Of a stretch of DNA of 64,000 bases, positions 1-64,000 are shown piece by piece. The notes beneath the pieces are model-generated. The model ran no database searches and was not told the DNA's origin. It worked only from the letters and a program-made list of their open reading frames with translations. The position numbers and the translations under genes are program-made. Each line of letters opens with the position of its first letter. Within the stretch, counting starts at the first letter, position 1. Source of the DNA: Planctomycetota bacterium (GTDB taxonomy: Bacteria; Planctomycetota; Planctomycetia; Pirellulales; Lacipirellulaceae); NCBI GenBank assembly GCA_029259915.1, contig JAJDED010000061.1:124001-188000 (forward strand), in the 5' to 3' direction.

Positions 1-2
1 CC

Positions 3-464
3 GCCGCTGTTTGGGTGCCGGTCTGCCTCTATCTCTTATTTTACAACGGAAACCCCGAATTCCCCGACGGACGCCCCGTCGCCGCATTGGGGCTCGCCAT
101 TTACTGTGTGACCGTCGTTTCTATGATTGACAACTTCATCAAACCAATCGTATTGCACGGCCAGGCAAATCTTCACCCGTTGCTAGCACTGTTGAGCGTA
201 ATCGGAGGCGTGCAAGCGCTAGGGCCCATCGGAATCTTGGTGGGTCCAATGCTCGTCGCTTTCCTACAGGCTTTGCTCAACATGCTCAACAAGGAATTGC
301 ACCTGCTTGGTCAAGAGGCCGACGAACACGGCACGCCGGTAGTGTTCGCCACCGCAACGCCAGGAGACGCACCAACCCCCACGCCACAATCGGCCGCTGA
401 TCACAAACAGGGCAAAGACAAAAACGCACCAAGCTCCCGCAAACGGCGCAAAGGAAAGAAGTGA
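3..464 (+). CDS. AI-2E family transporter (PerM-like), C-terminal part, cut by window start
   Basis: The reading frame is open from the first bases of the window and ends at TGA 462-464, so only about 153 C-terminal residues are visible. They contain hydrophobic membrane segments and the stretch DNFIKPIVLHG followed by ALGPIGILVGPM, which is typical of the C-terminal half of AI-2E/PerM-type permeases. These are polytopic inner-membrane proteins proposed to export AI-2 or other small molecules. The last 50 residues are a soluble, Pro/Thr- then Lys/Arg-rich tail. The substrate cannot be told from the sequence. The start lies outside the window. Confidence 0.8.
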   Translation, partial: AAVWVPVCLYLLFYNGNPEFPDGRPVAALGLAIYCVTVVSMIDNFIKPIVLHGQANLHPLLALLSVIGGVQALGPIGILVGPMLVAFLQALLNMLNKELHLLGQEADEHGTPVVFATATPGDAPTPTPQSAADHKQGKDKNAPSSRKRRKGKK

Positions 465-480
465 TTCCAAAACAGAATTA

Positions 481-625
481 ACCACGGAGACACGGAGAGC
501 ACAGAGTTTGATTGCTTATTTCTGAATGCTGATTACTGAATGCAAATTGTTAAAACTCGAGAGAACCCTAAGCAAATCTTAGTTCATCAATCATAGATTC
601 TTTTTCTTCTCCGTGACTCCGTGGT
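481..625. repeat. Inverted-repeat element of the CCACGGAGACACGGAG family
   Basis: The left end (481-506) begins ACCACGGAGACACGGAG and the right end (609-625) reads CTCCGTGACTCCGTGGT, its inverse with one mismatch. Between them is AT-rich DNA with repeated CTGAATGCTGATT-like words. It fills the gap between two convergent genes. The 26-bp left end recurs exactly, inverted, at 19100-19125. It looks like a REP/MITE-type non-coding repeat. Confidence 0.6.
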
Positions 626-660
626 AAATAATCTTGCTATACGCCACTAAGAAGAAGACT

Positions 661-3600
661 TCAGGCACGGCGGGGTTCGAGATGATCGCGCCGTTCGATG
701 GGCCCAAAGCGCTCGTCCTCTTGTCGGTCGCCACGTGGAATTTCATCCGGCAAGATAAACGCCAGAGGCCTTTCGCTCGATTCCGCGACAGGAGATTCGT
801 CCGATTCAATGCGTTCCACAAAAGGATAGTCAAAATAATCGAGCGGCTCGGGTTCCACTTCGATGGCAACCGGCTCCGCTTTCGGTTTGCGACGCTTCTT
901 AAGCTTCGGTTTCTCCACTTCGGGTTCCGGTTCAATATCGGGCACTGCGTCTTCGACCGGTTTGGGTTCCACTTTGCTGAGTCCTTGCCTGTTTGGCAGC
1001 CGTCGGCAGTCGGCATCTTGCGATTTGAACATCTGCCACATGTGTTCATGGCAAGTGAACAGCAACAACTGATGCCCACCCGCCGCGAATTCGCAAAGTA
1101 CCTCGGCAGCCCGCTGCGCGCGGACCGCGTCAAAATTCACCAGCACATCATCCAGCACCATGGGCAAATTGATCCCACGCCGAGCATACGTCGCCACCAG
1201 CGCCATCCGCACACTTAAGTAAAGCTGCTCGCGCGTGCCACGGCTCAGCATCTCGACACGCAGCGACTCGCCCGCCGAATTCTCTACCAGCAAAACATCA
1301 TCGGCAAGCGGGGTCCAAACTCTTCGGTACTCGCCGCCGGTAAGTTTTTCCATGGTGATGGACGCTTCGGCAAGAGTTTCGGGCTGACGGTTCGCTTCGT
1401 AATGGGCGCGAATTCGTTCCAGCACGCGGTTCACCGTCGCATGCTGACGCCATGTTTGCTTGGCATCGACAAGTTGTTTTTCCACGCAACTCAAATCCAA
1501 TTGACGCTCGGCAAGCGTGCGATCTTCGGCCAACGTGCGCTGACGTTGTCGCAGCGAACCGCGCTCGTCGACCAATGTTTTTAACGCCTCTTGCGCGGAT
1601 TCCAATTCTGCCGATGCGGTTTCCCATGAGGCATCGAGGTGCGCAATTCTCTCGGAACTCAACAGCCCGGCAAAAGTTTCTTCGCCCGCATGGTTGCCAA
1701 TAGCCGCCGCAATCTCGCGTGAAATTCTTTTTCGCAGTTTCCGCAGCCGTTCTGTTTCTTGCTGTTTTTCGACAAGCTGGCGATAGACGCTTTCATCTTC
1801 GCAATCAGCCGCCTGGAACAAAGCCTCGCGTCGCCGGCGCAAGCCGGCCACGGTGCGCCGATGACGCGCTTCTTCGGCTTTCAACTCCTTAGCACGCCGA
1901 AACAACCCCTCGCGCCGCTCGATATCCGCCAATTGTCGCTTGCGCTGTTCGACGAGGTGTTCTAACTGCGTGAGAGATTCCGACGCTGTGACATCTGTTT
2001 CCGCTCTATTGCCAGCCTGCAACAAACAGCCAACTTCCACGGCCACGTCGTTGATACGCCGAGTAATGGCCGCATATTCGTGCTGACGCTGGACAAGCGT
2101 TTCGCGACGATGTTTGGTTCGGGATCGCAAATCCTTGAGGGAATCAAACCGTTCAACTACGGCAAGAAACTTCTGTGGATCGAGTTGTTCCGAAAAACCC
2201 AATCCGGTGAGCTTCGCACGCCACGCGGTCATGGCTGTATCGAGTTGCTTTTGGGCTTGTTCGACACGCGACTCCGCGGTGGCCACTTCGTGCCCCGCCT
2301 GTCGACGCTGTGCTTCGACAGGTAAAAGATTTTCCAGTTCGGCCAGATGATCTTCGGCAGCCTGCATTCGCAAAACTACCGAACCATCGGTCATAGGCAA
2401 TTCTGCGTCGACTTTTTCTTTCTCCCGTTCTGCGTCTTCGATCTGTTTTGCCAACACTTCAAGCTGTTGATAACAGGCATCCAACTTTTCAGCGGCAGCA
2501 TCTTCTGTGAAGTATTTGAACAAGAAACTGAAAACACTCATCACCAGCCCGATGATTGCCATCCAACTGCCAAATTTTCCCAGTGGCGAATTAGGCACCA
2601 GGAACCAAACGCCAACCAATAGCGAACCGATGACCACTGCCCCCAGGGTCCAGCCAAATAGCGAAAGGGGCATCACCTGATCGTCGAGCAAGTCTTGGCA
2701 CTGTTGTTCCACTTCCACTTCATGGCTGCGAGCCTGCTCAAGCCGCTGTTCCACTTGTAGTCTTCGCCGCAACCGGGCCACCAGGTCGCTTGCTTCCTGT
2801 ACATCCATCGGCAATTGATACTTTTCGCCGCTCACCAGTGCCGAGTCGATTTGTGACTTGACCGATCGTTCGTTTTCGGTGAGCGTAGCCAGATACCGGC
2901 TCGCCGCGTCGAGTTTCTTGCGGGCAGCACGCAGATCTTCGAGATCTGGCTGCAAGCTCTCGACTTCTTCCGGAGTGATTTCGCGAAGCGATTGATGATC
3001 GACCACTCCCAGAGTGGTACCCAGTCGCTTTTGCTCGCTGGTCAACCGCTGCTCGAACTGCTCCGCTTCGCCGGCTAGCTCGTCCATTTGCCGTTCTAGC
3101 GACATCAGCCAATCTCGCTGTTCGCCGAGGGCTTCGATTCGGCAAGAATTTTTCACCAAAAGTTCGTTGATCCCCAGTTGCTCGGAATCCTCGCGCAACT
3201 GCCGGCGTTGCCCTTCCAGGATGTCGGCCTCGCGTTGGTGCGTTTCAACCCTTTGATTCAAGTCGTCGAGCCGCTGCACGGCATCGTCGGGAAGCACAAT
3301 CCCGCCGGACGCTTGTTGCAGTTGACTGGCGATCTTAGCCCGTTTGCGCCAATTCGGTTTGAGATTCACGGCAATTTCGATCGTGCGGGCGCCGTGCTCC
3401 AACTGGCGGACTGTCTCCTCTTGGCTCTGTATCTCGGCACTGAGTTCTTCGATTCGAATCGCCAACTCCGCCCATTGCCGGCCTTGTTGTTTAAGTTGTA
3501 GGATCTCTCCTCGAAGCGATTCCCGCTGATCTTGCAGATGGATTAGTTTTGAGTTGTGGTCGTCTTCGGTGAGCAAGTCGTGCCGTGTTTGGCGCAAGTT

Positions 3601-4101
3601 TTGAATCACGTCATAGAGACTTACTCGATCCAATCCCGAAGTAAGCCGATACAGCCACTCGGCCGATTGGTTATCGCTCAGCGTGCCCAGTTCTTGAATT
3701 TCGCGCAGTCCGATCGCAAAGATATTATTGTAGGTGCGCTCGTCGACATCGGCCAACGCATCGCGCAAAATGCGATCGCCGGTCTCTTTGCCTTCCTGGT
3801 CGGTGACCGTCACCAGGCCAATATCCTCAGGCCCACGGTCGGCGATGCGGCTTACGGCAAATGGTTCCTGACGATCAATAATCCCCAGCACACCGCCCGG
3901 ATTGCCACCATTGACCGGCGGCAAATATCGACTGCGCCGCTCGGCAGACATGCCGTACATGATCGAGCGGACGAACTGCATCAACGTCGTCTTGCCGGCT
4001 TCGTTGGCGCCGAAAAAGGCGGTTGTTCGCGGCGACAGCTTGTTCAATTCGAGATCGTGCCAAACGCCGAACCCATCGATTTTGATATCGGTAATCTTCA
4101 T
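661..4101 (-). CDS. YhaN-like AAA ATPase of the SMC/Rad50 class with two central membrane segments
   Basis: This 1146-residue protein begins MKITDIKIDGFG. An upstream in-frame start at 4203 would add 34 unlike residues and was not chosen. The N-terminal Walker A is GANEAGKT (about residues 31-38). Long coiled coils follow, interrupted near residues 480-527 by two hydrophobic segments (GAVVIGSLLVGVWFLV and IIGLVMSVFSFLF) where Rad50/SMC proteins carry a hinge. The ABC signature LSRGTREQLYLS (about 950) and Walker B MVLDDVLVNFD (about 980) close the ATPase head. A Pro/Glu/Lys-rich tail of about 110 residues follows. The family pairs with an SbcD/YhaO-type phosphoesterase, and such a gene lies directly upstream on the same strand (4289-5533). 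The likely role is ATP-driven DNA-end handling at the membrane; this is inferred from the family. Confidence 0.8.
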   Translation of the reverse strand: MKITDIKIDGFGVWHDLELNKLSPRTTAFFGANEAGKTTLMQFVRSIMYGMSAERRSRYLPPVNGGNPGGVLGIIDRQEPFAVSRIADRGPEDIGLVTVTDQEGKETGDRILRDALADVDERTYNNIFAIGLREIQELGTLSDNQSAEWLYRLTSGLDRVSLYDVIQNLRQTRHDLLTEDDHNSKLIHLQDQRESLRGEILQLKQQGRQWAELAIRIEELSAEIQSQEETVRQLEHGARTIEIAVNLKPNWRKRAKIASQLQQASGGIVLPDDAVQRLDDLNQRVETHQREADILEGQRRQLREDSEQLGINELLVKNSCRIEALGEQRDWLMSLERQMDELAGEAEQFEQRLTSEQKRLGTTLGVVDHQSLREITPEEVESLQPDLEDLRAARKKLDAASRYLATLTENERSVKSQIDSALVSGEKYQLPMDVQEASDLVARLRRRLQVEQRLEQARSHEVEVEQQCQDLLDDQVMPLSLFGWTLGAVVIGSLLVGVWFLVPNSPLGKFGSWMAIIGLVMSVFSFLFKYFTEDAAAEKLDACYQQLEVLAKQIEDAEREKEKVDAELPMTDGSVVLRMQAAEDHLAELENLLPVEAQRRQAGHEVATAESRVEQAQKQLDTAMTAWRAKLTGLGFSEQLDPQKFLAVVERFDSLKDLRSRTKHRRETLVQRQHEYAAITRRINDVAVEVGCLLQAGNRAETDVTASESLTQLEHLVEQRKRQLADIERREGLFRRAKELKAEEARHRRTVAGLRRRREALFQAADCEDESVYRQLVEKQQETERLRKLRKRISREIAAAIGNHAGEETFAGLLSSERIAHLDASWETASAELESAQEALKTLVDERGSLRQRQRTLAEDRTLAERQLDLSCVEKQLVDAKQTWRQHATVNRVLERIRAHYEANRQPETLAEASITMEKLTGGEYRRVWTPLADDVLLVENSAGESLRVEMLSRGTREQLYLSVRMALVATYARRGINLPMVLDDVLVNFDAVRAQRAAEVLCEFAAGGHQLLLFTCHEHMWQMFKSQDADCRRLPNRQGLSKVEPKPVEDAVPDIEPEPEVEKPKLKKRRKPKAEPVAIEVEPEPLDYFDYPFVERIESDESPVAESSERPLAFILPDEIPRGDRQEDERFGPIERRDHLEPRRA

Positions 4102-4205
4102 AATTTTTTTCTGCCTATCGCAGACAAGGAATCGGTGCAGCTGAACTTCCTCACTCAGTTGTTCAAGATTCAGTTCGGAAAATGCTTTCCCTTTCTTTCC
4201 CAAAC

Positions 4206-4268
4206 TGAGCCGTAGGCGCTAGCCTCGGGTTTTTCACCAATTCACCCGACGCTAGCGCGTTCGGCTCA
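4206..4268. repeat. Inverted repeat of the GCGCTAGC family between the phosphoesterase and the YhaN-like gene
   Basis: Arms 4206-4230 and 4244-4268 match in 22 of 25 positions, around a 13-nt AT-rich loop. The core is GGCGCTAGC. A related inverted repeat lies at 15751-15815. It could form a stem-loop in the mRNA between the two genes, but it looks more like a dispersed REP-type element than a dedicated terminator. Confidence 0.6.
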
Positions 4269-4288
4269 TACCGAACTTGAAATTACTG

Positions 4289-5533
4289 TCACTTATCGTC
4301 ATGAATCGTCAGAGCTTCTTCACCGTCCATCATGTCGACGCCCATTTTGGATGCCGCCCACAACAACGAACCACGCTCGGCTTCCGTCACACATGCCAAC
4401 TCTGCCCAAGACGTGTCGCGTAACGACTCGGGAAGAAAATCTTCCAACTCGAGCGAAATGTCGCTGTCGGCCTCAAGCTTGCGGAATTCTCTCAGCAAAT
4501 CGCCCATGATCGTTTCTTCGTCGGCCCACTCTTGCGGCACATCCAACGGCGAATGGCATTCCAGCCCCACCGTCCACAAGCTCGGCGACTGCTGGCCATA
4601 TTGCTCGCGCAACAGCGACCGAATGTCGTCGCTGATGCCACCTTCGCGAATGTGATTGAGTATTTGCCCGCACCCTTCGATCTTCCAAGTGACCAACAGC
4701 GGTGTGTCGGAATGTTGGAGGCGAAGTTTCTTGATCCGATCTTCAATCTGCAAAAATAGCGCGTCCTCGTCGGTGCCGACCGTGACTTCCATAATTTCTG
4801 TCAACCAACGAATCGCATCGCTGGGAACAAACTCGGTCTTCACTTTTCCCGCGTCGTCGACCGTGACCAACGTGCAACCACGCGGACCGGTTTCGCTGGG
4901 GCTGCGTCCCTGGGGCGAACCGCAATAGTGGGCAACGCCCGGCGCCTGGTCGACCGTCTGCCGGCGATGCCTCCCGCCCAACGCCATGTAACCAACCCGG
5001 TCACCTTCTTTTCCGGGTGAAGCGGACGTGCCAAACGACAAACCGACCGTAAACAAACCATGGGCATCGCGGTGAAAACCACTTTCGCTCCCCGGAACTC
5101 CGCCGTCGCTGCTGATTCCCTGAATGCGCGCGACCGTTTCTCCCCGACGCACGTGCTCAATGTTTTCCACCCCAGATACTGGAAAAATGTGGACATTTTT
5201 CGGCAACTCAACACAAGCGGGCCAACTCTCCTGCGAATCGACCTTGCCGCAGGCCCAATAGACGGCAATCCCGTGGCTGGCAAGCCGTTGGAATTGCTCT
5301 GCCAAAAAGACAACTGCCCGCGGCCCGGCAGACTCGAAATCGACCACGTCCCCGCAAAGCAGTAGCGCATCGGCACCTTCGGTCAGCGCTGTTTCAAACA
5401 CATGCTCCGCTGCCCGATAGGGCGCTTCGAGAAACAGTTCGCGAAGATGCTCAGGCACCTCGGCAACGCCGCTCAAGGGGCACTCCAAATGGAAATCGCT
5501 GGCATGAACAAATCGGAGCGGCGGCTGAGACAT
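4289..5533 (-). CDS. SbcD/YhaO-like metallophosphoesterase with degenerate metal site
   Basis: This 414-residue protein has the calcineurin-like fold of Mre11/SbcD/YhaO: ASDFH (D13, H15) and GDVVD (residues 61-65) are intact. The third motif, normally GNHD, reads GKVD (96-99). The segment that usually carries the next His reads GLSFG (164-168), and GHxH reads GGRH (186-189). About four of the seven canonical metal ligands are therefore missing, so nuclease activity is doubtful. It lies upstream of the YhaN-like ATPase on the same strand, with a palindromic repeat between them, which fits a two-subunit complex. A structural or DNA-binding role is the simplest inference. The C-terminal half matches no motif I recognise. 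Confidence 0.75.
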   Translation of the reverse strand: MSQPPLRFVHASDFHLECPLSGVAEVPEHLRELFLEAPYRAAEHVFETALTEGADALLLCGDVVDFESAGPRAVVFLAEQFQRLASHGIAVYWACGKVDSQESWPACVELPKNVHIFPVSGVENIEHVRRGETVARIQGISSDGGVPGSESGFHRDAHGLFTVGLSFGTSASPGKEGDRVGYMALGGRHRRQTVDQAPGVAHYCGSPQGRSPSETGPRGCTLVTVDDAGKVKTEFVPSDAIRWLTEIMEVTVGTDEDALFLQIEDRIKKLRLQHSDTPLLVTWKIEGCGQILNHIREGGISDDIRSLLREQYGQQSPSLWTVGLECHSPLDVPQEWADEETIMGDLLREFRKLEADSDISLELEDFLPESLRDTSWAELACVTEAERGSLLWAASKMGVDMMDGEEALTIHDDK

Positions 5534-5696
5534 CGTCGCCTCCTTGCGTACGTTTTTTAATCTGACAAGTCGATCGCGAGGGGATCCTCGGGCAGTCCCT
5601 TATCCAAGGTGGCCAGTTTAGCCGGAATCGGCCAACCAACCAACTTCAGCTTGCGAAGAACTAATGCTAGCAATTGCCGAGCAACGCTCTCATAAA

Positions 5697-7220
5697 TTAG
5701 TCGTCATACTCCGAATCGTCGTAGCGACTATCTTCCCCGTAGCGTCGGATGGCTTTGCGTCCGACACTGCGGATTATCCCGCGATACTTGTTGCGAACAT
5801 CCATGTAGCTCCAGAGCAAATACAAGTTCCCCGCCCCGGAACCGCTCAACAGCACCCACGCTAAGATCAGAGGAAAAACCATTCCTCCAGTCGAGTTGGC
5901 TGGAGCAACGGGAGGATTGGCCATCGTAGGAGATTGAATGACGGTCGAATTGTTCTGAGGAACCGGATTTCCGCCGGCAGTTTGAAGGTCAGCAGTGGCC
6001 GGCTGAGCGAGCATTTCCCGGCGAATCTCAGGCGTCGCAAGAGAACTCTGCGGCCAGTTGGGATTGGAATCCGAACCGTCGCTGTATCGGTCTGCTTGCG
6101 TACTGCTTGTTCGCTCCGACGGGCTGCTTTCCCGCTCAGTGAAAGCGGGACCTGTGGGCCGACTTGCCACACCTACAGGCTCACGATCTTGTGATCTTGA
6201 CGCCCAATCGGGCGCGCTGTTGTTCGTCGAAGGTTGCTTGTTTTGCGTATCCCATTCTTGCGCCAGCGGCGAATCGGAAAATCGTTCCAGCGGAGGCCAA
6301 GGCGCGTTGAATTCTCCTGATCGGTTTGTCGTTGTTGTCGAAGCGTTCTTCGCCTGGTTCCAATTACCAACTTCTGAGGTAGTTATGGGCAGATCACTAC
6401 GTGGATAACGCGGTTCGATTGTGTTGGAAGAACGCGACTCGCGCAGGTTTGAATTGGTCGCCCGCGAATTGCTCCTTGGGGGCAAGATCGCCCCGGTGCC
6501 GGGAGTAATCGGTGCGCCACCTCGCGCTGACGGCCGAATGGGGGCTTCGTTAGTGAGAATCGAACGCTCGTTTGGTCGATTCCGGTCGTTGGCCCGCTCC
6601 GAAGTCTTGGGCAATATACTGTCGCTGGAATCCCCAAATAGCTGCTCTGCATCTGCCCGAACGGCTTGGCCCGAACTTCGTAATTGGTTGCCGAATGTTT
6701 GGGTGGAATTTTGAATCGGTTCCACGAACCTGTCGCGACCATTTGCTGGTGGGGAAATCGGCTGATTTCGCGGAAGGATCGCGCCCGGCGTTGTTTGCGT
6801 TCGCGACTGCTGGCCAGGCTGTTTACCCGGGGGAAGAATCGGTTGTGTGGCCCGATCGGCGGGCAAAATCGGCTGGTTTCCATAACGCGAGCCAGTCCCC
6901 TGCCCGACCGGCTGGACCGTATACTGAGTTTCGACGATTCCTGACGGTGATTCTTGCCCCGGCCAAGGTTTGAAGTTGGTGACCACCTGTTTGCGTGGTA
7001 ATTCTTCCTCGCCCACCACAATTCGGACTCTGCCGATGGGCCGTATTTCTTCCGGAACCTCGCTGGCAATGGGAATCGTCTGCCCCTGCTGCATCGTCGC
7101 TAACAGCTCCGGCTCTAGCTGCACCAAAACCTCGTATCGCGGGCTGCCGTCGGGCATCGGCTGCCAACCGAACATCACTCCCAATGACGGAAAAAACAGG
7201 AAGAGAATGGCTGAGTGCAT
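5697..7220 (-). CDS. Secreted or membrane-anchored low-complexity protein, function unknown
   Basis: The start at 7220 is preceded by AAAGGA at good spacing, and an upstream in-frame extension was discarded. The 507-residue product begins with a signal-like hydrophobic segment (MHSAILFLFFPSLGVMFG). About 90 residues follow with a folded look (YEVLVQLEPELL, RVRIVVGEEELPRKQVV), then roughly 300 residues rich in Ser, Asn, Pro, Gln and Arg. A membrane segment (VFPLILAWVLLSGSGAGNLYLLW) lies near the C-terminus, before an Arg/Asp/Tyr-rich tail. I do not recognise a family. The layout suggests an envelope protein anchored at its C-terminus. Confidence 0.7.
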   Translation of the reverse strand: MHSAILFLFFPSLGVMFGWQPMPDGSPRYEVLVQLEPELLATMQQGQTIPIASEVPEEIRPIGRVRIVVGEEELPRKQVVTNFKPWPGQESPSGIVETQYTVQPVGQGTGSRYGNQPILPADRATQPILPPGKQPGQQSRTQTTPGAILPRNQPISPPANGRDRFVEPIQNSTQTFGNQLRSSGQAVRADAEQLFGDSSDSILPKTSERANDRNRPNERSILTNEAPIRPSARGGAPITPGTGAILPPRSNSRATNSNLRESRSSNTIEPRYPRSDLPITTSEVGNWNQAKNASTTTTNRSGEFNAPWPPLERFSDSPLAQEWDTQNKQPSTNNSAPDWASRSQDREPVGVASRPTGPAFTERESSPSERTSSTQADRYSDGSDSNPNWPQSSLATPEIRREMLAQPATADLQTAGGNPVPQNNSTVIQSPTMANPPVAPANSTGGMVFPLILAWVLLSGSGAGNLYLLWSYMDVRNKYRGIIRSVGRKAIRRYGEDSRYDDSEYDD

Positions 7221-7369
7221 AGTGGAATCCTTTCTGCGGGCGTCGTGGCCAGCCAAGCCCGGCCGCCGGTGATGTCTCGAATCGTTCCCTCTGGAGGCTT
7301 TTGGCCTAGAGCCCAATTCTAGTCCAATCGCGTGAATCAGCCTATACAAGTGATTCGATTTGCCTCCGA

Positions 7370-7417
7370 CGGAAACCACGCCCTCGCTAGCCCGTCAGGC
7401 CCTCGCGTGGTTCCGCC
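7370..7417. repeat. Short imperfect inverted repeat
   Basis: GGAAACCACGC and GCGTGGTTCC form a stem with one bulged base around a loop containing CTCGCTAGCCCGTCAGG. It lies in the divergent gap between the 5697-7220 gene and the ileS operon and is probably a REP-type element. Confidence 0.4.
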
Positions 7418-7502
7418 GGGTATCGTTGCTCAATCCTGCTTGACAGAACCCGGGTTGGTTGTGCAGAATCCGCGCCTGCACTATTTTGGCATAAGTCTTA
7501 AA

Positions 7503-7532
7503 TTGCACGGGCTCCAGTCTGTAGGCTAGAAT
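7503..7532 (+). promoter_or_regulatory. Candidate sigma-70-type promoter of the acidic protein-ileS-purN operon
   Basis: TTGCAC (7503-7508) and TAGAAT (7527-7532) are separated by 18 bases, about 60 bp before the first gene. The same -10 hexamer occurs upstream of tRNA-Ser and of the SF1 helicase gene. Confidence 0.45.
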
Positions 7533-7593
7533 GCTAGCACTTGATAGTCGGATGTTTTCTCAAGAGTAAGTAATAGTATCGAAGGACCAGAAG

Positions 7594-7893
7594 ATGGGAT
7601 GTGGATTAGTCAGTTCGACCGAACCAAAAAGTAAAGATAGGTGTCTGTTTCCTTGGACGTCGGGGAATGGGAATCCCTTGTCAAGCGACATCGTCGCCGA
7701 AGCGAGCGATCCGTTCGACGACTTCGACGAAGACGATTTCGACGACGACTTCGACGACGACTTCGAGGAAGATTGGGAAGACGATCTCACCGAAGACGAA
7801 GAATTCCCCGACACGTTCGGCGGGCAAGACGACGAGGACGAGGACGACAAAAAGGACTCTCCGTTCAGCGACGACCCTGACTTCGATAAATAG
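7594..7893 (+). CDS. Small highly acidic protein upstream of ileS
   Basis: This 99-residue ORF has AAGGA about 7 bases before ATG 7594. From about residue 35 it is mostly Asp and Glu with Phe at regular intervals (for example [17 protein letters not shown]), a disordered acidic tail with no catalytic motif. It ends 29 bp before ileS in the same direction, so it is probably the first gene of an ileS-purN operon. The minus-strand frame across the same DNA gives a low-complexity Ser-rich product and is taken as a shadow. Function unknown. Confidence 0.6.
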
Positions 7894-7922
7894 CCCGTTG
7901 GCAAAACGTAGCGCGGAGATTC

Positions 7923-10900
7923 ATGTTTCCCAAGATCGATAAGAGTGAAACGTTCTCGCAACGCGAAGTCGCCATTGGTGAGTTTTGGAAGCAGCACGCG
8001 GTTTACGAAAAAACTCTTGCCGCCCGCGCCGATGCGCCGCCCTTTGTATTCTACGAAGGTCCGCCGACCGCCAACGGCATGCCGCATCCGGGGCACTGCC
8101 TCACGCGCGCCATCAAAGATCTTTTCCCCCGCTATCGGACAATGCGCGGGTTCCGCTGCGAACGCAAAGCGGGTTGGGACACCCACGGCTTGCCGGTGGA
8201 AGTCGAAGTCTGCAAAGAACTCGGAATTCACTCCAAAGAAGAAATCGAAGCCTTCGGCGTAGAACCCTTCATCCAAAAATGTCAGCAAAGTGTTTGGCGC
8301 TACATCCAACAGTGGCAACAGTTGACCGAACGCATCGGCTTCTGGGTCGACTTGCCCAACGCCTACGTCACCTATCACCAGAGCTACGTGGAAAGTGTCT
8401 GGTGGAGTCTGAAAAATCTGTTCGATCGCGGTCTGCTGTACCAGGGCCATAAAATCGTCTGGTGGTGGGCCCAGGGCGGCACGGCCCTGTCGGCCGGCGA
8501 AGTCGGCCAAGGCTACCGCGAAGTCTCCGACCCCAGCGTCTACGTAAAATTCCCGCTGCTGAACGATGATGGCAACGTCACCGACACCTCCCTGCTGGTG
8601 TGGACCACCACACCATGGACGTTGCCCTCGAATCAGTTTGCCGCCGTGCATCCGGACATTGAATACGCGACCGTCGTTGATCAGGAAAACGAGGGGCAAT
8701 TGATCGTCGCCAAAGATCTGGTGGAAGTCCTCGCGGCCAAGCTCAAGCGTGAATTAAAGATCGTGGCCACATGCCCAGGGAGCGAAATCGTTGGGAAAAG
8801 GTATTCGCCACCGTTTCACACGTACTACAGCGAAGCAAAGAATACTCAAGGCACCCTCGAATCTGGCAAGAAACAATACGTAGCCTGGAAAGTTGTCGCA
8901 GCGAATTTTGTGACTACCGAATCGGGCACGGGCGTCGTGCATCAAGCTCCCGCTTTTGGTGAGGTCGACTACGAGGTGCTTATCGCGGAGCAGGCGAAGT
9001 ACGACAGCGGAGGTGGCCCCACGCTCATCAACTGCGTCGGCCCCGACGGAAAATTCACCGACGAAGGCCCCGATTATTGCCGGGGTCGCTGGGTGAAAGA
9101 GTGCGACAAAGACATCATTCGCGATCTCAAAGAGCGCGGGCTGCTCTACCTCCGCGAGCAGATTGTCCACGATTATCCCTTCTGCTGGCGAGCGGATGAA
9201 GATCCGCTAATCCAATACCCGCGCGAAAGCTGGTTCATCCGCACCACGCAGTTCAAAGATCAGATGCTCGCCAACAATGCCAAGATCAATTGGCAGCCCG
9301 ATCATATCCAGGACGGTCGATTTGGAAAATTCCTGGAATCCAATGTCGATTGGGCACTTTCCCGAGAAAGGTATTGGGGAACACCGCTGCCGATTTGGGT
9401 CTGCGAGAAAACAGGAAAAATGGAAGCCGTCGGCAGCTACGACGAACTGCTCGCCAAACCTGGTGCCACGGGCCAAGAAGTGTGGGCCGCAGCTAAACAA
9501 AAAAATCCCGAGTTGCCCGACGACTTGCGGATTCACAAGCCGTACATCGACGCGGTCACCTACGACTCGCCGTTTGCCGCCGGGGCCCAGATGCGCCGCG
9601 TGCCGGAGGTGATCGACTGTTGGTACGACGCCGGCGCGATGCCGTTCGCCCAATGGGGCTACACGGGTCAAGAAGCTGGCACCGAGAGCGAACAATTCCA
9701 ATCGCAATTCCCCGCAGACTTCATCAGCGAAGCCCTCGACCAAACCCGCGGCTGGTTCTACAGCCAATTGGCCATTAGTACGCTGCTCTTTGGTGAGGAC
9801 CGAGGATCTAGGAGCGAGGAGCGAAACAATCAGACTCGCCCCTCGTCCCTCACTCCTCGCTCCTCTTTCCCTCATCCTTTCCGCAACTGCATTGTGCTGG
9901 GACTGATGCTTGGCGAAGATGGACAAAAGATGTCCAAGAGCAAGCGGAACTATCGCGCACCGGACGAAATCTTCGATCACTACGGGGCCGACGCGCTCAG
10001 GTGGTATTTCTTTGCCAACCAGCCGCCCTGGACTTCCATCCGCTACAGCGAACAAGCGATCAAGGACAGCATCCCAGAATTCTTGTTGCGGCTGTGGAAC
10101 GTCTACAGCTTCTTTACGATATATGCCAACATCGACAGCTTTGATCCGTCCGCCGAATTTGCTTCGGCTGGCGGTTCAAAAAAAGAAAACGGGCTCGACT
10201 TTTCGAATGCCGATTCGTTCCGGCCGCGGGCCGAGCGCAGCGAACTCGATCGTTGGATTCTCAGTGAACTGCACACCACCAGTGCGGCAGTGATCGAGCG
10301 CATGGACGAATACGACAATTTTGCAGCGTGTCAGGCGATTCTTGGATTTGTCGACGCGCTGTCGAATTGGTACGTCCGCCGCAGCCGCGACCGATTTTGG
10401 GCCAGCGACAAACGGTCCCCAGAAAAACTCGACGCGTATTGGACTCTGTACGAGTGTTTGCTCACGACCACTCGGCTGGTCGCACCCTTCGTGCCGTTCC
10501 TCGCCGAGCACCTGTGGCAAAATCTCGCCGTGACCATCTTTGGCGACCGTGTGCCCGAGAGCGTGCATCTGTGCGACTATCCCGAGTGCGACGCAGCGGC
10601 TACCGACGAGACACTCTCCGCGCAAATGAATTTGGTCCGCGAGATTTCTTCGCTGGGCCGCAACGCACGCACGAGCGTCCAACTCAAAGTTCGCCAGCCG
10701 TTGGCAAAAGTTGAAGTAGTGTTGGCCGACGATACTCACCAATCGTGGCTGGAGTCGCACGCCACTTTGATCGCCGAAGAACTAAACGTAAAGGCGGTAG
10801 AGTTCGCCGCCGATGCCCGGCAATATATCGATTACTCGATCGTCCCCAACTTCAAACGGCTGGGCCCGAAACTCGGCAAAAACATGCCCAAGCTAAAAAA

Positions 10901-11363
10901 ACTGCTGGGCGAAGCCGACGGCGGCCAATTGCTTGCCGATCTAAAATCGGCAGGCGAAGTCGTGCTCGACGTCGAGGGAAACCCCGTCACGCTCGATGCC
11001 GAGGACATCGAAGTCCGCCTGCAAGCCAAAGAGGGTTGGACCGCTGCCGAAGGCAAGGGAGTGGTCGTCGTGTTGGCAACCGAATTGACCAAGGAATTGG
11101 TGGCCGAGGGCTTGGCTCGCGATTTGGTGCGCGTGATTCAGGATGTGCGAAAAGACAAAGACTGCGCATTTACCGATCGCATCGAAGTCGGCGTGGTTAC
11201 GGAATTGGCGGAACTGAAAAACTCGGTCGAGATGTTCAACGATTATCTTGCCAAAGAAACCCTGGCCGAGAAGTTTTCATTCGGTCCAATCAACAATGTC
11301 GAAGCGATCAACGTTCAGATTGGCGAGGCACAGGTTGAACTATTTGTGCAGGTGATTTCGTGA
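7923..11363 (+). CDS. ileS: Isoleucyl-tRNA synthetase
   Basis: A class I aminoacyl-tRNA synthetase of 1146 residues that charges tRNA-Ile and edits misactivated valine. The ATP-binding HIGH motif appears as HPGH in [15 protein letters not shown] near residue 58, and KMSKS is intact in [14 protein letters not shown]. The connective editing region, the anticodon-binding helical domain and a long C-terminal domain are present. Length and C-terminus suggest the eukaryote-like (type 2) class; this is inferred. Oddly, about 27 residues of unrelated Arg/Ser/Pro-rich sequence sit between STLLFG and PFRNC, just before KMSKS, and come from an inserted palindromic repeat (9794-9871). The gene shares 4 bp with purN. 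Confidence 0.95.
9794..9871. repeat. Palindromic repeat inserted in frame inside ileS
   Basis: AGGAGCGAGGAG (9810-9821) is repeated inverted as CTCCTCGCTCCT (9853-9864), with further purine-rich and pyrimidine-rich flanks on either side. The segment encodes the Arg/Ser-rich stretch that interrupts the conserved synthetase sequence between LLFG and PFRN. It looks like a short non-autonomous repeat that landed in frame without stop codons. Confidence 0.65.
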
Positions 11364-11998
11364 GCCATTCGAAATCCAAGCCGTTGCGGCTGGCCGTGCT
11401 AATCTCCGGCAGCGGTCGCACGTTGAACAATTTTATTGATCTCGCTGCGACTGACGAACTTCCCGTCGACATTCGGCTCGTCATTTCCAGCACGACACGA
11501 GCCGGCGGGCTGCAGTACGCGCGCGATGCAAAAATCCCTGCCGAAGTTTTTCCACGCGGTCAATTCACCAGCGACGAAGACTACGGCACAGCGATATTCG
11601 ATGCTTGTCGTGCCGCGGAAGTTGATCTCGTGGTGATGGCCGGCTTCTTGAAATTGGTGCCGGTGCCCGAAGACTTCGCCAATCGCGTGGTCAATATCCA
11701 CCCGGCCTTGATCCCCGCGTTTTGTGGCCACGGAATGTACGGTCATCACGTGCATCAAGCCGTGCTCGACTATGGGGCAAAGCTCACCGGATGCACGGTC
11801 CATTTTGTCGACAACCAATACGATCACGGTCCTATCATCTGGCAGCAGCCGGTGCCCGTGTTTGACGACGACACCGCTGACACGCTTGCCGAGCGTGTCT
11901 TCCAAGCGGAACTAGAAGCCTACCCTCACGTGCTGCGGCTTCTGGCCTCAAATAAAATCAAGCTCACAGGCAGGCATGTAAGTATCGCCACACGATAG
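11360..11998 (+). CDS. purN: Phosphoribosylglycinamide formyltransferase
   Basis: A 212-residue protein with the formyltransferase fold. [13 protein letters not shown] matches the N-terminal phosphate-binding loop, and [18 protein letters not shown] carries the Asn-His catalytic region, with a later Asp in [10 protein letters not shown]. It transfers a formyl group from 10-formyl-tetrahydrofolate to GAR in purine synthesis. The start GTG overlaps the ileS stop (GTGA), so translation is probably coupled. purL and purQ lie elsewhere in the window (34.5-38.3 kb). Confidence 0.93.
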
Positions 11999-12021
11999 GG
12001 CCAATTGCGTATTGTTTCTCA

Positions 12022-12050
12022 CCGACAATTGTTAGCCTGCTCGCTATAAT
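12022..12050 (+). promoter_or_regulatory. Weak candidate promoter upstream of the 12.1-kb membrane protein gene
   Basis: CCGACA (12022-12027) and TATAAT (12045-12050) are 17 bases apart. The -10 is a consensus hexamer; the -35 match is only 4 of 6. Confidence 0.3.
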
Positions 12051-12098
12051 TGCGAACAAGACATCCGTACTTTTGTGACAGCCTGTCTGGAACATCAA

Positions 12099-12581
12099 AT
12101 GGCTAGCGAGTTGAAAAAACCGTTTCCCATTGGCCAAATAGCTTGGATCTTGGTTTGGGGTGGTGCGCTTTACGCAACGCTGCAAGTCCACCTTTTAGAA
12201 GGCACCCACGCTATCTGCGGCCCATGGGGTTGCGGGCCCCCTGTGTCTGCCTTGGTTGGCTACCATGGCTTTTGGCTACTGCTGGTGCTGCCTGCTGCTT
12301 TGATCGTGGCAAAAAAACTTCCTCTGGAATCGGCAAAGCGAGTCGGCAAAGTGTTGGCATTGGCCGGGCTCGCCGGAGTGATTGTTTTAGTTGCAGTCGA
12401 TGCCGTGAAATTTCTCCAACATGCATCGCCCCAATACCTGCTGCAGCGATGCTTCTTTCGTCTGGCCACTTTCGTCGATTTCCCACTCGTACCCATGGCA
12501 TTGGCCGGCTGGCTGATGCGACGCTGGGCGAATTCCAAAGAAGCAGCCCAGGACTCCACAACAGCCGCCGATCCCGTATAA
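12099..12581 (+). CDS. Small polytopic membrane protein, unknown function
   Basis: The start ATG 12099 was chosen; a GTG at 12075 would add eight residues and neither has a clear ribosome site. The 160-residue product has about four hydrophobic segments (IAWILVWGGALYATL, FWLLLVLPAALIVA, VLALAGLAGVIVLVAV, FPLVPMALAGWLM). A Cys/Gly/Pro loop (CGPWGCGPP) lies between the first two. No family is recognised. Confidence 0.6.
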   Translation: MASELKKPFPIGQIAWILVWGGALYATLQVHLLEGTHAICGPWGCGPPVSALVGYHGFWLLLVLPAALIVAKKLPLESAKRVGKVLALAGLAGVIVLVAVDAVKFLQHASPQYLLQRCFFRLATFVDFPLVPMALAGWLMRRWANSKEAAQDSTTAADPV

Positions 12582-12669
12582 TCGACCTCTGCTTAAGTTC
12601 GTGGGAACTGCAATCAGGATGCTCCCTGTCGTTCCCCAGCAATTCCTTAAAGAGGGGAACGCTTATCTT

Positions 12670-12719
12670 CACTAATCTCCGCTAATCTGATCATTAGCGA
12701 AGATCAGCGCAGATTAGTG
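12670..12719. repeat. 50-nt imperfect palindrome
   Basis: CACTAATCT at the left end and AGATTAGTG at the right end frame an imperfect palindrome whose outer 19-nt arms match in about 17 positions. It lies just past the membrane-protein gene, in the 370-bp gap before the deacetylase gene, and may act as a transcript end or be a dispersed element. Confidence 0.5.
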
Positions 12720-12806
12720 TTTAAAAATACGACCATAGCCCTTGAAAAATCTTTGTGTTCAGGACATTAATTACCCTGCATCGCCTACAGTCGTACTCGA
12801 ACAATT

Positions 12807-12876
12807 GAACAGGAGGAAACTGAGACAACAGAGACACCAAACATTTTCTCTCTGTTTCCTCTGTTATCTCCTGTTC
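12807..12876. repeat. Inverted repeat of ACAGAG type followed by a T run
   Basis: The 28-nt arms (12807-12834 and 12849-12876) match in 23 positions, starting GAACAGGAG and ending CTCCTGTTC. AAGAATTTTTTT follows directly, so the hairpin could terminate plus-strand transcription. It resembles the other purine-rich dispersed palindromes of this window. Confidence 0.5.
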
Positions 12877-12952
12877 AAGAATTTTTTTAGATAGCGAAAT
12901 TTTGAATCGTTAGTAGCATAGACAACTTCTAAAATCATATTCTTTCTTCAAC

Positions 12953-13690
12953 ATGACAATAAACAACTTCCCGAAACTTGACGTGATCGCCGTAGGGGCC
13001 CATCCCGACGACGTAGAAATCGCCTGCGGCGGAACGCTTGCGCGGCTTGCCCAGCAGGGATATCAGGTCGGCATCATCGATCTCACCGATGGCGAGCCCA
13101 CCCCGCTCAGCTCGGGACCCGAACAGCGCCTGGACGAAGCAAAACGGGCCGCGGAAGTTCTCGGTGTCGCCAAGCGGATAACGCTCGACTTGCCCAATCG
13201 CAAATTGTTCGATTCGTTTGAAGCGCGCATCAAGTTGGCAATCGAGTTTCGCAAGTATCGCCCCCGGCTTGTGATGGGGCTCGGTGAAAAAACGCCCATG
13301 GCGTCGCCCGACCATTGGCAGGCGATGCAGATTACCGACGCAGCCGTATTTTATTCGCGACTTACCAAGTGGGACGACCAATTCGAGGACCACCCGCCAC
13401 ACTCGATAGAGGCCCAACTCTATTACACGCTGATGTTCCACACCACTAAGCCCTTGGAAGGGGCGGGGCAAATTGTGGCCGATATCTCCGACACGCTCGC
13501 CACCAAGCTCGAATCGGTCCGCTGCTACGCCTCGCAATTCCCACCCGAGAAAGAACCGCTGTTCAAACGGCTCGAAGCACAAGCACTCCGCTTGGGCCTC
13601 ACCGCGGGATTCGCCGCCGGCGAACTATTCGTCACCCCAAGAATGCTCGGCACGCAGGACCTGTTCGCAACACTATTCGAACGCCAGTAA
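12953..13690 (+). CDS. PIG-L/LmbE-family deacetylase, BshB1-like
   Basis: A 245-residue protein with the zinc-binding AHPDD motif (residues 17-21) and a later SPDHWQAM that supplies the third ligand. The C-terminal segment [22 protein letters not shown] and a terminal GTQDLF resemble the bacillithiol-pathway deacetylase BshB1, which removes acetyl from GlcNAc-malate. Other LmbE members act on N-acetylglucosaminyl lipids or mycothiol precursors, so the substrate is not certain. No bshA or bshC is visible in this window. No clear ribosome site precedes the ATG. Confidence 0.8.
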
Positions 13691-13701
13691 CTGGTCGTTT
13701 T

Positions 13702-14760
13702 TTAACTTTGTGCTTGGCGAAGTATCTCCAGCAACCGTGTGATGTCGTCTGGCAATGAAGCTTCAAAATGCACAGTTTCGCCCGACTGAGGATGCGAAAA
13801 GCTCAGTCGCTGCGCGTGCAGTGCCTGGCGATCGATGAGCACCACATCGTCCGCCAAGTCGGCTGCCAGCCGTTTATCGCGATACAAACCGCGCAATTCG
13901 CCAACTGTCATTTGCGAACGACCACCGTACAATTTGTCGCACAACACCGGGCAGCGGATGCTTGCCAGGTGCAACCGGATCTGGTGCGTGCGCCCCGTTT
14001 TTGGTTTCGCACGAATCAGCGAAATCCCGCCGAACCGTTCTTCGACTTCGTAAAATGTTTGCGCCTCGCGGCTCGATGTATGACCGCTACGAAGCGCCTT
14101 CTTTTCGCGTTGAGAAGGATGATCGCCAATCGGATGATCAATCCAATCCCGATCCCGATCGGGGCTGCCCAATATCAGGGCCAGATATTCTTTCTTCACC
14201 AAGCGTGCTTTGAATTGCTCCGACAGATGGCTGTGCGCCTGATCGGTTTTTGCCACGACAATCACGCCTGTGGTATCCCGATCGAGCCGATGGACAATTC
14301 CAGGGCGAGTGGGCCCCCCCAATTCGCTCAACGTTTGAAAATGATGCACCAGTGCGCTGGCCAAAGTTCCCGACCAATGCCCCCTGGCAGGATGGACTAC
14401 CATCCCCGCTGGTTTGTCGACGACCGCGATCGATTCGTCTTCGTACAAAATGCTCAGCGCGATCGGCTCCGGCTCCGGGCCGCTTGCCGGAGGGGGCGGC
14501 AGAACAAATGTCACTTGCTGCCCCGCTTTCAGCCGATAAGATGCCTTGCGCACTTTTCCATCAACTTGTGCGTTTCCGCCATCAATTCCCCGGCGAACCC
14601 TCACGCGGCTTGCCTGCGGCAATTGCGCAGAGAGAAAGGCGTCGAGCCGCTGGCCTACATGCTTTTCAGCAACATCGAAGCTATGTAAAGTTGTAGCAGG
14701 TTCGCCGGAAGCATCCGATCGGTGCAGAGAATTCGGATCGCTCGGCAAATCAGCACTCAT
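13702..14760 (-). CDS. RluD-family 23S rRNA pseudouridine synthase
   Basis: A 352-residue protein with an S4-like RNA-binding domain (residues about 30-95; GQRLDAFLSAQLPQASR) and a RluA/RluD catalytic domain. The catalytic Asp lies in HRLDRDTTGV, and GRTHQIRLHL matches the conserved C-terminal catalytic motif. It isomerises uridines in large-subunit rRNA, and RluD itself acts in helix 69. The first 25 residues are a variable leader. Its ATG overlaps the stop of the upstream TPR gene (ATGA at 14757-14760), so the two are translationally coupled. Confidence 0.88.
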   Translation of the reverse strand: MSADLPSDPNSLHRSDASGEPATTLHSFDVAEKHVGQRLDAFLSAQLPQASRVRVRRGIDGGNAQVDGKVRKASYRLKAGQQVTFVLPPPPASGPEPEPIALSILYEDESIAVVDKPAGMVVHPARGHWSGTLASALVHHFQTLSELGGPTRPGIVHRLDRDTTGVIVVAKTDQAHSHLSEQFKARLVKKEYLALILGSPDRDRDWIDHPIGDHPSQREKKALRSGHTSSREAQTFYEVEERFGGISLIRAKPKTGRTHQIRLHLASIRCPVLCDKLYGGRSQMTVGELRGLYRDKRLAADLADDVVLIDRQALHAQRLSFSHPQSGETVHFEASLPDDITRLLEILRQAQS

Positions 14761-15611
14761 TGCTCCGTGCCATCATCGGCAGGGGAATCGTCGGCAGGAG
14801 AATCTTCAGCCGGTTCGGAGCTGGAATCCTCACTGCTGTAACGGTCGTCGGCAGCCGATTCGTCACCGAATTCGCCCAAGACATCCTGCAAGCTGCGCGT
14901 TCCCAAACCGGAAGACGGAGGGCTGGCACTGGGCAGCGGAGCATTGAACTCAGGCCTTGACCCGGGAACACCGGGTGCGTTTTGCAAATTGCGTCGTGGT
15001 AATTCCGCAGAGGCCAACCACGCAATGGCTTCCTGTGCCGATTCCGATTCGAGCTGGGTAGCGCGATCTGCCGCGATCGACTCAAGCTCGCCTTCCACCA
15101 ATGCGTACTGGCTTCGGGCTTCTTCCACCTTGCCCTGCATTTCGTAAACGCGCGCCAGTCCAAACCGGGCGCGATTCATCACATTCGTATCCCCGGCACC
15201 AGACGCCAACTGTTCGTAAATTCCCAAAACGCGACGCAAACGATCTTGTGCGCTATCGCGATCGATCAAATAGGCGTGAGAAGCCAGAATCAATTGCCGA
15301 TCGGCCCAGGTCACATAAGCCCACTCTTGCATGGCCGTTCCTTCGTAGGCCTCATCGTTAGCCACTTTCTGCAATCCCATCAATTCGATGTCGCCACCGG
15401 TGAAGTTGAAAGCCAAAACATAGGCATCCCAAGCAGCCTGCTCTTTGGATTGCGAGATCGAGCCCCACATGGAACTCATAAAAGCGATTCCCAACACGAG
15501 AACTGCTCCTCCCACCAGTTGGGTGGAGTAGGGTTTGATTGTTTCGATCCACCTAGTCACTTTGCGCGCGAGTTCGTTCGTCTCCAGATCGTGGCGTCTC
15601 TCGGTCTTCAT
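14757..15611 (-). CDS. Membrane-anchored tetratricopeptide-type protein (YfgM-like layout)
   Basis: The start at 15611 has AGGA 9 bases upstream; an in-frame start at 15683 was discarded. The 284-residue product has a short cytoplasmic N-terminus, one membrane helix (TQLVGGAVLVLGIAFMSSMW), then a helical repeat region of about 140 residues with TPR-like ARFGLARVYEMQGKVEEARSQY. A Ser/Asp/Glu/Pro-rich disordered tail ends the protein. The topology recalls YfgM-like envelope chaperone adaptors, but the match is only architectural. It is coupled to the pseudouridine synthase gene by an ATGA overlap. Confidence 0.7.
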   Translation of the reverse strand: MKTERRHDLETNELARKVTRWIETIKPYSTQLVGGAVLVLGIAFMSSMWGSISQSKEQAAWDAYVLAFNFTGGDIELMGLQKVANDEAYEGTAMQEWAYVTWADRQLILASHAYLIDRDSAQDRLRRVLGIYEQLASGAGDTNVMNRARFGLARVYEMQGKVEEARSQYALVEGELESIAADRATQLESESAQEAIAWLASAELPRRNLQNAPGVPGSRPEFNAPLPSASPPSSGLGTRSLQDVLGEFGDESAADDRYSSEDSSSEPAEDSPADDSPADDGTEQ

Positions 15612-15750
15612 AAATTTTTTCCTGGCCGGTGAATTGGTGTGTGGCGGATATCGTTTCGCTTGCGGAAGTGTAAAGCCTGCCAAGGCTTAGCGTCAAGGCA
15701 GGCCAACTGGCGGTAGTGTCCTAATGCTTAGCAAAAGCTTATTTTTGGAA

Positions 15751-15815
15751 TTAGCCGTTTTGGCGCTAGCCACGGTTCCCTTACAAATAAACCGGGGCTA
15801 GCGCCCATCGGCTGA
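15751..15815. repeat. Inverted repeat of the GCGCTAGC family
   Basis: The left arm begins TTAGCCG and contains GGCGCTAGCCACGGTT. The right arm has the inverse AACCGGGGCTAGCGCC followed by CGGCTGA. It is the same family as 4206-4268 and occupies the divergent gap before the helicase gene. Confidence 0.6.
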
Positions 15816-16010
15816 TCCTGGGAATCCTCATTCTTCGGTACGCTACTAAACCGGCACAGATTTAGACGAGAGGCCCTAACTCTGCGGACTTATCCGTCAA
15901 GTCCTTTTCCTCCCCACGACGTGCGACTACGATCCAGGCTGGATTATTTGCGATTTCTTGCTCAAAAAAACATTTCTGATAACCTGCCGATCTTTCGCTC
16001 GCAGCCAACG

Positions 16011-17987
16011 ATGCTCGATAAACTCAACCCCGCTCAGCGTGAAGCCGTTTTGACGCTAACCGGCCCGTTGCTGGTTCTGGCCGGCGCCGGGACGGGAAAA
16101 ACTCGCGTGGTGACCACGCGCATTGCCAAATTGATCAATAACGGGACTCCGCCCGATAGGATTCTAGCGGTCACATTCACACGCAAAGCCGCGAACGAAA
16201 TGCTCGAGCGTGCGAACAATCTGCTCCCCAAAAAACGATCGCGAAGCAAAGGGCAATCGCGTCCGCAGATTTCTACGTTTCACTCGCTCTGCGTAAAAGT
16301 CTTACGACGTCACATCAGCCGGCTCGACTATCCGCCAAAGTTCGTCATTTGCGACCGCAGCGACCAGGAAAGCGAAGCACGCGCAGCGCTCCGTGAGATC
16401 CGTTGTCCCGACCAGTCGCTCCGCCCGGGCGACATGCTCGCAATCGTCGGCGGCTGGAAAAGCCGTTCCATCGAACCCGCAAAGGCCGCTACCGTTGCCG
16501 AGACCGATCGCGAGCATCTTGCCGCTGCTGCTTACCGTCGCTATCAGAAAAACTTAAAGACCAAGGGGATGGTCGACTTCGACGACTTGCTGCTGTTGGT
16601 CCAAAAGTTGTTCGCCAAGTTCCCTGCGGTCAGGCGCGACGAGGCGAACCGGTTCGATCACGTGCTGATCGACGAGTATCAAGACACCAACCAAAGCCAG
16701 TATCAAATCGTCAAAGGGCTCGCGATGGGGCACCGTAACCTGTGCGTGGTGGGTGACGACGATCAATCGATCTACGGCTGGCGCGGTGCCGAGGTCGAAC
16801 ACATTTTGCGTTTCCAACGCGATTGGCCCGATGCCACGGTGGTGCGCCTGGAAGAAAACTACCGCTCCACCGCCGCCATTCTCGGCTATGCCAACACGCT
16901 CATTGCATTCAATCGTTTGCGGCACGAAAAAGTGTTGCGCCCAGCCCGCGCCGGCGGACAGCGCCCCCGTGTGATGCAACTTCCCGACGAAACGGTCGAA
17001 GCCCAGAAAGTGGTCGCCGACATCCAGCAGCAGCTTTCCCAGCCGGGAGTCGCTGCCCGCGATTTTGCCATCCTTTTCCGCACCAACGAGCAGCCGCGGA
17101 TTTTTGAAACCGAATTGCGCCGGGCAAAGTTACCCTACGTGCTGCTGGGGAGCATGAGCTTTTTCGATCGCAAAGAAGTCCGCGATCTGGTGGCTTACTT
17201 AAAAGTCATCGAAAACCCGAATGACGAAGCGTCGCTACTGAGGATCATCAACACACCCGCCCGAAGCATTGGCGCTTCGACCGTAAAACGGCTCGTGGAA
17301 GCCGCCACGTCGCGCGGCGGGCACATTTGGGAATTGCTTGCCAAGGGCGAACAGCAAAAACTTCTCGCCCCCGCCGCTGCCCACGCTGTTTCACAGTTCC
17401 ACCACTTGATCGTGGCGCTGCAAGAAAACATCGGTAACCACACGCTGGCCGATTTTGTTTCGCTGGTGATCGACAAAACCGGCTACCGCCGCGAGTTGAA
17501 TCGCCTCTACCCCGACCCCAACGACCGCGAATCCAGAACCGCCTCGCTCGAAGAAATCGTCAACGCCGCCGCCAACTATCAACAACAAGCGCGCGAGCCA
17601 TCGCTGCGCGATTTTCTCGACGACATCGCCCTGGGAAACCGCGACAGCACCGAGGACAAAGAAAACCAACTGCAAAACAACGCCATCGCGCTGATGACCA
17701 TGCACTCGGCCAAGGGACTCGAGTTTCCGTACGTCTACCTAGTCGGCCTGGAAGAGGGCATCCTCCCGCACAAACGATCGGTGGAAGCCGAAGGCGACGC
17801 CATCGACGAAGAGCGCCGCCTCTGCTACGTCGGCGTCACACGAGCGCAAGACGCGCTCACACTTTCATTCGCCCTAACCCGCCGCAAATGGGGCAAGCCC
17901 CGCGAAACCATCCCCAGCCGATTCCTCTACGAAATGACCGGCCAAGCTGAAAACGGGCGGGCGAAGCGAGCAGCGGCCAGCGGGTAG
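16011..17987 (+). CDS. UvrD/Rep-type superfamily 1 DNA helicase
   Basis: ATG 16011 (MLDKLNPAQREAV) matches the usual family N-terminus, the Q-motif region; a GTG at 15921 would add 30 residues. The 658-residue protein carries Walker A GAGTGKT, motif Ia TFTRKAANEM, motif II DEYQDTN, motif III GDDDQSIYGWRGA, motif IV LEENYRS, motif V TMHSAKGLEFP and motif VI CYVGVTRAQ. It unwinds DNA 3' to 5' in repair or replication restart. It is slightly shorter than PcrA/UvrD and closer to Rep in size. Which of the three roles it fills cannot be decided from sequence. Confidence 0.9.
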   Translation: MLDKLNPAQREAVLTLTGPLLVLAGAGTGKTRVVTTRIAKLINNGTPPDRILAVTFTRKAANEMLERANNLLPKKRSRSKGQSRPQISTFHSLCVKVLRRHISRLDYPPKFVICDRSDQESEARAALREIRCPDQSLRPGDMLAIVGGWKSRSIEPAKAATVAETDREHLAAAAYRRYQKNLKTKGMVDFDDLLLLVQKLFAKFPAVRRDEANRFDHVLIDEYQDTNQSQYQIVKGLAMGHRNLCVVGDDDQSIYGWRGAEVEHILRFQRDWPDATVVRLEENYRSTAAILGYANTLIAFNRLRHEKVLRPARAGGQRPRVMQLPDETVEAQKVVADIQQQLSQPGVAARDFAILFRTNEQPRIFETELRRAKLPYVLLGSMSFFDRKEVRDLVAYLKVIENPNDEASLLRIINTPARSIGASTVKRLVEAATSRGGHIWELLAKGEQQKLLAPAAAHAVSQFHHLIVALQENIGNHTLADFVSLVIDKTGYRRELNRLYPDPNDRESRTASLEEIVNAAANYQQQAREPSLRDFLDDIALGNRDSTEDKENQLQNNAIALMTMHSAKGLEFPYVYLVGLEEGILPHKRSVEAEGDAIDEERRLCYVGVTRAQDALTLSFALTRRKWGKPRETIPSRFLYEMTGQAENGRAKRAAASG

Positions 17988-18083
17988 CCTTCAGCAAGAA
18001 ATAGCTGATTGCTGAAAGCTGAACGCTTCGGAGAGATGCTTGATGCTTCCGATCTTCGCCGAATAACCTGCGTCACTTATCGT

Positions 18084-18359
18084 CTACGCTGCTGCACTAT
18101 CCTGATCAGTTTGATTCTTGGTTTGGGCAACCAGGTTTAGTGGTTCTGGTATGCCAACCAACGAGGTCTTAGGAATCCTCAGCGCTGTGGTGATGACGTT
18201 CCACGTCAACGTCGCCAGAATAAAGACGGTGATTGGGTTAACCTCAACGCCAAAGGCGATGCCAATACAAATAGCATACATTAATATCAACGGCGTTACA
18301 CAGCATGCGATTTGGACCCAACGCGGCGGCTTAAAGCTTCTAGAAAGGGATTTCGTCAT
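18084..18359 (-). CDS. Small two-helix membrane protein
   Basis: A 91-residue product starting at ATG 18359, with AAAGGAGGG about 8 bases upstream, one of the clearest ribosome sites in the window. Two hydrophobic segments (IACCVTPLILMYAICIGIAFG and ITVFILATLTWNVIT) are followed by a polar tail. The gene overlaps the end of 18340-18837 by 20 bp, so the two form a transcription unit. No family is recognised. Confidence 0.65.
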   Translation of the reverse strand: MTKSLSRSFKPPRWVQIACCVTPLILMYAICIGIAFGVEVNPITVFILATLTWNVITTALRIPKTSLVGIPEPLNLVAQTKNQTDQDSAAA

Positions 18360-18837
18360 CGGAAGGACCCTCCTTTATAGAAGCTTCGTCGTCCCGAAAT
18401 TCTACTGCACTAGTGTCAATGTCGCTCAGATCAAGAAACGGAAGTTCCTTCAACTTCGCCAAGCCTTTGTCGATTTGGTTCTGCAAATGCTCAAAGTGAT
18501 CGATCAGAAGCCCGTAAAGCTCAGGCAACAACTCGGCAGCTTTTGCTTTATAGAAGACATTGGTATGGGTTACGCGATTCGATCTATGCTTATCTGGTGC
18601 CTCATAGTCATCAAGCATCAGGCACCACGAATCCTTTCCTGCTCTTTGTAACCAAAGGCGGTATTGCGTGTCTTGCTCAACTTCGGTGCCAATTGAGACC
18701 TTACTTGGCAGTTCATTTAAGAAATCTTCAGCCTGCTCAAGAGCATGAGACAATCGAGTTGACTTTTCCATGTACACTATCGATTTCCCTCTTAGTTCGT
18801 CGAGAATACGCGATTCTCCAGACTGCTGATTAGGCAC
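18340..18837 (-). CDS. Hypothetical soluble protein paired with a small membrane protein
   Basis: A 165-residue product starting at GTG 18837 with AAAGGAGGTT 3-5 bases before it. It is predicted soluble and helical, with a central WLQRAGKDSWCLMLDDYEAP and an acidic C-terminus ending DDEIPF. That terminus resembles the acidic -DDxIPF tail of SSB-like proteins that recruits partners; the resemblance is by eye only, and no OB fold is evident. It lies upstream of, and overlaps, the 91-residue membrane protein gene. Confidence 0.6.
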   Translation of the reverse strand: MPNQQSGESRILDELRGKSIVYMEKSTRLSHALEQAEDFLNELPSKVSIGTEVEQDTQYRLWLQRAGKDSWCLMLDDYEAPDKHRSNRVTHTNVFYKAKAAELLPELYGLLIDHFEHLQNQIDKGLAKLKELPFLDLSDIDTSAVEFRDDEASIKEGPSDDEIPF

Positions 18838-19099
18838 AGCAACCTCCTTTCGGCCTCACGGCCCGCCACAACGGCGTTCATAGATTGAGAAATGTGTCGT
18901 CAGCTATTCACATAGCTAACTACGGCACCCTACGGTCCCGCACAAAATGTGATGGGGGGCATGTCCTCACGGACACTCCTCCCTACCCTTCAATAGATCA
19001 TATTTTTAGGACTCGGTCAAACAACTATCAAGTAGGGTAGTTTTTTGGAGTCAACCTCATTGAGGGGCATTTTGAATAGAAGGCAACGGAGTGCAGGTT

Positions 19100-19125
19100 C
19101 TCTGTGCTCTCCGTGTCTCCGTGGT
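19100..19125. repeat. Inverted exact copy of the 26-bp CCACGGAG repeat end
   Basis: CTCTGTGCTCTCCGTGTCTC and the six following bases are the exact reverse complement of 481-506. It lies just past the end of the comM-like gene, in a 307-bp gap that otherwise shows only AT-rich DNA. Confidence 0.6.
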
Positions 19126-19144
19126 TCTTATCCCACTTTTCCCC

Positions 19145-20680
19145 TCAGCTCCAAAACTGCCGATCGAGCATGCGGTAGTTGATCGCTTCGCTCAAGTGCT
19201 CGATGCCGACGGTTTCGGCGCCGTCGACGTCGGCGATGGTGCGGGCAACGCGTAGCACTTTGTCGTGTGCGCGGGCCGAAAGGCCGAGTTGGTCGACGCT
19301 TTGTTCGAGCATCTTTCGGCACGCACCATCCAGCGGGCAAAGTTCCCGCAATTGGCGTGTCGTCATTTGGGCATTTATTCGAATGCGTGATCCTGCAAAC
19401 CGCTCCGCCTGCCGGGTTCTGGCGGCGACGACCGTTTCGCCCATCGAGTGGCTATCGGTGCCGTCCGCCGCGGCAGACAACTCATTAAATGGCACCGCTG
19501 GCACCTCGATGTGCAGATCAATCCGATCCAACAACGGACCGCTGATTTTGCTCATATAACGCTCGACCTGATTGATGTTGCAATGGCACTGCCGCCGCGG
19601 GTCGTTGCGAAATCCACAGGGGCACGGATTGAGCGACGCGATCATCAAAAAATCCGCGGGGAACTCTGTCGAGTGCAGTGCCCGACTGATCGACACCTGG
19701 CCATCTTCCATCGGCTGGCGGAGCACTTCGAGCGTTTGGCGATTGAATTCCGGCAACTCGTCGAGAAACAACACGCCGTTGTGTGCCAAGCTAATTTCGC
19801 CCGGCGAAGGGACCGACCCGCCACCCACCAAACCGGCGTTGCTAATCGTGTGGTGCGGCGCCCGATAGGGACGCCGAGCCAACAGCGGCCTGCCCGACGG
19901 GAGTTTTCCCAATGCGCTATAGATGCGCGTGGTTTCAATCGATTCTTCCGCACTCAACACTGGCATGATCGAAGGGACGCGTTTGGCAAGCATCGTTTTT
20001 CCCGACCCCGGCGGGCCGACCATTAGCAAATTGTGCCCGCCCGCCGCGGCAAGCGTCAGCGCGCGTTTGGCCATCTCCTGGCCACGCACGTCGGCAAAGT
20101 CGACATCGTAGCCGCCCAACTCGTCGAACAATTCATCGAGCCGCGACGGGGTTGGCTCCAACGGCAGGTGCCCCGCAAAAAATGCGGTAGCCTGCGTGAG
20201 ACTATCGACCGCGATCACCTCAATGTTTTCCACCACCGCCGCCTCGGACGCATTGGCCGAAGGGACCACAATCCCCCGTGCGCCGTTGTTGGCAGCCGAA
20301 ATCGCCATCGACAGCGCGCCCTTAATGGGCCGCGTAAAACCGTCAAGGGCCAGTTCGCCCGCCACGGCATATTGATTCAACAGATCAGAATCCAACTGCC
20401 CACTGGCGGCCAAGAGCCCCAACGCAATCGCCAAGTCGAACGACGCCGCCTGCTTCGGCAACTCGGCCGGGGCAAGGTTGATCACCACCCGGTTCTGCGG
20501 CCGTACGTAGCCGCTATTGACCAGCGCCCGCTCGATGCGATGGACGCTCTCCTTCACCGCCGCCTCAGGCAGCCCCACCAGAATCACCTTGGGTATCGCG
20601 GCGGGCGACACATCGACCTCGACCTCCACCGGCAAGGCGTCGATTCCCAGCAAGCTCAGCGTATGCAATTTGGCAAGCAT
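19145..20680 (-). CDS. comM: YifB/ComM-family Mg-chelatase-like AAA+ ATPase
   Basis: The start ATG 20680 (MLAKLHTLSLLGIDALPVEV) fits the family; the 20 residues before it are a frame extension. The 511-residue protein has the N-terminal ChlI/Lon-like domain, Walker A GPPGSGKT near residue 219, Walker B VLFLDELPEF and the C-terminal Mg-chelatase domain with RIDLHIEVP. ComM homologues form a hexameric helicase that promotes branch migration during natural transformation. The gene stands alone, with a perfect 18-bp palindrome 39-56 bp upstream of the start codon. Confidence 0.9.
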   Translation of the reverse strand: MLAKLHTLSLLGIDALPVEVEVDVSPAAIPKVILVGLPEAAVKESVHRIERALVNSGYVRPQNRVVINLAPAELPKQAASFDLAIALGLLAASGQLDSDLLNQYAVAGELALDGFTRPIKGALSMAISAANNGARGIVVPSANASEAAVVENIEVIAVDSLTQATAFFAGHLPLEPTPSRLDELFDELGGYDVDFADVRGQEMAKRALTLAAAGGHNLLMVGPPGSGKTMLAKRVPSIMPVLSAEESIETTRIYSALGKLPSGRPLLARRPYRAPHHTISNAGLVGGGSVPSPGEISLAHNGVLFLDELPEFNRQTLEVLRQPMEDGQVSISRALHSTEFPADFLMIASLNPCPCGFRNDPRRQCHCNINQVERYMSKISGPLLDRIDLHIEVPAVPFNELSAAADGTDSHSMGETVVAARTRQAERFAGSRIRINAQMTTRQLRELCPLDGACRKMLEQSVDQLGLSARAHDKVLRVARTIADVDGAETVGIEHLSEAINYRMLDRQFWS

Positions 20681-20718
20681 CAGAAAAACCACCAAAAACA
20701 GGGTTGACACAAACAGGG

Positions 20719-20736
20719 ACATACATGAATGTATGT
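20719..20736. promoter_or_regulatory. Perfect 8+2+8 palindrome upstream of comM-like gene, candidate operator
   Basis: ACATACAT-GA-ATGTATGT lies 39-56 bp upstream of the comM-like start. Perfect dyads of this size in a promoter region often bind a dimeric repressor. No regulator is identified. Confidence 0.4.
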
Positions 20737-20888
20737 ACACCTACTGACTTGGCAAGCACAATTCCGTGAAGAAACGGGAAAAAATTGCAGATGGGCAGAA
20801 AAAAACATCGTTCATAATAGCCGCGGCCGGGAGGCCGGGGTCGCGCTAGAAATACCAGCCGGCTTCCGCCGGCGGCTAGGATGATGTC

Positions 20889-21155
20889 ATGAAATTATCG
20901 ATCAAAGTTCTGCCGTCTTCTTCCCGCGATGCGGTCGCCGGTTGGCTGGGGGATACGCTCAAAGTAAAAGTGCGCGCCCCGGCCGAAAGTGGAAAGGCCA
21001 ACCGGGCAGCGGAAAAAGTGATCGCTAAGGCGCTCGAGTTGCCAGCGGGATCGATCGCGATCACAAGCGGCCACACTTCAGAGAGAAAAACGGCCGAGAT
21101 CGCTTCGCTCACTGAGACGGAAGTTTACAAGAAACTTTGCAAGTCAGCGAATTAA
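20889..21155 (+). CDS. DUF167/YggU family protein
   Basis: An 88-residue protein matching the YggU/DUF167 pattern, with VKVRAPAESGKANRAAEKVIAKAL and a C-terminal SGHTSERKTAEI. The family is small, widespread and functionally uncharacterised. Its stop TAA and that of the next gene on the opposite strand share the tetranucleotide TTAA at 21152-21155, so the two genes converge with no gap. Confidence 0.88.
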   Translation: MKLSIKVLPSSSRDAVAGWLGDTLKVKVRAPAESGKANRAAEKVIAKALELPAGSIAITSGHTSERKTAEIASLTETEVYKKLCKSAN

Positions 21156-22336
21156 CGCGGCGTCGAACCCTCGGCAAGTTCCAACAGGGCGATTTCCGGT
21201 GGACAAAACCAGCGGAAGGGAGTCGTGCCTGAAATTCCGCGCGTGACGTGCAACACCGTATTCTCTTGGCGATAAACGCCGACGACGTGCCGCGTGCCGT
21301 GCAAACTGGGGCAAGCGACCGCGCCAATCAGCGGGAAACAAATCTGCCCGCCGTGCGTGTGCCCGGCAAGCGCCAGGTCGGCATCGTGTTGGACGGCCCA
21401 ATCGAATTGGTCGGGCGTGTGCAAAAGAAACAGCCGCAACGGCAGGTTTTCTGGATCGCGATTCGGAGCATCGTCGAATTGGGCACACTCGGTGAGCCAT
21501 GGCCGTTCGTTTCCGGCCAAGATCACCGGGGCGCCGTTCCAATCGGCTTGCAGCCAACGACCGCTGAGGCAAGTGAGCCCCGCATCGGTAAGCAACTTGC
21601 GCGTTTGCTGAATATCAACAAATACATCGTGATTGCCGAGGATAAAATAAACACCCAGCGGTGCTTCTAGTCGGCCAAGCGTTTCCGACAACCAAGGCCA
21701 GCACGATTCGTTCTCGACGATGTCGCCGGTGATCATCACAGCATCCGGCTCCAACCGGTTCACTTCCTCCATAACCCTTGTGAACCACGGTTTGGCAATC
21801 TGTCCCGTAATATGCAGGTCGCTAATGTGTGCGACCTTGATACCAACATGCTGCGAATGCAAACGGGGAATCGCCACCGTTTTGCGATATACCGAAAGTT
21901 TTAATATCTGATTGCCCGGCAATCGTGCCAGCAGGCGTGGATAGGCACCCACAAACAAATCGAAATTACCTGCGTCGCCGTGGGCAACCATCTCTCGGCT
22001 CGCATGGAGCAGAGTTTGCGGATGATTGGTCCTGTACGCACGAAACCATTTCAGAATCAAAAAATAGCACGCTACGATAATGCAAAATTGGAAATATCGT
22101 GAAGCAAGCCCTGAGGGCTGCGTAGGTCCCGCCCGTAAATGTGTAATCAGTTCTGCCCCGTAGGAAACAAACATCCAAGGCAAAACGAGAAACGCGAGCA
22201 AACAAAAATCGGTGACGCGATCGATAACAATCCGCAGCCCGGCCCAGCCATGCAGGCGATTGACCACTTCCATCCAAAGATACCCATGCCCCAACAAAGC
22301 AGCGACGACCAGACAAACATCGATGGCTGCAGACAT
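21152..22336 (-). CDS. Membrane-anchored metallophosphoesterase (YaeI/YkuE-like)
   Basis: A 394-residue protein. The first 130 residues hold about three membrane segments (VCLVVAALLGHGYLW, FCLLAFLVLPWMFVSYG, FQFCIIVACYFLILKW). The phosphoesterase domain follows with all motifs intact: ISDLH, GDIVE, GNHD, and GHTHGGQ near the C-terminus. Family members cleave phosphoesters such as UDP-diacylglucosamine or nucleotide-type substrates at the membrane; the substrate here is unknown. Unlike the 4289-5533 protein, every metal ligand is kept. Confidence 0.85.
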   Translation of the reverse strand: MSAAIDVCLVVAALLGHGYLWMEVVNRLHGWAGLRIVIDRVTDFCLLAFLVLPWMFVSYGAELITHLRAGPTQPSGLASRYFQFCIIVACYFLILKWFRAYRTNHPQTLLHASREMVAHGDAGNFDLFVGAYPRLLARLPGNQILKLSVYRKTVAIPRLHSQHVGIKVAHISDLHITGQIAKPWFTRVMEEVNRLEPDAVMITGDIVENESCWPWLSETLGRLEAPLGVYFILGNHDVFVDIQQTRKLLTDAGLTCLSGRWLQADWNGAPVILAGNERPWLTECAQFDDAPNRDPENLPLRLFLLHTPDQFDWAVQHDADLALAGHTHGGQICFPLIGAVACPSLHGTRHVVGVYRQENTVLHVTRGISGTTPFRWFCPPEIALLELAEGSTPR

Positions 22337-22443
22337 CCAGCAAAGTTCCTAGCGGGAGAAAAGCATTTAGCGGTTAGCCTTTATAGCCAAGTTTTATCGG
22401 ATGATAAGCTAATTGCTAACGGCTAATAACTAACAGCTAAAAA

Positions 22444-24228
22444 TCATGAAGAAGATTCGCTTTGTGAAAGAACCTCTTCAATAGCACTGACGAGTTGATC
22501 CAGGCGGAAAGGTTTGAACAACACGATGGTCACCCCTTCCTGTCTGGCCTTGATGATGGAATGTCCCGGGTCGTAGCCGAACCCTGTCATCAAGATCATG
22601 GGGACGTTTTCCATCAGTTCACGCATTTTCAGGTAGAGCTCGCAACCATTCATGTCCGGCAAGCGAATGTCGGAGATGATCGCATCGTAGGCGACATCGG
22701 ACCCAAGGTTGCGGACCATAAAGCGTGCTTCGTTGCCGTCGTGTGCGGTTTCAACAAAACAATGATATCGCTCCAACAGAGCGTGCGCTGCCATACGGAC
22801 CGATTCGTCGGCATCGACCACAAGTATTCTCTTGCCTGCCAATTGCGGGCGTGCTTCGGTTACCGTAGCGGTGGGAGAGGCTTTGGCGGGCGCCATGCTT
22901 TGGCCAACTTTTTGAATCACGCGCTTGATATCTCGAGCGCTGCGAAGAATCGACTGCAGCCGCTGAACCACATCGGGTTCGTGGCCAATGTAACGCTCCA
23001 TGACGTTCACCGCATCGTTTAGGATCACATCCACCGGCAAGGCGACCGCGCTGTGGATGGCTTCGACACTGGCTGCGGCAGTACTGGCTTTTTCGGCGGC
23101 CAGCAATTCCAACGTGTGGATTGCCACCGCAACGTCGCGGGCAAATATCTCTAAAAACTGCAAATCGCTCTCGGTAAAAGCATTCCCCTCGGGACTTTCC
23201 ACGTTGAGGGTGCCGATCACTTGATCGTGAAGCATCAGGGGCACGGTCAACGAACTTCTTGCACCCTCGGCTCCTTCTAAGTAAAGCGGATCTTCAACCG
23301 TGTGCTCGCAGATATAGCTCTTACCGGTCGAAGCCACAAAACCGGTCACGCCATAACCTTCCGCATCCGCTTTCAGAAAGCGTTGTTCTGCCGAGGGAAC
23401 CAGTCCTACCGCCAACAACGGTTGGAGTTCTCTCGTTTCCTGGTCGAGCATGCGAATTTCGATCACATCCAGCTGCAGTACGTCCTGCGTACATTGAAGG
23501 ATGTTCGATTTCAAAAGCTCGATCCGCTCTTCCGCGGGAAGATTGCTGACTTCGTCGGTAGTCAGATCGGCAAGCTCGACTCCCGCTTGATGAATCGCAG
23601 CGAGCTTTTGTTGCTGCAAGATTTCATCGCTGATGTCGTGGACCGTAACCACCAAGTGCTGCGGAGTATTATTATCTTTCTCAAGAATTGGCGCGGCATG
23701 GATACGGAAATGCCGATTGTCGGTACAACGTATGGTCGAAGCGCTCCCTTTGCCGGTCGTCAACGCCGTGTGGAAGGGACAATAATCGGGACCAAGAATC
23801 TCCGGGCTTCCGAGGACGTGATAAAAGTTTTCGCCCATCACATCTTCTCGGCCACTCCATTCGCACAGCCTGCCATTGCCCCAGAGGATGACGTTCTCGC
23901 TGTCCAGCAGTACCACTCCGTCGGGCATCCCCTGCAGAATGCGATCGTTGCGAATGAGCTGGCCTACGTCGGCCACTTCGTTGAAGTGATCGGCATCGCA
24001 ATAGATTGCGGCGAAGTTTTCCCGCGACATGCGCGTCAGCGCTTTGACGGGAGAAAATACCTCGACCACTTCCACATCCTCGCCGAATCGGCTCCGGACA
24101 TCGACCGTGGAATCGTGGCTCCCTCCGAGAAAAAGAACCCGGGGCAACGCTGACGATACAGCTGACGAAACATCAGTAGGTGCTGTGTGGCGATTTGACG
24201 ACACGATTGTTTCTGACACCGCCTTCAT
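22444..24228 (-). CDS. PAS-GAF sensor with C-terminal receiver domain, no kinase domain
   Basis: A 594-residue protein. A degenerate receiver-like N-terminus (about 30-90) is followed by a PAS-type domain (95-205; LQGMPDGVVLLDSENVILWGNG), a GAF domain (230-400), a helical linker of about 55 residues, and a complete REC domain (467-590). The REC domain has the acidic pair in VVDADES, phospho-acceptor Asp in IISDIRLPD, Thr in ILMTGFG and Lys in LFKPF. There is no H-box and no HATPase domain, so it must be phosphorylated by a separate kinase or act through protein contacts. It is monocistronic with no clear ribosome site. Confidence 0.8.
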   Translation of the reverse strand: MKAVSETIVSSNRHTAPTDVSSAVSSALPRVLFLGGSHDSTVDVRSRFGEDVEVVEVFSPVKALTRMSRENFAAIYCDADHFNEVADVGQLIRNDRILQGMPDGVVLLDSENVILWGNGRLCEWSGREDVMGENFYHVLGSPEILGPDYCPFHTALTTGKGSASTIRCTDNRHFRIHAAPILEKDNNTPQHLVVTVHDISDEILQQQKLAAIHQAGVELADLTTDEVSNLPAEERIELLKSNILQCTQDVLQLDVIEIRMLDQETRELQPLLAVGLVPSAEQRFLKADAEGYGVTGFVASTGKSYICEHTVEDPLYLEGAEGARSSLTVPLMLHDQVIGTLNVESPEGNAFTESDLQFLEIFARDVAVAIHTLELLAAEKASTAAASVEAIHSAVALPVDVILNDAVNVMERYIGHEPDVVQRLQSILRSARDIKRVIQKVGQSMAPAKASPTATVTEARPQLAGKRILVVDADESVRMAAHALLERYHCFVETAHDGNEARFMVRNLGSDVAYDAIISDIRLPDMNGCELYLKMRELMENVPMILMTGFGYDPGHSIIKARQEGVTIVLFKPFRLDQLVSAIEEVLSQSESSS

Positions 24229-24690
24229 CTAAGTACTGAATCGTCGAGGCTGCGGTCCGTGCTGCTATCGCGAGAAACTCAGGCCCATTTTATGCAATCG
24301 TCTGCTAACAGTATACGAATCGGCTGTCGAAACAACAAGCGAAGGTTTCACAACACGTGCCTGCGAGCAGATATCTCTGCACATAAAACACCGTTTCTGG
24401 AGCTTAGCCGATGTCGAGATTCACCCTAGAGAAGAATCGTCTAGGAAAAAAGCAACGATTAGCACGGTCTCCCAAAACGAAGGAATTCTAAGACCCTCTG
24501 ACCCACTCTTCCGCAATTCCTGCATAAACCTTCCCGACGAGGCTTGCCTTGCCAATGTTTGCCGGGGAATCCTGGACCGAATTGCTCAATTGTACTGCCC
24601 TTGTAGCCTCGAGTGGCTTACAATGTGCCTTTCCCGCCAATATTCCCTCCATAGTTTTCTCCCCCCTTCCTCATTCGATTTTAAGTATTC
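24229..24690. other. 462-bp divergent intergenic region, no gene seen
   Basis: This separates the PAS-GAF-REC gene from typA. No open frame with a coding look, no strong palindrome and no convincing -35/-10 pair was found. It must hold both promoters. Confidence 0.5.
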
Positions 24691-26580
24691 ATGTCTCTCA
24701 CACAATCGGCCCGGTCCGCATCACAAATTAGAAATGTCGCCATTATCGCGCATGTCGACCATGGCAAAACAACGCTGGTCGACCAGATGCTCTATCAATC
24801 GGGGCAGTACCGCAACGAAGAACTTTCCAAATTGGCGGGTGGCCAGCATGGCCTGATTCTCGACTCGAACGACCTGGAGCGCGAGCGGGGAATCACTATT
24901 TTCAGCAAAAATTGCGCGGTGCGTTACACCTCCGACGAAGGGAGCGAGTACCGCATCAATCTGATCGACACCCCAGGCCACGCCGATTTTGGCGGCGAGG
25001 TCGAACGCGTGTTGGGCATGGCCAGCGGCACATTGCTGCTGGTCGACGCCTACGAGGGCCCCATGCCCCAAACCCGTTTCGTCCTGCAAAAATCCCTCGA
25101 ATATGGTTTGCAGCCGATTGTTGTGATCAACAAGGTCGATCGCCCCGACGCTCGGCCTCATGAGGTGGTCGACGAGGTGTTCGACCTGCTGGTCGAACTG
25201 GACGCACCCGACCACGTATTGGAGTTTCCGATCCTGTTTGCCTCAGCCCGACAAGGCTGGGCCACGCACGACCTGGCTGAAGAAAGTGATTCTCTCAAGC
25301 CACTTTTCGAATCGATAGTGGCCCATGTCGCGGAGCCCGAGAGCGGGCTCCACGATTCGCCTTTGCGTATGCAGGTCACCACACTCGACTATTCAGAATA
25401 CGTGGGCCGCATTGCAATCGGCCGCGTACTCTCCGGAGTGGTTCAAAAAAAACAACGCGTTGCCGTGATCGATCGCAAGGGTAATACTTCCGAACGTCAA
25501 GTGGCCCAAGTGTTGGCCTTTGAAGGGCTTGATCGCCACGAAGTCGAACAAGTCGATGCGGGCGATCTCTGTGCGGTCGTCGGGCTGGAGCCGATCGAAA
25601 TTGGCGATACGATCTGTTGCCCCACCCACGGCGAACAACTCCCGGTCGTGAATATCGACGAGCCCACCTTGCACATGACGTTTCGGGTAAACGACGGTCC
25701 ATTTTCAGGCCGGGAAGGCAAGTTTCTTACCAGCCGGCAAATTTCTGAGCGCCTCGAGCGCGAACTTCGTTCGAACGTTGCCCTGCGTGTCTCCCCCGGG
25801 GCGACCCAAGAGCAGTTTCGCGTCTCAGGCCGTGGGCTAATGCACCTTGGAATCCTGCTGGAAAACATGCGCCGCGAAGGATTCGAGCTCTGCGTGGGCA
25901 AACCGCAAGTGATCACCCGCGAAATCGACGGCCAACAGTGCGAACCGATCGAGCAATTGGTCGTCGATTGCCCCGATGCCTGTCAAAACTCGGTAATGGC
26001 ACTCGTAGGAGATCGTCGGGCCACGGTCACAAAAATCAGCCATCGCACCGCGTCGGGGGGCTTTGTCCACATGGAATTTACCATTCCTGCCCGTTCGTTG
26101 ATGGGCCTGCGCAGTCGCATGCTCAATGCCACCCAGGGTCAGGCAATCATGCACCATACCTTGCTCGATTACGAGCCGGTTCGGTCCGTGGCAGTGCATC
26201 GGCCAGTAGGAGTGCTCATCGCCAGCGAGGCTGGTTCAATAACGGCTTATGCACTCGACGCACTCTACGACCGAGGCGAGTTTTTCATCCGCCCCGGCGA
26301 TCAAGTTTATACAGGCCAAGTGGTTGGCGAACATTGCCGCACCGGTGATCTGGTCGTCAATGTGGTTAAGGGCAAAAAGCTGACGAACATGCGCGCAGCT
26401 GGCAAGGACGACAATAGCCAAGTTCGACCGGTACGCGAAATGTCGCTCGAAGCATGCCTCGAATACATCGAAGACGACGAACTGGTGGAAATCACTCCCG
26501 GCTCGATCCGATTGCGGAAAACCTTGTTGGGCGAAGCGGATCGACGCCGCGCCTCCCGACGGGCCGCAGAAAACAATTAA
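24691..26580 (+). CDS. typA: Translational GTPase TypA/BipA
   Basis: A 629-residue EF-G-like GTPase. The G domain shows HVDHGKTT (G1), ERERGITI (G2), DTPGHADF (G3) and NKVDRPDA (G4). EF-G domains II, III and V and the TypA-specific C-terminal domain follow ([15 protein letters not shown]). TypA binds the ribosome and helps 50S assembly and stress adaptation. Length and order are normal for the family. It is preceded by AT-rich DNA with no strong Shine-Dalgarno site. Confidence 0.95.
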
Positions 26581-26752
26581 ACCGCCCCAACACGAGCGAC
26601 TCTCGCTACGACCCACATCATCCGCACAGTCGATCCCCCATGCGCGGAACTGCAATCACCCTCCGTGCGAGTGCTCCGACGATTAGTCCCCCGCCCGTTT
26701 CAAGAGGCTATGCTTGAATGGAAACGAATCACAGCTAGGCCACAAGTGGCTG

Positions 26753-26766
26753 GCCGCTTGCGGCTT
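26753..26766 (+). repeat. Copy of the GCCGCTTGCGGCTT dispersed repeat
   Basis: GCCGCTTGCGGCTT recurs at 27689-27708 (as half of a perfect palindrome), 32047-32064, 61403-61420 and 62128-62144, always intergenic. It is a dispersed GC-rich repeat core in this genome. Confidence 0.5.
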
Positions 26767-26807
26767 TGCAAAAAATTCATTCATTAAGAAATAGTCAGGG
26801 GCACTGG

Positions 26808-27644
26808 ATGTTTACCAATAGGAAAACTGTTCGCTTGGGTACCCACGCTCGGCAAGGTCTTTCGTTCGTCGAATTTGTGGGATGCATGCTCGCAATGGGC
26901 GGGGGTGTTGCCATTGGCTCGTTTTATTTGGGTGTCGACATACAAACGGTGGCCATCGGCATTCTTGAAAGTGCCGAATTGGTCGAACCAGGATACTTCG
27001 CCTCGAACGCATCCGCCCAGAAGCAGCTCACAAATAGCGACAAAAATGTTTCGGGGGGCGTGGCTCAGAAAACCGTGTTGAACGAAGCGATTAAATCTCA
27101 GCCTTACGACCAAACCGAGGCAACTCCCCTCAAAGCAGAAGACAACCCTGAAAATACTTCCACTGTTCTCACAACGATTCCAGAATTGACAGACGAACAA
27201 CGGCATATCGCGACCCAAGAATACTGGAACGCACTTACCGATTGCATGTTCGAGGAAGCATCGCAACGTGCCGCTGGTATCGTCAGCAATACAAATTGGC
27301 AGTTATTCGATTACTTGACACACCGCCGCGATGGACACACGAAAGCGATCGAAGCAATCGAACAACTCGACGAACAGGGCGTTGACGCTCGGCTGATTTC
27401 CCACGCACACCAAGTCCTCACTTGGAACCGAGCCGGCAAGAAACTTTATGGCCGAGCCGTGGATTTGCTCACCGACGCCCCCACCGATGAATTGACGGGC
27501 CCATTCGCTCAAAGTTGGCAAAGTTCTGCAACTCAGCACCGGATGGAGGAAAAGCTGCTCCGGGACAAGCACGCCGCCGTGACCAGTTATCTCGACCACA
27601 CCTACAAAGCGATCGCCCCGTTCCAAGGAGCGTATTCACGTTAA
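26808..27644 (+). CDS. Hypothetical protein with one N-terminal membrane helix
   Basis: ATG 26808 is preceded by AGGGG at about 7 bases; a 14-residue in-frame extension was discarded. The 278-residue product has a prepilin-like or anchor segment near residues 14-45 (GLSFVEFVGCMLAMGGGVAIGSFYLGV). A linker and a helical C-terminal domain of about 160 residues follow. LSFVEF resembles the [FL]TLIE cleavage region of type IV pilin-like proteins, but the preceding charge pattern is only approximate. Function unknown. Confidence 0.6.
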   Translation: MFTNRKTVRLGTHARQGLSFVEFVGCMLAMGGGVAIGSFYLGVDIQTVAIGILESAELVEPGYFASNASAQKQLTNSDKNVSGGVAQKTVLNEAIKSQPYDQTEATPLKAEDNPENTSTVLTTIPELTDEQRHIATQEYWNALTDCMFEEASQRAAGIVSNTNWQLFDYLTHRRDGHTKAIEAIEQLDEQGVDARLISHAHQVLTWNRAGKKLYGRAVDLLTDAPTDELTGPFAQSWQSSATQHRMEEKLLRDKHAAVTSYLDHTYKAIAPFQGAYSR

Positions 27645-27667
27645 ATGGGTCCTTGGCACGGGGGGAG

Positions 27668-27708
27668 TCCGCCAAGCCGCAAGCGGCTGCCGCTTGCGGC
27701 TTGGCGGA
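27668..27708. terminator. Perfect 20-bp-arm palindrome (GCCGCTTGCGGC family), possible terminator
   Basis: Arms 27668-27687 and 27689-27708 are exact inverse copies around a single T, with core AAGCCGCAAGCGGC. It lies 24 bp after a stop codon, so the transcript would fold into a very stable hairpin. No T run follows, so it may be a REP element rather than an intrinsic terminator. Confidence 0.5.
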
Positions 27709-27820
27709 ACACAATCGTTGCCTCGCACTTTGAAGCCAATTACTATGGATTGCATGTGAGACAGGCGATTGTCTCCTGGTGAACAAGAGAACGTGGCACT
27801 TACAAATAAGGTTTAGTGAG

Positions 27821-28831
27821 ATGCATAAGATTTTCCGCTGCATACTTGTCGCTGTGTTGACATTTGGCATGACCGTCAACGTTTCGTCGGCAGGACGTTT
27901 GTTTCAGCGCGGGTGTCCCAAACCCGTCTGCTGTCCTGTGGTCGAATGCGCCTGCCCCCCCGTCAGTTGTTCCCCAGTGGTGATCTGCTGCGAAAGCGCC
28001 GACTTTCAAGATTCGCCACAGCCAACAACCGATCCTTTGCCCGACGGGTTGGAACCGGATGAGGTTGAAGCCGAGAAGATTTCCCCGGCGATCACACCTG
28101 GTCCGGTCGACGATTCTTCGTCAAATATCGAACCGACTAAGATGAGCAGTCCCGAACCAGCAATCGACATCCCCGTGGCCCCGCTTGGCGTACCACCAAT
28201 GCCGGAGACGCCCGCCGAACCTTCTGTGCAACCTCCTGCGACAGACACAGAAGACGACTTGCAGGACATGTTTGATACGCCAACGCCTTCAGACGACGTT
28301 GAGGAAATGGTACCCGAAGACGATCTGTTCGGATCCTCTGAACCAGAGAAAACAGCGGAACCAGCGCCCACGGCGGCAGAACCGGTTGAAGTAGAAAGCG
28401 CCCCACCCACGGAAGCAGATCCACTTGACGAATTATTCGATTCGCCGGACAAACCTGAAGTCCCTGAAAACTCCGAGGCACCTGAGAACTCGGAAGAAAG
28501 TGACATACCGCATCCTGAGGAAGATTCGTTTGACGATCTGTTTGGCCAAGTTGTGCCGCCAGCAGAACTCAGTACGCCGGGCGGTCTGTTGAGCAATCTC
28601 ACTCGGCAATGGACCGACGACACGGCGAAATATCAGTGCGAAGCCCGATTGGTGCACGTGATGAAAGACAAAGTCGTGCTGGCAAACGCCCGTGGAAGCG
28701 AGTTGGCCGTTTCGCTTGCCCGGCTAAGCGACGACGACCTGAAATTCGTCCACCAGCAAGTGGTTGCAAAGCGAGCCTTGCTAGCAAGCCAAGCTGCCGG
28801 CGAGAAGTTGGCGAGTGCCTTTCAAGACTGA
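27821..28831 (+). CDS. Secreted acidic protein with C-terminal SHD1-like domain
   Basis: ATG 27821 starts a clear signal peptide (MHKIFRCILVAVLTFGMTVN, cleavage near VSSA/GR). The 336-residue product continues with a Cys-rich patch (CPKPVCCPVVECACPP) and about 190 residues rich in Pro, Glu, Asp and Ser. The C-terminal 60-residue module (YQCEARLVHVMKDKVVLAN, then SLARLSDDDLKFV) fits SHD1, a small beta domain common in exported planctomycete proteins. Its ligand in bacteria is unknown. Likely periplasmic or cell-surface. Confidence 0.7.
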   Translation: MHKIFRCILVAVLTFGMTVNVSSAGRLFQRGCPKPVCCPVVECACPPVSCSPVVICCESADFQDSPQPTTDPLPDGLEPDEVEAEKISPAITPGPVDDSSSNIEPTKMSSPEPAIDIPVAPLGVPPMPETPAEPSVQPPATDTEDDLQDMFDTPTPSDDVEEMVPEDDLFGSSEPEKTAEPAPTAAEPVEVESAPPTEADPLDELFDSPDKPEVPENSEAPENSEESDIPHPEEDSFDDLFGQVVPPAELSTPGGLLSNLTRQWTDDTAKYQCEARLVHVMKDKVVLANARGSELAVSLARLSDDDLKFVHQQVVAKRALLASQAAGEKLASAFQD

Positions 28832-28968
28832 ATTGGGGGGCTGCCAACGCTAGCGCTTTTCAGGTGCGCGGCAAAGTCTGCGCTCTTGGCCTAAATTGAC
28901 AACGTACCGCAGGTCGATGACTGTGGTAAGAAGCTCTTCGAATTAGCTCTTATCGCGGACACAAATCT

Positions 28969-29538
28969 ATGAAACCAGCATTGCTCGGATTGGCAATTCC
29001 AACGATTGCCTCCGCCGCCGTTGCCGTGGGACGAACGGCTGCTTCGGTCACCAAGCCGTTCGCTAGCGCCCTGCACGCAGCCGCCGATCTACTTGATGGT
29101 TCCACGCAATCGGGATCGCCGACCGTCGAATTGTCAACAAAATCGGGGAGTGAATTGGATCCGCTTGTCGAGCATCTGAATCTGGTCGACATCCGCGAAC
29201 ATGCCGACGAACTGCAAAATGGTTTGGAGCAACGCCTGAGCCAATTGCTCTCGGACTTGGGGATCGAACTCGACGAGCCGATGAACTTAAGAATTTCGCG
29301 CTTCGATGGTCAATTGGAAGTCGAAGGCGATATCTCCCAGCGGGCAGTCCTCGAAGCCGCGTTGGCTCATGATCCTAGCATCGCAGCCGACTTCCGACAT
29401 CTGGCAGCCATGCGTCAATTGCTGGCCGTTGCCGACGAGCAGCACGCCACGCCGCTCGACAAACCATTCCAGGCCACATTGAAACCCTCGGACCTTGGTC
29501 GCACCATCCGGCTGGACTTTAGAGACGCTGCCCAATAA
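28969..29538 (+). CDS. Hypothetical protein, unknown function
   Basis: A 189-residue product. The first 40 residues are small and hydrophobic (LLGLAIPTIASAAVAVGRTA) and could be a weak membrane or signal segment. The rest is a mixed alpha/beta region with EQRLSQLLSDLGIEL and FDGQLEVEGD, and no family motif. It converges with the protoporphyrinogen oxidase gene and overlaps its end by 20 bp. Codon periodicity looks genuine. Confidence 0.55.
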   Translation: MKPALLGLAIPTIASAAVAVGRTAASVTKPFASALHAAADLLDGSTQSGSPTVELSTKSGSELDPLVEHLNLVDIREHADELQNGLEQRLSQLLSDLGIELDEPMNLRISRFDGQLEVEGDISQRAVLEAALAHDPSIAADFRHLAAMRQLLAVADEQHATPLDKPFQATLKPSDLGRTIRLDFRDAAQ

Positions 29539-30952
29539 CCCTCTTCGCAGCTTGCTCACCGCTGTGGACGCATTGGGGAATCCCTACGCCATGATAAGCG
29601 TTGCCCGCCAACTCCAAGCCCGGCAATTTTTCGACTCGCGATTCAATCCCCTCGATCAGTTGGACATGGCCAACGTGGTACTGAGGCATCTTCTCGTGCC
29701 ACTTGGCAATATCCACGATTAACGGCTCGCCCCGCAATCCAACCAATCTCCGCAGCTCGGTCAGAGCAATTTCCTGCAATTTATCCTCAGAGAAATCCAC
29801 TTGTTCGGGATTCAATGCCCCGCCGAGAAACACCCGGATGAGAACCGTCTCGTCAGGCGCTCGACCAGGAAACTTGTTGCTAGAAAAACTTGCCGCGACG
29901 ATGGCACGGTTTTCGACGGTGGGAACCACAAATCCAAAACCGTCGAGTGGGTGGGATATTTGTTCGCGGCGAAAAACCAAACTGACCACCGCGCTGCTGG
30001 CATAAGGAATCTTCCGCAACAAATCGCCAAGTTGCGAATCGACGCCCTCGACAATCGTTGCAGCGCAGGGTGTGGGCACAGCTACGATAACTCCGCGAAA
30101 TGTCCCCAGGGATTTTTCGTTCGCTGCAAATAGCGACCATTGCTTGCCCTCGGTCTGTGTAATCCTGTCGACCAGGCAGTTCCTATGGATCTGCTGCTCG
30201 GTCAATTGATCGGCCAAGGCGTCGACCAATTGTTTCAACCCATTGCGTGGAGTCACAAAACCAGAGTAACGGGCTCCGCTCGCATTTTCGCTTGCCAACG
30301 CGCCCGATTTCATCGCTCGACGGAGGCTACCGAACTCTCGCTCGGCGGCCAGGGCCTCGGGCATTGTCGCGGCCAAACTCAATTGGTAAGGATCTGCAGT
30401 GTAGATCCCCGCCAACAGCGGCTGCACCAATTGTTCGAAAGTTTCGCGTCCCAAGCGCCGAGTGGCAAACGATGCCACGCTTTCGTCAAAATCGTTTTGC
30501 GCCAGTTCGTTGGGAGAAGCGATCCATGGTTCGCAAAACAGCCGCAACTTGCCCAGCCAACTCAACAATGGCGTGCGCACCAGAGGCCATATTCTCTGGG
30601 GCCGCATCACGACAAACCCTTCGGGAACAGGATGAAGCTTTCCGGATCGAACCACTAGCGCCCGCCGGGATTCCACATTGGTCGGGAGCAGGTCATCTTC
30701 GAGCCCCAGTTCATGGCAAAGCTCCGCAGCCCAGGGGTACTTGGTAAAAAAGCTGTCAGCTCCCCGCTCGATCAGGCAACCTTTATGCGTGCGCGTATCG
30801 AGGACTCCGCCAAGTCGATCGCCCGCTTCGAACAATTCGACAGTTGCTTGGGGAACTAATCGGGAAATCCGATACGCCGCAGTCAACCCAGAAATACCAC
30901 CGCCGACAACGGCATAGCGAGGAGAATCGTCAGATGAAATCTCTGCGGACAA
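29519..30952 (-). CDS. hemG: Protoporphyrinogen oxidase, FAD-dependent HemY/HemG type
   Basis: A 477-residue flavoprotein. The N-terminal dinucleotide-binding motif is VVGGGISGLTAAY, followed by LFEAGDRLGG. Further conserved features are IERGADSFFTKYPWA, TPRNGLKQLVDAL and a C-terminal FAD-binding LAGNAYHGVGIPQCV. It oxidises protoporphyrinogen IX to protoporphyrin IX in haem synthesis. No other haem gene lies in the window. It is in the oxygen-dependent HemY family, named hemG in many annotations. Confidence 0.92.
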   Translation of the reverse strand: MSAEISSDDSPRYAVVGGGISGLTAAYRISRLVPQATVELFEAGDRLGGVLDTRTHKGCLIERGADSFFTKYPWAAELCHELGLEDDLLPTNVESRRALVVRSGKLHPVPEGFVVMRPQRIWPLVRTPLLSWLGKLRLFCEPWIASPNELAQNDFDESVASFATRRLGRETFEQLVQPLLAGIYTADPYQLSLAATMPEALAAEREFGSLRRAMKSGALASENASGARYSGFVTPRNGLKQLVDALADQLTEQQIHRNCLVDRITQTEGKQWSLFAANEKSLGTFRGVIVAVPTPCAATIVEGVDSQLGDLLRKIPYASSAVVSLVFRREQISHPLDGFGFVVPTVENRAIVAASFSSNKFPGRAPDETVLIRVFLGGALNPEQVDFSEDKLQEIALTELRRLVGLRGEPLIVDIAKWHEKMPQYHVGHVQLIEGIESRVEKLPGLELAGNAYHGVGIPQCVHSGEQAAKRVIGQRL

Positions 30953-31037
30953 ACGAGTTTACCAAAATCTAGTGCATGTCAGAATTCACAGGCGTCCTAG
31001 CCACCGGCGGAAGCCTGTGGGCCGCTGCCCGCTTATG

Positions 31038-31946
31038 CTACCAGACCTTTCGACTGGATCGCCAGGGCCAGTACGAAGCCGGTTTCGCTCCAAGCCGGAT
31101 TTCCATGCCCGCGGTGAGCGAAACATTGTTCATCGTCGACAAGCCGTCAGCGCCGAACGCAAGATTGTCGAGTACCTCGAGCCTCCACACAAGCCACGGC
31201 CATTGGTGGAATTGGACGCCCCCGCCAAAGGGCATGGTGGCCAACGTCGCGTTGTGGTTGAGACTTTGATCGTCAAGAAAATCGACCTGAGCCACTCCAA
31301 GCCCCCAGAGAAAATAGGGACGCACTTTGGAATCTCCCCACGGATAATAAATCAGGTCGACGTCGCTCACCACATAACTCACCTCGTTCGGCTCGGCCTG
31401 TGGGGTTGCGAACTGCGCACTCGTGTCGGCCCAGCCAAGACGCCACTCCAAGCCCCAGTAGTAATCAAAATCCCAACCAAGCCGCACGCCGCCGAAGACC
31501 ACGTTCTCCTGGCTCACGCGGTTGGAAATCAGGTCGTCTCCCAACAGGGGCCCTAAAAACCAATCGACATGGTAAGGCCGATTAAGCCAACTGGTTCCCT
31601 TGAGAGGAATCCCCCGTCCCACGTTGCGGCCATGCGTCGAAGAATGGCGAAATCCGAAATGCCGAACCCAATCGAATGGCAACAGATCCTCTTGCTGCCA
31701 ATAGTTTGCGGAATCGTCAGTCAGACTTTCCCACGTATCAAACTGAGCCGCTTCCGGGGCACAAAAGTCGCACGCTCCCGAGTCTGTTTCGACATACAAG
31801 TCTGCTACGGGTTCGATCGATTCTTCGGCGGCAGTTTGCGCACACCAAAAAATCATCAGCGCTGCTCCCACGAGCGCATAGCGCCACATGCGTAGCGCAC
31901 CAAAAGCGCGCTTACGGGCGAACGAATAAAAGCGGTTCGCAACCAT
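31038..31946 (-). CDS. Predicted outer-membrane beta-barrel protein
   Basis: The start is uncertain: ATG 31946 is used, and TTG 31961 and ATG 31889 are alternatives. A hydrophobic signal segment (YALVGAALMIFWCAQTAAEE) precedes about 260 residues. The C-terminal half alternates polar and aromatic residues (YYWGLEWRLGW, VSDVDLIYYPWG, PYFLWGLGVAQVDF), as in eight- to ten-strand barrels. The tail WRLEVLDNLAF and VSLTAGMEIRLG suits final strands. Function unknown. Confidence 0.65.
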   Translation of the reverse strand: MVANRFYSFARKRAFGALRMWRYALVGAALMIFWCAQTAAEESIEPVADLYVETDSGACDFCAPEAAQFDTWESLTDDSANYWQQEDLLPFDWVRHFGFRHSSTHGRNVGRGIPLKGTSWLNRPYHVDWFLGPLLGDDLISNRVSQENVVFGGVRLGWDFDYYWGLEWRLGWADTSAQFATPQAEPNEVSYVVSDVDLIYYPWGDSKVRPYFLWGLGVAQVDFLDDQSLNHNATLATMPFGGGVQFHQWPWLVWRLEVLDNLAFGADGLSTMNNVSLTAGMEIRLGAKPASYWPWRSSRKVW

Positions 31947-32046
31947 AGCTTTACTGCGCAAGCAGAAACGGAAGAAGAGAACGGCCCCGTGGCCAAAAAT
32001 GGGCGGGAAGTATGGCGAGCCGCCCCATGCGTGTCAACGGCGGCCA

Positions 32047-32064
32047 GCCGCTTGCGGTTTAGCG
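32047..32064 (+). repeat. Copy of the CCGCTTGCGGCTTAGCG dispersed repeat
   Basis: GCCGCTTGCGGTTTAGCG differs from the copy at 61403-61420 by one base. It lies just beyond the DUF1573 gene end. Confidence 0.5.
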
Positions 32065-32071
32065 AGAAGAA

Positions 32072-33148
32072 CTATCTGCTAGCAGGTTCAGCAATGGCAG
32101 CAGTTTCGGTGACAACGTCGGTATGACTACTCAAATCGACCTGGGAATCCGCCGCGACTTCCTCGACCGTTGCAGAAACCAAGATGGTAGCACCCCGGTT
32201 TTCACCGCGATCGGTCTTAATCCGCACTGGCACCTGCACAGCGCCCGACTTATTCGGCGGTATGTAAGTCAATTCGACAAGATGAACGGCCTTCGAGTCG
32301 TTGTCGGTTTTGAACGTGAAGCAATTGTCTCCACAGTTGACGTCGGCAATGCGAAACGGTTTTTTACCCCGGACCACAATTTTCCGGGTCACTGGCTTTC
32401 CTGCCACGACATTGCCAAGCACCAGGTTTTCGGGGGTGACAGAGAACTCCGGCACGATGCGCCCCTCGACAAACAGGGGGAATCGTTGGCTCTCTGCCCG
32501 AGGGTCGTTGGTAACCACGGTCAATTGGTCTTTCAGATAACCCGCCGGGACATTGTCCTTCAAACGAACAAGCAAGCCGTAGGATACTTTCCCCCCGCCG
32601 CGAGCAAATTCGTCGAGTTCCACTTCAAAATGATCATTGTCGTTGGTCACGTCGAGGATTTTCCAATTTTCACGGCCTGCGTAAGTCACCACCACCCGCT
32701 GCTCCAGTGGCACGCCCTCATCCACATTGCCAAAGGCGACCGAACCTGGCTGGAATACGACGTCGCCCCGGATATTACCATGGACACGTACCTGGACTTC
32801 CGCCGAATAGGGCGGAGCAAACGACACGGTCAGCGTGGCACCATGCCGACCGACAAAGGTCCGCGTATTGAATTTGGCGACGATGTAGCCTTTTTCGTGC
32901 GTGGCAATCGTGCCGTTTTCTACAGTCGGCGTCGTACAACCACAACTGGAACGTACGCCCGTGATTTTCATCGTCTGCTTGTAAAGATTGGTCACCTCAA
33001 ACCTGAAAACGGTATCGGCACCGCGGGCGACCGTGCCAAAATCGTGCTCGGTCTTGTTAAACATCTTTTCGGCCCAATCTTGAGCCGCAGCGGGAGCCGT
33101 AAAAAGCCCCACCAGCAGAAGCCAACTTGCGAACAACGTGCGTATCAT
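32072..33148 (-). CDS. DUF1573 domain-containing secreted protein
   Basis: The start at 33148 gives a signal peptide (MIRTLFASWLLLVGLFTAPA, cleavage near AAA/QD); 32 upstream residues were discarded. The 358-residue mature region opens with HDFGTVARGADTVFRFEVTN and the Cys pair SSCGCTTP, the hallmark of DUF1573, an Ig-like beta-sandwich. Two further Ig-like repeats follow (GSVAFGNVDEGVPLEQRV and ENLVLGNVVAGKPVTRKI). Such proteins are common and numerous in planctomycetes. Function unknown, probably periplasmic scaffolding. Confidence 0.85.
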   Translation of the reverse strand: MIRTLFASWLLLVGLFTAPAAAQDWAEKMFNKTEHDFGTVARGADTVFRFEVTNLYKQTMKITGVRSSCGCTTPTVENGTIATHEKGYIVAKFNTRTFVGRHGATLTVSFAPPYSAEVQVRVHGNIRGDVVFQPGSVAFGNVDEGVPLEQRVVVTYAGRENWKILDVTNDNDHFEVELDEFARGGGKVSYGLLVRLKDNVPAGYLKDQLTVVTNDPRAESQRFPLFVEGRIVPEFSVTPENLVLGNVVAGKPVTRKIVVRGKKPFRIADVNCGDNCFTFKTDNDSKAVHLVELTYIPPNKSGAVQVPVRIKTDRGENRGATILVSATVEEVAADSQVDLSSHTDVVTETAAIAEPASR

Positions 33149-33433
33149 GGCGAAGTGCTCAAAAAGGACGAAAGGGCCTGTTCTCGCAAATCTCTTGGCA
33201 TCTCTGATCAACTGACTGACCCCGCTAAAGAAATCTAGGTGCATCCACGCTTCAAACGTGCGTAGAGTATTCTACCGTAACAACCGACGATTGGTTCGTT
33301 TTTCAACCCAAAACTGGGTCATTTTCCCCCATTTTCCCCCTGTTGGGGAAGAGCAGTTTCGATCGCCCGCTCTGAGCACAATCCGTGAAGATTACCGGTT
33401 GTCGTGATTGCAAGCTCGAATGAGGGGTAATAA

Positions 33434-33525
33434 GGTGGCATGGCCTCGGAGGTCCGCCGACGTGGCCATGATTACGGCATTGCAGTGTGTATGCCCCATG
33501 CCCACGCAGACGAGGGCATGCCACC
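33434..33525. repeat. Hairpin-forming element CATGCCCACGCAGACGAGGGCATG
   Basis: GGTGGCATG (33434-33442) and CATGCCACC (33517-33525) are exact inverse ends. Nested inside is CATGCCC / GGGCATG (33497-33520). It lies in the 545-bp divergent gap before tyrA, which otherwise shows only low-complexity DNA, and looks like another dispersed palindrome. Confidence 0.5.
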
Positions 33526-33599
33526 CAATCTATATCACTTCAAAAAAATCAAATCCCCTCCAAGCACGCGCCCCCCGGTGCAATCGGCAGGCACTTTGG

Positions 33600-33605
33600 T
33601 AGAAT
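33600..33605 (+). promoter_or_regulatory. Possible -10 hexamer upstream of tyrA
   Basis: TAGAAT at 33600 matches the -10 hexamer seen before ileS, tRNA-Ser and the SF1 helicase gene. It lies about 90 bp upstream of tyrA, but no good -35 box is seen. Confidence 0.25.
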
Positions 33606-33693
33606 GTGCACTCCGATGTGGTTTTCAGCATTTCGCCAAGCTCGAATCCAGAAAAACCATAGCATTTAGTTTGCCCCGCACCCTCCCTTCGTC

Positions 33694-34542
33694 ATGCCTA
33701 AGTATCGAAAAGTTGCGATCGTCGGAGTCGGCCTGATTGGCGGCTCGCTTGGCTTGGCACTGCGCAAGCGGGGCCTGGCGACAGAGGTGGTTGGCATCGG
33801 CCGTCGGCTGGAAAGCCTAGATAAGGCCGTGGACCGCGAAGCCGTGGACCGCGCGACGGTTGATTTCGCCGAGGGTTTGGCGGAAGCCGAGGTGGTTGTA
33901 ATCGCAACACCGGTCGAATCAACGGCTGAATTTGTTTGTCGATCGGTGGAATTGGCCACTGATGCTGCGTTCATCACAGACGTTGGCAGCACGAAGGCCG
34001 TGATTTGCCAAGAAGTCGCGACCCGTTTGCCCGCAGCACTGCAAAAATTTGTGGGCAGTCATCCTTTGGCTGGCGACCATCGCACGGGCCCCGAACATGC
34101 ACGGAGCGACCTGTTCGAGGGTAAAACGGTGGTGACGACTCCCACAGAATCGACTCCGCCGGCGCTGGTTGCCCAAGTCGAGTCGTTCTGGGAAAGTCTG
34201 GGAGCCCAAGTAGTTCGCATGCCACCGAGCGAACACGACGAAGCCCTGGCCACTACCAGCCATTTGCCACACTTACTTGCCTCTGCACTGGCAGCAACCA
34301 CTCCGGAAGAATGGCTGCCACTGGCGGCGACCGGTTGGGCGGATACGACACGCGTGGCCGCAGGCGACCCGGAACTGTGGACTCAAATTTTTTCCCAGAA
34401 CCGCGCTGCCGTGCTCAACGCATTGGACCAGTTGAGCGATGCTTTGAGCAAAGTTCACACGGCACTTACCGACGAAAATTGGACAGACCTTCAAAAAACT
34501 TTGCAGCAGGCGAAACGGATTCGAGATGCTTTGGGAAATTGA
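33694..34542 (+). CDS. tyrA: Prephenate/arogenate dehydrogenase
   Basis: A 282-residue NAD(P)-dependent dehydrogenase with the Rossmann motif VAIVGVGLIGGSLGLAL. IATPVEST and ITDVGSTKAVI follow, then the catalytic region GSHPLAGDHRTGPEHA, in which the His is conserved. The C-terminal helical domain carries SHLPHLLASALA. It converts prephenate or arogenate in tyrosine synthesis. There is no fused chorismate mutase or ACT domain. Its end overlaps purL by 17 bp. Confidence 0.92.
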   Translation: MPKYRKVAIVGVGLIGGSLGLALRKRGLATEVVGIGRRLESLDKAVDREAVDRATVDFAEGLAEAEVVVIATPVESTAEFVCRSVELATDAAFITDVGSTKAVICQEVATRLPAALQKFVGSHPLAGDHRTGPEHARSDLFEGKTVVTTPTESTPPALVAQVESFWESLGAQVVRMPPSEHDEALATTSHLPHLLASALAATTPEEWLPLAATGWADTTRVAAGDPELWTQIFSQNRAAVLNALDQLSDALSKVHTALTDENWTDLQKTLQQAKRIRDALGN

Positions 34543-37447
34543 CGTACACCCCCGCGCCAGCCAAACCGATCACGAGGCGCTGCGCGTTGCCGCCGAAGCG
34601 GCCGATTTGGGAATCGCGAACAATCTGGGCGTGCGAACCGCGCGCGGGTTTTTGGTCGAAAGCCCCTCACTCACCGCGGACCAAGCGGCTCAATTGGCCG
34701 ACGAGCTGTTTGCCGATGCCCTGGTCGAACAACCCATTACCGCCCCGGCAGGCGATGCACGTTTGGCCGAACCTCCAAATAAAAATGGCAAACTGATTCA
34801 CGTGCTGCTGAAGCCGGGCGTCATGGACCCGGTCGCACTCAGCGCCGAGGCCGCGGCACGCGATTTTGGGTTTTCACTCGACGCCATTCGCACGCTGAAA
34901 AAATATTGGATTGACGCCACCGACGATCAACAACTCCAAACCATCGGCAACCGCATTCTGGCCAACGACGCGATCGAACAAGTAGTCGTGGGTCCCCTGC
35001 CCTTCGATCGGCTCCAACTCGGCAGCGAATACGATTTTGAGTTGAAGAACATTCAACTTAGCGGCCTCGACGACCGGCAACTCATAGAGCTCAGTCGCAC
35101 GGGCCAGTTGTATCTGCAGTTGGCCGAAATGCAGACCATCCAGCGCCATTTTGCCGAGTTGGGCCGCGAACCAACCGACGTGGAACTTGAAACCGTCGCG
35201 CAAACTTGGAGCGAACACTGCAGCCATAAAACCTTGGCGGGGCGGATTGCCTATCGTGACGAACAAGGCGAACGCCAGTTTGAAAACATGCTCAAGGAAA
35301 CCATTTTCGCCGCGACCCAGCAACTTCGCTCGCAGTGGGCCCAAGACGATTGGTGCGTGAGCGTGTTTCGCGACAACGCCGGCGTGGTGCGGTTCGACGA
35401 CACGTTCAACCTCGCTTTCAAAGTCGAAACCCATAATCACCCGTCCGCCTTGGAGCCCTACGGCGGGGCCAACACGGGCATCGGCGGCGTGATTCGCGAC
35501 ACGATCGGAACCGGGTTGGGCGCCAAACCGATTTGCAACACCGACGTTTTCTGTTTTGCCTTGCCCGATACCCCCAGCGACGACTTGCCCCCCGGAGTGC
35601 TGCCTCCCAAGCAGGTAATGCGCGGCGTGGTCAGTGGCGTACGCGATTACGGCAATCGGATGGGAATTCCCACGGTGAACGGCGCCGTTTATTTCGACCA
35701 ACGCTATCTGGGCAATCCGCTCGTGTACTGCGGCAACGTCGGGTTGATCCCCCACGATAAAACTTTCAAGGAACCGCAGCCGGGCGATCTCATTGTTTCT
35801 GTTGGCGGACGCACCGGTCGCGACGGCATCCACGGGGCAACTTTTTCCAGTGCGGAACTGACCAGCGAGAGCGAATCGCTCTCCGGAGGTGCCGTGCAAA
35901 TTGGCAATGCCATCGAAGAGAAAAAAGTGCTCGATGTCTTGCTGGCGATTCGCGATCGGGGCCTGTACACGGCCATCACCGATTGCGGGGCGGGAGGATT
36001 CAGCAGTGCCGTCGGCGAAATGGGCGAGGAACTCGGGGCAGAAGTGTGGTTGGACCGTGCCCCAGTAAAGTACGAGGGACTCTCCTACACCGAAGTCTGG
36101 ATCTCAGAAGCCCAGGAGCGAATGGTGCTGAGCGTCCCGCCCGAGTCGTGGGACGAAGTCCAAAGTATGTGTGCTGCGGAAAGTGTCGAGGCAACCGTCC
36201 TGGGAAAATTCGTACCGACCGGCAGGCTCGTGTTGAAATACCAGGATACGGTTGTTGCCGACGTGTCGATGGATTTTCTGCACAATGGCCGTCCGCCCGT
36301 GGTTCGCGAAGCGGTTTACGAGCCAGCGCCAGCCAAACCATTGATCATCCCTCAACGCTCGGATTACACCGACGACCTGCTGCGAATCCTGGGTGCGTTC
36401 AATGTGGCAAGCAAACAGGCGATCATTCGCCAGTACGATCACGAAGTGCAAGGTGGAAGTGCAATCAAGCCGCTTGTGGGAGCGGCAATGGACGGCCCCG
36501 GCGATGCGGCAGTGGTGCGTCCGCTGCTCGATTCCCGGCGCGGGGTAGTGGTGAGTTGTGGGATGAACCCCCACTATGGCGATCTGGACACCTATCACAT
36601 GGCCACCAGCGCGATTGATGAAGCGGTGAGAAATTGCGTGGCCGTGGGCGCCGATCCGACGCGGATCGCGATTCTCGACAACTTCTGTTGGGGAGATTGC
36701 GAAAACAGCGCGACGCTGGGCGGGCTGGTCCGCGCGGCAATCGCCTGTCACGACTTGTCGCTCGTGTTGGAAACTCCATTCATCAGCGGCAAGGACAGCC
36801 TGAACAACGAGTTCAGCTATGTCGACGCTCAGGGCGACAAACAAACCATCGCGATTCCGCCTTCCCTGCTGATCAGTGCCATGGGCCAAGTCGACGACGT
36901 CGCGCAGTGTGTGACGATGGACTTGAAAGCACCTGGAAATCTGTTGTACCTGGTGGGTGAAACCAAGGACGAACTAGGAGGATCACATTTTGCGTTGGTC
37001 CACCGATTATCCGGCGGGGCGGTTCCGACCGTGAACCCCCAGCGCGCCAAGCAAACATTTGCCGCCCTCCACGCGACCATCCGGGCGGGACTGGTTCGCT
37101 CGTGCCACGACCTGAGCGAGGGCGGGTTGGCCGTGGCAGCGGCCGAAATGGCATTCGCAGGCGAGATCGGAGCAGAGCTAGAACTGAAAACAGTGCCCGT
37201 AGGCAAATCTTCCCTGCAGGCGGTCGCCCGATTGTTTAGCGAGTCGAACACGCGATTCCTCTGCGAAGTATCCGAGGAGCGGGCAGACGAGTTTGAAACA
37301 CAACTCGCTGGCATACCATGCGCATGCGTAGGACGAACGGTTGCTCAGCCGCAACTAACCATCAAAGAAGCTCCAGGTAGCGAACCGTTGATCGACGCCA
37401 ACCTCCAAGACTTAAAAACCATCTGGCAAAAACCACTCGACTGGTAA
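34526..37447 (+). CDS. purL: Phosphoribosylformylglycinamidine synthase, PurS-PurL fusion
   Basis: A 973-residue protein. The first 160-170 residues contain PurS-like segments (MLWEIDVHPRASQTDHEALR; KLIHVLLKPGVMDPVALSAE), normally a separate subunit. The synthetase domain then shows TWSEHCSHKTL, VETHNHPSALEPYGGANTGIG, ITDCGAGGFSSA and CHDLSEGGLAVAAAEM. It uses ATP and ammonia delivered by PurQ to turn FGAR into FGAM. It starts 17 bp inside tyrA and is followed 41 bp later by purQ, so the three are probably co-transcribed. Confidence 0.95.
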   Translation: MLWEIDVHPRASQTDHEALRVAAEAADLGIANNLGVRTARGFLVESPSLTADQAAQLADELFADALVEQPITAPAGDARLAEPPNKNGKLIHVLLKPGVMDPVALSAEAAARDFGFSLDAIRTLKKYWIDATDDQQLQTIGNRILANDAIEQVVVGPLPFDRLQLGSEYDFELKNIQLSGLDDRQLIELSRTGQLYLQLAEMQTIQRHFAELGREPTDVELETVAQTWSEHCSHKTLAGRIAYRDEQGERQFENMLKETIFAATQQLRSQWAQDDWCVSVFRDNAGVVRFDDTFNLAFKVETHNHPSALEPYGGANTGIGGVIRDTIGTGLGAKPICNTDVFCFALPDTPSDDLPPGVLPPKQVMRGVVSGVRDYGNRMGIPTVNGAVYFDQRYLGNPLVYCGNVGLIPHDKTFKEPQPGDLIVSVGGRTGRDGIHGATFSSAELTSESESLSGGAVQIGNAIEEKKVLDVLLAIRDRGLYTAITDCGAGGFSSAVGEMGEELGAEVWLDRAPVKYEGLSYTEVWISEAQERMVLSVPPESWDEVQSMCAAESVEATVLGKFVPTGRLVLKYQDTVVADVSMDFLHNGRPPVVREAVYEPAPAKPLIIPQRSDYTDDLLRILGAFNVASKQAIIRQYDHEVQGGSAIKPLVGAAMDGPGDAAVVRPLLDSRRGVVVSCGMNPHYGDLDTYHMATSAIDEAVRNCVAVGADPTRIAILDNFCWGDCENSATLGGLVRAAIACHDLSLVLETPFISGKDSLNNEFSYVDAQGDKQTIAIPPSLLISAMGQVDDVAQCVTMDLKAPGNLLYLVGETKDELGGSHFALVHRLSGGAVPTVNPQRAKQTFAALHATIRAGLVRSCHDLSEGGLAVAAAEMAFAGEIGAELELKTVPVGKSSLQAVARLFSESNTRFLCEVSEERADEFETQLAGIPCACVGRTVAQPQLTIKEAPGSEPLIDANLQDLKTIWQKPLDW

Positions 37448-37488
37448 GAATTCATTCCGCAATCCACATTCCGAATTCATATATTCCC

Positions 37489-38253
37489 ATGCCACAGCCT
37501 CGAATCTTGATCCTTCGCGCCCCGGGTACCAACTGCGATGCGGAAACGGCTTATGCTTTTCAGTGTGCGGGCGGCCAGCCGCAGGTGCTGCATTTGAACC
37601 AATTGCTCGAGTCGCCGCACCTTGCCGCCGAGTACCAAATCCTTTGCCTACCCGGCGGGTTCAGCTATGGGGACGACGTGGCAGCCGGGCGTATCTTTGC
37701 CAACCAAATCCGTCATCACCTGAGCGACGTGTTGGCCACGTTTCGAGAAGCGGGAAAGCTGATCCTCGGTATCTGCAATGGATTCCAAGTGCTCATTAAG
37801 TCGGGGCTCCTCGACACCGACGATTCCCAGGGACCTGTGGCTTCGTTGGTCTGGAACAACTCGGGCCGCTTTCTAGACACATGGGTTCGCTTACGCGTGG
37901 ATGGCAACCAGTGCGTGTTTCTTGCCGGCACAGATCGATTGTTCTTGCCCATCGCCCATGCGGAGGGAAAATTTGTCGCGCGAGACCAGCAGGTTCTCGA
38001 CCAGCTCGGTGCTGCAGGCCAATTGGCATTGCGTTACGATTCCGCGCCCGGGGAAACCGAAGCCACCAATCCCAACGGTTCCATGGCCGATGTGGCTGGA
38101 ATGTGCGACGCTACGGGTCGTGTTTTCGGCATGATGCCGCACCCCGAGCGGTTTATCGATCCGACACAGCATCCCCAGTGGACACGCCTTGCCGAAGAGC
38201 CGGAAGGCGAAGGGCTCAAGCTGTTCCGCAACGCGGTCGGCTATTTCTGCTGA
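37489..38253 (+). CDS. purQ: Phosphoribosylformylglycinamidine synthase glutaminase subunit
   Basis: A 254-residue class I glutamine amidotransferase. The nucleophile Cys lies in LGICNGFQVL, GGFSYGDDVAAG is family-specific, and the catalytic His-x-Glu is in MMPHPERF. It releases ammonia from glutamine for PurL. It lies 41 bp after purL in the same direction. No Shine-Dalgarno site is visible. Confidence 0.95.
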   Translation: MPQPRILILRAPGTNCDAETAYAFQCAGGQPQVLHLNQLLESPHLAAEYQILCLPGGFSYGDDVAAGRIFANQIRHHLSDVLATFREAGKLILGICNGFQVLIKSGLLDTDDSQGPVASLVWNNSGRFLDTWVRLRVDGNQCVFLAGTDRLFLPIAHAEGKFVARDQQVLDQLGAAGQLALRYDSAPGETEATNPNGSMADVAGMCDATGRVFGMMPHPERFIDPTQHPQWTRLAEEPEGEGLKLFRNAVGYFC

Positions 38254-38600
38254 GCATTGTCAGCCATGGGCAACGTCGGCACGGTACCGATGGTTTTCGG
38301 CACGGCTGCCGCAGGCGTGACCCGCTTTGTTCGCTGATCGATCCAAGCGTGCGCTGCCCCGGTTGCTCGCTCAATACTAGAAAAATCGCGCAGGTATCCG
38401 GCCCGATTGCCACTGCGATCAAGAATCGAAACGCTATAGGTCACGCGACTCACACTGGTGCCTGCTTGGTGACTGACAAAGTGGTACGACCAACCGCCAT
38501 GCCGGCCTCCGGACGATTTTTCTGTCCCAGGTCTGGCTTGAGAGCGAAACTTGCCCGTGTCGGGCTTGCGGCGTCTGTTCTGTGCATACCAAAGCGACAT
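38241..38600 (-). CDS. Small basic hypothetical protein
   Basis: A 119-residue frame starting at ATG 38600 with TGGAG about 10 bases upstream. The centre (GWSYHFVSHQAGTSVSRVTY, then SSIERATGAAHAWID) has a balanced, protein-like composition, whereas the N-terminus is Arg-rich. It converges on purQ and overlaps its last 13 bp. A longer version of the frame (to 38810) runs into the next gene and was not used. No family is recognised, and it could still be a chance frame. Confidence 0.4.
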   Translation of the reverse strand: MSLWYAQNRRRKPDTGKFRSQARPGTEKSSGGRHGGWSYHFVSHQAGTSVSRVTYSVSILDRSGNRAGYLRDFSSIERATGAAHAWIDQRTKRVTPAAAVPKTIGTVPTLPMADNAQQK

Positions 38601-38745
38601 CGTAGGTGAACTCCAAAGGAAGCGGGGGACCTCCTCTAGTATGCTCGGCGCGGTTGGCCATTGCAGCTGATGGTTGCTTCTCCGATGCAATTTATGCGGG
38701 CTGTGGGACGTTTTATTCGACGGTTGTACCGTTTGTAGCAATTGG

Positions 38746-40185
38746 CTACGGGGTCTCGGCGTCGGGCAAATCATCGTCGTCCGTAATCGTCTCGGCCAAC
38801 CACCAAGCAAGCCGACCCAGCAAACGGAAGTAAAGGAAGCTTGTGCCAGAAAGCAGCAATACCGACGCGATTATCAGCCAACCCGACAGAACCTGCAGCC
38901 CCACAACCGCGGCTCCGCAACCGGCAATCAAGAGCGTTGATTCCACGTAGAAAAGCAACCACGGCCCAGGGCGTTTGATCAGTGAGCGAACCAACTTGGG
39001 CGAGAAGAATTCCAATGCCGAACCGTTTTCTAATTGGGACAGCAAGAAGATGGGAAACAACAAGACACAACCCAGGTCCGCCAACAAGGGCCCCACCCCA
39101 AAAGGTAACTGGGGGATAAACCGCCAAGCGAGGCAGCCGGGCGCCACGGCCAGACAAAACGCGAAGGCTACGTAGAAAAAATTTCCCACCCAATCGAGAA
39201 AAACCGGTCCCGGCGGATTATAAAGTTTATCGTTGCCCTCGGAACTCTCAGTGAGTACGCCCACCCAAAAAGCCGACGCTGCGCCAAACGACAACAAGCC
39301 GAATACAGCCGTCACCGCGTAGCTCATTAACACGATTGCCATGGCCAAACCGCTTACGTTGGCCATCGCGTTGGCGATAAACCAAACTTCAAGCGCCAGT
39401 GCAAAAGCGAAAACAAAAATGCACTCCGGAAGCGGGCTACGCACCAACATTCGAAACACCCCTTCCAACAGCGGATTTCCCGGCAATTGGGGACGCTCGT
39501 AATACTCTTGGCGGAGTTGTTCCTCTCCGGATTCCTCTCGATATTGGCGATTGCGAGCGGCCTGTGACACAATCACGGGCCGGGTCGGGGGGATGTGGGT
39601 TTTGTCGAGCTGGTATTCTTCGCCGTCGGGCACCAGCACGTCCGGCCTCGGCTTTTCCTTGGGAGGCGGCAGCACCACCGTTTTCCCGCCGCAATCGGGG
39701 CAAGTGAGCTTCGTGCCAACTTGTTTCAACTGGGCATGCATCAACGTGTCGCAAACACGGCAATACACGGGGAAAAATTTCGGTTGTCGCGCAGCCAAAT
39801 CTTTTGGCAACGGCGCTTCGTCGACGTCCCACAGTCCATACTGCTGACCGTGCATCGCCGCGGGTGGTTTTTTGGGACGGACTTTCGGCGGCGGGGGAAT
39901 CACAGTCATCGCCCAACAGTCGGGACACTTCGCCTTTTTCCCCACGTCCCCGGTTCGTGCCACAATCCGCGTGTCACACACCCGGCAAAAAAAGCCAACC
40001 GTTTCAGGAACCTCTGGGACTGCGGAGACAGCCGCCTCCGGTTCCTCTTCGATACCTGGAACAATCAATATCTTTCCACAACCACCACACCGGCACTTTT
40101 GCCCCCGATTTGTCCCAGCCAAAGGCAACGTGGCACCACAGCCATCGCAAACGAACAACTTAGTTGGAGAAAGGGGCATCGACAT
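38746..40185 (-). CDS. Membrane protein with three N-terminal zinc ribbons
   Basis: ATG 40185 is preceded by AGGAC; a 13-residue extension was discarded. The roughly 479-residue product has three CxxC...CxxC ribbons in the first 190 residues (CDGCG...CGGCG, CRVCD...CPDCW, CRVCD...CPDCGG), separated by Pro/Lys linkers. Five or six membrane helices follow from about residue 250 (for example PECIFVFAFALALEVWFI and LLFYVESTLLIAGCGAAVVG). The two later ribbons are near repeats of each other. The layout suggests a cytoplasmic zinc-binding sensor domain on a membrane body. Function unknown. Confidence 0.7.
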   Translation of the reverse strand: MSMPLSPTKLFVCDGCGATLPLAGTNRGQKCRCGGCGKILIVPGIEEEPEAAVSAVPEVPETVGFFCRVCDTRIVARTGDVGKKAKCPDCWAMTVIPPPPKVRPKKPPAAMHGQQYGLWDVDEAPLPKDLAARQPKFFPVYCRVCDTLMHAQLKQVGTKLTCPDCGGKTVVLPPPKEKPRPDVLVPDGEEYQLDKTHIPPTRPVIVSQAARNRQYREESGEEQLRQEYYERPQLPGNPLLEGVFRMLVRSPLPECIFVFAFALALEVWFIANAMANVSGLAMAIVLMSYAVTAVFGLLSFGAASAFWVGVLTESSEGNDKLYNPPGPVFLDWVGNFFYVAFAFCLAVAPGCLAWRFIPQLPFGVGPLLADLGCVLLFPIFLLSQLENGSALEFFSPKLVRSLIKRPGPWLLFYVESTLLIAGCGAAVVGLQVLSGWLIIASVLLLSGTSFLYFRLLGRLAWWLAETITDDDDLPDAETP

Positions 40186-40550
40186 CGGTGGAGTCCTGCG
40201 TGAAAGAAGCAGACTGGCACCCACATTCTAGCGGATCGGCAGCAGAAACCAAAGATTCTTGGTCCCCAGACAAGCGAACAGAAAAAAACCTTGCCATTCC
40301 GAGGTCCGCCGAGGAATCTGATTTGCCTACAAGCCTACCCAGGATATCGCCTAGATTCATGTAAAAAGTGCACGCGAAACTCGGCGGTTTGGCACGCCGC
40401 CGCATCTTAGTAACGGTCTAAATGCGTTCTTAGGCTCTTAGGTTTGCATGTCGCACCTAAATTGCCTTTGTATGACCGAGCAATTCAGATAGGATGACTA
40501 ATAAGGGGATGATGGAATTGGGCACTTGCCTTCCTAGAGGAGGTGGTGAA
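40186..40550. other. Intergenic region, no gene seen
   Basis: About 365 bp between divergent genes. It contains short GC-rich dyads (GGCGGTTTGGCACGCCGCC near 40382) but no convincing frame. Confidence 0.4.
40538..40543 (+). promoter_or_regulatory. Strong Shine-Dalgarno AGGAGG before an upstream ATG of the PEP-CTERM frame
   Basis: AGGAGG lies 7 bases before ATG 40551, which is in frame with the PEP-CTERM gene and would add 55 residues before its signal peptide. The downstream ATG 40716 lacks such a site. Confidence 0.5.
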
Positions 40551-40715
40551 ATGGAACAGTTCTCTCTGAATGAGGCGATCTTGAATCGAGCCTTTACCTC
40601 TTGCAGTGCTAGATTGGCTTGCCATATCAAACACTTTTTTAGGTCTCTACCAATTTGTGATTTCAACTACCCAAGCATAGAAGTCGTTAGCGAAAATAAT
40701 TTTTCGGTAAGTACA

Positions 40716-41303
40716 ATGCTAAAATGGCTTTCTCTGTGGCTTATACTTATAAGTTTGAATGTCGAGACCATTTCAGCGGCACCTATTCTAACTATCGACC
40801 AGCAAAATACCGAACTCGATCCTACCATGGTGATTGGTGTTGGTACTCTAACTTTCGGGCAGTCGTTCACGCCAACATTGAGTCGTATTGATGCCGTGGA
40901 AGTTGCTCTTAAATCAGGGCCTTCGACCTGGAAGATAGAAATTCTGGAGGGCAGTGGACTGAATGGAGACATTCTTGCTTTTTCATCACCAGTAACATTT
41001 ACCAGACCAATTCCAGTTTCAGATCCCGTCCACTTCGATCTAGTAACACACATTTCAGTAACCCCGGGCAATCAATATACGGTAAGACTTTCAAATGTCA
41101 GTGGTGGTGCTGCTGCAGTAGGTATTCCTAACTCTTCGGGCATAGATTCCTATTTGGGTGGCTCTGCATTCTTCCCTTTTTCTACAGGGGTCACTGATAT
41201 TCTGTTTTCTGTAGGACTGCATACTGCAGTGCCCGAGCCAAGTACGCTCTTACTAGGAGTGATGCTTAGCTTTGGTCTTCTGACTGTGCGGATAAGGAAA
41301 TAG
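40716..41303 (+). CDS. PEP-CTERM sorting-domain protein
   Basis: Starting at ATG 40716 the protein has 195 residues and begins with a signal peptide (MLKWLSLWLILISLNVETIS, cleavage near SAA/PI). A beta-rich domain follows (LTFGQSFTPTLSRIDAVEVA, NQYTVRLSNVSGG). The C-terminus VPEPSTLLLGVMLSFGLLTV ending RIRK is a PEP-CTERM signal: VPEP, membrane helix, basic tail. Such proteins are processed by exosortase and linked to exopolysaccharide. An in-frame ATG at 40551 with an excellent ribosome site is an alternative start. GC content is lower than in neighbouring genes. Confidence 0.8.
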   Translation: MLKWLSLWLILISLNVETISAAPILTIDQQNTELDPTMVIGVGTLTFGQSFTPTLSRIDAVEVALKSGPSTWKIEILEGSGLNGDILAFSSPVTFTRPIPVSDPVHFDLVTHISVTPGNQYTVRLSNVSGGAAAVGIPNSSGIDSYLGGSAFFPFSTGVTDILFSVGLHTAVPEPSTLLLGVMLSFGLLTVRIRK

Positions 41304-41407
41304 AGAGTAGAGCCCTGGCCAGAACTCAAATTGGCAGTCGATCTCCGCTACTCATAACTAGCAGCGGTTTTATCGACCGCCGCAGATAAGGGCATGTCCA
41401 GAAAATG

Positions 41408-41636
41408 GGTAGTGGGTCAGTTTGCGTTGCCTTCTTGGCCAAAGGCCATGGTCAACGTAGCCTGGGGCAACGCCCCAGGAATCAAAAGGCAGAAACATCT
41501 TTTGGCCAAAGGCCATATTCACCGTGAGCGTAAGTGAATACGGCCTTCAGCCGAATATGCATGGAACACTTTTCAACCTGGGGCGTTGCCCCAGGCTACG
41601 GTGAGGCGAGACCTTCGGCCAAATTGACCCACTACC
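41408..41636. mobile_element. MITE-like non-coding element with terminal and nested inverted repeats
   Basis: The 229-bp element is bounded by GGTAGTGGGTCAGTTT (41408-41423) and its inverse (41621-41636; 15 of 16 match). Inside, the 23-bp segments 41457-41479 and 41577-41599 (core CCTGGGGCAACGCCCCAGG) are exact inverse copies. GGCCAAAGGCCAT occurs twice in direct orientation (41437-41449 and 41504-41516). There is no coding frame. It lies between the PEP-CTERM gene and holB. Confidence 0.65.
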
Positions 41637-41714
41637 GGTCCCGCGAGCCACCCCTCTTTGTTAGGATCAAGGCAAAGTGAACTAACCCACTCTCCCAAAA
41701 GCACGGTATAACCG

Positions 41715-42767
41715 ATGTGGCAAGGCATCTTAGGACACGATGACGTAGTCGAGCGGTTTCGCCAGAGCTTGGCCGAAGGACGGCTTGCTTCGTGTTATCT
41801 GTTTCTTGGACCCGAGGGAGTGGGCAAACGGACCTTTGCTCTGAAGTTGGCGCAGGCATTGCTTTGCCAGAACGCCGAGTCTGATAGTCTTACAACGTGC
41901 GGCAATTGTGAATCGTGCATGCAAGCGGTTGCAGAGAATCACCCTGACATGGATGTGGTTCGACTTCCCGAGGGTAAGCGGCGCATGCCGGTGGAGCTTT
42001 TCTTGGGCGACCGCGATCATCGGCATCGGGAAGGGCTTTGCCACAACATCGCTTTGCGACCGCAGTTGGGTCGGCGCCGCGTAGCGATAATCGAAGACGC
42101 CGACCACCTGACCGTGGAAAGCTCCAACTGCCTGCTGAAAACTTTGGAAGAACCGCCCGCCGGGGCCGTGCTGATTCTGATTGCCACCAGCCGCAGCCGG
42201 CTGTTGCCGACCATTCTTTCTCGTACTCAGGTGATCCGCTTCCAGGCACTTTCGACCGATGTGTTGGAAAAATTGCTTGTCGAGCAACAAATCGTCAGCG
42301 ACTCCCAGCAGGCTCGGGCAATTGCCCAAAACGCCAATGGCAGCTTGCATCGCGGCCGTGAACTGGCCGATCCGGAACTGCGAGACTTACGCGAGCCGCT
42401 GCTCTCCCAAATGGCCTCGGCAGGTTTTGATAGCGTTTCTTGTGCCGCTTTGTTAACTGATTTTGTGAATCAAGCAGGCAAATCCCCCGAAGCTCGCCGC
42501 CAGCGGTTGCGGTCGGTTTTCCATCTCATCGGCAACCATTTCCGCGAACTGCTGCGGCTTTCTTGTTCGCCAGAAGAGTCCTCGGTCAGTGCCCCAGAGT
42601 CTGCCAGCAGGCACCTCCAACTGCTTGGTCCCGCCGCTCAATCCAGTGCCCTAGCAGCACTCGATCGTTGTCTGGAGGCGGAAATTCAGCTCGACCGCAA
42701 TGCCAACCAAGCGACGCTGCTGGAGTGTTGGCTGGACGATCTGGCAGGGCTGCTGACCCCGGCTTGA
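41715..42767 (+). CDS. holB: DNA polymerase III subunit delta'
   Basis: A 350-residue clamp-loader subunit. It has the AAA+ start WQGILGHDDVVERFRQSL, Walker A GPEGVGKRTFA, the four-Cys zinc module (CQN, CGNCESC), Walker B-like VAIIEDADHLT, and the sensor/arginine-finger region SNCLLKTLEEPP...ILSRTQVI. With DnaX and HolA it loads the sliding clamp. It stands alone after the MITE-like element. The C-terminal domain is divergent, as usual. Confidence 0.88.
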   Translation: MWQGILGHDDVVERFRQSLAEGRLASCYLFLGPEGVGKRTFALKLAQALLCQNAESDSLTTCGNCESCMQAVAENHPDMDVVRLPEGKRRMPVELFLGDRDHRHREGLCHNIALRPQLGRRRVAIIEDADHLTVESSNCLLKTLEEPPAGAVLILIATSRSRLLPTILSRTQVIRFQALSTDVLEKLLVEQQIVSDSQQARAIAQNANGSLHRGRELADPELRDLREPLLSQMASAGFDSVSCAALLTDFVNQAGKSPEARRQRLRSVFHLIGNHFRELLRLSCSPEESSVSAPESASRHLQLLGPAAQSSALAALDRCLEAEIQLDRNANQATLLECWLDDLAGLLTPA

Positions 42768-43042
42768 ATCGGACTCGGGAGCGAAATCCAACTTATTCGC
42801 TATTACCTGTTTTCAGAATTCGGTTGCTTGCTTACACTCTTTGCCATGAGGCAGAAAACATCTGCTCAGGCGGCATCTCAAACATTCTGAAATAGCACGA
42901 AAACCACCGTATTATCGGCCAAAATGGCTTCTGATTCTTGATGCCTGGTGGGCAACTGCGTGCTAGATTCTTTTACGGACTATTGATTTTTAACGGACTA
43001 TACCATCACCGCTCTGCTAAAGCTTGAAGAGGAAACGATATC

Positions 43043-45259
43043 GTGGATACGAGTTTGATCGTCTATTTGGTCCCAGGGGTCGCAATTCTTGCCTTGGGTT
43101 ATGCCCTGGTTCGCGCCGGTTGGGTGCAGCGTCAGGATCCTGGCAATGAACGAATGCAAATCATTGGCCAGTGGATCGCCAACGGCGCCATGGCCTTTTT
43201 GTCGCGCGAGTATCGCATGCTCGCGATATTTGTCGTGCTAGTTGCCGTGCTGTTGGGAGTGACCAACGCCGCGATTGGCGAGGAACAAAACACCAATGGC
43301 CTGATCGCCCTGTCGTTTGTAATCGGGGCCATTTGTTCGGCGTTGGCCGGTTTCTTTGGCATGAAGACCGCCACCGCAGCCAATATTCGCACCGCCTCTG
43401 CCGCTCGGCGGGGACTTAACGAAGCACTCCAGGTCGCTTTCACAGGCGGATCAGTCATGGGACTTTCAGTCGCCGGCTTGGCGCTCTTGGGCCTCGGAGG
43501 ACTGCTATGTGCCTATTTGAAAATGTATCCCGCCGCAATTGAGGGTGGCGACGCAACCTTGCTGGTTCTGAATATCCTCTCCGGGTTTTCACTCGGAGCA
43601 TCGTCGATCGCACTGTTTGCTCGCGTGGGTGGTGGCATCTTTACTAAAGCTGCTGACGTCGGAGCCGACTTGGTCGGGAAAGTCGAAGCCGGCATTCCCG
43701 AAGACCATCCGCTCAACCCCGCCACCATTGCCGACAACGTCGGCGACAACGTCGGCGACGTCGCCGGCATGGGTGCCGATTTGTTTGAATCCTACGTGGG
43801 AGCCATTATTTCGTCGATGATTCTGGGAGCCGCCTGGTTCGCTGGCCTCGAAGCCGCGGAAGCGGGTGCCGGGATGAATGCTGTTTTTCTGCCATTGGTC
43901 GTAGCTTTGGTCGGAATCGTATCCTCAATCGTCGGCTTCTTCTTCGTCAACACCAAGGAAGGGGGCGACCCGCAGCAAGGCCTGAATCGAGGGACATTTG
44001 TATCCGGCGCACTGATGGTCGTGGGAACCATCGGTGCAATCAAATGGCTCGTTCCCGCCGGGAGCGTGACGGTCGACGACATTATCGCCGGTCAGCCCAC
44101 TTTCGAATGGTGGGGAATTGCCGTGGCGGTCGTCGCCGGCTTGTCTGCTGGCATCGCGGTCGGCATGATTACCGAATGGTACACCGCCTGCAACCGGAGC
44201 CCGGTAGGAACGATTGTCGAATCCTCCCGCACCGGACATGCCACCACCATCATCCAAGGCATTGCCGTGGGGATGAATTCAACGACGCTGCCCATTCTCG
44301 TCATCGGAGCGGCAATCCTTGTTGCCTTCCATTTTGCCGGCTTGTACGGCATCGCCATGGCCGCGTTGGGAATGCTTTCGACTATTGCTATCCAGCTGGC
44401 AACCGACGCCTACGGACCCATCGCCGACAACGCTGGCGGAGTTGCCGAGATGGCGCAGCTTGGCCGCGATGTTCGTGCCCGTACCGACAAACTCGATGCC
44501 GTCGGAAACACCACCGCCGCGATCGGCAAAGGCTTCGCCATCGGCTCGGCGGCACTGACTGCTTTAAGCCTCACCGCTGCCTATCTCACCAAGATGCAAG
44601 GACAAGTTGACATCGACGCCGCGAATCCCTATGTGCTGGTGGGACTGTTGATCGGCTGTATGCTACCGTTCCGCTTCTCGGCAATGGCGATGGTTGCCGT
44701 CGGCAACGCAGCCCAAGACATGATCCAGGAAGTCCGCCGTCAGTTCAACGAAATTCCCGAGTTGAGGCCCGCACTAGCTGCTGCGAAAAGAGCTGAAAGC
44801 GAAGAGCGAGACCCCACCGAAGAAGAAGCCAACATCATCCATGCTGCGGATGGCAAGGCCGACTATTCGCACTGCGTCGACATCGCCACAAGCGCAGCAC
44901 TCCGAAAGATGATTGCCCCCGGCTTGATGGCGGTGGTTGTGCCGGTGGTCGTGGGATTGGTTTCCGTAAACATGCTGGGCGGCCTGCTGATTGGCGTAAC
45001 GATCTCCGGCGTGTGCCTTGCCATTTTCCAAGCCAACGCCGGCGGAGCCTGGGACAATGCCAAAAAACAAGTCAAAGACGAAGGCCACTCCAAGTGGGGC
45101 GATGAATTTGAAGAAATGCACAAAGCAACCGTCACCGGCGACACCGTCGGCGATCCCTTCAAAGACACCTCGGGCCCCTCGCTGAACATTCTCATCAAAT
45201 TGATCAGCGTGGTCGCGATGATTATCGCTCCGATTCTCTACGCAATCCACTTCGGTTAA
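43043..45259 (+). CDS. hppA: Membrane-bound ion-translocating pyrophosphatase
   Basis: A 738-residue protein starting at GTG 43043 with GAGGAA 9 bases upstream. It has about 16 membrane helices. Pyrophosphate-binding signatures are [17 protein letters not shown] and [39 protein letters not shown] has the Ala that marks the K+-dependent class, whose members pump Na+, H+ or both. Hydrolysis of PPi drives ion export, building a gradient. No accessory genes are adjacent. Sodium versus proton preference is not settled by what I can see. Confidence 0.93.
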
Positions 45260-45285
45260 GGTGCCGATTGCCGCGAACGTCGGTC

Positions 45286-45313
45286 TTGCAGCACCGGGCC
45301 ATTCGCCTAGAAT
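45286..45313 (+). promoter_or_regulatory. Candidate promoter of tRNA-Ser
   Basis: TTGCAG (45286-45291) and TAGAAT (45308-45313) are 16 bases apart, ending 37 bp before the tRNA. Confidence 0.5.
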
Positions 45314-45350
45314 AGTGCTTCCGGCCCTCGGCACCACTCCAGAGGGCTCT

Positions 45351-45439
45351 GGAGAGGTGGCAGAGTGGTCGAATGCGCCGGTTTGCTAAATCGGTGACTG
45401 GGGAAACCTGGTCCGCAGGTTCGAATCCTGTCCTCTCCG
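45351..45439 (+). tRNA. tRNA-Ser (anticodon GCU)
   Basis: The acceptor stem GGAGAGG (45351-45357) pairs with CCTCTCC (45432-45438). The anticodon stem CCGGT/ATCGG frames the loop TTGCTAA, anticodon GCT at 45385-45387, reading AGC/AGU. The long variable arm is typical of serine tRNAs, and the T-arm GGTTCGAATCC is canonical. CCA is not encoded. An accessory stretch of genes begins directly downstream. Confidence 0.95.
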
Positions 45440-45468
45440 CTTGGCAAGTTTTCACATAACGAAGCATG

Positions 45469-45492
45469 ACCCCTGATACCTCAGGGGTTTTC
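45469..45492 (+). terminator. Intrinsic terminator after tRNA-Ser
   Basis: ACCCCTGA (45469-45476), loop TACC, TCAGGGGT (45481-45488), then a short T run, 29 bp after the tRNA. Confidence 0.75.
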
Positions 45493-45568
45493 TCGTGCGC
45501 CTTGGGTTGTTATGCAAAAAACTATCTAGGACAGACTAACTAGTCAATTTTTTTCTGGAGAGTTTGAC

Positions 45569-46132
45569 GTGAAAGAGGATGAATTCGTAGCGACAGCGTT
45601 GGAGGCAGCAGAAGAAGTGCTCTCAGCGCCGCTTTCGATTAGACGTGGTGCCTCACTACTATATCAAGTTACTGTCGACAACCGGCTAAACTTAACCGTT
45701 GATCCCAAAAATCCTAAGCGCGGTCAGTCAGCATTCCAGACAGATCTTTGCGTATTCGACGAAGTTTCAGAAAACACACAGATTCCACGGGTCGTTCTCG
45801 AATTCAAACCTGGCATCTCTACACACGACATTCTCACATACAGCTCGAAAGCCAGGAAGCACAAGCAAGTTTACCCATACCTCCGATACGGCATGGTGAT
45901 TGCCCGCCTGGACAAACTGCCGAGCAGGTTCTTCACACATAATGAGGCACTGGACTTTGGGGTTGCTGCCGGATCATATAGTCCCAATAACCTTCATCAA
46001 CTATTTGCGACGCTCCTCGCGGCGGAAGTCGAAGCTTCTCGCCAGATCGAGAGAATCGTGTTCGGTACAGAGGCCGTACATATCTATCGTACGGGTGTAG
46101 AAACAAAGACGGGGAATAGCAAAGTCGTTTAA
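45569..46132 (+). CDS. PD-(D/E)XK-like putative endonuclease, orphan
   Basis: A 187-residue product from GTG 45569, with GGAG 8 bases before it. An N-terminal helical part is followed by FQTDLCVFD and then VVLEFKPG about 17 residues later, the spacing of the Asp and the Glu-x-Lys in PD-(D/E)XK nucleases. HKQVYPYLRYGMVIA then fits the next helix and strand. No methyltransferase or specificity gene is adjacent. It lies just after tRNA-Ser and differs in codon use from the backbone genes. It could be a restriction enzyme remnant or an anti-phage nuclease; the family call is by motif only. Confidence 0.5.
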   Translation: MKEDEFVATALEAAEEVLSAPLSIRRGASLLYQVTVDNRLNLTVDPKNPKRGQSAFQTDLCVFDEVSENTQIPRVVLEFKPGISTHDILTYSSKARKHKQVYPYLRYGMVIARLDKLPSRFFTHNEALDFGVAAGSYSPNNLHQLFATLLAAEVEASRQIERIVFGTEAVHIYRTGVETKTGNSKVV

Positions 46133-46305
46133 CCGTCTCCATCGAGCATCTATTTTCTCGTTGTAAATTACTGGATAATTGAGTGGCGGTGGACCATGCA
46201 TCATTACTACACACGGTATGTACTCACCGCAATTGCTATCCGCTAGCACTGCCTGAAATTCGGCGCGTTCCGCAAATTTGCACCTTTCGATCCGGAGGCA
46301 GCACG

Positions 46306-46641
46306 TTGGTCTTCACAGAATGGCTGGAAAGCCTTACACCCATGGTCAACGTGGTCCGGTTGTTGGCCGGGCTCGGACTGGTCACCATCTTCTTGGCGTA
46401 TTTGAAACACGCCACCGAAAGACGATGTTGGCGGATGTTTAAGCAGGCGGCCCACGATTGGGTCGATCGTTTCGTCGAATCGGAAAATCGGCACCTCAGC
46501 GAACTGACCGAAGATGAATGGAAATCGGCATGCGAGCGGATGTTGACACACACGAATTTTGGCCCACTTGAAATCAAGCAGGTGCTTGACCTTGCAGTCA
46601 TCGTGGCCAAGGGAATTGCTGCGGATAAGGTTTTCATGTGA
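46306..46641 (+). CDS. Small membrane-anchored protein, unknown
   Basis: TTG 46306 is chosen because GGAGG lies 7 bases upstream; an ATG at 46342 is an alternative. The 111-residue product has one N-terminal membrane helix (NVVRLLAGLGLVTIFLAYL) and a soluble helical domain (WVDRFVESENRHLSELTEDE, GPLEIKQVLDLAVIVAKGI). It ends 14 bp before the next small membrane protein, so they are probably co-transcribed. No family is recognised. Confidence 0.55.
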   Translation: MVFTEWLESLTPMVNVVRLLAGLGLVTIFLAYLKHATERRCWRMFKQAAHDWVDRFVESENRHLSELTEDEWKSACERMLTHTNFGPLEIKQVLDLAVIVAKGIAADKVFM

Positions 46642-46655
46642 TTGGAGTACGAGAC

Positions 46656-46991
46656 ATGACCAAGCAAGCGCCACGCAGTGAAGCAGACCTAGCACGGGAA
46701 CTCAATGAGAAGCTCCAGAGTCGTCTTAAGTCGAAACGGTTGGCCAGCATTCTTCTGTCGGGAAGCTCTGTTCTTGCTGCGGCAGTGTGTGGACTGCTGG
46801 GTTTTGCGATGGAGGCGTTTTGTCTGTTCGTTGTCGCCCTAATCCTTCTGCTGCGCTACTTCGACACGAACGGCCATCTGCACGAGGTCCGTCATCGTTC
46901 CACGAAAACGCTTTTTCCACGTCTGTCAAAGCTTCAACGCAAAGATCAATCGGCTTCATCCAATCCAGGACAATCCTTGTCACAGGGATAG
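46656..46991 (+). CDS. Small two-helix membrane protein, unknown
   Basis: ATG 46656 has GGAG 9 bases upstream; a GTG at 46638 overlapping the previous stop is an alternative. The 111-residue product has two adjacent membrane helices (LASILLSGSSVLAAAVCGLL and MEAFCLFVVALILLLRYF) between a basic N-terminus and a basic, Ser-rich tail. The small size and tandem arrangement with 46306-46641 recall accessory membrane pairs, but no function can be assigned. Confidence 0.55.
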   Translation: MTKQAPRSEADLARELNEKLQSRLKSKRLASILLSGSSVLAAAVCGLLGFAMEAFCLFVVALILLLRYFDTNGHLHEVRHRSTKTLFPRLSKLQRKDQSASSNPGQSLSQG

Positions 46992-47178
46992 CAGGGACTA
47001 GTGCTAGATGCACTCCCAATCGCCCCGCATCCGAATGGGACGTTTATAACGGATGCTCCACGGAGCAGTCTCAATTCTGGCCCACGCTCTGGCGTACTTT
47101 CTCGTCCGTGGGCCGTGCGCACAGAGCGTAACGTAAGTTTTCAAAACATACTTTCATACGTTTTGGAGACGACCGACG

Positions 47179-48147
47179 ATGCCGCAAAACCGACCCCTGT
47201 TGGAAAACTGGACCCCTGAACTTTCCGCCCGCATGGACAAAGCGATCTTTGTCGCCCAGCACCGGCTCCACGAGCTGGATCTGTTCAACGACGATCGGCT
47301 GGTGGAATTGCTCGATCGGCATCCGCGTGAGTTCTTGGTCATCAACACCATGGGCACCGATCCCACAAAGCCTGCCGAGTGGCAAGAAGGGCGCGCGGGA
47401 AACCTCGATGCCGAGCAGTTGTTTGAATCCGTCCAGCGAGGCCGTGTGTGGTTGAATCTCCGTCGGGTGATGGATCATCACTCCGAGTACGCCAATTTGG
47501 TGAACAATTTGTACTCGGAACTAGAAGCCGAATGCCCGGGACTGTTGACATACAACCGCTCGGCCAATTTGCTGATTTCCTCACCCGGGGCGATTGTTTA
47601 CTGTCATGTCGATTGCCCGGTGAACATGCTCTGGCACTTACGTGGCAAGAAGCGTGCGTGGGCCTATCCGCTAGAATCTGGCGTCGTATCCGACGACTCG
47701 ATCGAAGGAGTTGTCAGCAGCACAAAGCCAGAGGAAGTGAATTTCCGACCCGAGTGGGACAATCTGGCCGCCGTCTACGACCTCAACCCAGGCGAAATGG
47801 TCACCTGGCCGCAGCACACGCCACACCGAGTGGTTAACACCGAAGGCGTGAACGTCTCGCTTTCCACCGAACACATGACGCGCGCCGCCGCACGTCGCAA
47901 CAACGTGTTTTTGGCGAACAACCATTTCCGAAAAATGTTCCCCGGTGATTTCCGCTCGACAGAGCTAACCGGCTGGCGTCCCGCGGCGAAGGAATTCGTG
48001 CTACGCATAATGCGCCGCATCCCACCACTGGCCCCCACACCGCCAACGGGATTCAAAACCCCGATCACGTTTGAAGTGGACCTCGACGCCCCCGACTGCA
48101 TCCGCCAGTTAGAAGAATCGGATCACCGCGAACCGGTACTCCAATAA
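47179..48147 (+). CDS. Cupin/JmjC-like 2-oxoglutarate-dependent oxygenase
   Basis: A 322-residue protein. YCHVDCPVNMLWHLRGKKR carries the HxD iron-binding pair of a JmjC/cupin barrel, and TWPQHTPHRVVNTEGVN provides the distal His. Such enzymes hydroxylate proteins or small molecules using Fe(II) and 2-oxoglutarate; the substrate here is unknown. The last 42 codons plus 18 bp of downstream DNA are present again, diverged, at 53151-53299, 5.1 kb downstream. Confidence 0.65.
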   Translation: MPQNRPLLENWTPELSARMDKAIFVAQHRLHELDLFNDDRLVELLDRHPREFLVINTMGTDPTKPAEWQEGRAGNLDAEQLFESVQRGRVWLNLRRVMDHHSEYANLVNNLYSELEAECPGLLTYNRSANLLISSPGAIVYCHVDCPVNMLWHLRGKKRAWAYPLESGVVSDDSIEGVVSSTKPEEVNFRPEWDNLAAVYDLNPGEMVTWPQHTPHRVVNTEGVNVSLSTEHMTRAAARRNNVFLANNHFRKMFPGDFRSTELTGWRPAAKEFVLRIMRRIPPLAPTPPTGFKTPITFEVDLDAPDCIRQLEESDHREPVLQ

Positions 48148-48165
48148 GGCGTGTTCTGACAAACA
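48016..48165 (+). repeat. Copy 1 of a 150-bp direct repeat: 3' end of the oxygenase gene
   Basis: This matches 53151-53299 with about 12 substitutions and one single-base gap. The match covers the last 42 codons of the oxygenase gene and runs through AAGGCGTGTTCTGACAAACA past the stop. Together the copies bracket a 5-kb block of minus-strand genes. Confidence 0.8.
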
Positions 48166-48249
48166 GGTCCCGCGCGGTCGCTGGACCCGGGGAGCGTTCT
48201 ATGTGGATTGTAGGCTGAGACCTTGCAGTAGGCTGATCTCATCGCGTAT

Positions 48250-48357
48250 TTATTTGTTCTTCTTTTCCTTTTTCAATTTTCGCTTCTCCTTGGGACTAAG
48301 TTGGGCCTTTTTCTGTTGCTCTTTCTTCCCTTTGTCTTTGCTTCCTTTGTCACCCAT
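48250..48357 (-). CDS. Very small Lys-rich protein
   Basis: 35 residues starting at ATG 48357, with AAGGAG 8 bases upstream. It begins MGDKGSKDKGKKEQQKKAQL, and nearly half the residues are Lys. The strong ribosome site supports translation. Short basic proteins with this MGDKG start occur in many bacteria without known function; I state this from memory. It lies 41 bp after the CDP-alcohol transferase gene on the same strand. Confidence 0.6.
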   Translation of the reverse strand: MGDKGSKDKGKKEQQKKAQLSPKEKRKLKKEKKNK

Positions 48358-48398
48358 AGCTGCTTCTCCTTGATTAGTGAACCTTCTTGCCGACTCGG

Positions 48399-49079
48399 TC
48401 AGGAAACTCCTAACGATTCTTTTGTACTGCCCAGAATGATCGCCGTTGCTAGCGAAACCAGATAAGAAATCACAAAGCAACCTGCAATAACAGATGTGGT
48501 GCTGGGGACCAACCAAGCAACTAGTAGCGTAACATTTAACAGACCAATGGCAATGCCAGACTTTGTCATACCACGGATCAGATATGGCAACTTGTAGGGC
48601 ATGAGCATTGTCACGGCATGCAACAAGAATGCGATTATTAGATAAGGCGTTGCGCTGAATTTGAAGATGTTCGCCAACAGAAGAACGAACAAGGTGTGGC
48701 GGACCAATTCATTTGTCGGAGAACCCATCCCTGCGACATGGCTAGGAACAAGTCGACTCACACTACGCACTACGATTGCCGCTACGCCAATCAGGCTGGC
48801 AACGACACAAGCTCCTCCGAAGTGCATTCCAACAACCATTACGAAAACACTATGCGCGATCGAGTCGCAGACGTTGTCCAATAAAGCTCCGAACTCACTC
48901 CTGATATTCAACTTTGCAGCCAATACGCCATCTAAATCATCCATCACATTGCTGTAGATCATCAGCGGGATTAGGTACCGGTAACCGCCTTCTTGAAAAA
49001 GCAGGCATATTGGTAGCACCCCAAGAATAGAAACGGCATTGGCCAGATTCTTATATAAAAAGTTACTCCGCTTGTGCAT
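48399..49079 (-). CDS. CDP-alcohol phosphatidyltransferase family protein
   Basis: A 226-residue membrane protein with about six helices. MDDLDGVLAAKLNIRSEFG and then ALLDNVCD match the DxxDGxxAR...GxxxDxxxD signature, with Lys in place of the usual Arg. The family displaces CMP from CDP-activated alcohols to make phospholipids or di-inositol-type phosphodiesters. The gene lies 11 bp after a cytidylyltransferase-like gene that could supply the CDP-activated substrate. Substrate not assigned. Confidence 0.75.
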   Translation of the reverse strand: MHKRSNFLYKNLANAVSILGVLPICLLFQEGGYRYLIPLMIYSNVMDDLDGVLAAKLNIRSEFGALLDNVCDSIAHSVFVMVVGMHFGGACVVASLIGVAAIVVRSVSRLVPSHVAGMGSPTNELVRHTLFVLLLANIFKFSATPYLIIAFLLHAVTMLMPYKLPYLIRGMTKSGIAIGLLNVTLLVAWLVPSTTSVIAGCFVISYLVSLATAIILGSTKESLGVS

Positions 49080-49090
49080 TGATGAACTAC

Positions 49091-49852
49091 CTAGACGGAT
49101 TTCCTTGGGAAGATCAACTCGGCTTGGTGGAGATCTTCTAACGTGTCAACTTCGTACCATCGCCCGCTATCAAACATGACCGCCTCAAGTGAGAGGCTCC
49201 CATCAGCGACCATTTCTGAAAATACAGTCTCGTAGTATTCATTCACTCGCCCCGCACACACGTGCGCCGATAAACGCTCCACGACGCGATCCCACGACGC
49301 GATCGTGAAGCTATACATGTTGACGGTTTTGTGAGTGACTGCGTCCAACGATTCGGAATCACCGAACTGGAAAGCGGAAATCTGTTGAAACGGATCGACT
49401 GTAACTGTCGTTCCATCCATCCACTGTTCCATCGTCGAGATGGCAATCTTGTTGGGCTGCAACATCTCGCCTAACAGCGAGGCCTCGAACACGACGTCGC
49501 TTTCGACCAACAGAAAAGGCTCATGAATGGTAGTGCGAGCCAGCCACAGAGAATACAAGTTGTTGGTGGTCGAGTAGCGAGGATTGATGACGTACTCGAT
49601 CGTCAGGACCTCGGCCCAATCATCAAGAAATTCACGAACATGGTGGTCCAGGTAGCCGACAACCACTACCAGTCGCTCGAAGCCTTGATCACACAAGCAA
49701 TGAACCAGGCGTTCGAGAATGGCAATGCCGTTCACCTCGGAAAGACACTTGGGGGCGTTGTTGGTCAGCGGCTGAAGTCGGCTTCCAGTGCCGGCGGCGA
49801 GTAGTACTGCGGTCGTTATTTGGTTGCTATTTGTGTTGGCCATAGCCTCCAT
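49091..49852 (-). CDS. Sugar/choline-phosphate nucleotidyltransferase family protein
   Basis: A 253-residue protein with the nucleotide-binding loop VLLAAGTGSRLQPLTNNAPK, LLVESDVVF (metal-binding Asp) and a C-terminal WYEVDTLEDLHQAE. The form is typical of LicC-like phosphocholine or inositol-phosphate cytidylyltransferases. Followed by a CDP-alcohol transferase gene, it suggests a two-step route: CTP activation of a phosphorylated head group, then transfer to a lipid or alcohol acceptor. ATG 49852 is used; ATG 49843 is possible. Confidence 0.7.
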   Translation of the reverse strand: MEAMANTNSNQITTAVLLAAGTGSRLQPLTNNAPKCLSEVNGIAILERLVHCLCDQGFERLVVVVGYLDHHVREFLDDWAEVLTIEYVINPRYSTTNNLYSLWLARTTIHEPFLLVESDVVFEASLLGEMLQPNKIAISTMEQWMDGTTVTVDPFQQISAFQFGDSESLDAVTHKTVNMYSFTIASWDRVVERLSAHVCAGRVNEYYETVFSEMVADGSLSLEAVMFDSGRWYEVDTLEDLHQAELIFPRKSV

Positions 49853-49990
49853 TCTTCGATGACAGTCGATACTTGCATTCCATAAGATGAACCTTTGAGC
49901 GAGTTACACTCCAATGACGACAGGGGATCACAATATTTCCAAATCCTTCACTTCTGCACTCCGCTTTAGCCCACATAAGACGTTATTGTT

Positions 49991-50242
49991 TTAAGTGCCA
50001 TGAGGATTTCTCTTCGGAGGCGATTGTAGTTGGTCAATCACTTGGCGAACTCCAGAGACGCTCTTAATTGCCTTTACGATCGAATTCCTTTGGTTTTCGT
50101 ACTGCAGCTTGCCTGAAAGAGTGACCGTGCCACGCTGTACGGCAGCTGTGACCTTTGATTGCGAACCAGTGCCGGTACGAACCAAACGCCGATTCACCGT
50201 CTTCAACAGAGCTTGATCGGGGACTTCATTTGTTCCAAACAT
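49991..50242 (-). CDS. BON domain protein
   Basis: An 83-residue product (ATG 50242, AGGAC upstream; a ten-residue extension was discarded). A single BON domain spans most of it: VNRRLVRTGTGSQSKVTAAV, then VTLSGKLQYENQRNSIVKAI. No signal peptide or transmembrane helix is seen, unlike envelope BON proteins such as OsmY, so it is probably cytoplasmic. BON domains bind phospholipids or small ligands. Confidence 0.75.
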   Translation of the reverse strand: MFGTNEVPDQALLKTVNRRLVRTGTGSQSKVTAAVQRGTVTLSGKLQYENQRNSIVKAIKSVSGVRQVIDQLQSPPKRNPHGT

Positions 50243-50390
50243 GTTCTTTTGTCCTGGGCTTAAAAAGTACAACGCTGCACGGAAGAGAACGACGTTCGGG
50301 ATGAGGAACTACCGTTCCAAGTTTGTCCAATAACTTGGGACAGTCTGTCACAAGTCAGATGACTCACGATAATGTGCCAACATGTAATAA

Positions 50391-50588
50391 TCATTTTTCA
50401 TTTTCGAGCTGTTTCTTCTTGACCATTGCCTTCTTGGCAGCGGCAAGACGTGCTTGTCGTGGAGCATCCGCTTGCGTCACGGCGCACTGGGGATGAATGC
50501 CGTTTGAGGAGTACGACGAGTGACCACAGATTGGACAGATATTTCGCTCTGACTGTGGGATGAGAGGTATTGGTTTTTTGTTACTCAT
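50391..50588 (-). CDS. Small zinc-binding hypothetical protein
   Basis: 65 residues with CPICGHSSYSSNGIHPQC, a Cys2-His-Cys type zinc site, followed by a basic helical tail (RQARLAAAKKAMVKKKQ). It may bind nucleic acid. No good ribosome site precedes ATG 50588. Function unknown. Confidence 0.55.
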   Translation of the reverse strand: MSNKKPIPLIPQSERNICPICGHSSYSSNGIHPQCAVTQADAPRQARLAAAKKAMVKKKQLENEK

Positions 50589-50617
50589 AGTTATTACTGG
50601 ACGCCATTAACAGGAAC

Positions 50618-50815
50618 TCAACGTTTACTTTTTTGACACGTTTCTTGATGCAGGCTGCGAATCTCCTCCAGCTCCTTCGAGAATCGCAAACGCAACGGAC
50701 TTTCCGGGCTCAACTGGTCGACTAGCGACTCCGCCTCTGCCAGCATTGAAGGCGTAATTGTCTGGCCACTAAAGAGTTTCTGCCATAGTCGAGTTGCGTC
50801 ACGTTCGTCCATCAT
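50618..50815 (-). CDS. Small helical hypothetical protein
   Basis: 65 residues (MMDERDATRLWQKLFSGQTI...), charged and helical, with LRFSKELEEIRSLHQ at the C-terminal end. No cysteine motif, no membrane segment and no family match. It is on the same strand as all other genes of this block, spaced 29 bp from its downstream neighbour. Confidence 0.45.
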   Translation of the reverse strand: MMDERDATRLWQKLFSGQTITPSMLAEAESLVDQLSPESPLRLRFSKELEEIRSLHQETCQKSKR

Positions 50816-50864
50816 CTAGGGTCTCTCTGGTAACAAGGATTTCGTTCAGGAGATTGGATCACAA

Positions 50865-51320
50865 TCAACGGGCGGGAAAAAAGGAGTCTCGCACCGCAGA
50901 ATCGAGGCAACACAACACCATCCTGCTTCCTTTGTGTCGTAAGTGTTTGTCGAATGAGACAAGTGTGTCGATGGAGGCAGTGGAAAACGCGTTTAGGCCA
51001 GTAAAGTCCAACAGGACTTTGCTGCCGATAGCCAACTTATCTGTGAGTTTTGCGAAATCTCTTCGGAGTTCACTCGTAGTATCATCTGTAAAGCCCTGAG
51101 ACTTCTTAAACCCAACATGCGTCACGCTTGCTGACTGAGATGCATCTAGAAACTCAAAGTCCCAAGACTCTGAGAATTTTGCCTGTATAGCGGGACTAGC
51201 TGTTTTCGGCTTGAGCGCACTGACAGCTTCGTCACGGAAGTCGTACATTTCGAAAATTCTATGGGGGTACTTTGCCACGTTGTGTTTCTCTTTCTCTTTG
51301 TGCGTTGCGTCCGAAGACAA
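50865..51320 (-). CDS. STAS-domain protein (anti-sigma antagonist-like)
   Basis: A 151-residue product. After about 60 residues of variable N-terminus, the segment SKVLLDFTGLNAFSTASIDT has the strand-Asp-Ser pattern of STAS domains; the Ser/Thr-Ser pair is where SpoIIAA-type proteins are phosphorylated. DKHLRHKGSRMVLCCLDSAV follows. STAS proteins relay partner-switching signals. No kinase or sigma gene lies nearby. Confidence 0.6.
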   Translation of the reverse strand: MSSDATHKEKEKHNVAKYPHRIFEMYDFRDEAVSALKPKTASPAIQAKFSESWDFEFLDASQSASVTHVGFKKSQGFTDDTTSELRRDFAKLTDKLAIGSKVLLDFTGLNAFSTASIDTLVSFDKHLRHKGSRMVLCCLDSAVRDSFFPAR

Positions 51321-51456
51321 TTGCTCTTGGATTCAACGGAGACGTCTTTGCCAAGACTTCAACAATCTTTGAGCGATTGCTCTGCATTATGCGACAGGCT
51401 AGTGGATGCTCTGTGGAAGCGTCGGAATTCGCCTTACGCAAACTGCTTATGGGTGG

Positions 51457-51714
51457 CTACTCATCCGAGTCGCCTTCTGTTTCCCACGCTTGATTAGCGC
51501 GGAAATTATCCGGCACCTTCATGTTGGCCTCAGAACGGCTGTCTTGTCGTGCTGGAAACACAACTCGGTTCAGCAATTCGGTACGTAGAACAGGGATTTC
51601 CCTGGGAGCGTCAATACCAATGCGCACCGAGGTACCGCGAATCTCTAGCACTGTCACGAAAACATTGTTACTGATCTGTATACTTTCCTGCTGCTTTCGG
51701 CTTAAAATGAGCAT
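51457..51714 (-). CDS. csrA: Carbon storage regulator CsrA
   Basis: An 85-residue protein. The first 55 residues are canonical CsrA: MLILSRKQQESIQISNNVFV, VTVLEIRGTSVRIGIDAP and REIPVLRTEL. CsrA dimers bind GGA motifs in mRNA leaders and control translation. The C-terminal 30 residues are a charged extension. A strong site (GGAGGAG) precedes the ATG. Its presence in an accessory block rather than with flagellar genes is unusual. Confidence 0.92.
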   Translation of the reverse strand: MLILSRKQQESIQISNNVFVTVLEIRGTSVRIGIDAPREIPVLRTELLNRVVFPARQDSRSEANMKVPDNFRANQAWETEGDSDE

Positions 51715-51741
51715 TTTCTCCTCCGTGTGTGTGGGATGTGC

Positions 51742-52092
51742 TCAGTGTTTCTGTGTGTTACTCTTGCGGGTTCGGGACTCCATCTTGGCAAGTTTTTGCT
51801 TGGCCATCGTCCTGACATTCACGATCACCATCGCACCGTCCATTGCCAATATGGCGTCCAGATCGTCAACTCCTTTTGCATCGTCCCCAGCCGCTACATA
51901 CACGAGTGCCCGGTTATAAAGGGCCATCGCTATCACTTCGGCCGGAACTCCTGCCAACTCAATAGCGGTTGTGTAGTTGGCTAAGGCGCCTTCAAAGTCG
52001 CGCCTCTTAGCCCGCGCTATGCCTCGTTTGTAATTCCACAACGCCTTATGACGCGCAGAGAATCCACTTTTGAACCAGCCAACGACGTTCAT
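51742..52092 (-). CDS. Tetratricopeptide-repeat protein
   Basis: A 116-residue protein with at least two TPR units: GIARAKRRDFEGALANYTTA and ALYNRALVYVAAGDDAKGVD. A basic tail ends it. TPR proteins serve as adaptors. It lies 4 bp after 52097-52351 on the same strand and 27 bp before csrA, so these genes are probably one operon. Confidence 0.75.
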   Translation of the reverse strand: MNVVGWFKSGFSARHKALWNYKRGIARAKRRDFEGALANYTTAIELAGVPAEVIAMALYNRALVYVAAGDDAKGVDDLDAILAMDGAMVIVNVRTMAKQKLAKMESRTRKSNTQKH

Positions 52093-52096
52093 CTAT

Positions 52097-52351
52097 TTAC
52101 GCTACTTCCTCCAGCGAATGATCCAAAGCGAGCCTCACGCCCGGTATCGCGGTTAGGAGACTCTCCAATTTCCGCTGAGACAACTGCGACCCGTGGGCCA
52201 CGCAGAAGGTACAGTAGGCGGGTAGTTCCGCCTCCTGAATTGGCTCACTTGTCCTGAAAACGAACGACTCGCTGAGACGGTCAAGGACCCATCGTGCGTT
52301 TTCAATGCCTGCAACACGAATGCGGCAAGCATATCCCTCGTGCCTAATCAA
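52097..52351 (-). CDS. Small hypothetical protein upstream of the TPR gene
   Basis: An 84-residue frame from TTG 52351; the start is not well supported by a ribosome site. The sequence (NARWVLDRLSESFVF, PAYCTFCVAHGSQLSQRKLE) is balanced and looks folded, with Cys-x2-Cys at about residues 47-50. Its end lies 4 bp before the TPR gene. No family is recognised. Confidence 0.5.
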   Translation of the reverse strand: MIRHEGYACRIRVAGIENARWVLDRLSESFVFRTSEPIQEAELPAYCTFCVAHGSQLSQRKLESLLTAIPGVRLALDHSLEEVA

Positions 52352-52401
52352 GACAGCAAATTCGGTAACTGCACTCGTTCTAGGCCTTTTCTTTCTTTAT
52401 T

Positions 52402-52917
52402 TCACTTTGCCGCAGAGGACTGGCTGACAATAGCTGCTTCCAAATCCTTGCAACGTTGGCTTACCGAACGGTACGGCATGCTCTCTTCGAGTCGATAGCG
52501 CTCTGCGCGAACGAACCAGAGCGACAGGCCTCCTGTGTTATGAGCAGGCAACTGTGGCGATGGCTGGGCACGAACGCCTAGCGAGCCCTTCCTGCCGGTT
52601 TTCTGCCAGCCGCGACGTTCCATGATCATGCGGACCAAAACGCCTATCGCCTGCCGCAATCGCTGAGTCTCACGGGCATGAACTGCAGAAAAGTATGCAT
52701 GGACGGCGGGCTGTGATTCGAGCTCCCGCACAACGCCAGCTAGTGGCGACCGGTCGTGGTGAATCTCCGCATCTTCCATACGTTGTTGTCGATCTGCGTC
52801 ATTAAAAAATGCGAGCACTTCGTCAAACGGTTGCTCTGTGTCATTAACTACATCCGCAAAGGTCCTTCCCTGCTTATCTTTGAGGAAGTCTTCTCGAGTC
52901 ATGGTGACTTTTGGCAT
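52402..52917 (-). CDS. Hypothetical protein, first gene of the minus-strand block
   Basis: 171 residues from ATG 52917 (MPKVTMTREDFLKDKQGRTF). The longer frame reaching 53235 reads backwards through the oxygenase repeat and was discarded. The N-terminal 90 residues are helical and acidic (EQPFDEVLAFFNDADRQQR). The C-terminal part has Arg-rich and Ser-rich segments (MIMERRGWQKTGRKGS). No family is recognised. A promoter-like pair sits about 55 bp upstream. Confidence 0.55.
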   Translation of the reverse strand: MPKVTMTREDFLKDKQGRTFADVVNDTEQPFDEVLAFFNDADRQQRMEDAEIHHDRSPLAGVVRELESQPAVHAYFSAVHARETQRLRQAIGVLVRMIMERRGWQKTGRKGSLGVRAQPSPQLPAHNTGGLSLWFVRAERYRLEESMPYRSVSQRCKDLEAAIVSQSSAAK

Positions 52918-52972
52918 TTGTTTTCGTCTCGGAGAAGAGGCTATAAGAGATAAAAGTAATGTAGCTACATAA

Positions 52973-53000
52973 ATTGTACCTGCAAAATACGTAATTGCAA
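52973..53000 (-). promoter_or_regulatory. Candidate promoter of the minus-strand accessory block
   Basis: On the minus strand TTGCAA (52995-53000) and TACAAT (52973-52978) are 16 bases apart, about 55 bp upstream of the 52402-52917 gene. The surroundings are AT-rich. Confidence 0.35.
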
Positions 53001-53150
53001 GGTCAATATGTCCAGTATTATGGGGGAGATCTTGTTTTCTAGGGAAAAATAGGCCTGATCGACTGTCGACCGCTTTGCAAACTGGGCGATGTTGGGCCGC
53101 TGAACGGCCCCGCCTCCGACGTCGAGGGCCGTTTGAGCCTTGCTCGCAGT

Positions 53151-53299
53151 CGCATCCCCCACTGGCCCCCACACCGCCAACGGAATTCAAAACCCCAATC
53201 ACGTTTGAAGTGGATCTCGACGCCCCCGACTGCATTCGCCAGCTAGAAGAATCGGACCACCGCTGACCGATATTTCAATAAGACGTGTTCTGACAAACA
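53151..53299 (+). pseudogene. Truncated, diverged second copy of the oxygenase gene 3' end
   Basis: The segment encodes PTPPTEFKTPITFEVDLDAP and ends at TGA 53264-53266, a few residues earlier than the full gene. It matches 48016-48165 at about 91%. Through the shared 33-residue reading frame most differences are silent third-base changes, as expected for two genes that diverged under selection before this copy lost its 5' part. Nothing upstream of 53151 resembles the oxygenase gene. Confidence 0.7.
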
Positions 53300-53443
53300 A
53301 GCTACGGTCTTGTCTTAGCGCTGAGTAACGAACGCAACTAATGGAGGTGGGGGCAGCCCAACGCTCGAAAAAATTACTCAAAGTGCATTCGGTCTGGCCC
53401 ACCGAATGGACGAACTCTCAGGTGCGAAAACGCACCGGTGTTT

Positions 53444-53481
53444 CACGGGTATGACGTTTTAGTCTCCCAAAAATCTTCTTC
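53444..53481 (+). repeat. 38-bp direct repeat, left copy
   Basis: It begins CACGGGTATGACGTTTTAGT and ends ATCTTCTTC, identical to 58056-58093. It lies 231 bp upstream of the helicase start (ATG 53712). Confidence 0.9.
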
Positions 53482-53588
53482 GAGGCAAGTAGGAATCCGC
53501 ACAGGTCGATTTATCCTGTGCCGATTCAGAAGTGCTGCATCATCAGGCCAGCTTTTCCACTGGCAAACGCCAACGCCGCGTTACGTAC

Positions 53589-53618
53589 TTGAGGTAAGCT
53601 GCGGCCAACCGCTAGAAT
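53589..53618 (+). promoter_or_regulatory. Candidate promoter of the SF1 helicase gene
   Basis: TTGAGG (53589-53594) and TAGAAT (53613-53618) are 18 bases apart, inside the left repeat boundary. Confidence 0.45.
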
Positions 53619-53650
53619 AGGCAGCCTGCTTATAGGAGGACTCCTTCAAT

Positions 53651-53695
53651 ATGCAGGGCTTACTGAAGAAATATCTGTATAATCCTTGTGCCTAA
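53651..53695 (+). CDS. Possible 14-codon leader peptide before the helicase gene
   Basis: ATG 53651 has AGGAGG about 10 bases upstream, the only strong ribosome site before the helicase, and encodes MQGLLKKYLYNPCA. Its TAA overlaps an ATG (TAATG) opening a six-codon frame (MPIQHS). The stop of that frame overlaps the helicase ATG 53712 (ATGA). This chain could deliver ribosomes to the helicase start or regulate it. It could also be the true N-terminus separated by a frameshift. Confidence 0.35.
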   Translation: MQGLLKKYLYNPCA

Positions 53696-53711
53696 TGCCA
53701 ATACAACACTC

Positions 53712-56700
53712 ATGACTTTGGAAACCAACTTGGACGCGATTAAGATAGAAAGCCCTGAGCGATCAAAGCTCATCCGTCTTGTTGATTACTTGACACGGCT
53801 GGCATCCTTGCGCTCCAAGACAATTCATGATATTTCCGATTATGAGCATACCCTCTGGATTTCTTCCATCCCGCACGAAAAAGGCTGCTTCACACAAGCG
53901 TGGGGGCGTGACGAGGAATTTGATTCCGATGTTTGGGTGGAAATTCAGAATCAGAGAGAACCCGAGTTGCCAAGTGTGCCTGAGAAGTGTGAAGACTGGG
54001 TTGAGAGAAGTTCGCTACGCAACAAAGAGGATCTACCTGAACTCTTGCCAAAAATCACGATAGAGGTTGATAATCCAAACCGGGAGGAAGGGAGCGACAA
54101 GCCAGAATATATCTGGCGGACTGAGCTCCTTCAGGATCATCCCGAAGTTCGACAGGCTTGGGATCGTTATGTTGAAGGCCAATGGCTTCCCTGGATGGAA
54201 GAACACAATCGGTGGGAAAGCATCCATGGGGTATACTCCGCGCTATTCGCCATCCACCAGGAGCAGATTCGACTTGGCGAGGAATATGAGTTGGTCCTTG
54301 GGCTTGGACTCCTCACATGGAAGACGCCGAATGGTCAGCGGGTATGTCGTCACCTGATTGTCGCCAATTCGCTCCTTGAATTCGAGGCGCGTTTGGGCAA
54401 ATTCACCGTCGGTCCAATGTCGGATGGCGCAGATGTTCGCCCCGAACTCGACATGCTGGACATTGAGGAACGCCCCGCGCGTGCTGAGGAAACGGCGAAG
54501 GCTTCATTGTCCGAGAGCACTGATAATCCGTGGGAGAAGGATTGTGTTGAAGGCGTGCTGCAAGCCTTAGTGCATTCGATCAATCCGCAAGGCGAATATG
54601 GTGACACCTTGGAAAAGAAAGGGGTTCGGGCGTCCGACAAACCCGTCGTTGAATACTCACCAGCCCTCATGCTCCGCAAACGTTCCGGCAAGGGCCTTAC
54701 CGAAGCCCTGAAGATAATCAAGGATGGCATCGAACAGGGTGGAGAGATACCCCCGGAATTCGGTGACCTTGCCGAGATTCGTCCGAGACGAGATCAAGAT
54801 TCGGATGACAACCCACCCGACGGGAACAGCGAGTTAGACGGCGAGGTCTTCTTTCCAAAGCCATCGAACGAAGAGCAACGGCGCATCGTTGACAAGATTC
54901 GGGCCGCCAGCGGTGTTCTTGTGCAAGGTCCGCCCGGCACGGGAAAATCTCACACTATTGCGAACCTCATCTGTCATCTGTTGGCAACGGGCCAGCGGAC
55001 ACTCATCACGGCCAAGACGCCGCGTGCGCTTCAAGTTCTCGAAGGACTCGTCCCTGAGGAATTGCGGCCCCTCTGCATCAATCTTCTTGGCAGCGGCCTT
55101 GAAGAAAGACGGTCGCTTGAAACCAGTGTTGGCGGCATTCTCCGCAAGAATGAGGAATGGAACGAAGACCGCGCCGAACAAGAGCGTACAGATTTTGAAA
55201 AACAACTCCGAAATCTCCGTGAAGAGCAGGCCAAGTTCGATCGAAAGTTACGTGACATCCGAGAATCTGAAACGCATACGAAAACTGTAAACGAAACCTA
55301 TAAAGGTACAGCAGCCAGAATCGCCGAAGCTGTCGAGCGCGACCGATGCGAATATGATTGGCTAATAGACGATGTTCCGTTGAATAAGTCTTGTCTCGTC
55401 ACAGTGGACGATATGCAGAAAGTGATTCGCATTCTTCGGGAAACCACTCCGGAAAGACAACAAGAACTGAGTCAGAAATGGCCTGGTCCCGATAGCCTAC
55501 AGTCTCCTGGTGATTTCACAAAGCGCGTACGCCAATGGAATAAGGCTTTGGAAGATGAAAAAACGGCCCAGGAGAGCCTGCCAATTATTAAACAATGGCG
55601 TCTGAAAAAAGCACGTGCAAGCAAACGCGAATGTGAAGAAGAATTGCAGTGCTGCGAAGATGAGGTATTGCTGCATGAGAGCTCGCATGAGCAAACACAT
55701 CCAGTCTACCATGATTTGATTCGGGCAATTCGCGAGCGCGATATAGACGCTTACGCAAACGCTATAAACCAGGTGAAATCTCTAACACACGATCGCAATT
55801 GGCTTCGCAAAGTTGATGAGTGGCTTAATAAGATCGGCAATGTCCTCCCGGAAATGGCTGCAGGGTTGAAGCAGTCCCCTGGAGACGCTAGTTGGGATCA
55901 CCGTGTGCAGCAAATCCAGAATGCCTGGCGTTGGGCACAGGCACGGTATTGGGTCGAGGAATATATACAAAAAGAAGACGTTCCAGCACTCGCCCAGCGA
56001 GCCAAGCAGATTGAGGACGAGATCAACACCACTATTGCGAAGCTTGCGTCGCTTCATGCCTGGTCGTTCTGCTTTTCCCGACTTGAAGAAGGCCACCGCC
56101 GTCACATGGAAGCTTGGCAGCAGTCAATGCGGCGGCTTGGTAAGGGAACAGGAAAACATGCGCCCCGCCATCGGCGCGAGGCTCAACAGCATCTCAACGA
56201 ATGCCGTGAGGCAGTTCCGGCCTGGGTCATGCCTTTGCATCGCGTTTGGGATACCATTGAACCCGCCCCAGGGATGTTCGATCTCATCATTGTTGACGAG
56301 GCGTCGCAATGTGGCGTGGAGGCGCTTCCGCTTTTCTATCTTGGCAAGAAGGTGTTGATTGTTGGGGATGACAAACAGATTAGCCCGGATGCCGTTGGTT
56401 TGCCTCGTAATGCGGTGCAACAACTAATGAATCAGTTCCTTTACGATTTTCAGTTCGCATCGTCATTCGATGTGGAGAGCAGCTTGTTCGACCACGGAAA
56501 ACTTCGTTATGGAACACGACGGGTTACTCTACGCGAGCATTTCCGCTGTATGCCGGAAATCATCCGGTTCAGCAATGATCTTTGCTATTCGGACACGCCG
56601 TTAATCCCACTTAGGCAATACGGCCCGGATCGTTTGCCGCCGATTGAACACATCTTCGTGGATGGCGGCTATCGGGAAGGAAGCAGCAATCGTGTAGTCA

Positions 56701-57917
56701 ACAAACCTGAAGCCGATGCTATTGTCGCAAGAATTTGTGAAGTGTGTGAGAGCAGGCAGTATACAGACAAGACGATTGGTGTAGTTGTTCTGCAAGGCGA
56801 AGCACAAGGAGCCTTGATTGAGAAACAATTGCTTGAGCTGCTGGGTGCTGAGGAAATGGAGAATCGCCGCCTTGTCTGTGGTAATCCCTATAGTTTTCAG
56901 GGCGATGAACGCGATATTATGATTCTGTCAATGGTGGCCGCTGGGAATGAGCGGATCGGTCCGTTCACTAAACCGGCAGATGAAAGACGTTTCAATGTGG
57001 CGGCAAGCCGCGCCCGTGATCAGATGATCTTGTTCCATTCGGTATCGAGTGACGGCCTGAGCCCATCATGTCTCCGACGGCGATTGCTTGAATTCTTCCA
57101 AAATACTACGCCGCAAGAGATTGCCGGTATTGAGCGGGATGAATTTGAACGGCGTGCATCACAAGATAATCGGCGTGTTGTGGATCCTCCCGATCCATTT
57201 GATAGTTGGTTCGAGGTTGATGTCGCTCTGGTACTGATACGCAAGCATTTCACTGTCATCCCTCAGCACGAAGTTGCGGGTAAACGAATCGACCTCGTGG
57301 TTGAGGGTGGTCAAGCACGATTGGCAGTCGAATGCGATGGCGATAGGTGGCATGGTGCCGAGCAATATGAGGCGGACATGCAGCGTCAGCGGCAGTTGGA
57401 ACGTTGCGGCTGGGAGTTCTTCCGGGTAAGCGAAGCAGCCTTCTATTCAAACGAAGAGGATGCGTTGACACCTCTCTGGCGAATGCTCGAAGATAGAGGC
57501 ATTGTTCCCGGCGGCGGCGCAACAACTGACAAGAACAGAACACCAGATAAGCACAACAGCGACGACGACAATTACGGTGATGCAAACGACAATGGCAATG
57601 TGCAAGATGGCCAAGGACCAGCCCCAGGCAATGGCGCTCCGAATACCCAATCCCGGCGGCATCCGGAAGAAGTCTCCTCCCAAGAGATTTCAGACGCGAT
57701 TATCAATGCCCTGAAAAAATGTCCGAATCATTCCTGCACATTGCATTCCTTGACAAGCCGCGTCCTCAAAGAAGTAGGTGTGCTCACTCGAGGAAAACCG
57801 CGCGCGAGGTTCGAAAGGCGAGTAAGCCGAATGACCAATTCTCTTTGCGAGAAGGATCGAATTGAGAAATACAAAGCCAAAAATGAGCGTGTTCGATTAC
57901 TGCAAAAGATGGCCTGA
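53712..57917 (+). CDS. SF1 (UPF1-like) helicase fused to a Vsr/MTES-type nuclease, putative defence protein
   Basis: A 1401-residue protein from ATG 53712 (GTG 53688 is possible). Residues 1-340 form an N-terminal region without a recognised domain. The helicase follows: Walker A GPPGTGKS (about 406-413), a long coiled-coil insert (about 470-830), DEAS (862-865), GDDKQISPD (885-893), LREHFRCMPEIIRF, and motifs V/VI in FQGDERDIMILS and NVAASRARDQ. A PD-(D/E)XK domain with RIDLVVEGG and VECDGDRWHG (Asp about 1194, Glu about 1207) fits Vsr/REase_MTES nucleases. After an Asn/Asp/Gly linker, the last 75 residues look winged-helix. Related helicase-Vsr proteins (for example the DUF4011-helicase-Vsr type) are known anti-phage factors, but this N-terminus differs. 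Flanked by 38-bp repeats. Confidence 0.8.
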   Translation: MTLETNLDAIKIESPERSKLIRLVDYLTRLASLRSKTIHDISDYEHTLWISSIPHEKGCFTQAWGRDEEFDSDVWVEIQNQREPELPSVPEKCEDWVERSSLRNKEDLPELLPKITIEVDNPNREEGSDKPEYIWRTELLQDHPEVRQAWDRYVEGQWLPWMEEHNRWESIHGVYSALFAIHQEQIRLGEEYELVLGLGLLTWKTPNGQRVCRHLIVANSLLEFEARLGKFTVGPMSDGADVRPELDMLDIEERPARAEETAKASLSESTDNPWEKDCVEGVLQALVHSINPQGEYGDTLEKKGVRASDKPVVEYSPALMLRKRSGKGLTEALKIIKDGIEQGGEIPPEFGDLAEIRPRRDQDSDDNPPDGNSELDGEVFFPKPSNEEQRRIVDKIRAASGVLVQGPPGTGKSHTIANLICHLLATGQRTLITAKTPRALQVLEGLVPEELRPLCINLLGSGLEERRSLETSVGGILRKNEEWNEDRAEQERTDFEKQLRNLREEQAKFDRKLRDIRESETHTKTVNETYKGTAARIAEAVERDRCEYDWLIDDVPLNKSCLVTVDDMQKVIRILRETTPERQQELSQKWPGPDSLQSPGDFTKRVRQWNKALEDEKTAQESLPIIKQWRLKKARASKRECEEELQCCEDEVLLHESSHEQTHPVYHDLIRAIRERDIDAYANAINQVKSLTHDRNWLRKVDEWLNKIGNVLPEMAAGLKQSPGDASWDHRVQQIQNAWRWAQARYWVEEYIQKEDVPALAQRAKQIEDEINTTIAKLASLHAWSFCFSRLEEGHRRHMEAWQQSMRRLGKGTGKHAPRHRREAQQHLNECREAVPAWVMPLHRVWDTIEPAPGMFDLIIVDEASQCGVEALPLFYLGKKVLIVGDDKQISPDAVGLPRNAVQQLMNQFLYDFQFASSFDVESSLFDHGKLRYGTRRVTLREHFRCMPEIIRFSNDLCYSDTPLIPLRQYGPDRLPPIEHIFVDGGYREGSSNRVVNKPEADAIVARICEVCESRQYTDKTIGVVVLQGEAQGALIEKQLLELLGAEEMENRRLVCGNPYSFQGDERDIMILSMVAAGNERIGPFTKPADERRFNVAASRARDQMILFHSVSSDGLSPSCLRRRLLEFFQNTTPQEIAGIERDEFERRASQDNRRVVDPPDPFDSWFEVDVALVLIRKHFTVIPQHEVAGKRIDLVVEGGQARLAVECDGDRWHGAEQYEADMQRQRQLERCGWEFFRVSEAAFYSNEEDALTPLWRMLEDRGIVPGGGATTDKNRTPDKHNSDDDNYGDANDNGNVQDGQGPAPGNGAPNTQSRRHPEEVSSQEISDAIINALKKCPNHSCTLHSLTSRVLKEVGVLTRGKPRARFERRVSRMTNSLCEKDRIEKYKAKNERVRLLQKMA

Positions 57918-57982
57918 CAAGGCGCTGCACCGGACGGCAATTCCGCTGTGCTCCATTGCCGCCGTGAGCTTGGTCGTTAGAC
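57912..57982 (+). other. attC-like (integron cassette recombination) site
   Basis: GCCTGAC (57912-57918) and GTTAGAC (57976-57982) are positioned as the outer core sites. Between them AAGGCGCTGCACCGGACGGC and GCCGTGAGCTTGGTC form the imperfect stem, with an inner GGCAAT/ATTGCC. The 3' part GTGAGCTTGGTCGTTAG has the form usual for attC sites of chromosomal integron cassettes. The 5' core has GAC instead of AAC, so the site may be degenerate. The helicase stop TGA (57915-57917) lies inside it, as in gene cassettes. Confidence 0.55.
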
Positions 57983-58055
57983 CGGTCTCAAAACTGCATT
58001 AGTTCCCCTTGTCCAAGCAGTTTTCGGCCTCGCCACGAAAGTCACACAGGACCGA

Positions 58056-58093
58056 CACGGGTATGACGTTTTAGTCTCCCAAAAATCTTCTTC
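58056..58093 (+). repeat. 38-bp direct repeat, right copy
   Basis: Identical in all 38 positions and in orientation to 53444-53481. It lies 74 bp after the attC-like site. The rest of the 450-bp gap holds no convincing gene. Confidence 0.9.
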
Positions 58094-58367
58094 TGGGAAA
58101 AATCGGCAATCTGAGATGTTATGGGAGAAGGTCTTACACTCTTCCCCCCATCAGGAGAACTCCGATGCTTCATTATTCCCGAACGAGTCGTCGTAGCAGT
58201 CGAAAATCGAAGCCTCGTCCGTATCAGTTCTACACAGAAGCAAAAACACCCAGGCGAGTGAAATGACGCTAAGAGAGATAGACCGCGGGTCCAAATGCCG
58301 CACCCAACTTCCAGCTTGGATGGCTCCAGGATGTCGCTCACTCGGAAACCCAGTCGCACTGCCCCGA

Positions 58368-58865
58368 TCAACGATCCGTTGTATGCGCGGCCATCGTAGT
58401 ATGGGCATCGCCGACTTGAGCGGTTTGCTTGGTCACCAGCGGATAGACGCGTTGGGCAAAGCTTTTCGCGTCGACAAAACCTTCCATAAAATCGAGCACT
58501 TCTCCCTGGGGAGAAACTAGCAGCGTAGAAGGATAGCCACGGACGCCCAATTTCTTTACCAAGCCGCGGTAGTCCCGGGCGTGGGCGAGTACGGTTTCGG
58601 TATTCTCGCTCAGCATTTTATGAATCGACGGATTCAGAAAGGTTTCCGCTTCCATCTTGCGGCAATACACACAGCCATCGGTGGTAAACATCACCAGCAT
58701 GGGCTTCTGTGCCGAAATTGCGGAACTCCACCCAGCTTCGATCGTGGCATGCTTGAATGGGGTGTGCCCCGGATTGGCGGAGCGTCGCCCCGACTGGGCG
58801 TTCGCTTCCGATCCGTTGGCCACTAACAACACAAGTGTAAAAACCCCCAGCAATGCAGATTTCAT
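58368..58865 (-). CDS. Secreted thioredoxin-fold protein (CVYC)
   Basis: ATG 58865 with AGGGA 8 bases upstream gives 165 residues. A signal peptide (MKSALLGVFTLVLLVANGSE, cleavage near ANA/QS) precedes a thioredoxin-like domain: PMLVMFTTDGCVYCRKMEAE, and GVRGYPSTLLV containing the cis-Pro loop. It probably reduces, or forms, disulfides in the periplasm. The neighbouring gene 59036-59554 is a paralogue. Confidence 0.82.
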   Translation of the reverse strand: MKSALLGVFTLVLLVANGSEANAQSGRRSANPGHTPFKHATIEAGWSSAISAQKPMLVMFTTDGCVYCRKMEAETFLNPSIHKMLSENTETVLAHARDYRGLVKKLGVRGYPSTLLVSPQGEVLDFMEGFVDAKSFAQRVYPLVTKQTAQVGDAHTTMAAHTTDR

Positions 58866-59035
58866 AGGATATTCCCTAACGTGAACGGGTGATGTTTCGC
58901 TAGCACCGCCGCCTGTGCCATCAACACAGTTTCCTGCCAGCATAACCAATTATCGGAAGCGGCCGGCTGAAAGACTGTGAAGCACACTACAAAGTCACGG
59001 AATCTGCTCGCTAAAATGTCAGCAACAAGGCGCGA

Positions 59036-59554
59036 TCATCGGGTTTGTGTCGATGATTCGCTTGATGCCAGGTCGAGCTGGAGGCGTTTTTGAAACGTCT
59101 TCGCGTCGACATAGCCTTCGATCACGTCCAACACCTTGTTGTTCGCTCCCACTAAAACCGTCGTGGGATACCACTTGATCTTGAGATTGCTAACCAAAGT
59201 GGGATGCGAATGTCGGTTGACGTGCAACGTCTCAAAGGAATTCGACACCATCTCTTCCACCATCGGTGCATGATAGGTTTCGTCGATCATCTTCACACAG
59301 TGGGGACACCCCGACATCGAAACGTAGAGCAAAATCGGGCGATTGCTGCCTTGCGAGGCAGTCCATGCGTCTGGATAACTTGCATGTTGGAACAGAGAAA
59401 CTTTTTTACTTGCCGTGCTGGTCGTCGACACGTTGGTTGCCGAGACAGACTCTTTCTCAGATAGATCCGGTACACTCTCTGCAAATAGAGAGTTCGCTGG
59501 AAAAACGATTAAAAGAAAAACATGAACTGTAATTCGCGCGCAGTAATTACCCAT
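59036..59554 (-). CDS. Secreted thioredoxin-fold protein (CPHC)
   Basis: ATG 59554 follows GGAGGT at 8 bases; the 93 residues upstream in frame were discarded. 172 residues: a signal peptide (CARITVHVFLLIVFPANSLF, cleavage near FAE/SV), a Ser/Thr linker, then PILLYVSMSGCPHCVKMIDE and IKWYPTTVLVG. The active-site CPHC matches DsbA-like and thiol-disulfide exchange proteins. It shares FMEGFVDAKSF / VIEGYVDAKTF with the neighbouring paralogue, so the pair arose by tandem duplication. Confidence 0.82.
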   Translation of the reverse strand: MGNYCARITVHVFLLIVFPANSLFAESVPDLSEKESVSATNVSTTSTASKKVSLFQHASYPDAWTASQGSNRPILLYVSMSGCPHCVKMIDETYHAPMVEEMVSNSFETLHVNRHSHPTLVSNLKIKWYPTTVLVGANNKVLDVIEGYVDAKTFQKRLQLDLASSESSTQTR

Positions 59555-59789
59555 GCCGTGATACCTCCGCAAGAGGGCCGGTCGTTCTGAACTTTGAACT
59601 TTTTTGCTTCTCCTCGAATATCGGCATGTGCAAGCACTCGAGGGCCCAGGAATTCTGGCGGCACGGAGATTCGGAACGATGGCCCCATGCGCACGTTCCC
59701 GTAGCCAGAACGCCGTCGTTACAACCGGGAAAACCCGGCGTGCATAGATAGGCGGGCAGACAAGACCGAAGTGCTTACCGAGAAAGCGG

Positions 59790-60338
59790 TTAGACAGCCA
59801 CACCCATGTCGCGTGCCTTTTGCACGCCGACAAAACCAGAGTGCGCTTTCAGACAGGTCCGCTTAAAAGCTTCCGGGTGCGGGACCCCCGATAGACGGAA
59901 GGTCTCGATCTGTCCGTTGCGAAAAATAAGATCCCCAGCCGGGTACCACCCCTGCCCTGGCAGGACATCGATTTCAACCGAATCGAATCGGTCGAGCGAT
60001 ACACTTTGCTGTTCCCCCCCCCCGAAGGCCTGTTCGACCACCACCCGGCGATTGGTCAACTGATAGCGCCGACAGCCTGGATTGGAAGCTCCCAAAAACA
60101 CAAACGGCAGACGGGGAATCAGCATGTGAAAATAAATAGGCAACACAAACGGAATGGAAGCCAGCGCCACCAGTCGGCCCACCGTAATCGGAATGCCAAA
60201 CAGCGTGATCCCCAGCTTGTTCTCGAACCGACGACCCCACCAACGACCATACGCCGTCGCCGCAATCGAGGGCCAAACGGTCATGATCGTGGTTTCCTGC
60301 TGCCGGTCGGAAACAACTCCTGCAATGGCTTGGGCCAT
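59790..60338 (-). CDS. Bacterial PH-like (bPH2) membrane protein
   Basis: A 182-residue product; ATG 60338 is preceded by AGGTGA. One or two hydrophobic segments (LVALASIPFVLPIYFHMLI) lie in the first half. A PH-like beta domain follows: YQLTNRRVVVEQAF, SVSLDRFDSVEIDVLPGQGW and DLIFRNGQIETFRLSGV. bPH2 proteins are envelope-associated and of unknown biochemistry. Confidence 0.7.
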   Translation of the reverse strand: MAQAIAGVVSDRQQETTIMTVWPSIAATAYGRWWGRRFENKLGITLFGIPITVGRLVALASIPFVLPIYFHMLIPRLPFVFLGASNPGCRRYQLTNRRVVVEQAFGGGEQQSVSLDRFDSVEIDVLPGQGWYPAGDLIFRNGQIETFRLSGVPHPEAFKRTCLKAHSGFVGVQKARDMGVAV

Positions 60339-60492
60339 CTCGTCACCTGTTTTTATTTATTGGTACTGGAAAAATGCCTTTCGGGCTTCGGCCAAGCGTA
60401 CCAAAGCCGTTTGCCATTGGCTAGTGCGTGCCGCGGAGACTCGCTAGAAGCGGCAAAAAGCCTAAACGCAGATTCCGCAGATTCTCGCAGAA

Positions 60493-60798
60493 TCAATTCT
60501 GACTGAAGTCGAGATGGTGCGCAGTCGGCCGAGCTAGAGGATTCTTCACGTATTTTTTCCGGCACTCGCTACACAGATCGTAGCGTGCATGGTGATAAAC
60601 ATCGTCGCCGATTTGTGGGTCTTGCGCATCATCCATCCGTTCCAAAATCTCTTGGACTTCTTGAAGATGGTCGCGCTCGTCCTGCAATTCGTCTTCAACC
60701 GGATCGAGCGACGCATAAACTTCAAGCCGAACCACATAACGAAGCTCGCTCTCAGGATCAATTTGACGTTTACAGCTATCGCACGTGTAGTGAATCAT
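60493..60798 (-). CDS. Zinc-ribbon hypothetical protein
   Basis: 101 residues from ATG 60798 (GTG 60801 precedes it; AAGGAA upstream). CDSC (about residues 6-9) and CSEC (about 76-79) form a split four-Cys zinc site, with an acidic helical middle (VEDELQDERDHLQEVQEILE). It resembles conserved planctomycete small zinc proteins of unknown role. Confidence 0.65.
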   Translation of the reverse strand: MIHYTCDSCKRQIDPESELRYVVRLEVYASLDPVEDELQDERDHLQEVQEILERMDDAQDPQIGDDVYHHARYDLCSECRKKYVKNPLARPTAHHLDFSQN

Positions 60799-60801
60799 CA
60801 C

Positions 60802-61468
60802 TCGGTTTCCTTACAAAACGCCTTGAACCAATTTCAAATAGCTCTTGGCATTTAACTGCTCTGAGGACTCCCCGTGCAAACAGCGCCGCAGATCGGCGCG
60901 TAGCACCCATGGGTTCATCCTAGCGAGAAGCAATCACCCGGGGCAAGAGAAACTTCGCCCGTTTTTCATTCAAACTTTTTATTCTGAAATAGGGGTGATT
61001 ATTTTTTACTAGGCCATAGTTTTGTACAAAAATCACACATCAGGCAAATACCATGCCTAGAACAATTTCGCCCTCGCCTAACTTATGTAACTACCAAGAA
61101 TGAGACAAAAATAAGAATGCGATAAAGCTGAAATCTGCAATAAGTTGCGGTTCTCGCGTGAGTTGCATGAATTGTCTGCTGGTTTTATTCTTTTTTGCAG
61201 GTTAAAATAGAGGTGTCCCTAAAAAGACATTCCGTAAGGTTGGATCACTCCTCAGACTTATGGGCTGGTTCAGCGTACGGTTTCGGGTCGGTTGCGCGAA
61301 AAAATTCCGCAGTCCGATCTGTCGGGTTCTTTATTGCGCCGGTGGCCTTGATGCGTTCTCGGCTAAGGGACTTGATGCGCAATTTCACCACGATCCCTCT
61401 CGGCCGCTTGCGGCTTAGCGGCATAAGCAATTCAACTCGATGCAAAGGAACACAGAAGGGTAACTGCA
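60802..61468. other. 667-bp AT-rich intergenic region before the HNH gene
   Basis: No convincing gene. The plus-strand frame 61195-61653 runs into the HNH gene in another frame and has no family look. TTGCAT...TATTCT with 17-base spacing near 61163-61191 could be a promoter. A CCGCTTGCGGCTTAGCG repeat lies at 61403-61420. Confidence 0.4.
61403..61420 (+). repeat. Copy of the GCCGCTTGCGGCTTAGCG repeat
   Basis: Part of the dispersed family, 49 bp before the HNH gene. Confidence 0.5.
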
Positions 61469-62101
61469 ATGTCGACCGCTCCCGTAAGTGGCCTCAACGC
61501 AAGTGTCTTAGTGCTCAATCGCCATTACATGGCTGTGCACGTGGTCGGAGTCCGGCGAGCGTTCGGTTTATTGCTCAACCAATTGGCCGAGGTGATTCAC
61601 ATCGAAGATGGCCAATACGGCAATTACGATTTCCAATCGTGGCGAGAGATTAGCGAACTCCGAGCCGAATTCAAAGAACCTGAGGAAGATTGGGTCCGCA
61701 GTGTAAATTTCGAAGTCTGTGTTCCTCGCGTGTTGCGATTATTGTACTACGATCGTTTACCCAAGCAGCGGGTGCGATTGAATCGTCGTAACATTTTTGC
61801 CCGCGACGGGAATCTTTGCCAATACTGCGGCAAGCGGTATTCCACTAGCGAATTGAGCCTCGACCATGTCGTGCCGACTTGCCGGGGTGGCGGAACCAGT
61901 TGGGAAAACCTCGTCTGCGCGTGCGTCAAGTGCAACGTCCGCAAGGGGGGAAGAACTCCCAAGCAGGCGGGCATGAAACTGATCTGCAAGCCAGTGCGTC
62001 CCAAACGGAGCCCCATGCTCACCGTCAAATTGGGCAATCCAAAATACGCCAGTTGGAAAACTTTCCTCGACACCGCCTACTGGTCAGTCGACCTGAAGTA
62101 A
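61469..62101 (+). CDS. HNH endonuclease family protein
   Basis: A 210-residue protein. The C-terminal HNH module has CQYC, SLDHVVPTCRGG (catalytic His), SWENLVCACVKCNVRKG and a second Cys pair, giving four zinc ligands. The N-terminal 90 residues (VLVLNRHYMAVHVVGVRRAF, FEVCVPRVLRLLYYDRLPKQ) are characteristic of a conserved bacterial HNH family often found in the chromosome core. DNA target and role are unknown. Confidence 0.85.
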   Translation: MSTAPVSGLNASVLVLNRHYMAVHVVGVRRAFGLLLNQLAEVIHIEDGQYGNYDFQSWREISELRAEFKEPEEDWVRSVNFEVCVPRVLRLLYYDRLPKQRVRLNRRNIFARDGNLCQYCGKRYSTSELSLDHVVPTCRGGGTSWENLVCACVKCNVRKGGRTPKQAGMKLICKPVRPKRSPMLTVKLGNPKYASWKTFLDTAYWSVDLK

Positions 62102-62127
62102 CTCTTTCCAAGAATCGTACTATAGGC

Positions 62128-62144
62128 CCGCTTGCGGCTTAGCG
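62128..62144 (+). repeat. Copy of the CCGCTTGCGGCTTAGCG repeat
   Basis: Lies between the convergent HNH and sigma-factor genes. Confidence 0.5.
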
Positions 62145-62157
62145 CGGAAGTGGCAAA

Positions 62158-63753
62158 TCAGCTCTCCATCGGTGCAGGTTCTACCCCATCAAGAAAACCG
62201 GCCAGGCTTCGCGAGCGATAGGGCGATTGCAGCTTGCGGACTGCCTTGGATTCGATTTGCCGAACACGCTCGCGTGTGACGGAAAAGATTTTCCCCACTT
62301 CTTCGAGTGTGTAGGTATAACCATCGGCCAAACCGTAGCGAAGTCGCAGAATCTCTCGTTCGCGGTGCGACAGCTCGGTCATCACCTCCTCAAGCCGTAG
62401 TTTGAGCGCTGCGAGATTCGTGTCGTAAAGGGGATCGTCTACGCACTTCTCCTCGAGGAATTCTCCGAAGTAATTGTCTTCGTAGTCGCCGACTGGCTGA
62501 TCGAGCGAGAGGGGCTGACGAGTCATTTTGTAAACGCAACGTGCGTCTTCGACCGAAAGCCCGGCGATTTCCGCAATCTCTTCTGGATTGGGCTCTCGGC
62601 CATGCTCTTGGACAAAATCGGCCGTCACCGTGCGAACCTTGCTCATCGTATCAATCATGTGTACAGGTAACCGAATCGTGCGGCTTTGGTCGGCAATCGC
62701 ACGCGTAATCGCCTGACGAATCCACCAGGTGGCATACGTCGAGAACTTGTACCCGCGAGCATGCTCGAATTTGTCAACCGCACGCATCAGGCCCGTGTTT
62801 CCCTCTTGGATCAAGTCGAGAAAACTCATTCCACGGTTGCGATAGCGTTTGGCAATCGACACAACCAATCGCAGATTGGCTGCGGAAAGATTTCGTTTGG
62901 CGGCATCATAAGCTTCCTTACGCCGGAGTGTGCGCTGCTTGAGCCGCTTCAAGGTATGGGGAGTTTCCAAAGTGATCCGCATCAAGTATCGCAACTCTTC
63001 CCGTAACTCGATTTCCTGAGCAGAATGCAATAGTTGTTCAGGGTGGGCCAACTGCTGTTTGACTACCATCATTCGTGTAGCAATCTCGTGCAACTGTTCC
63101 ATGCAAGGCAGCAAACGTTGCAGTCGCAAATCGAGTTCTTCCACCAACCGCACAGCTTTATTGCGTCGGCAGACAAGTCTTCGCCAGGCTGCTCGCTTTT
63201 CTGCCAATGTGGCGCGACAACTCACCGCTTTGCTAAAGTCGACTTGATTTTGAGCCAAGAGTCGGCGAATCGTTGCCAGATTCGGGGGAATTCGCTTCAG
63301 CACACGTTTTTTTTCCGCCGTGTTCGTCACGGAGATTTCAATCGTACGATCCAATCGCAGGTTGCCATCGGCAACTTTCTGCAACAGTTCTACGGCGCCG
63401 TGCAGTAAAAAGTCGTTTGCCAACATCGTGAGACGGAACCGAGTGCGCGTGAATTCTATCCGCTTAGCAGACGAGACTTCCATCTCGCGCGAAAGCATCG
63501 GAATCTCGCCCATCTGCATCAGATACATGCGTACCGGATCGTCGATCGCCGCAGTTTCATTGCTTTCGAATGCTTCCGCTGCTTTGACCTTGCCCTTGGC
63601 TGATTCAACCTTGGCATCCGGTGCAGCCTTGCCGTTGGACATACTCGCACCGTTGAGCTTATTCCGACCTTTCGGGGTGCCATTCGTTTTGGCTTTCCCG
63701 TTGGATTGAACTTTCCCATTTCTTGCAGAGCTCTTGTTTGGTTTACGTGGCAC
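62158..63753 (-). CDS. rpoD: RNA polymerase sigma factor, RpoD/SigA family
   Basis: GTG 63753 is chosen because GAGGAA lies 6 bases upstream; a TTG at 63804 would add 17 residues. The 531-residue protein has a Lys/Asn-rich disordered start, region 1.2 ([20 protein letters not shown]), a nonconserved helical insert of about 170 residues, and region 2 ([38 protein letters not shown]). Region 3 and region 4 with helix-turn-helix ([20 protein letters not shown]) follow. It lacks the acidic region 1.1 of E. coli sigma-70. It is the main candidate for the factor recognising the TTGNNN/TAGAAT promoters noted here. Confidence 0.88.
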
Positions 63754-64000
63754 GGCAGCTTCCTCGGGACTGTGGGACGGGTCGACGGTTACGACGACGC
63801 TCAAATCGCAGTCTTCATGCCGGGATAGGCGGTGACACTGGCCATGCAGGCAATAAGGTGAGTAGCACCAATAGGTTGCGCTACCCCAAGTAGCAATCTA
63901 GCGGGACCGGTGGCTGCCAAAGATGTTTACCAAAAACCTCAGTGGTGTTCTGAGGCGTTGATAAACCGCAACCAACGAGTGACGAAGCCCACAGAAACCA
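63754..64000. other. Upstream region of the sigma-factor gene, no further gene seen
   Basis: It contains a five-codon frame ATGAAGACTGCGATT whose TGA overlaps the alternative TTG start at 63804. No other frame of note is visible up to the window end. Confidence 0.35.

Follow-up and report, generated by a model that had tools for sequence, protein, structure and literature searches.

The window, by which we mean the whole 64,000-nucleotide stretch of planctomycete DNA that was analysed, contains a frame that is open from GTG 53688 to 57917 (1409 aa). As the original prediction held, this one gene combines a helicase and a nuclease: in the HMM search proposed at that time, Pfam AAA_11, AAA_12 and MTES_1575 were among the families matching above the cut-off, and DUF4011 and DUF3320 gave no Pfam match. 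The start chosen in that prediction, ATG 53712, is the better one, because the stop-to-stop frame of the closest homologue (locus L031) opens five codons before the corresponding methionine. An uncharacterised N-terminus is followed by a UPF1-like SF1 helicase, which carries a helical insert, and then by a Vsr-type nuclease, which a low-complexity linker connects to the tail (Table 1).

Table 1. Features of the locus, with positions in the window.
Feature	Position	Strand	Remarks
Accessory stretch, about 10 kb	48150..58440		Against empty sites in relatives
Left direct repeat, truncated copy of ~170-nt element	53444..53488	+	Element also elsewhere in genus
Single-gene SF1 helicase-nuclease	53712..57917	+	1401 aa from ATG; 1409 aa if the start is GTG 53688
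N-terminal domain, uncharacterised	53760..54842	+	aa 25-385; long helix then three strands; weak DUF4011-like core
Walker A / motif I GPPGTGKS	54927..54950	+	aa 414-421; AAA_11
Predicted long-helix arm 1 of insert	55098..55268	+	~aa 471-527; kept; mapped from AF2 model of L032
Replaced module	55403..55891	+	489 nt, blastn boundaries; ~220 aa shorter than in relatives
Predicted long-helix arm 2	55914..56081	+	~aa 743-798; kept; mapped from AF2 model of L032
Helicase motifs II (DEASQC, aa 870) and III (GDDKQISP, aa 893)	56295..56387	+	Motif strings found
Helicase motifs V (YSFQGDE) and VI (RRFNVAASRARD)	56889..57020	+	Within AAA_12, aa 930-1116
MTES_1575 / Vsr-type PD-(D/E)XK nuclease	57210..57488	+	aa 1175-1267; Pfam E 1.9e-26
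Low-complexity Asp/Asn-rich linker	57510..57662	+	Among least conserved stretches
C-terminal tail, winged-helix-like by inspection	57663..57914	+	aa 1326-1409
Right, longer copy of ~170-nt element	58056..58226	+	Element also elsewhere in genus

The motor is a UPF1-like SF1 helicase with intact motifs, as had been proposed: the strings of helicase motifs II, III, V and VI are present, the Pfam matches agree, and in PDB searches with homologues, by sequence and by fold, the core comes out nearest to Setx, Dna2 and UPF1. UPF1, Setx, Sen1 and Dna2 share the fold and sequence of the helicase core with the window protein, whereas they are eukaryotic and differ in the insert and in the arrangement of the nuclease, which in Dna2 is N-terminal. 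The nuclease was likewise expected to be a Vsr/MTES-type enzyme with intact Asp and Glu, and this holds: the MTES_1575 match scores 92.4 bits against a Pfam cut-off of 38.2, in 60 homologues the Asp in IDL and the final one in ECDGD do not vary and the Glu is conserved in at least 90%, and all near-invariant nuclease residues are present in the window protein. We presume these acidic residues to be catalytic. The predicted low-complexity linker was also found, and the C-terminal tail is missing or short in some homologues.

The full-length comparison comprised 61 ORFs (60 homologues and the window gene) that met the length rule, taken from 109 loci with partial homologues excluded; L002 and L047 represent one gene, which is counted among the 60 as L047 only. 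Of the 201 near-invariant residues the window protein retains 197, and the missing four fall in alignment gaps of the module that is replaced in its helicase insert. Relative to L031, dN/dS is 0.09-0.27 in each of the seven regions outside this module, a value that covers the whole period since the L031 split, including the part before the module was replaced, and these ratios indicate purifying selection outside the module.

The first ~340 residues had been described as free of any recognised domain. No Pfam family was found in residues 25-392 of the window protein, no above-cut-off match starts before residue 391, and the N-termini of the other 60 members give scattered weak Pfam matches only, in one or two members each. 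A PDB sequence search with the N-terminus gave 0 matches at E<=1. The structure prediction that had been suggested for this region yielded a confident AF2 model (pLDDT 88, pTM 0.78), which has no fold match in the PDB at E<=0.001; the best match in BFVD is an AAA-domain protein from a Myoviridae contig (E 3.9e-3, prob 0.97, TM 0.27). When the N-terminus was aligned with DUF4011 N-termini by hhalign, the local score was 34.5 (prob 21%, P 0.001, 68 columns), falling to 12-14 with one side reversed; it stands at 29.8 with both reversed, a comparison that preserves the similarity and is no control. In global mode nothing was found. The N-terminus resembles DUF4011 faintly at best. The N-terminus was also looked for in other protein contexts: among 343 genomes of the phylum 14 match it, of which eight carry it in frames of 1416-1748 aa, while in the other six, which comprise fragments, a broken copy and contig ends, the frames are only 90-786 aa long.

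The domain order had been regarded as new-looking, although similar to that of DUF4011-helicase-Vsr proteins. The similarity is real, as the PDC-S37 profile aligns with the helicase, the nuclease and part of the tail, where it reaches residue 1392 and DUF3320 has no Pfam match. The novelty was not sustained: a helicase followed by a Vsr nuclease is known from the two PDC-S37 members examined (DUF4011-helicase-MTES_1575-DUF3320) and, in a 2013 paper, from an MTES_1575-type protein with HEPN, transglutaminase, SF-I helicase, Vsr REase and two wHTH domains (PMC3710099). The window protein resembles it in joining an SF-I helicase and a Vsr REase, with a tail that looks winged-helix-like by inspection, in one chain, whereas no HEPN or transglutaminase family was found in the window protein and the N-terminus differs. 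The N-terminal module is the only new part of the domain order.

PDC-S37 proteins share with the window protein an SF1 helicase followed by an MTES_1575 nuclease in a single protein of ~1600 aa, whereas the window N-terminus is not DUF4011 by Pfam, and no DUF4011 match was found in its own genome at E<=1e-10. With the PDC-S37 profile, searched against 294 genomes, the window gene scores 130 bits and six of its relatives 110-242 bits, compared with up to 1834 for the best members. The helicase-nuclease half also aligns with Hhe (NF042953, 138.2 bits, cut-off 2000) and ProA (NF058533, 193.6 bits, cut-off 1500), the best stretch covering positions 1262-1681 of 1797 in Hhe and 1299-1712 of 1903 in ProA. 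By these profile scores the window protein falls outside PDC-S37, Hhe and ProA. Mokosh MkoA and MkoC show similarity to the SF1 helicase (71-134 bits), but their best stretches cover the helicase region only; the Mokosh nuclease is of the PLD type. The PADLOC and NCBIfam matches of the window protein are distant only, which counts against a role in defence.

The accessory location of the gene was confirmed by comparison with empty sites in relatives, and of the six relatives' loci compared at this place, three from the same genus (L130, L131 and L134) have the cupin gene immediately next to the thioredoxin genes. The direct repeats that had been seen on either side, at 53447 and 58059, are genuine (35 of 35 bases identical, 0 expected). 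However, the 38-45 nt repeat is no proof of a mobile-element boundary, because it is part of a ~170-nt element that also occurs at other places in the genus, and the idea of a mobile element bounded by it is weakened accordingly. A 144-nt repeat pair flanks the left accessory block, and in an Rfam scan of 45000-62000 a tRNA alone scored above the gathering score.

The distribution of the family is wide and patchy over distant bacteria. At E<=1e-40 the gene is present in six of the 117 relatives searched, its own genome included, and in 0 of the 13 same-genus genomes listed. The family tree requires 38 phylum changes against 40.3 when the labels are shuffled, and 28 of 200 shuffles come out as low; this count leaves out the 8 of 61 rows without a phylum. 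Relatives occur on 40 plasmid records and four IMG/VR contigs, broken or split copies are found elsewhere (for example L038, L091 and L102, each in several ORFs), and the family looks mobile. In phage records the family is absent except for one weak partial match, which counts against the defence reading.

The homologue loci, 79 in all, came from 414 related stretches, of which the best 80 were kept, and the survey of these loci for defence genes, as originally suggested, showed Avs4, BREX-3, AbiE or restriction-modification neighbours at some of them. The PADLOC neighbour set covered 218 of 305 ORFs, the nearest two per side (96 upstream, 122 downstream), and the control 130 of 207 ORFs drawn at random from 23 stretches of 23 homologue genomes. 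Among the 25 families with most members in each set, the matches listed include BrxH, Avs4, HEC-02A/B, PDC-S01, a type II REase and a methyltransferase upstream and SoFic, PglZ, HEC-05, BrxA, AbiEi, AbiEii and PDC-M48/M66/M68 downstream, and those of the control are methyltransferase models (MTase_II, oMTase, DruM, DrmMII) and RtcR. Counted as models and not as ORFs, there were 114 matches for 96 upstream, 107 for 122 downstream and 76 for 130 control ORFs; such tallies are soft evidence for defence. When eight large neighbours were scanned singly, two proved to be clear defence genes, one gave a weak CARF-type match and five gave no match; Avs4 lies upstream of the gene in L050. The downstream neighbours also include a tRNA methyltransferase, ribosomal L19 and metabolic genes, which count against the defence reading.

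At L039 the gene sits between BrxHI and a gene with five plasmid relatives annotated as BREX-3 PglZ, as might be expected of a component of BREX-3 or another multi-gene system that does not act alone. This is one locus, however, and no BREX gene was recognised among the ten window genes scanned with Pfam. In an all-against-all comparison of the 305 neighbour ORFs no cluster was found in more than three of the 79 loci, in agreement with the earlier statement that a partner gene is absent, and we consider a multi-gene system very improbable.

Homologues placed consistently in core contexts would have spoken against defence from the outset; their contexts in fact vary, but three Verrucomicrobia loci have one fixed neighbourhood in common, which probably adjoins a tRNA-(m1G) methyltransferase gene. 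SF1 helicases of the UPF1-like type also act in RNA metabolism and repair. A housekeeping RNA/DNA helicase-nuclease, serving repair or R-loop removal and not defence, would be consistent with this neighbourhood, with the likeness of the core to Setx, UPF1 and Dna2 and with a study of P. aeruginosa in which a DUF4011 gene is among the core flanking genes (PMC10250203). The patchy occurrence, the near-random phylum labels on the tree and the defence neighbours at some loci argue against such a role, which we regard as unlikely.

The gene product is probably a single-gene defence enzyme that moves horizontally, and its family, which has no name, is probably sister to the DUF4011-helicase-Vsr proteins. 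In this defence enzyme recognition of an invading or aberrant nucleic acid would fall to the N-terminal domain and to the variable helical part of the helicase insert; the UPF1-like SF1 motor would then move along this nucleic acid with ATP, and the C-terminal Vsr-type nuclease would cut it, perhaps helped by the winged-helix-like tail. We infer a function in phage defence, a choice of target by the module and activity of the window copy. The helicase-nuclease family is widely scattered and nameless in the libraries searched, PADLOC placing it only as distantly related to PDC-S37; no description of it was found in the literature searched, which did not extend to the original Hhe report, and we know of no functional assay for it.

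The insert of the helicase had been described as a coiled coil. An insert is present, but the homologue alignment shows that it is ~220 residues shorter than in relatives and that its centre is foreign, neither of which could show from a single sequence. Outside 55403-55891 the gene is 87-90% identical in DNA to its closest homologue, from a Nitrospirota bin, whereas these 489 nt have no DNA similarity to the 1149-nt counterpart there (blastn). The module measures 336-419 residues in 60 of 60 full-length homologues (361-367 in 52 of them) and 141 in the window, and pS between the window and L031 is 0.79 in the module compared with 0.23-0.37 in the larger flanking regions. A simple deletion was ruled out, since the 163 codons that are left likewise show no DNA similarity to L031. 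The window gene is a mosaic in which a short foreign module replaces the normal one, which is a new finding of this study.

The foreign stretch has sharp boundaries and a GC content of 0.477 against 0.52-0.53, the genome is fragmented (64 contigs), and searches for another copy of the short module gave none: the five matching genomes of 382 in the phylum are its own, two with ordinary homologues at 32-36% and two with weak matches containing stops, and plasmids and viral contigs gave no match. These observations would be accounted for if the assembly had joined two co-occurring homologues of the metagenome bin into a chimera. The stretch is nevertheless in frame at both ends, and its edges align at 29-41% with the edges of normal modules, the gap lying only in the middle, so that we consider a chimera decidedly unlikely.

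The missing module might equal lost function, which counts against the defence reading. The window copy is possibly, though doubtfully, a crippled allele in which recombination removed the sensing module and which is heading to loss; the short module, the four lost near-invariant residues and the split or broken copies elsewhere are consistent with this, whereas the frame is open over 1409 codons, nearly all near-invariant columns are kept and dN/dS outside the module, averaged since the L031 split, is low. More tentatively still, the helicase insert may be an exchangeable helical sensing module on two long helical arms of the SF1 motor, with the window copy as a natural swap; the arm positions were read from the secondary structure that AF2 predicts for homologue L032 and were transferred to the window by alignment. 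If the sensing module is correct, one lineage contributed the motor, N-terminus, nuclease and tail and another the short sensor, and a new target range may be acquired in one recombination step, as with the specificity subunits of restriction enzymes. The window copy is in any case a natural experiment, a near-complete enzyme minus ~220 residues, and comparison with its 87-90% identical relative should therefore give a direct view of what the module does.

The module also varies among the other homologues. In 25 non-window homologues the average identity per 25-residue bin is 0.39-0.74 in the module and 0.60-0.94 in the helicase/nuclease core, and in 46 close non-window pairs the module shows a median of 1.9 times as much amino-acid change as the flanks (range 1.2-3.4), with equal pS (median module/flank ratio 1.05). 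The idea that the module is a general recombination hot-spot found no support: the pS module/flank ratio is 0.70-1.43 in the 46 non-window pairs, compared with 2.96 between the window and L031.

The central part of the helical insert in the SF1 helicase has been exchanged in the window copy. Aligned residues 560–700 comprise 141 residues in the window protein, compared with 336–419 in the 60 other full-length homologues (361–367 in 52 of them). The DNA identity to the closest homologue, L031 from a Nitrospirota bin, is 87.4% over gene positions 10–1715 and 90.2% over positions 2205–4227, with no DNA similarity found between positions 1715 and 2205, where 489 bases in the window replace 1149 in L031. 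The short stretch has a GC content of 0.477, as against 0.52–0.53, and its edges align to those of the normal module at 29–41%. The synonymous difference (pS) from L031 is 0.79 in the module and 0.23–0.37 in the five larger surrounding regions, with 0.41 in the linker and 0.14 in the tail. In the model of the homologue L032 (pLDDT 85.5; a pTM of 0.61 leaves the relative domain placement uncertain), the module is predicted to consist of helices, without any strand of at least three residues, and to be flanked by two long-helix stretches, both of which are retained in the window copy. Of the 201 near-invariant columns (common to 57 or more of the 60 other homologues), 197 are kept and none is lost outside the missing part; dN/dS against L031 outside the module is 0.09–0.27.

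Among 46 close pairs without the window gene, the module/flank ratio of pS had a median of 1.05 (0.70–1.43) and that of pN was raised (median 1.9, 1.2–3.4), whereas the window–L031 pair gave 2.96 and 6.8, respectively. The swap is therefore peculiar to the window copy, while faster amino-acid replacement is a general trait of the module, as would fit a contact surface under changing pressure. Whether the window copy is active, retargeted or crippled becomes a testable question through the swap, since an otherwise near-identical relative with the full module exists.

The reading frame is open from GTG 53688 to 57917 (1409 codons); the originally chosen start, ATG 53712, is preferred, since the frame of L031 opens only five codons ahead of the matching methionine. 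AAA_11, AAA_12 and MTES_1575 all scored over the Pfam cut-offs, and the helicase motif strings and acidic nuclease residues are both present, in agreement with the original prediction of a UPF1-like SF1 helicase and an intact Vsr/MTES nuclease. In a comparison run on homologues, Setx, Dna2, UPF1 and Sen1 were nearest to the helicase core by sequence and fold. No Pfam match begins in residues 1–390, bearing out the impression of an unrecognized N-terminus, and structure prediction of this domain, as had been proposed, gave a confident model (pLDDT 88, pTM 0.78) that matched nothing in the PDB at E ≤ 0.001. When its profile was compared locally with that of 36 DUF4011 N-termini, 68 columns aligned with a score of 34.5 (probability 21%, P 0.001); reversing one side gave 12–14, and reversing both gave 29.8, which is uninformative since similarity survives. 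The global mode gave no alignment with the same 36, and a smaller comparison with eight gave a probability of 18% (E 0.0013). A distant DUF4011-like origin of the domain is thus possible.

The top PADLOC model for the window protein was PDC-S37 (192 bits); scores for Hhe and ProA were far below both cut-offs. With the PDC-S37 profile, the best members in 294 genomes of the phylum reached 1834 bits, whereas the window gene scored 130 and six relatives 110–242. The two PDC-S37 members examined have the order DUF4011–helicase–MTES_1575–DUF3320, sharing helicase followed by MTES_1575 with the window protein but differing in the DUF4011 N-terminus. PMC3710099 describes a single protein with SF-I helicase, Vsr REase and two wHTH plus HEPN and transglutaminase domains. 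Because these proteins share the helicase–Vsr order, that order is already known; the distinguishing part is the N-terminal module.

Coordinates of the features discussed
Feature	Location	Remark
Helicase–nuclease gene	window 53712–57917 (+)	
Replaced stretch	window 55403–55891	short module
Cupin gene	window 47179–48147	
144-nt direct repeat	window 48022–48165 and 53156–53299	91% identical
~170-nt element	window 58056–58226	also at several genus sites, L136, L137, L138, L139; possible 33-codon ORF
Region of the L039 homologue	L039:7052–16872	homologue between BrxHI and BREX-3-type PglZ
G088 homologue	G088:C1:1793436–1801126	apparently broken

The ~10 kb stretch carrying the gene is accessory, since the cupin gene lies near thioredoxin genes in three same-genus loci (L130, L131 and L134). 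The gap between the matches is 158 bases in L134, 260 in L131 and more than 10 kb in the window; in L130 the first thioredoxin gene has no DNA match and the second is 829 bases from the cupin gene. The other loci fetched there (L132, L133 and L135) have the thioredoxin region with no cupin match. The direct repeats predicted around the gene do occur at both ends (38–45 nt), but do not prove a mobile unit, being part of the ~170-nt element that occurs elsewhere in the genus (in L137 about 50 nt behind a tRNA-Ser gene); they may have served as a recombination substrate. Separately, the 144-nt direct repeat places a second copy of the cupin-like gene's 3' end beyond a block that carries CDP-alcohol phosphatidyltransferase and nucleotidyltransferase genes, as though a circle had integrated at this place.

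PADLOC scans covered 96 upstream, 122 downstream and 130 control ORFs and matched 114, 107 and 76 models, respectively; these counts are of models, and one ORF can hit many (the upstream BrxH, DrmD, DrmA and HmaA E-values coincide with those of a single L039 protein). The strong matches listed were BrxH, Avs4, HEC-02, PDC-S01, type II REase and methyltransferase upstream, and SoFic, PglZ, HEC-05, BrxA, AbiEi, AbiEii, PDC-M48, M66 and M68 downstream; the top 25 control matches listed included methyltransferase models and RtcR. Eight large neighbours scanned singly yielded full-length Avs4 (L050), BrxHI (L039) and one weak CARF-type match, with no match in five. The next gene in L039 has five plasmid relatives annotated as BREX-3 PglZ, and a distant plasmid relative of the helicase–nuclease lies near AbiEi/AbiEii and a GIY-YIG nuclease. 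The proposed survey of homologues thus found defence genes at some loci, but phage integrase (3/122), tRNA-(m1G) methyltransferase (3/122), ribosomal L19 and metabolic families downstream, and a fixed neighbourhood common to three Verrucomicrobia loci, count against a defence role. Three tandem related genes (374–418 amino acids) lie upstream of the homologue in Verrucomicrobia loci L091, L093 and L094.

Its parts, conservation, distribution and associations suggest that the gene fairly probably encodes a single-protein nuclease defence, a confidence slightly reduced by the softness of the neighbour evidence. The N-terminal domain and the module would recognize the target, the SF1 motor would move along it, driven by ATP, and the Vsr-type domain would cut.

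Identity to the window gene is 39–81% (best segment) across the best 79 loci of named genomes, including Candidatus Loosdrechtia (Planctomycetota; L047) and a Pirellulales bin (L054), and searches of further genomes from the phylum turned up additional relatives. An E ≤ 1e-40 match occurred in six of 117 relatives, its own genome counted, and in none of the 13 same-genus genomes listed. All 40 plasmid records with relatives fall below 60% identity; among the matches listed, 19 of 20 match the helicase–nuclease half alone, and the copy covering most of the query is broken by an IS701 transposase gene. Four putatively viral IMG/VR contigs (L165–L168) carry homologues, one at 74% identity, and one of 50,697 phage records gave a weak, partial match. 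On the 61-row tree (phylum label on 53), labels change 38 times, compared with 40.3 when shuffled (28 of 200 shuffles equally low). L031, labelled Nitrospirae, is sister to the window gene (support 99, 90% identity over 535 columns); single placements are uncertain because bins can contain foreign contigs. The G088 homologue (65–73% identity) has its halves about 2 kb apart, the nuclease portion lying in a separate frame that contains a stop.
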